From: an uncultured Ligilactobacillus sp.
GTDB taxonomy: Bacteria; Bacillota; Bacilli; Lactobacillales; Lactobacillaceae
Direction: 5' to 3'
Assembly: GCA_934215475.1 (NCBI GenBank)
Contig: CAKPZY010000038.1
Location: 1-15,534 of the forward strand
DNA length: 15,534 nucleotides
Shown here: one piece after another, positions 1 to 15,534 of the stretch
Layout: every line of letters begins with the position of its first letter
Position numbering within the stretch: position 1 is the stretch's first letter
Translations under genes and position numbers: made by a program
Notes under the pieces: generated by a model
Database searches by the model: none
Seen by the model: the letters and a program-made list of their open reading frames with translations, nothing else
Told to the model about the DNA's origin: nothing

Positions 1-54
1 AGAAATAGACTGACTGAAAAAGGAAAGAAGTTGAAATTAAATGGCTTTGCTTAA
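1..54 (+). CDS. C-terminal end of an upstream gene, probably a ParA-family partition ATPase (partial)
   Basis: An open frame enters from the left edge and ends at TAA 52-54, giving 17 basic residues (RNRLTEKGKKLKLNGFA). It overlaps the start of the next gene by 14 nt, so the two are co-transcribed and probably translationally coupled. The tail is too short to identify by itself. The ParA assignment rests on context: in lactobacillal plasmids the small DUF5388-type protein usually follows a ParA/Soj-like ATPase directly, often with an overlap. The lysine/arginine-rich tail is compatible with this but not diagnostic. All catalytic (Walker) motifs lie outside the window. Confidence 0.5.
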   Translation, partial: RNRLTEKGKKLKLNGFA

Positions 55-325
55 AAGAGATAATAATATCCAACCTAAAATCAAGAATACTGCTGATGTT
101 AGCAGAGATCTTACTATTAAGAAAGAATATAAAGCTACTGAAAGGAAAACCATTAAAGTTGATCCACCGGTATATGATTTAATTAAAAGTATGTCTATCG
201 TTACAGATACTAAAATGTATGATTTAGTTAAACAAATGTGTGATGTTTACCTCGATAATAATGTATCTCAACGGCAAAAAGAGACTGTATTATTGATGAT
301 TAAAGAAAATGAAAAGCAAAGTTGA
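41..325 (+). CDS. Small DUF5388-type plasmid partition-associated protein
   Basis: A 94-residue protein. The N-terminal ~30 residues are basic and probably disordered. Residues about 33-85 form the recognisable part: a short beta-like stretch (RKTIKVDPPVYDLIKSMSIV) followed by two helices (TKMYDLVKQMCDVYL and a C-terminal charged helix). This resembles the ribbon-helix-helix style of small plasmid ParB/CopG-like proteins and matches my recollection of DUF5388 proteins, which are found beside ParA on Lactobacillales plasmids. By analogy with such cassettes it would be the DNA- or ParA-binding partner in plasmid segregation; that function is inferred. The start is ATG 41, inside the end of the upstream frame. 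The gene is visibly richer in A+T than the sugar-acid genes downstream, consistent with a plasmid backbone joined to a metabolic cargo. Confidence 0.65.
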   Translation: MALLKRDNNIQPKIKNTADVSRDLTIKKEYKATERKTIKVDPPVYDLIKSMSIVTDTKMYDLVKQMCDVYLDNNVSQRQKETVLLMIKENEKQS

Positions 326-408
326 TAAGGTGAACGATGCTATTCAAAATTAAAATTAAAGCTAATATACTTCTGTGAGGGTGTCAAAGCAGGGTTTATA
401 AGTAAGTA

Positions 409-424
409 AAAATATTAATATTTT
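409..424. repeat. Perfect A+T-only 16-bp palindrome
   Basis: AAAATATTAATATTTT is a perfect inverted repeat in the 239-nt gap between the partition-type gene and kdgA, followed by a T-rich stretch (to about 440). It could act as a weak terminator for the upstream genes or as a protein-binding site. With no G-C pairs it would be a poor intrinsic terminator, and palindromes of this kind arise easily in A+T-rich DNA. Confidence 0.3.
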
Positions 425-456
425 ATATTTTTATTTTTTCTTTGCTAGAACTATAG

Positions 457-468
457 TCCTTTAAAGGA
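457..468. promoter_or_regulatory. Palindrome TCCTTTAAAGGA upstream of the kdgA promoter (possible operator)
   Basis: A perfect 12-bp inverted repeat about 50 bp upstream of the probable kdgA -10 box. The kdgA promoter lacks the GntR-type palindrome found at the other two catabolic promoters, so a separate regulator may act here. No regulator is assigned. It may be coincidental. Confidence 0.25.
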
Positions 469-493
469 AAATGACGTACAGTAAAGTCAACAA

Positions 494-508
494 AGGTAAA
501 CGATTACA
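494..508 (+). promoter_or_regulatory. cre-like CcpA site at the kdgA promoter
   Basis: AGGTAAACGATTACA matches 14 of 15 positions of the degenerate cre consensus WTGNAANCGNWNNCW (G for T at position 2). It covers the likely -35 region of the kdgA promoter, where bound CcpA would block RNA polymerase, consistent with carbon catabolite repression of kdgAK. Confidence 0.6.
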
Positions 509-525
509 GAAATGTTATATATAAT
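496..525 (+). promoter_or_regulatory. Probable kdgAK promoter
   Basis: TATAAT at 520-525 is a perfect -10 box. The best-placed -35 is GTAAAC at 496-501 (18-nt spacer), which is weak, so the promoter may depend on an activator or on the strong -10. Transcription would start near 532, about 33 nt before the kdgA start codon and just upstream of its GGAGGT ribosome binding site (554-559). Confidence 0.5.
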
Positions 526-564
526 GGGTAATAGCTAAGTTTTAAACAAATTTGGAGGTTTATT

Positions 565-1221
565 ATGCAGAAAACACAAACACTAATAAGCGTAAAAAAG
601 GCTGGGGTCGTTTCAGTCGTAAGAGGAAAAACAAAAGAGGAAGCCTATAAAACTGCAGTTGCTTGTATTAAAGGAGGGGTTAAGGCTATTGAATTAACTT
701 TTACAGCTCCTAAAGCAGATGAACTGATCAGTCAATTGGCTGAAGAATACGCTGATGATCCAGACGTTGTGGTTGGTGCTGGGACAGTTTTGGATGTTGT
801 GACCGCGCGGATCGCGATCATGGCTGGAGCGAAGTTCATTGTTAGCCCATCATTTGATAAAGAAACAGCTTTACTGTGCAACCAGTATCAGATTCCTTAC
901 ATGCCAGGCTGCATGACGATCACTGAGATCCAAACTGCAATGCGGTATGGTGCAGAGATCGTGAAAGTATTCCCTGGCAGTGTTGTAGGTAAGGGATTTG
1001 TTAAAGCCGTTAAGGCACCGTTGCCGCAAGCTAACATTATGCCGACTGGCGGAGTTGACCTGGAAAACATGCATGAATGGTTTGAAGTTGGTGTTGAAGC
1101 AGTTGGTGCCGGCAGCAATTTAACTGGTGCCGCCGCTAAGGGTGACTTTAAAGCTGTTGAAAATCAGGCAGAAGATTACCACAAAGAAATTTTGCGGATT
1201 CAAGGAGAGTTGAGTAAATAA
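565..1221 (+). CDS. kdgA: 2-dehydro-3-deoxy-6-phosphogluconate (KDPG) aldolase
   Basis: A class I aldolase of the Eda/KdgA family that cleaves KDPG to pyruvate and glyceraldehyde-3-phosphate, the last step of glucuronate breakdown. The 218 residues match the usual family length (about 205-220) and span one TIM barrel. Visible landmarks are GVVSVVRG (14-21), IELTFTAP with the catalytic general base E43, GAGTV (71-75), SPSFD (94-98), PGCMT (114-118), the Schiff-base lysine K134 in EIVKVFPGS, and the phosphate-binding PTGGV (160-164). A strong ribosome binding site, GGAGGT at 554-559, sits 5 nt before ATG 565. Its TAA overlaps the ATG of kdgK by one base, so the two are translationally coupled. 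The cytoplasmic location and role are secure. A KDPGal substrate cannot be excluded from sequence alone, but the neighbours make only KDPG. Confidence 0.95.
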   Translation: MQKTQTLISVKKAGVVSVVRGKTKEEAYKTAVACIKGGVKAIELTFTAPKADELISQLAEEYADDPDVVVGAGTVLDVVTARIAIMAGAKFIVSPSFDKETALLCNQYQIPYMPGCMTITEIQTAMRYGAEIVKVFPGSVVGKGFVKAVKAPLPQANIMPTGGVDLENMHEWFEVGVEAVGAGSNLTGAAAKGDFKAVENQAEDYHKEILRIQGELSK

Positions 1222-2246
1222 TGAAAAAAGTTGTTACTTTCGGCGAAATGATGTTGCGTCTGAAACCAGCTGAAAATCAGCGGATCATCCAAACCGACCA
1301 ATACTCCGGCTTGTATGGCGGGGCTGAAGCTAACGTGGCAACCTCATTATCTTTATTGGGAGACCACGCTCAGTTCGTTTCTAAAGTACCGGTTCATGCT
1401 GTCGGGCAAGCAGCTCTGGGTACTTTGCGCAGATATGGTGTTGATACCTCAGAAGTTGTCCAAGGCGGTCCAAGACTGGGGATCTACTTCTTTGAAAAAG
1501 GGGCCAGCATTAGAAATACCAGTGTTGTTTATGATCGAGCCGGAAGTTCTTTTGCCGTTTCTAAGGCTAGTGAATATGATTGGGCACAGATCTTAAAGGA
1601 CGCAGATTACTTCTATTTTTCCGGTATTACACCAGCTGTGTCAACCGAAACACGCCAAGCGGTCTTTGATGCAGTTGAGTACTGTGATCAACATGATGTT
1701 CAAATCATCTGTGATCTGAACTATCGCGGCAAGATGTGGAGTGAAGAAGAAGCACAAGAAACGATGGATAAATTAATGCCATATGTAAATATTTGTTTGG
1801 CTAATGATGAAGACTTCGAGTCGTCTTTAGGTATTAAGGCTTTTGATGGCAATATGGAACGTGGTATTGAACAAAGAGAAGACTTTATCAATGGAATGAA
1901 GAAAATTACTGAAAAATATTCGAATTGTCAAACCGTTGCTAGTGTTTTGCGGAATATTCACTCAGTGGAAAATTCGCAGTGGACAGCTTTGATGGTCGAT
2001 CATGGTGAAGTATTTGAAACACCTGTTTATGATATGCATGTCTGGGAAGGTGTCGCAGGCGGTGATGCTTTCGCAGCAGGCTTGATTCATGGAATTATGA
2101 ATAATTTTGATAAACAAGAAAGGGTCGATTATGCAATTGCTGCTAGTGTTCTTAAATTAACTATTAGCGGTGATTTGAATTTAGTAAACGATTCAGAAAT
2201 TCGTGCTGTAATGAATAAGCAAAATGGAATGCAAGTCATAAGGTAG
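1221..2246 (+). CDS. kdgK: 2-keto-3-deoxygluconate (KDG) kinase, PfkB family
   Basis: Phosphorylates KDG with ATP to KDPG, the substrate of the adjacent aldolase. The 341 residues form one ribokinase/PfkB fold. Landmarks are FGEMMLRL (7-14), the substrate-binding GGAEANVA (33-40), CDLNYR (164-169), a LANDEDF stretch (193-199), and the C-terminal anion-hole/catalytic motif with catalytic base D282 in GGDAFAAG. That motif reads E-G-V-A-G-G-D rather than the common D-R-V-G-G/A-G-D; the catalytic Asp is intact, and E. coli KdgK also has an Ala here, so activity is expected. ATG 1221 overlaps the kdgA stop (TAATG). The Shine-Dalgarno GGAG (1204-1207) lies inside kdgA, rather far away (13 nt), so reinitiation probably contributes. 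The gene is followed by a strong bidirectional terminator. Confidence 0.93.
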   Translation: MKKVVTFGEMMLRLKPAENQRIIQTDQYSGLYGGAEANVATSLSLLGDHAQFVSKVPVHAVGQAALGTLRRYGVDTSEVVQGGPRLGIYFFEKGASIRNTSVVYDRAGSSFAVSKASEYDWAQILKDADYFYFSGITPAVSTETRQAVFDAVEYCDQHDVQIICDLNYRGKMWSEEEAQETMDKLMPYVNICLANDEDFESSLGIKAFDGNMERGIEQREDFINGMKKITEKYSNCQTVASVLRNIHSVENSQWTALMVDHGEVFETPVYDMHVWEGVAGGDAFAAGLIHGIMNNFDKQERVDYAIAASVLKLTISGDLNLVNDSEIRAVMNKQNGMQVIR

Positions 2247-2303
2247 ATTTAAACTTAAAAGGCTAGTACTGTTTTTAATTATTTGGGAGCCCAGGTATAA
2301 CCC

Positions 2304-2347
2304 AAATAAAAAATCCCAATCGGTAAATTGATTGGGATTTTTTATTT
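2304..2347. terminator. Bidirectional intrinsic terminator between kdgK and uxuA
   Basis: An 18-bp perfect stem (2304-2321 with 2330-2347) with an 8-nt loop. The core is ATCCCAATC/GATTGGGAT, flanked by an A-run on the left and a T-run on the right, so it works for the convergent kdgAK (+) and uxuBA (-) transcripts. It lies 57 nt after the kdgK stop and 13 nt after the uxuA stop. Confidence 0.92.
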
Positions 2348-2360
2348 AGCTAATATGTGT

Positions 2361-3437
2361 TTATTTATTATCCTTTTCGATTGCTTCCCACAAACCATTG
2401 AGGTAAGCGATCCCTAACGCACGGTCGTATAAACCATAACCAGGTCGACCTTGTTCACCCCAAATGTCACGTCCATGGTCGGGTCTGATATAGCCATCGA
2501 AGTTAGTATCATGCAGAGCCTTCATGATTTCATACATGTCAAGTGATCCTTCAGACGAAAGATGGGCAGATTCATGAAAATCCCCTTCATCATTGATGAA
2601 TTTGATATTACGGGCATGAATGAACGGAGCACGGTCTTTAGCGACAAATTCACGGATGATGGCTGGCACGTCATTTTGTGGATTTTCACCCAAGCTTCCA
2701 GTACAGATTGTGAAGCCGTTGTATTTAGATTCATACAATTCTTCAATAGCTTGCATATCCTCACGATTCTTATAGATCCGAGGCAAGCCGAATAATGGAC
2801 GTGGCGGATCATCCGGATGCATCGCCATGCGGACATCGCATTCTTCACAGACTGGGATGATGGCATCCAAGAAATATTTTAGATTTTCTGTCAACTTGGC
2901 CGCGTCGACATCTTTATACAATTCAAAAAGTCGTTTAACTTCAGCCAAACGTTCTGGTTCCCAGCCTGGCAAAACGTAGCCGTTTGAGTTCTTTTGTACA
3001 GACTGAGCAATGTCTTCCGGATTACCTTCAACATATTTATGTTCAAAGGACATGTCAGTTGAACCATCAGCTAATTTGTAATGTAATTCAGTCCGGACCC
3101 AGTCGAAAATCGGCATGAAGTTGTAACAAATAACCTTAATACCAAATTCAGCGAGGTTGCGGATAGTTTGCTTGTAGTTTTCGATATACTTGTCACGTGA
3201 TGGTAAACCGATCTTAATATCGTCATGAATATTAACCGATTCGATGACTTCGAGCTTCAGACCAGCAGCCTCAACTTCATCTTTTAAGTCCTTGATTTTT
3301 TCTTTTGGCCAAACTTCACCAACTGGAATATCGAATAAGGCACCAACAACCTGGGTCGTTCCAGGAATCTGGCGGATATTCTCTAAGGTAATGGGGTCGT
3401 CTTTAGATCCATACCAGCGGAATCCCATATTCTTCAT
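2361..3437 (-). CDS. uxuA: D-mannonate dehydratase
   Basis: Converts D-mannonate to 2-keto-3-deoxygluconate, feeding KdgK. The 358 residues fit the shorter Gram-positive UxuA form, with a TIM-barrel fold. The metal ligands expected for the family are all visible: H207 in [10 protein letters not shown]245 in [10 protein letters not shown]274 in FIHARN and D320 in RPDHGR. The N-terminal FRWYG (6-10) and the [10 protein letters not shown] segment (104-113) are also typical. It is the second gene of a minus-strand operon, 33 nt after uxuB. ATG at 3437 is preceded by GGGAG with a 10-nt spacer; the later Met4 would be worse placed. Transcription stops at the shared terminator just beyond. No truncation or lost residue is seen. 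Confidence 0.95.
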
Positions 3438-3470
3438 TTTCTATACACTCCCATATCTCTTTCTCTTAAA

Positions 3471-5108
3471 TTAAAGGTCATAACCCTTGGTTTGTACGGT
3501 GTCATGAATCGTCTGGCGAACGGCACCTTTGCCAGTAATCAGTTGCTTGAAATAATCTTCAACTTTTTGTCCCAAACCAATTTCGTACAAGTCGTTGCCG
3601 AAGATACTCTTATTCGTCAAAATCGGCTGCAAACCGGCATGAACTTCGGCATTCTTGTCGCCTAATTTGATCCCAGCAACATGTTCTTTCATGACATCCA
3701 GCAATGGATCTGGACTCTGTTCAAAGGCAACTCCTTCATCATTGATGCCTAACAGATAGCGGCACCAGCCGGCTAAGACCAGAGGAATAAATTCCAGTTT
3801 TTTCGGGTCACGATCCGGATCATCAATGTAATGTTGCAATGTCACACCATAGCGTACTGGTATTTTTTGTGAGGTATCGCTGGCGATCCGCTGGGGTGTG
3901 TCTGGAATATTCTTGTTTGGCAAACGTTTGTTGACTAACTCGTCGATAAACTGTTTTGGATCAATAATTTTTGGATCTTTAACGACTGGCAGGTCTTCAC
4001 CATAGCCTAAGTTTTTGATCAAGCACTTCAAATCGGGGTCTTTGACTTCAGCGGCAATTGATTTGAAACCTAAGATGCAGCCATAAATAGCCAAAGCCGT
4101 ATGCAGTGGGTTCAAACAAGCTGTCACTTTCATTTGGTCGGCATCATTAACGGTGTCGCGGTCAGTTAAAATAACACCGGCTTTGTCTAAAGCTGGACGG
4201 CCATTTGGAAAGATGTCTTCAATAACCAGATAGTGCACTTCTTCGGTGTTACCGAATGGAGCAATGTTGGTGTGCTTATTAGTGTGCACGATCTTCGTAT
4301 CTTCAAAGCCGCTCGCTTTTAACTGCTTAGCAACTTCTTCGGATGGGTTAGGTGTGATCCGATCGATCATGCTCCATGGAAAAGAAACCTGAGTAGGGTC
4401 TTTTAGATAATCCACAAAGCCGTCCTCAACCAGACCATTCTTTTGCCAACCTTCAGCGATCCGCAAAATTTCAGTCTTTAGCTTTTCGCCATTTTGTGAG
4501 AAGTTATCTGTGCTGACCATGGCAATTGGCAGTTTGCCTGTTTGATACCGGGCATACAACAAATGAGCAACAGCCCCCATATTAGTGACAGGAGCATCTG
4601 GTCCATTGGCAATGTCCGCTTCAGCAGCTTTTGTTAAGTTGCCTTCAACATCAGTTAAAGAGTAACCTTTTTCGGTAATCGAAAAAGTTGCGAATTGCAA
4701 CGAGGGTTTAGTAAAGATTTTGGTTAATTTGTCCCAACCTGCAGCATTGTCCTTGTTGAAGTATAGAGAATCAGCAACACTAGCCAATAATTCTTTCTCC
4801 AGCGTACCGTCGCCGTTCATCGTCACACTTAACATGCGATTATCATAAGCCTGGTAAATTTGATCGATGACTGCATCATCATAAGTTTCAGCGACCACGA
4901 CACCGCTTTTAAGCTCACCCTGGTTTAAGAGATCTTGCGCGATCTTAGCGTGGAAGCAGCGGAAGAGGTTCCCGCCGCCGAAATGTACCCAAACTGGGTT
5001 TTCCGCAGCATTCTGTGTGATTTCATCCTGGTCATAGTTAGGTACAGTAATTCTTTGAGCAGTGAAAGCTGCCTTTTTATTCTTGAAGTTATCTAGTAAA
5101 GCGACCAT
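3471..5108 (-). CDS. uxuB: D-fructuronate reductase (mannonate oxidoreductase), mannitol dehydrogenase family
   Basis: NADH-dependent reduction of D-fructuronate (from UxaC) to D-mannonate (for UxuA). At 545 residues it is longer than E. coli UxuB (about 486), as is usual in lactic acid bacteria. The N-terminal Rossmann domain starts with VHFGGGNLFR (41-50). STDNFSQNGE (199-208) and FPWSMIDRITP (243-253) are hallmark motifs of the polyol-specific long-chain dehydrogenases. The catalytic residues K327, N333 and H336 fall in MKVTACLNPLHTALA. The C-terminal substrate domain follows. ATG 5108 has a strong AGGAGG 9 nt upstream. A tagaturonate reductase (UxaB) assignment is less likely, because UxuA is in the same operon and no galacturonate genes are present. 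Expression starts from a regulated promoter divergent from the GntR gene. Confidence 0.93.
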   Translation of the reverse strand: MVALLDNFKNKKAAFTAQRITVPNYDQDEITQNAAENPVWVHFGGGNLFRCFHAKIAQDLLNQGELKSGVVVAETYDDAVIDQIYQAYDNRMLSVTMNGDGTLEKELLASVADSLYFNKDNAAGWDKLTKIFTKPSLQFATFSITEKGYSLTDVEGNLTKAAEADIANGPDAPVTNMGAVAHLLYARYQTGKLPIAMVSTDNFSQNGEKLKTEILRIAEGWQKNGLVEDGFVDYLKDPTQVSFPWSMIDRITPNPSEEVAKQLKASGFEDTKIVHTNKHTNIAPFGNTEEVHYLVIEDIFPNGRPALDKAGVILTDRDTVNDADQMKVTACLNPLHTALAIYGCILGFKSIAAEVKDPDLKCLIKNLGYGEDLPVVKDPKIIDPKQFIDELVNKRLPNKNIPDTPQRIASDTSQKIPVRYGVTLQHYIDDPDRDPKKLEFIPLVLAGWCRYLLGINDEGVAFEQSPDPLLDVMKEHVAGIKLGDKNAEVHAGLQPILTNKSIFGNDLYEIGLGQKVEDYFKQLITGKGAVRQTIHDTVQTKGYDL

Positions 5109-5148
5109 ATAGTCAATCCTCCTAAATAAAATGGTTTTTTCAATGATT

Positions 5149-5166
5149 CAATATACTAATATATCA
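5149..5166. promoter_or_regulatory. GntR-type operator at the uxuBA promoter
   Basis: CAATATACTAATATATCA matches 15 of 18 positions of the palindrome in front of the transporter gene (6183-6200). It lies 10 nt downstream of the uxuB -10 box (minus strand), about where transcription begins, which suits a repressor. The adjacent GntR/FadR-type protein is the obvious candidate to bind it. Confidence 0.6.
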
Positions 5167-5176
5167 TACATCGATA

Positions 5177-5205
5177 AATGTAATCGTATTCCTGTGAAAT
5201 GTCAA
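5177..5205 (-). promoter_or_regulatory. uxuBA promoter
   Basis: Read on the minus strand: a perfect -35 TTGACA (5205-5200), a 17-nt spacer and -10 TACATT (5182-5177). The start point would fall near 5170, at the operator, giving a 5' leader of about 60 nt before the uxuB ATG. Confidence 0.7.
5178..5192. promoter_or_regulatory. cre-like CcpA site over the uxuBA -10 region
   Basis: ATGTAATCGTATTCC (plus-strand reading) matches 14 of 15 positions of WTGNAANCGNWNNCW, with C at the last position. It overlaps the -10 box and spacer of the uxuB promoter, a position suited to catabolite repression. Confidence 0.55.
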
Positions 5206-5232
5206 TCAAAACTAGTAAATATGGCCTAAAAG

Positions 5233-5261
5233 TTGCAAACGCGCTAAAAAATTCTTATGAT
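5233..5261 (+). promoter_or_regulatory. Probable promoter of the GntR regulator gene
   Basis: TTGCAA (5233-5238), a 17-nt spacer and TATGAT (5256-5261). The start would be near 5268, about 72 nt before the ATG. No copy of the GntR-type palindrome overlaps it, since the nearest is about 67 bp upstream, so simple autoregulation is not evident. Confidence 0.5.
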
Positions 5262-5339
5262 TATGTTTGTGAAAGGGTTATTATTTAAACAAGCGGCGTT
5301 ATTCGCTCATAAGAAAATATAAAAGCGGGGCAGTTATAG

Positions 5340-6014
5340 ATGGCAACAATCTCGTCAATGAAAGAACAAGTCTATGATGCGATACTACATCGTATTATAG
5401 AATTAAAATATTTACCTGGAAAGAAAATTTCCGAAAATGAATTAGGTGAGGATCTGCAAGTTGGACGTACTCCTATCCGGGAGGCCATTCTGCAGTTACG
5501 GCAAGAGGGACTAGTCAAGGCGATTCCACAATCTGGAACTTATGTTTCCAAGATCAACTTGAGTGCGGCTAAAGACGCCCGCTATGTTAGAGAAAGTTTA
5601 GAAGTACGAGTTGTTGGCGAGGCAATGGAAAAATTTACTAAGTATGATTATACAATGTTGCGCCAAATTATTGAAAGGCAAGTTTTGGCCGAAAGCGATA
5701 AGCAAAAGAACCTTGAATTTTTCAAACAGGATGAGGCCTTTCACCATTATTTCTACACAGCAACTGGGCATGAACAGATTTGGACTTGGCTGCAAAACGT
5801 TAATATGCAGCTGAATCGTTTCAGATTTTTAAGATTGAAAAATAAGAATTTAACTTGGGATTCGTTGGTGAAAGAGCACACCGATCTCGTAGCAGCTATC
5901 GAAGCAGGAAATACTGAACAAGCACAGAAAAAAATATCTGAGCATTTACACCGCATGCTCGAAGAGGAGCCGGCTTTGCGAAAATGGTATCCGGAATATT
6001 TTGAAGACAATTAA
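5340..6014 (+). CDS. GntR-family (FadR/FCD subfamily) transcriptional regulator, probable UxuR-like repressor of the glucuronate genes
   Basis: A 224-residue regulator. The N-terminal winged helix (about 8-72) carries the GntR signature: PGKKISENELGEDLQVGRTPIREAI runs from about 26 to 50, followed by LRQEGLV and a wing with SGTYVS. The C-terminal helical FCD ligand domain (about 78-215) has the usual metal-binding set: D131 and H135 in KQDEAFHH, H180 in KEHTDLV and H202 in SEHLHRM. Such domains bind small organic or sugar acids, so a pathway intermediate such as fructuronate is a plausible inducer (inference). The gene is divergent from uxuBA and followed by its own terminator, so it is monocistronic. 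ATG 5340 has only a GCGGGG-type site 9 nt upstream, suggesting modest translation. The likely targets are the two palindromes at 5149 and 6183. Family confidence is high; target and effector are inferred. Confidence 0.88.
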   Translation: MATISSMKEQVYDAILHRIIELKYLPGKKISENELGEDLQVGRTPIREAILQLRQEGLVKAIPQSGTYVSKINLSAAKDARYVRESLEVRVVGEAMEKFTKYDYTMLRQIIERQVLAESDKQKNLEFFKQDEAFHHYFYTATGHEQIWTWLQNVNMQLNRFRFLRLKNKNLTWDSLVKEHTDLVAAIEAGNTEQAQKKISEHLHRMLEEEPALRKWYPEYFEDN

Positions 6015-6026
6015 ATAAATTTTTAA

Positions 6027-6058
6027 TCTTCCTGTTACGAGTGACAGGAAGGTTTTTT
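6027..6058 (+). terminator. Intrinsic terminator of the GntR gene
   Basis: Stem CTTCCTGT (6028-6035) with ACAGGAAG (6044-6051), extendable by a further two pairs toward a CGAG loop, followed by six T residues (6053-6058). It starts 13 nt after the regulator stop codon and separates it from the transporter operon. Confidence 0.9.
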
Positions 6059-6144
6059 AACAAAAATAATTTTTTAAGCTCTTAAAATTATAGACTGTAA
6101 CAAGGTTTTCCAGTAGATTATAGAATTATTCACAAAATAAAGGT

Positions 6145-6173
6145 TTGACCTAATATGATTTCTGGTTTATTAT
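6145..6173 (+). promoter_or_regulatory. Promoter of the transporter-glycosidase-uxaC operon
   Basis: -35 TTGACC (6145-6150), a 17-nt spacer and -10 TATTAT (6168-6173). Start near 6180, giving a leader of about 190 nt. A cre-like site begins at the -10 box and the GntR-type palindrome starts 9 nt after it. The 356-nt gap between the regulator and transporter genes therefore holds the regulator's terminator, this promoter, one operator and two cre-like sites; nothing else is recognised there. Confidence 0.7.
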
Positions 6174-6186
6174 GTAAACGATTCAT
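6172..6186 (+). promoter_or_regulatory. cre-like CcpA site at the transporter operon start
   Basis: ATGTAAACGATTCAT matches 14 of 15 positions of WTGNAANCGNWNNCW (A for C at position 14). It spans the end of the -10 box and the likely start point and shares four bases with the adjacent GntR-type operator, so the two proteins might compete or cooperate. Confidence 0.5.
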
Positions 6187-6200
6187 ATACTAGTATATCA
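6183..6200. promoter_or_regulatory. GntR-type operator at the transporter operon promoter
   Basis: TCATATACTAGTATATCA contains the perfect 14-bp palindrome ATATACTAGTATAT (6185-6198) and near-symmetric flanks. It lies 9 nt downstream of the -10 box, almost the same placement as the related site at uxuB (5149-5166). This arrangement suggests one repressor, most simply the neighbouring GntR protein, controls both. Confidence 0.65.
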
Positions 6201-6255
6201 GAATTCCAAAGTCAAATTTTTGTAATGTTAGCAGGTATAATCTCTTAATCTATTA

Positions 6256-6270
6256 TTGCAAGCGCTTGTA
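6256..6270 (+). promoter_or_regulatory. Second cre-like site in the transporter leader
   Basis: TTGCAAGCGCTTGTA contains the perfect palindrome CAAGCGCTTG (6259-6268), the classic core of a cre/LacI-family operator, and matches 14 of 15 positions of the degenerate cre consensus. It lies roughly 75-90 nt downstream of the predicted start point, where bound CcpA could act as a roadblock. Confidence 0.6.
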
Positions 6271-6373
6271 AGTGAAAGAAAGTATATGGTTAAAGTTTAT
6301 AAAATGTTGGTTCGATTAAATTTCTAAAATATAAGCATTACTATCTCATTCTTTTGAGGAGGAAAAGATTTTG

Positions 6374-7672
6374 ATGGCAAATAATGAAAAACATGGTAAA
6401 GAAATGCCGGTAAAAACGGCGGTTGGAGAAGTAACTAATGTTGCGGTTAAAGATGAAGAACAACCGAAGCTTCCTTGGAGCATTTCTTCAGCAATGTTCC
6501 TGGCTCCCCTCTGCTGGTATGGGCCAATTGGGTCTACTCGGAGTGTCTTAATTCCACAGTTGTTTAGCCAACTCGATCCAGTACATAAAGTTTGGGCTGT
6601 TGGAATCTTGGCAACCGTAGCGTCAATCACTGGAGCTGTTGCCAACCTGCTTTTTGGTGCATTTTCAGATGTGACTCGATCAAAATTTGGTAAAAGAAAG
6701 CCTTATATTATTGGAGGAACGATTGCTGTTGCAGCTTCATTGATCGCAATTGCAAACATTACATCAATTACTGCAATTATTTTTGTTTGGATTGTCGCGG
6801 CGGCAGCTGAAAATGCTATTGCGGCAGCAATTTATCCCCAGATTTCTGACCGTGTCGCTCCACATTGGCGCGGAACTGTGTCTACCTTTTACGGTGTCGG
6901 TTTTACAATTGCGCAGCAAGGATTCGCTTTGCTTGCTGCACAATTCTTAGGGAATGTTAAGTTTGGTATTTACTTTATGGCATTGACAACAGTTGTTTTA
7001 GCCATTATTCATGTTGCCTTGATTAAGGAAGGGTCCAATATGAATGAACCAAAAATTACCCTAAATAAGGAAACTCTGAAGAAATATTTCTTCTTCCCAA
7101 CTCATGATTCACGCGACTTCTATTTGGCTTTGTCAGGTAAGTTCTTCATGGTTATTGGCACAACGATCGTTACGACCTTCCAGTTATATATCTTTACTGA
7201 TTACATTGGTCAAGGAACAACAGGCGCTGGGCATTCCATTTCTATTTTCTCAAGTATTATGTTAATTATCGGTGTCTTCTTTGCTTTGATTGGTGGGCCA
7301 ATTGCCGATAAAGCTAAACGAGTTAAGATGCCAGTTGTACTAGCAACGTTTGCTTTAGGCTTTGCGGCTCTGTTTCCTTTGTTTATTGCTAAGCCATGGG
7401 CAATGTTTGTCTATGCTGTCATTGCTGCTTTTGGTAATGGTGTTTATAATTCAGTTGATGGTGCTTTAAATATGGATGTTTTGCCATCCTCCGATACTGC
7501 AGGCAAGGATTTGGGATTGATTAATCTTGCTAACACTTTGGGACAAATGATCGGGGCAATGTTTGCGTCAGCTGTCGTTGAGTCTTTTGGCTATCAGTCG
7601 ATTTTTATTTTCGCCGTGGCAATGGAAGTGCTTGGTGCAATTGCGATTGCTTCAATCAAGAGAGTTAAATAA
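6374..7672 (+). CDS. MFS / GPH-like sugar transporter, probably for glucuronides
   Basis: An integral membrane symporter of about 432 residues with roughly 12 hydrophobic segments. A hydrophilic N-terminus of about 35 residues precedes the first (SISSAMFLAPLCWYGP). The loop between segments 2 and 3 reads GAFSDVTRSKFGKRKPYIIGG (95-115), the D-x-T-R-S-x-x-G-K-R-x-P pattern of glycoside-pentoside-hexuronide and SUT-like carriers; segments 6 and 7 flank a charged central loop (about residues 216-255). It is the first gene of the operon with three glycosidases and uxaC, so an intact glucuronide, aldobiuronate or related conjugate is the likely cargo (inference). Two starts are possible: ATG 6374, or TTG 6371, which is better spaced (8 against 11 nt) from the strong GAGGAGG at 6356-6362. 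The protein differs by one residue. Confidence 0.85.
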   Translation: MANNEKHGKEMPVKTAVGEVTNVAVKDEEQPKLPWSISSAMFLAPLCWYGPIGSTRSVLIPQLFSQLDPVHKVWAVGILATVASITGAVANLLFGAFSDVTRSKFGKRKPYIIGGTIAVAASLIAIANITSITAIIFVWIVAAAAENAIAAAIYPQISDRVAPHWRGTVSTFYGVGFTIAQQGFALLAAQFLGNVKFGIYFMALTTVVLAIIHVALIKEGSNMNEPKITLNKETLKKYFFFPTHDSRDFYLALSGKFFMVIGTTIVTTFQLYIFTDYIGQGTTGAGHSISIFSSIMLIIGVFFALIGGPIADKAKRVKMPVVLATFALGFAALFPLFIAKPWAMFVYAVIAAFGNGVYNSVDGALNMDVLPSSDTAGKDLGLINLANTLGQMIGAMFASAVVESFGYQSIFIFAVAMEVLGAIAIASIKRVK

Positions 7673-7706
7673 GTAAATTAGTTATAGAAAAGGTGGTTTT
7701 ATATTA

Positions 7707-9275
7707 ATGTCTAGTTATTCAAAACAATTCAGTACAGAATTTTGGACAGAAACTTCTGGAGATTTGACTGCTAAACGAGATCATTTAGAAACACCGGTTC
7801 ATGATAAGAAAGTTAAAGAGAATGCAGCCAAAATTGTGATCGATCCTGCTGATAAACGACAAGATTGGATTGGTGCAGGCGCTGCAATCACTGATGCAGC
7901 TGCTTCATTAATTTGGAAACAAAGTAAGGAACAACGTAGTGCTTTACTGCATGAACTGTTCGATCCAGAAAAAGGCAGCTTTTCGACAATTCGGATTCCT
8001 CTTGGTTCTTGTGAGCCAGCCAGTCAGCCATACTATACTTATGATGATGTCCCTTTTGGTGAACATGATTCAAGTCTGTCCAAGTTTTCAATTGGTGAGG
8101 GCACTCCAGGGGCAGAGGATGCCACGAAAGATTTGAAATATGTTGTTCCAGTTGTCCAAGAAATTCTGGGAATCAATCCAGCAGTCAAAATTATGGCTTC
8201 ACCGTGGTCAGCTCCAGCTTGGATGAAGAATACTGGGGCCTTAAAAATGGGTGGTCATCTGCGTTTTGGTGAGTATACTGGCAATGGCTATGATCAAGTC
8301 AAAGACACTTTTGAAGGCGTTTATGCACAATATTTTGTGCGTTACCTTGAAGAGTACAAAAAATTGGGTATTTCGATTTATGCAATCACAATTCAAAATG
8401 AACCTTCGAATGCGGCTGCTTGGCCAGCAATGATCTGGAATGTTTCGGAATTGGCGGAGTTTGGTTACAAATACTTGCGTCCAGCTTTGAATCGTAGTTT
8501 TCCAGAAACTAAGCTTTATTTCTGGGATGGCAGCCTAAATGTCTTGAATGAGCCAATTTCAGATCACATTACTCAAGAACAGGCCGGTGCATTTGACGGC
8601 TTTGCGTTCCATACCTATGACGGACCGTATACTAGCTTGTTTAAGGCTAGTCGAAGTTTTCCTCACTGGACTTTAGCAATGACTGAACGACGTTGCATGA
8701 TCGAAGAGACTCCCGAGGATGCCTCGCATATCATGTTCGGCTTGATCGGTAATTGGCTGGTTCGCAATGGCCTAGGAATGATCAATCTGTGGAATATGGC
8801 CTTAGATGAGCGCGGCTTACCGAACATGGTTGGTTCTACCGGTCGGCGCGGAGTGGTCACTATTGACCACAAGACGGGTAAAGTTCAACGTAATTTGGAA
8901 TACTATATGCTCAGAAACTTTGGTCAAGATGTTGTACCTGGATCAACCGTGATTGGATCAACTAACTATACCCAAGATGGATATACAGGTGGCTTGGGTT
9001 CAGTTTCCTTCTTGGGACCAGACGGCTCGATTGCAGCCCATATTTTCAATCCAAAGGGCGCACCGTTAGAGGCTGCAATTACAATTAATGGTCAGGAAAA
9101 GACTTGGCAGCACGTTACTGTTCCTGCGTGGGGAACCGTGACCTTGCATAAGGCATATGGTGAGGTTAACGAAAGTTCACCAAGAGCAGATGAAGAGTTT
9201 GCATTAAACCCATATCCAGCAGCTTTGGCAGATGACGAAGCTCCTGGTAAAGGTGTTAACAAGAATAAGAAGTAA
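7707..9275 (+). CDS. Cytoplasmic glycoside hydrolase family 30 enzyme, possible beta-glucuronidase
   Basis: A 522-residue retaining glycosidase of clan GH-A with no signal peptide, so it acts on imported substrate. GH30 hallmarks: GAGAAITDAAA (56-66), TIRIPLGSCE (94-103), SPWSAPAWMKNTG (165-177), acid/base E232 in TIQNEPS, FHTYDGPY (301-308), nucleophile E327 in AMTERRC, and NLWNMALDERGLPN near 360-374. A C-terminal beta-domain follows, ending in a charged 30-residue tail. GH30 members are glucosylceramidases, xylosidases, beta-1,6-glucanases and others. A GH30 beta-glucuronidase active on baicalin has been described from Lactobacillus brevis, which fits this glucuronate operon. Specificity here is inferred from context. 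It follows the transporter by 34 nt; ATG 7707 has AGGTGG 10 nt upstream. Homology-only names such as glucosylceramidase would mislead. Confidence 0.85.
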   Translation: MSSYSKQFSTEFWTETSGDLTAKRDHLETPVHDKKVKENAAKIVIDPADKRQDWIGAGAAITDAAASLIWKQSKEQRSALLHELFDPEKGSFSTIRIPLGSCEPASQPYYTYDDVPFGEHDSSLSKFSIGEGTPGAEDATKDLKYVVPVVQEILGINPAVKIMASPWSAPAWMKNTGALKMGGHLRFGEYTGNGYDQVKDTFEGVYAQYFVRYLEEYKKLGISIYAITIQNEPSNAAAWPAMIWNVSELAEFGYKYLRPALNRSFPETKLYFWDGSLNVLNEPISDHITQEQAGAFDGFAFHTYDGPYTSLFKASRSFPHWTLAMTERRCMIEETPEDASHIMFGLIGNWLVRNGLGMINLWNMALDERGLPNMVGSTGRRGVVTIDHKTGKVQRNLEYYMLRNFGQDVVPGSTVIGSTNYTQDGYTGGLGSVSFLGPDGSIAAHIFNPKGAPLEAAITINGQEKTWQHVTVPAWGTVTLHKAYGEVNESSPRADEEFALNPYPAALADDEAPGKGVNKNKK

Positions 9276-9331
9276 GTGATACAGAATAAAAAATCGAATA
9301 TGGCGGGCCAAATTGGAACGCTGATAAATGA

Positions 9332-9378
9332 ACTGTTCTGTAGTAGATACCGATCTTTCTTTTCGTCAGAACGATAGT
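9332..9378 (+). promoter_or_regulatory. Possible leader hairpin upstream of the internal terminator
   Basis: GTTCTG (9335-9340) is complementary to CAGAAC (9367-9372), extended by ACT/AGT with a 3-nt bulge. The left arm can alternatively pair with 9389-9398, part of the terminator stem (10 consecutive pairs, 4 of them G-U). This is compatible with an attenuation or antitermination switch, but it was found by eye and no regulator-binding motif is recognised. Confidence 0.3.
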
Positions 9379-9379
9379 C

Positions 9380-9424
9380 AAACAAACGGCTACGGGATTT
9401 CCGTAGCCGTTTGTTTAATTTTTT
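9380..9424 (+). terminator. Strong intrinsic terminator inside the operon, between GH30 and GH2 genes
   Basis: A perfect 16-bp stem (9380-9395 with 9401-9416), a 5-nt GATTT loop, then AATTTTTTG. The T-run ends exactly at the GAGGAGG ribosome binding site (9425-9431) of the GH2 gene. No convincing promoter is seen between the two genes (9276-9440), so expression of GH2, the GH59-like gene and uxaC would depend on read-through or regulated antitermination. Confidence 0.88.
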
Positions 9425-9440
9425 GAGGAGGAACTTTTTA

Positions 9441-11255
9441 ATGGAAAATGAATTACTTTATCCAGTAAATAACAAATATCGGAGAGCTGTTTCTTTAGAT
9501 GGATTATGGAATTTTAAGTTTGATCCGCATAATATTGGAGAAACGAAAAACTGGCAAAACGGTTTGAGCGACGCAATTGAGATGCCAGTTCCTGCTAGTT
9601 TCAATGATTTTTTTACTGATAAGAATTCACGTGAATATGTTGGAGATTTTTGGTATTCACGCAAATTTTTTATTCCATCTGAGTGGAAGCAACGCTTTGT
9701 TGGTCTGCGTTTTGACGCAGCTACTCATCGTGCAGCGGTTTTTGTGAACGGTCAGGAGATCAGGAAGCATGAAGGGGGGTTCTTACCTTTCGTTGCCGAT
9801 ATCAGTAAAGCAGTCAAATTTGGTGAAGAAAATGTTGTTACCGTCAAAATTAACAACGAGTTGCACCGAGATAAGCTTCCTGCAGGTGACACCTTAACTT
9901 TAAAAAATGGCAAAAAGATTGCTAAACCTTTCTTTGATTTCTTTAATTACTCAGGCTTGAACCGCAGTGTGCATTTATTGGCACTCCCACCAAAACGAGT
10001 ACTTGATTACTCTGTGAACACCAAAGAGGTTTCAGGGGACAGCGCGACAGTTGAATACACGGCCACGGCACCTGCTGGCACAGACGCAAAGGTTGTTTTG
10101 TTAGATGCCGCAGGCCAAAAGGTTGCTGCAAGTGATGGTTTGAGCGGGAGTCTGCAGGTTGAAAAACCTGAACTTTGGGAAATCGGTCAAGGTTATTTAT
10201 ATACAGTGAAGGTTTCTTTATTAGATGATGGACAAGTAGTTGATGAATATCAAGATAGAGTGGGGATTCGGAAACTCGAGATCAAAGGGCATGAAATCTT
10301 ATTAAACGGCAAATCGGTCTACATGCGTGGCTTTGGGAGACATGAGGACAGCAACTTTGCTGGACGAGGCTTTGACTTGAAAGTTGAAAAAAGAGATCTT
10401 TCATTGATGAAATGGATGGGAGCCAACTCTTATCGCACCTCACATTATCCTTATGATGAGCAGGCATATCAAATGGCTGACCAAGCAGGGATCCTAATTA
10501 TTGATGAAGTTCCGGCCGTTGGTTTTAAGATGGCTGCTGCTGGTTTCTTAGGCGGACTCGATCAGAACTTCTTTGACGGCGAATGGTTAGATGATCTTTA
10601 CAAATCGCATATTGACCAAATCAAAGATTTGATCAAACGTGATAAAAACCATCCAAGCGTTGTTGCTTGGAGTTTCTTTAATGAGCCGGACACATCGACT
10701 GAAAAGTGCCTGCCATACTTTAAGAAGATTTTTAGCGCAACTGAGAGTTTGGACCCGCAAAAACGGCCACGAACATTTACTCTGAATGAAGATGACACAT
10801 ATGAAACCTCCTATGCCCTCGATTTTCCAGATATTTATTTGCTTAACAGATATCCAGGCTGGTATCACAAGTGGGGTTATGAGATTTCTGACGGCGAAGC
10901 ATATTTGCGTGATGAGTTGGATCAATGGCAGAACTCTAACATTGACAAACCAGTGATCTTTTCTGAATATGGTGCCGACACTAAAGCCGGGTTGCACAAG
11001 CTTCCTTCAGTGATGTGGTCTGAAGAGTACCAGGTAGAGCTATTAGAGATGTTCAACCGAGTATTTGACAGCTACCCGTTTATTCGTGGTGAGCAAGTTT
11101 GGAATTTGGCTGACTTCCAGACTGTTGAAGGAAATCAACGCGTTGACGGCAACAAAAAAGGGATCTTTACACGTGAGCGTCAACCTAAAGCTTCCGCCTT
11201 TTACTTAAGGAATAGATGGCACAAATTACCGTTAGATCATAAGTCAAATGAATAA
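9441..11255 (+). CDS. uidA: Beta-glucuronidase, glycoside hydrolase family 2
   Basis: Hydrolyses beta-D-glucuronides to D-glucuronate and aglycone in the cytoplasm. The 604 residues are almost the length of E. coli GUS (603). Order: sugar-binding jelly-roll (about 10-185), immunoglobulin-like domain (about 186-280), TIM barrel (about 281-600). Acid/base E415 in SFFNEPD, nucleophile E509 in VIFSEYGAD, and the N571-x-K573 pair in GNKKGIFTR that reads the substrate carboxylate separates glucuronidases from galactosidases. NLADFQT (555-561) is typical. The active-site loop after AVGF (KMAAAGFLGGLDQNFF and on) is nearly as long as the E. coli loop 1, suggesting small conjugates. ATG 9441 is chosen because GAGGAGG (9425-9431) is 9 nt upstream; the longer frame from TTG 9411 begins inside the terminator stem. 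Confidence 0.95.
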   Translation: MENELLYPVNNKYRRAVSLDGLWNFKFDPHNIGETKNWQNGLSDAIEMPVPASFNDFFTDKNSREYVGDFWYSRKFFIPSEWKQRFVGLRFDAATHRAAVFVNGQEIRKHEGGFLPFVADISKAVKFGEENVVTVKINNELHRDKLPAGDTLTLKNGKKIAKPFFDFFNYSGLNRSVHLLALPPKRVLDYSVNTKEVSGDSATVEYTATAPAGTDAKVVLLDAAGQKVAASDGLSGSLQVEKPELWEIGQGYLYTVKVSLLDDGQVVDEYQDRVGIRKLEIKGHEILLNGKSVYMRGFGRHEDSNFAGRGFDLKVEKRDLSLMKWMGANSYRTSHYPYDEQAYQMADQAGILIIDEVPAVGFKMAAAGFLGGLDQNFFDGEWLDDLYKSHIDQIKDLIKRDKNHPSVVAWSFFNEPDTSTEKCLPYFKKIFSATESLDPQKRPRTFTLNEDDTYETSYALDFPDIYLLNRYPGWYHKWGYEISDGEAYLRDELDQWQNSNIDKPVIFSEYGADTKAGLHKLPSVMWSEEYQVELLEMFNRVFDSYPFIRGEQVWNLADFQTVEGNQRVDGNKKGIFTRERQPKASAFYLRNRWHKLPLDHKSNE

Positions 11256-11273
11256 CGGGAAAGAAGGCTAAGT

Positions 11274-13814
11274 ATGAGTGAATCTCAAGTTCTAATTGAC
11301 GGTGCCACACTTGATGTCGGCGCTGATGAAGCCAATACTTTTAAAGGTTTTGGATATATCAGCTGCAATAACTCTTCGCGACTTTTGCTAGATTACAAAG
11401 CAGAGCACCCTAATGTTTATCGGCAAATTCTAATTACATTGTTTGGCGGGGAATACCCGGTTTTGCGAATGCTTAAGGTCGAAATGGGTGATGACGCGAA
11501 TACTTCATCTGGGACTGAACCAGCAACAATGCGCTCAGCGGAAGAAAAAGCTAACGTTTCTCGTGGTGCCGGTTTCCAAATTATTGCGGATGCCAAGAAA
11601 ATCCAGCCGGCATTGAAAACGGCGATTTTACGTTGGGGAGAACCTGGTTGGCTCAAGGATCAGTGGAAGAACGTTAAAAGTGACGATCCAGACCATTTAG
11701 TGCCAGCAAGTGCTTTTGAGCCAATGTATCAGTGGTATAAGCAGACAATCATTGCGGCATACCAAAGATATGGGTACCTAATTGACTATATTGATCCTGA
11801 CCGCAATGAAAACACTAAGCCCATGTTGACGTGGATCAAGTGGTTCAGCCAACGAATAAAAAATGATCAAAGCGGGTTTCCAACAGATTTTCCAGTCGGA
11901 GAATACCAGCACATAAAAATCATTGCTGCTGACCAAAATTATGAAACTAATTTTGGAGATTACATGGTGGAGCAAGAAAATCTCCGAGAATTAGTGGATG
12001 CAGTTGGGTATCATTATAATACTGATGATGGACCGCAAAAGCCGTTTACTGAGCTGGCTGATCACAGAGGACGTGAAGTTTGGTACAGTGAGGGCGTTGC
12101 TCCAATGGAACAAGCTAAGTACCGAGTGCGCGCTTCGGCAAAAACCAGTATTGGCGGACCGGGCAGCAGCTTAGATGTGGCCAACCGGGTCATTAAAGGA
12201 TATTTTAAATCTCGCAGGAGTCTCTATCTTTTCCAGCCGGCTGTGTCAGCATTTTATCCGGGTGTCAATTATACCCATAAGGAATTAATAGCCGCTCAAC
12301 GGCCGTGGTCTGGTTATTTTGAGGCAGATAATGTCGGCCTGCAAGTGATCAAACACTTTACCGACTTTGCGGTGACTGGCTGGCGGGATAATGATGCCTG
12401 GCGCTACTTGAAATCTGCTTGCTACAGTGGTGTGGGTGGTACGGAAAACTTAGATCATGATACAGACAAATCAAGTTACCTGACACTTGTAGCACCAGAT
12501 AAAAATAACTTTTCATTCGTGGCTGTTAACGATAGTGCGACACCACGAAAGTATCAGGTTGCAGTTAAAAATTTGAAATTGGCTGATGCTCAGATCGAGA
12601 TTTGGACGACTTGCGGGCCAAAAGCAGGCGAAACTTACGATGCTGAAGTAAAAATGGTGACCGCTGGTCAAATTGATCCTGCTGGAAACTTTACTTGTGA
12701 AGTGCCTGCTTATGGGATAGTGACTGTGACGACGCTAATACGCAGCCAAGACCCGACGGCAGCATATCAGAAATTGGTCAGTCCAGATGATGAGGTGCTA
12801 GGATCAAATCGTAACGATGAATTCTTGTATCATGACGATTTTGAGTATTCCGCTGATTGTGTTGAACAAAGAGGCGGGACGCCACGTTATACAACAGACC
12901 AAGGCGGTGCTTTTGAAGTGGTCAAAAATGATGAAGAAGGCTATGTATTACAGCAAATGATCACCGAAAAAGAGCGGGCGCTTGACTGGGAGTATTCTTT
13001 TGCACCTAATCTGACCGTAGGTGATGATCAGTGGAGCGATTACGAGGTTGAGACGGTATTTAAGTTTGATCAAAAAACTGTGCAAAACTCGGCTGACGGA
13101 AATTATTTTGCCATTGGTCTGCGGTCGATCACAGATATTAAAGGAAGACTGCAAAGCGCTCCTTATGTCCTGAAGCTGGACAACAATGGTCATTATGAAT
13201 TGATCATAAAAGATCGGGTCGTTGATTATGATTATGTGAACCTTCTAGATTTAGAACGGTGGCATTCTTTAAAGTTTAAAGTAGTTGGGCCAGAGCTAAC
13301 GGGATATTTGGATGGGAAAGAGTTGTTAACCTATGTTGACAATGATAACCCAACCTATTCTGGAAGAGTGAAGCTGGGAACGGGCTATTACCATACGCAA
13401 GTTAAATCTTTGAGCGTGAGGAAGGTTTCCGGCGGTTCTTATGTCCAGCAACGAATTGATGATTCTGAGCAGGCAATTACCTATGAAGGTGAACGGGACC
13501 ACGTTGAAGGAATCAGAAATAGTGTCTGGAACAGGTCGCTAACGACTTGTGGGAAAGACGGGCAATTCAGTTTTAAATTCGAAGGAACAGGATTTAATTT
13601 AGTCGGTAAGCAGGAACAAGAAAGCAAGTTGGTAGTGTTCATTGATGGCAGCAGGCAGCGCGATAGTGTGATTGAACCACAGACAGGTGGAGACCGGCAA
13701 ACAAATGTGCATATTTCTGAGTTATGTGCTGGTCAACATAAAGTGACGATCAAGGTGGCTGCAGGAAAATATATTCTTGATGCGGTAGAAATATTAGCAA
13801 ATTTGGATAAATGA
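11274..13814 (+). CDS. GH59-like (galactosylceramidase-family) glycosidase with extra C-terminal carbohydrate-binding-type module
   Basis: An 846-residue protein resembling animal galactocerebrosidase (GALC) along most of its length. A TIM barrel and interleaved beta-sandwich (about 22-505) include GFGYISCNNSSRLL (25-38), LKVEMGDDANTSSGTEP (67-83), RWGEPGWL (120-127), probable acid/base E179 in DPDRNEN, IIAADQNYE (216-224) and probable nucleophile E273 in VWYSEG. A lectin-like jelly-roll (about 519-722) resembles the GALC C-terminal domain. Residues 735-846 form an additional beta-rich module (EGTGFNLVG, VVFIDG, LDAVEIL) absent from GALC. There is no signal peptide, so it is cytoplasmic. It lies 18 nt after the beta-glucuronidase gene, with AGAAGG 6 nt before ATG 11274. 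Basic residues K312, R314 and R315 lie where GALC has an uncharged segment, which might favour an acidic sugar (inference). The family call is good; the substrate is unknown. Confidence 0.8.
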   Translation: MSESQVLIDGATLDVGADEANTFKGFGYISCNNSSRLLLDYKAEHPNVYRQILITLFGGEYPVLRMLKVEMGDDANTSSGTEPATMRSAEEKANVSRGAGFQIIADAKKIQPALKTAILRWGEPGWLKDQWKNVKSDDPDHLVPASAFEPMYQWYKQTIIAAYQRYGYLIDYIDPDRNENTKPMLTWIKWFSQRIKNDQSGFPTDFPVGEYQHIKIIAADQNYETNFGDYMVEQENLRELVDAVGYHYNTDDGPQKPFTELADHRGREVWYSEGVAPMEQAKYRVRASAKTSIGGPGSSLDVANRVIKGYFKSRRSLYLFQPAVSAFYPGVNYTHKELIAAQRPWSGYFEADNVGLQVIKHFTDFAVTGWRDNDAWRYLKSACYSGVGGTENLDHDTDKSSYLTLVAPDKNNFSFVAVNDSATPRKYQVAVKNLKLADAQIEIWTTCGPKAGETYDAEVKMVTAGQIDPAGNFTCEVPAYGIVTVTTLIRSQDPTAAYQKLVSPDDEVLGSNRNDEFLYHDDFEYSADCVEQRGGTPRYTTDQGGAFEVVKNDEEGYVLQQMITEKERALDWEYSFAPNLTVGDDQWSDYEVETVFKFDQKTVQNSADGNYFAIGLRSITDIKGRLQSAPYVLKLDNNGHYELIIKDRVVDYDYVNLLDLERWHSLKFKVVGPELTGYLDGKELLTYVDNDNPTYSGRVKLGTGYYHTQVKSLSVRKVSGGSYVQQRIDDSEQAITYEGERDHVEGIRNSVWNRSLTTCGKDGQFSFKFEGTGFNLVGKQEQESKLVVFIDGSRQRDSVIEPQTGGDRQTNVHISELCAGQHKVTIKVAAGKYILDAVEILANLDK

Positions 13815-13880
13815 AACTAGAACTGTCCTGAAGAATCAGAATTTTGATATAACGCAACTAAAAATAAAAGGAGCATGAAA

Positions 13881-15293
13881 ATGACTTTGCTAAACGAAGA
13901 TTTTCTCTTAACCAACAATCCGGCAAAAAGATTATTTCATGAGTACGCTGAAAAAATGCCCATCATCGACTTTCATTGTCATCTCGACCCTAAGGAGATT
14001 TATGAAAACAAAAATTACCCTAATTTGACCCGGATATGGATAAATGACGGAAATTTTGGTGATCATTACAAGTGGCGGCTAATGCGTGCAAATGGTCTTC
14101 CTGAGGAACTGATCACTGGTGATGGCGATGAGTACGATAAGATTGTCGCGTGGGCGAAGACAATTGAAAAGGCAATCGGCAATCCGTTGTATGAATGGAC
14201 CCATCTTGAATTACAGCGTTTCTTTGGGGTTGATGAAGTGTTAACTGAAAAAAGTGTCAAAGGTATCTGGAATAAGGCAAACACTTTATTGGCGACTGAA
14301 GAATTTAAGCCACGTAATCTGATCAAGAAGTCGCATGTCAAAATCGTCTGCACCACGGATGACCCCGCTTCTGATCTGCACTATCATGAGTTACTTGCCC
14401 AAGAAGAACAGGAGAATGGTTTCAAAGTCTTGCCGGCAATGCGGCCGGATAAGGCATTTGCAATTGGTGACGAAACTTATGGTTCATATTTAAAGGAATT
14501 GGGGAAGGCTGCAGATGTAAAAATCACGGACTTCAAGGGCCTAGCAGCAGCGTTTCAACAACGCTTCGAATTTTTTCAAGCTCATGGCGGCAGCTTATCT
14601 GACCATGGCTTGAACACTTTCCATTTTGTTAAAGTCGGAGAAGCTGAATTAGATCAAATCGTTGCTAAAGGAATTAGGAATGAAGAGTTGTCTTCACATG
14701 AGGTGAATGCATATACAACAGGCCTGATCGAGGCATTGATGAGACTCAACAAAAAGTTTGACTGGACGATGCAGTACCATATCAATGCCATTCGGAATGC
14801 CAATAAGCCGATGCTGGCTGAAGTTGGCCCAGATTCTGGGTTTGATTCTATGGGGACGCAAGCAGATATTGCCTCGCAGATCATGGATCTTCTGACTGAT
14901 ATGCAAAACGAAAATGGGATTCCGAAGACCATACTATATTCATTGAATCCTAATGACTGGAAGCAGTTAGCAACTGGGATGGGCGACTTCTACGGCGAAG
15001 GTGTTCAGAAAATGCAGCTGGGTGCTGCCTGGTGGTTCAATGACACACGTGAAGGGATGATTGATCAATTAAACACTATGGCTCAGCAAAGCCTGCTGGC
15101 TAATTTTGTGGGAATGTTGACAGATTCACGTAGTTTTCTGTCATATCCACGACACGAGTATTTCCGGCGTGTCCTATGTAATTTGATTGGCGAATGGATC
15201 GAACGGGGACAGCTGCCCGAGGATTACGAGTATCTTGGTCAAATTGTTGAGGATATTTCATATAATAATGCGAAAAAATACTTTGGTTTTTAA
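13881..15293 (+). CDS. uxaC: Glucuronate isomerase (uronate isomerase)
   Basis: Isomerises D-glucuronate, released by the upstream glycosidases, to D-fructuronate for UxuB. It is an amidohydrolase-superfamily member of 470 residues, the same length as E. coli UxaC. The N-terminal EDFLLTN (6-12) and the metal-ligand motif IIDFHCHLDP (28-37, H32 and H34) are diagnostic, together with TTDDPASDL, FHFVKVG, QYHINAIRNAN, WWFNDTREGM and MLTDSRSFLSYPRHEYFRR further on. The start is ATG 13881, because AAGGAG (13868-13873) is 7 nt upstream; ATG 13875 would leave only 1 nt. It is the last gene of the operon, 66 nt after the GH59-like gene, with no terminator or promoter seen between. The family also accepts galacturonate, but no galacturonate branch is present here. 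Confidence 0.96.
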   Translation: MTLLNEDFLLTNNPAKRLFHEYAEKMPIIDFHCHLDPKEIYENKNYPNLTRIWINDGNFGDHYKWRLMRANGLPEELITGDGDEYDKIVAWAKTIEKAIGNPLYEWTHLELQRFFGVDEVLTEKSVKGIWNKANTLLATEEFKPRNLIKKSHVKIVCTTDDPASDLHYHELLAQEEQENGFKVLPAMRPDKAFAIGDETYGSYLKELGKAADVKITDFKGLAAAFQQRFEFFQAHGGSLSDHGLNTFHFVKVGEAELDQIVAKGIRNEELSSHEVNAYTTGLIEALMRLNKKFDWTMQYHINAIRNANKPMLAEVGPDSGFDSMGTQADIASQIMDLLTDMQNENGIPKTILYSLNPNDWKQLATGMGDFYGEGVQKMQLGAAWWFNDTREGMIDQLNTMAQQSLLANFVGMLTDSRSFLSYPRHEYFRRVLCNLIGEWIERGQLPEDYEYLGQIVEDISYNNAKKYFGF

Positions 15294-15321
15294 TTAAGAT
15301 CGAAGGGAGAAGGGCTTTTCT

Positions 15322-15482
15322 GTGGAAGAAGAAACCTCTTTTTCTATTGATGAAGGAAATTATTTGATATGCCTCCATGCTTAATTGAATTTCAAGAAGT
15401 ACTGTCTAATAGTGATCAAGAAAAATTTAATGCGGTTAATGACCCAAAACTTTTTCTATCCTGGTTTGTAAAATTAAGTTAG
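15322..15482 (+). pseudogene. Short broken reading frames downstream of uxaC, possible gene remnant
   Basis: Two short overlapping frames lie here: GTG 15322 gives 20 residues (EEETSFSIDEGNYLICLHA after the start) preceded by GAAGG. In another frame ATG 15369 gives 37 residues ending FLSWFVKLS at TAG 15480-15482. Joined by a frameshift they would make a protein of about 55 residues, so this may be a decayed gene. I do not recognise either product. The remaining sequence to 15534 is A+T-rich with a small inverted repeat (TTTTGA-ATG-TCAAAA, 15510-15524) and no clear terminator for uxaC. Low confidence that any of this is functional. Confidence 0.25.
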
Positions 15483-15534
15483 AAATATAAAAAGCCATTT
15501 GTGATAGACTTTTGAATGTCAAAATCAAAAGAAA

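Follow-up and report, generated by a model that had tools for sequence, protein, structure and literature searches.

A GH59-family protein that accompanies a beta-glucuronidase in Lactobacillaceae and departs from galactocerebrosidase at the galactose-specificity position

Analysis of a 15,534-nucleotide stretch of DNA from an uncultured Ligilactobacillus sp. (the window) revealed a GH59-family protein encoded next to a GH2 beta-glucuronidase (GUS). The reading that we tentatively favor, on the basis of sequence comparison, is that this protein is a beta-glycosidase of changed specificity, which would act on imported beta-glucuronides together with its GUS partner. Two lines of evidence carry this reading: a replaced specificity residue in the sugar pocket and the constant company of the GUS gene. 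To our knowledge, galactosidase is the sole activity known for GH59, a family known essentially through one human disease enzyme, the galactocerebrosidase of Krabbe disease.

The GH59 gene and its product

The gene and the domains of its product are as follows.

11274..13814, plus strand: GH59-family protein, a predicted cytoplasmic exo-beta-glycosidase (open reading frame with an ATG start, 846 amino acids)
11340..12362, plus strand: GH59 catalytic-domain match, residues 23 to 363 (PF02057, Glyco_hydro_59)
12897..13418, plus strand: GALC-type C-terminal lectin domain, residues 542 to 715 (PF21708), with W572 aligned to W524 of galactocerebrosidase (GALC)

The ATG is preceded by a ribosome-binding-like AAGAAGG. 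Pfam analysis of the protein gave PF02057 a score of 258 bits (cut-off, 27), covering profile positions 1 to 293 of 294, and PF21708 a score of 39 bits (cut-off, 27), and none of the NCBIfam models matched. The only solved chains that matched at an E value of 0.001 or below were two galactocerebrosidase sequences, 3ZR5 and 4CCC. The sequence-only reading of this DNA had described a GH59-like protein with both catalytic glutamates and no signal peptide. The PF02057 score and the alignment of E179 and E273 to GALC E182 and E258 bear out the first point. Inspection of the N terminus (MSESQVLIDGATLDV...) by eye agrees with the second: it is not signal-like, as a GALC-like secreted or lysosomal location would demand, and secretion was dropped for this reason. 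In addition to the absence of a signal peptide, the protein differs from mammalian GALC (3ZR5 and 4CCC) in continuing beyond the lectin domain with an additional C-terminal segment (approximately residues 745 to 846). Surface-type domains are present in the long GH59 relatives L044, L045, and L056.

A uronate locus surrounds the GH59 gene

The neighboring features of the window are listed below.

565..1221, plus strand: KDPG/KHG aldolase (NCBIfam, above cut-off)
1221..2246, plus strand: KDG kinase-type PfkB sugar kinase (family matches below cut-offs)
2361..3437, minus strand: uxuA, mannonate dehydratase (NCBIfam, above cut-off)
3471..5108, minus strand: uxuB-type fructuronate reductase-like dehydrogenase (family matches below cut-offs)
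5340..6014, plus strand: GntR/FCD regulator (Pfam)
6371..7672, plus strand: MFS/GPH-type sugar transporter (PF07690 and PF13347 above cut-off; TIGR00792, GPH, below)
7707..9275, plus strand: GH30 protein, 522 amino acids, likely a GH30_9-type beta-glucuronidase (PF02055, 100 bits)
9380..9416, plus strand: 17-bp terminator-like hairpin between the GH30 and GH2 genes (pattern match only)
9441..11255, plus strand: GH2 beta-glucuronidase with a GNKK motif (likely ATG start; the mechanical open reading frame begins at TTG 9411)
13875..15293, plus strand: uxaC, uronate isomerase (PF02614, 682 bits; NF002794 above cut-off)

The neighbors named earlier were recovered as a GH2 beta-glucuronidase, the isomerase gene uxaC, and a transporter of the MFS type that matched GPH weakly. 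The GH2 protein passed the NCBIfam beta-glucuronidase model NF007538 with 689 bits (cut-off, 544), and its closest solved chain was 6ECA. Its gene is separated from the GH59 gene by 18 bp, and uxaC then follows downstream of GH59. The GH30 gene matched an endo-1,6-beta-glucanase NCBIfam model below the cut-off; the GH30-9 subfamily is described in PMC8453022. The sequence-only reading had omitted the GH30, uxuA, uxuB-type, KDG kinase-type, and KDPG aldolase genes, and their presence strengthens the uronate setting. None of the ten window genes was assigned to lipids by Pfam or NCBIfam. In a plasmid search with the window, only about 85 bp at its right end aligned among the matches listed, and a plasmid tblastn search gave a single distant match, from Kitasatospora.

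GH59 co-occurs with one GUS subclade in Lactobacillaceae

In the Lactobacillaceae sample, GH59 was present in 28 of 397 genomes, and the GH2 subclade of the window (at least 64% identical) was present in 29. Both occurred together in 28 genomes, i.e., in every GH59-positive one (nominal Fisher P = 4e-42, n = 397), and the sole genome with the GH2 subclade and no full GH59 carries a GH59 fragment adjoining GH2. In a further 26 genomes, all GH2 homologues are more distant (38 to 49% identical), and GH59 is absent from every one of them. The nearest GH59 and GH2 copies lie no more than 5 kb apart in 27 of the 28 genomes and no more than 15 kb apart in all 28. The glucuronide setting, previously proposed from a single window, is thus tied to GUS far more strongly than one locus could show. 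These results make an uncharacterized GH59 protein the usual genomic partner of LrGUS2-type GUS in Lactobacillaceae. LrGUS2-type GUS has been studied for plant glucuronide cleavage (PMC11893618); LrGUS2 of L. rhamnosus, like 6ECA, resembles the GUS partner in the window in being a GH2 enzyme and does not belong to GH59.

GH59 was detected in 7 of 398 genomes of the Bacillota sample, the center genome counted, and in 1 of 299 genomes of the Pseudomonadota sample, which was the center genome itself. The genomic setting of glucuronide use found in Lactobacillaceae did not recur outside this family: the GUS and uronate genes of the window were matched in 0 of 10 loci (20-kb stretches) of a second Bacillota family (L078, L106 to L113, and L115), which is probably Paenibacillaceae judging from protein size and SLH domains, and had no match in the 20-kb stretches of a third Bacillota family (L076, L077, and L114). 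Of the rows with a GALC-type Gly-Thr-Trp pocket, one (L008) is clustered with genes for GH31 and GH2 enzymes. Another copy, L105, which has Thr and Trp, is close to a LacZ-type beta-galactosidase. The link between this pocket and galactoside clusters comprises these two loci only. The neighbors scanned for L007 and L103, two proteins each, included no galactosidase.

The sugar pocket differs from that of GALC

The pocket was compared in 59 rows aligned with MAFFT, comprising 50 from the branch of the window and 9 others. Three loci with the gene in two split frames (L006, L057, and L067), two duplicates (L010 and L017, of L007 and L008), L073, which the profile did not retrieve, and GH59 matches without a locus were left out; L105 and L113 were aligned apart. 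Many branch rows are near-copies, and the counts out of 50 therefore refer to sequences rather than events; the accompanying GH59 tree was computed quickly and carries warnings of long branches. The residues considered are as follows.

11367..11369, plus strand: Asn32, in the place of GALC Gly48 (galactose contact; alignment)
11505..11507, plus strand: Ser78, in the place of GALC Thr93 (galactose contact; alignment)
11808..11810, plus strand: Glu179, predicted acid/base, aligned to GALC E182 (49/50 branch rows, 9/9 others)
12090..12092, plus strand: Glu273, predicted nucleophile, aligned to GALC E258 (50/50 branch rows, 9/9 others)
12123..12125, plus strand: Arg284, invariant (50/50 branch rows), in the loop that follows the nucleophile; candidate ligand for a carboxylate
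12207..12218, plus strand: K312-S-R-R315, basic stretch, probably outside the active site, preceding the presumed Q321 strand
12234..12236, plus strand: Gln321, in the place of GALC Trp291 (C4/galactose-specificity residue; alignment)
12528..12530, plus strand: Asn419, at or adjoining the place of GALC Arg380 (N419 or V418 in two alignments)

Part of the GALC pocket is kept. In addition to the GH59 and lectin domains, the window protein shares the catalytic pair and the equivalents of W135, N181, and W524 with GALC: N178-E179 aligns to N181-E182, and W121, W572, and a hydroxyl at position 78 are retained. The galactose contacts of GALC include G48 and T93, W291 near C4 is reported to give the enzyme its galactose specificity, and glucose analogues are not bound, according to PMC4445328. 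In the branch of the window, all 50 rows have Gln at the W291 position. Position 32 is Asn in 50/50 (Gly in 7 of the 9 other rows), and position 78 is Ser in 50/50 (Thr in 7/9). Asn419 is likewise found in 50/50, and R380 has no Arg counterpart there. The MAFFT alignment lacks 25 of the 536 residues of GALC and gives no position for R380, which was therefore located from two other alignments that differ by one residue. Column 419 is Arg in all three Pseudomonadota rows, and R380 may be kept in these proteins. S261 corresponds to A276 in the window protein; its loss was rejected as a diagnostic feature because 4 of the 50 branch rows retain Ser at position 276 and, of the eight other bacterial rows, just one has preserved S261. 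None of the GALC residues W291, G48, T93, S261, and R380 is thus present as such, and an added loop carries R284. The loss of the galactose-specificity residue (W291 to Q321) argues for the changed specificity proposed earlier. The protein is probably not a galactosylceramidase. A sphingolipid was considered as the substrate and dropped.

The loop with R284 is lacking in GALC, and in the nine other rows position 284 is a gap in seven and Ser and Thr in the remaining two (Arg, 0/9). R284 is also kept in the further row L113. The long GH59 proteins of the second Bacillota family are 34 to 39% identical to the window protein, and their aligned rows share N32, S78, R284, Q321, and N419; unlike the window protein, they are encoded in frames of mostly 1,084 to 2,270 amino acids, with SLH domains in L078. 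Two Bacillota proteins (L068 and L069) have N32, S78, Q321, and N419 without R284, which indicates that the Trp-to-Gln replacement and R284 are separate changes.

The sequence-only reading had assigned possible carboxylate binding to K312, R314, and R315. The basic residues stand at these positions; the proposed role found no support and was dropped, since K312 is Lys in only 13 of 50 branch rows and R314 and R315 precede the W291 position. The two arginines (45/50 and 46/50 branch rows; Asn and Ala in L113) sit 6 to 7 residues upstream of the W291 equivalent, just before what is predicted to be that barrel strand, which would probably place them at the far barrel end. R284 is the better candidate for binding a carboxylate.

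Proposed function and alternative explanations

The Trp-to-Gln replacement and the GH2 GUS that accompanies GH59 in 28 of 28 genomes make plant sugars bearing glucuronic acid (GlcA) the likely substrates. The protein would be a cytoplasmic retaining beta-glycosidase whose preference has likely switched from galactose to glucuronic acid. Imported GlcA plant glycosides would probably be shared with the GUS encoded upstream. Small glucuronides would enter through the GPH-type transporter. Glu179 would protonate the leaving group and Glu273 would form the covalent intermediate. An equatorial O4 would be admitted by Gln321, which replaces the Trp291 that selects galactose in GALC. Arg284 might hold the C6 carboxylate or, alternatively, recognize an acid group bound at subsite +1. 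GH59 and GH2 would cut different linkages within one substrate family, and the released uronate could pass to uxaC, uxuB, uxuA, KDG kinase, and the aldolase. We infer a uronide at the -1 subsite of GH59; a third uronidase could be redundant, since the window already has the GH2 GUS and the likely GH30 GUS.

It is possible, and we propose it with greater reserve, that the whole GH59 branch with Gln for Trp291 and the loop Arg, which spans two or more further Bacillota families besides Lactobacillaceae, has switched from galactose to glucuronic acid. The Krabbe-enzyme family would thereby gain its first glucuronidase branch, which would have an obligate GH2 GUS partner in lactobacilli and strip glucuronides of plant saponins or arabinogalactan.

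The main rival, which we regard as doubtful, is a beta-galactosidase acting beside GlcA. It might, for example, take Gal off Gal-beta-1,2-GlcA saponins or off arabinogalactan side chains once GUS trimming has exposed it, and R284 would then recognize the GlcA carboxylate at +1. This rival would preserve the only GH59 activity known to us, exemplified by GALC (PMC4445328), and is consistent with the retention of W121, N178, E179, E273, W572, and the hydroxyl at 78. Neighboring loci hold GH78-, GH127-, and GH43-like and DUF2264 genes, which would fit glycans of Rha, Ara, GlcA, and Gal. A review describes the conversion of group B soyasaponins to soyasapogenol B by Lactobacillus rhamnosus (PMC13039779), and the annotation of one L. 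rhamnosus strain lists GH59, GH2, GH30, and GH78 (PMC11241047). The replacements of Trp291 by Gln and of Gly48 by Asn, each in 50/50 rows, argue against this rival. Among 89 of 113 neighbor representatives run against Pfam, no galactose-pathway family was found in the families listed (25 of 49 and 25 of 41), which weighs little against it because only these families were listed.

A beta-glycosidase for another sugar decorating GlcA-containing plant glycosides (beta-glucose, beta-xylose, or alpha-L-arabinopyranose) is unlikely. The alteration of W291 (C4), S261, and R380 would also allow a gluco- or pentose-configured sugar, and the GUS partner would act once the decoration had been removed, but this explanation by itself leaves the invariant Arg in the added loop unaccounted for. 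An ordinary galactosylceramidase or beta-galactosidase merely located in a uronate locus, as the GH59 label and lectin domain might suggest, is highly improbable given the absence of a signal peptide by eye, the changed pocket residues, the tie to a single GUS subclade in 28/28 genomes, and the absence of lipid genes (0/10) from the window.

A natural GH59 branch with a swapped specificity residue would reveal the positions that set sugar choice in this fold. If glucuronides of saponins or flavonoids are substrates of the GH59-GUS pair, a gene basis would be available for conversions seen in plant-food fermentation, e.g., that of soyasaponin by L. rhamnosus, which the review attributes to beta-glucosidase (PMC13039779).

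Comparison with known systems

A literature search that covered few subscription journals yielded no characterized bacterial GH59. Protein 4665 of Paenibacillus sp. JDR-2, a GH59/CBM6/BIG/SLH protein annotated as a beta-galactosidase (PMC4765114), resembles the long GH59 proteins by its description, outside the alignment. GH59-1238 of Ruminiclostridium cellulolyticum belongs to the Xyl-Doc cluster, and its function is only putative (PMC6556953). Compared by description, it is like the window protein a bacterial GH59 from a plant-glycan cluster and unlike it has a dockerin, a signal peptide, and a xylose-binding CBM6. LcGUS30 of L. brevis is a GH30-9 exo-beta-glucuronidase (Sakurama 2014, cited in PMC11893618 and PMC8453022) and offers a parallel in that the glucuronidase subfamily GH30-9 is split from its non-uronide neighbor GH30-3 (PMC8453022). 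It belongs to GH30 and not to GH59, and is likely of the same kind as the GH30 protein encoded at 7707 to 9275.

The GH59 gene is part of a uronate-catabolism locus

The window covers a uronate-catabolism locus that encodes, from left to right, a KDPG/KHG aldolase, a KDG kinase-type protein, UxuA, a UxuB-type protein, a GntR/FCD regulator, an MFS/GPH-type transporter, a GH30 protein, a GH2 beta-glucuronidase (GUS), the GH59 protein and UxaC; uxuA and the uxuB-type gene are located on the strand opposite that of the flanking genes. The GH59 reading frame lies exactly where the sequence-only reading, made by a model, had placed it, and its product is confirmed as a member of the family (PF02057, 258 bits against a cutoff of 27, far above chance). 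No signal peptide was visible on inspection of the N terminus by eye, in agreement with the same reading. The GH2 stop and the GH59 start are separated by 18 bp, with a ribosome-binding-like AAGAAGG ahead of the latter. The features of this region are as follows:

7707-9275, GH30 gene
9380-9416, terminator-like hairpin between GH30 and GH2 (17-bp stem and T-run; pattern match)
11274-13814, forward strand, GH59 gene (846 aa)

Since the hairpin separates GH30 from GH2, GH2-GH59-uxaC may form a transcription unit of its own. Because the hairpin overlaps the mechanically called TTG start of GH2, translation more likely begins at the ATG at 9441. At the right end, the last ~85 bp (15447-15534) is the sole stretch matched (87 to 96% identity) among the 20 matches listed of 47 plasmid records from lactobacilli and relatives, and it probably marks the border of a mobile element.

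The GH2 protein scored 689 bits with the NCBIfam beta-glucuronidase model (cutoff, 544) and contains a GNKK motif, which we take to be the uronate-binding N-x-K of GUS. Its closest solved relative is 6ECA. The 6ECA sequence includes FKMAAAAFLGGLNQSFF, which a paper on baicalin conversion (PMC11893618) reports as part of L. rhamnosus LrGUS2. The GH30 protein scored 196 bits with the endo-1,6-beta-glucanase model, far under the cutoff of 700. GH30-9, an exo-beta-glucuronidase subfamily, is described in PMC8453022 as the neighbor of GH30-3, which holds the endo-beta-1,6-glucanases. The model score and this description together place the GH30 protein as a likely GH30-9 beta-glucuronidase. Copies 79 to 81% identical occur at 4 of 31 Lactobacillaceae GH59 loci (L046, L057, L066, and L067).

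In Lactobacillaceae, GH59 accompanies one subclade of beta-glucuronidases

A scan of named genomes revealed eight GH59 loci. Six Lentilactobacillus species carry GH59 proteins 57 to 59% identical to the window protein, each adjoining a GH2 protein 69 to 71% identical, and the Duganella and Pseudoduganella proteins are 25% identical. GH59 was present in 28 of 397 sampled Lactobacillaceae genomes. In the same sample, the window GH2 query matched 55 genomes, with a best GH2 at least 64% identical in 29 and only 38 to 49% homologues in the other 26. All 28 GH59-positive genomes fell within the 29 and none within the 26 (Fisher p values of 4e-42 and 8e-15, nominal because related genomes are not independent). 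The nearest GH59 and GH2 copies are at most 5 kb apart in 27 of the 28 genomes and at most 15 kb apart in all; second GH59 copies are more distant, at 16.5 kb in genome G057 and 24.7 kb in G294, or lie on a separate contig (G358). In the sole GH2-only genome (G097), GH59 reading-frame fragments directly adjoin an intact GH2 (locus L116). The decay pattern is mixed: GH59 is split and GH2 intact at locus L006, both are split in G020 (L067), and in G066 (L065) GH59 (9389-11956) carries Ala in place of the acid/base residue and the nearby frame of GH2 (5706-7507) contains an internal stop. Sequencing error may underlie split or interrupted frames. With 28 of 29 subclade genomes and 0 of 26 distant-GH2 genomes carrying GH59, we conclude that the functional link of GH59 is to one GUS subclade rather than to GUS homologues at large, and that this GUS can persist without GH59.

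The sugar pocket differs from that of GALC

In galactocerebrosidase (GALC), as described in PMC4445328, the 3-, 4-, and 6-hydroxyls of galactose-like ligands touch W135, G48, T93, S261, and R380, the C2 groups touch N181 and E258, E182 is the acid/base, and lectin-domain W524 shapes the pocket; W291, near C4, gives galactose specificity, and glucose analogues do not bind. This numbering was applied to the aligned GALC chain, where 10 of 10 expected letters matched. The alignment of 59 rows comprised a branch of 50, including the window protein, and 9 outside rows (GALC, 3 Pseudomonadota, and 5 other Bacillota).

The equivalents of W135, N181, E258, and W524 are kept in all 59 rows and that of E182 in 58. 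All 50 branch rows have Asn32 for G48, Ser78 for T93, Gln321 for W291, and Asn419 at or beside the R380 place; at position 276, the S261 place, 45 rows have Ala, 4 have Ser, and 1 has Gly. Of the nine outside rows, seven retain Gly, Thr, and Trp at the G48, T93, and W291 places, and the three Pseudomonadota rows, with Arg in column 419, may keep R380. Arg occupies position 284, within a loop for which GALC has a gap, in 50/50 branch rows and 0/9 outside rows; loci L068 and L069 have the branch residues at these pocket sites but lack R284. R120 (11631-11633), adjoining the W135 equivalent, is Arg in every branch row versus one of nine outside and is a second candidate for the changed pocket. 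In a quick tree, which carried long-branch warnings, GALC and the Gly-Thr-Trp rows fell outside the branch.

Thus, the galactose-selecting Trp is lost and an invariant Arg gained, as would be expected for a gluco-configured, acid-bearing substrate; R284 might just as well recognize an acid at +1. The sequence-only reading had proposed a different basic stretch (K312, R314, and R315) as carboxylate ligands. K312 is Lys in just 13 of 50 branch rows. R314 and R315 are kept in 45 and 46 rows, but they precede Q321 by 7 and 6 residues in the same segment; because Q321 aligns with an active-site residue, this spacing would put them at the opposite end of the strand. Locus L113 has Asn and Ala at these places and keeps R284.

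Possible substrates of the GH59 protein

The window protein is unlikely to be an ordinary galactosylceramidase, and its specificity has probably changed from that of GALC. A beta-glucuronide-type substrate is our tentative choice, given slightly less than an even chance. The 20-kb stretches around 10 R284-type loci of a second Bacillota family (probably Paenibacillaceae; L078, L106 to L113, and L115) contained no match to the window uronate/GUS genes, which counts against it, as does a locus already holding one GUS and probably two. The same genes were also without a match in the 20-kb stretches of L076, L077, and L114 (third Bacillota family). Uronic-acid settings outside Lactobacillaceae are weakly supported by L077, where GH59 (592-6336) directly adjoins a GH28-like right-handed beta-helix protein (885 aa), and by L074, where a uxuB-like gene (52%) lies near a GH59 that lacks R284.

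A galactosidase acting beside glucuronic acid is less probable but comes next. L. rhamnosus turns group B soyasaponins into soyasapogenol B, according to a review (PMC13039779, citing Zhang 2012). Given the structure of these saponins, this conversion would require removal of galactose no less than of glucuronic acid, which also counts against the glucuronide choice. Among loci with GALC-type pockets, L008 lies in a GH31/GH2 cluster, and L105 (which retains Thr and Trp, the Gly position being outside the alignment) is near a LacZ-type beta-galactosidase; the few neighbors scanned for L007 and L103 included no such enzyme. Action on another sugar is less probable still.

The family label is not new, since a published CAZyme table for L. 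rhamnosus MY-1 (PMC11241047) already lists GH59 in a Lactobacillus. Searches of open-access papers turned up none in which the activity of a bacterial GH59 was studied. The finding merits bench work because the swap hits a residue known to set specificity and the partner enzyme is already available.

Wider neighborhoods and long GH59 forms

The neighborhood survey covered 31 GH59 loci from 28 Lactobacillaceae genomes, with up to 10 kb per side, shortened at some by contig ends. A LacI-type regulator cluster was found at 22 loci, a GPH-type transporter at 13, and GH78-, GH127-, and GH43-like clusters at 5 each (GH43-like under the Pfam cutoff). The DUF2264 protein, presumably GH154, occurs at 17 of the 31 and may therefore supply this pathway with a third hydrolase. 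GH2 lies inside the fetched stretch at 27 loci; in its place, genes for a GH30 protein and a KDG kinase occur at L046, L057, and L066, and L044 has transporter and regulator matches only. Handling of rhamnose, arabinose, glucuronic acid, and possibly galactose near GH59 would fit arabinogalactan side chains or triterpenoid saponins.

Three genomes have two GH59 copies, one of each pair being a long surface-type form; in G057 and G294 it lies in the same region as the shorter copy.

Long GH59 forms
L045, 9067-13644, surface-type, FIVAR repeats
L056, 6255-10601, surface-type, FIVAR repeats, LPXTG anchor model at cutoff
L044, 9212-12559, surface-type, DUF5776
L078 (Bacillota genome), 8519-15265, 2,248 aa, SLH, Ig-like, and lectin domains

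In the sample of the L078 family, GH59 was present in 26 of 197 genomes, with many open frames of ~1,800 to 2,270 aa.
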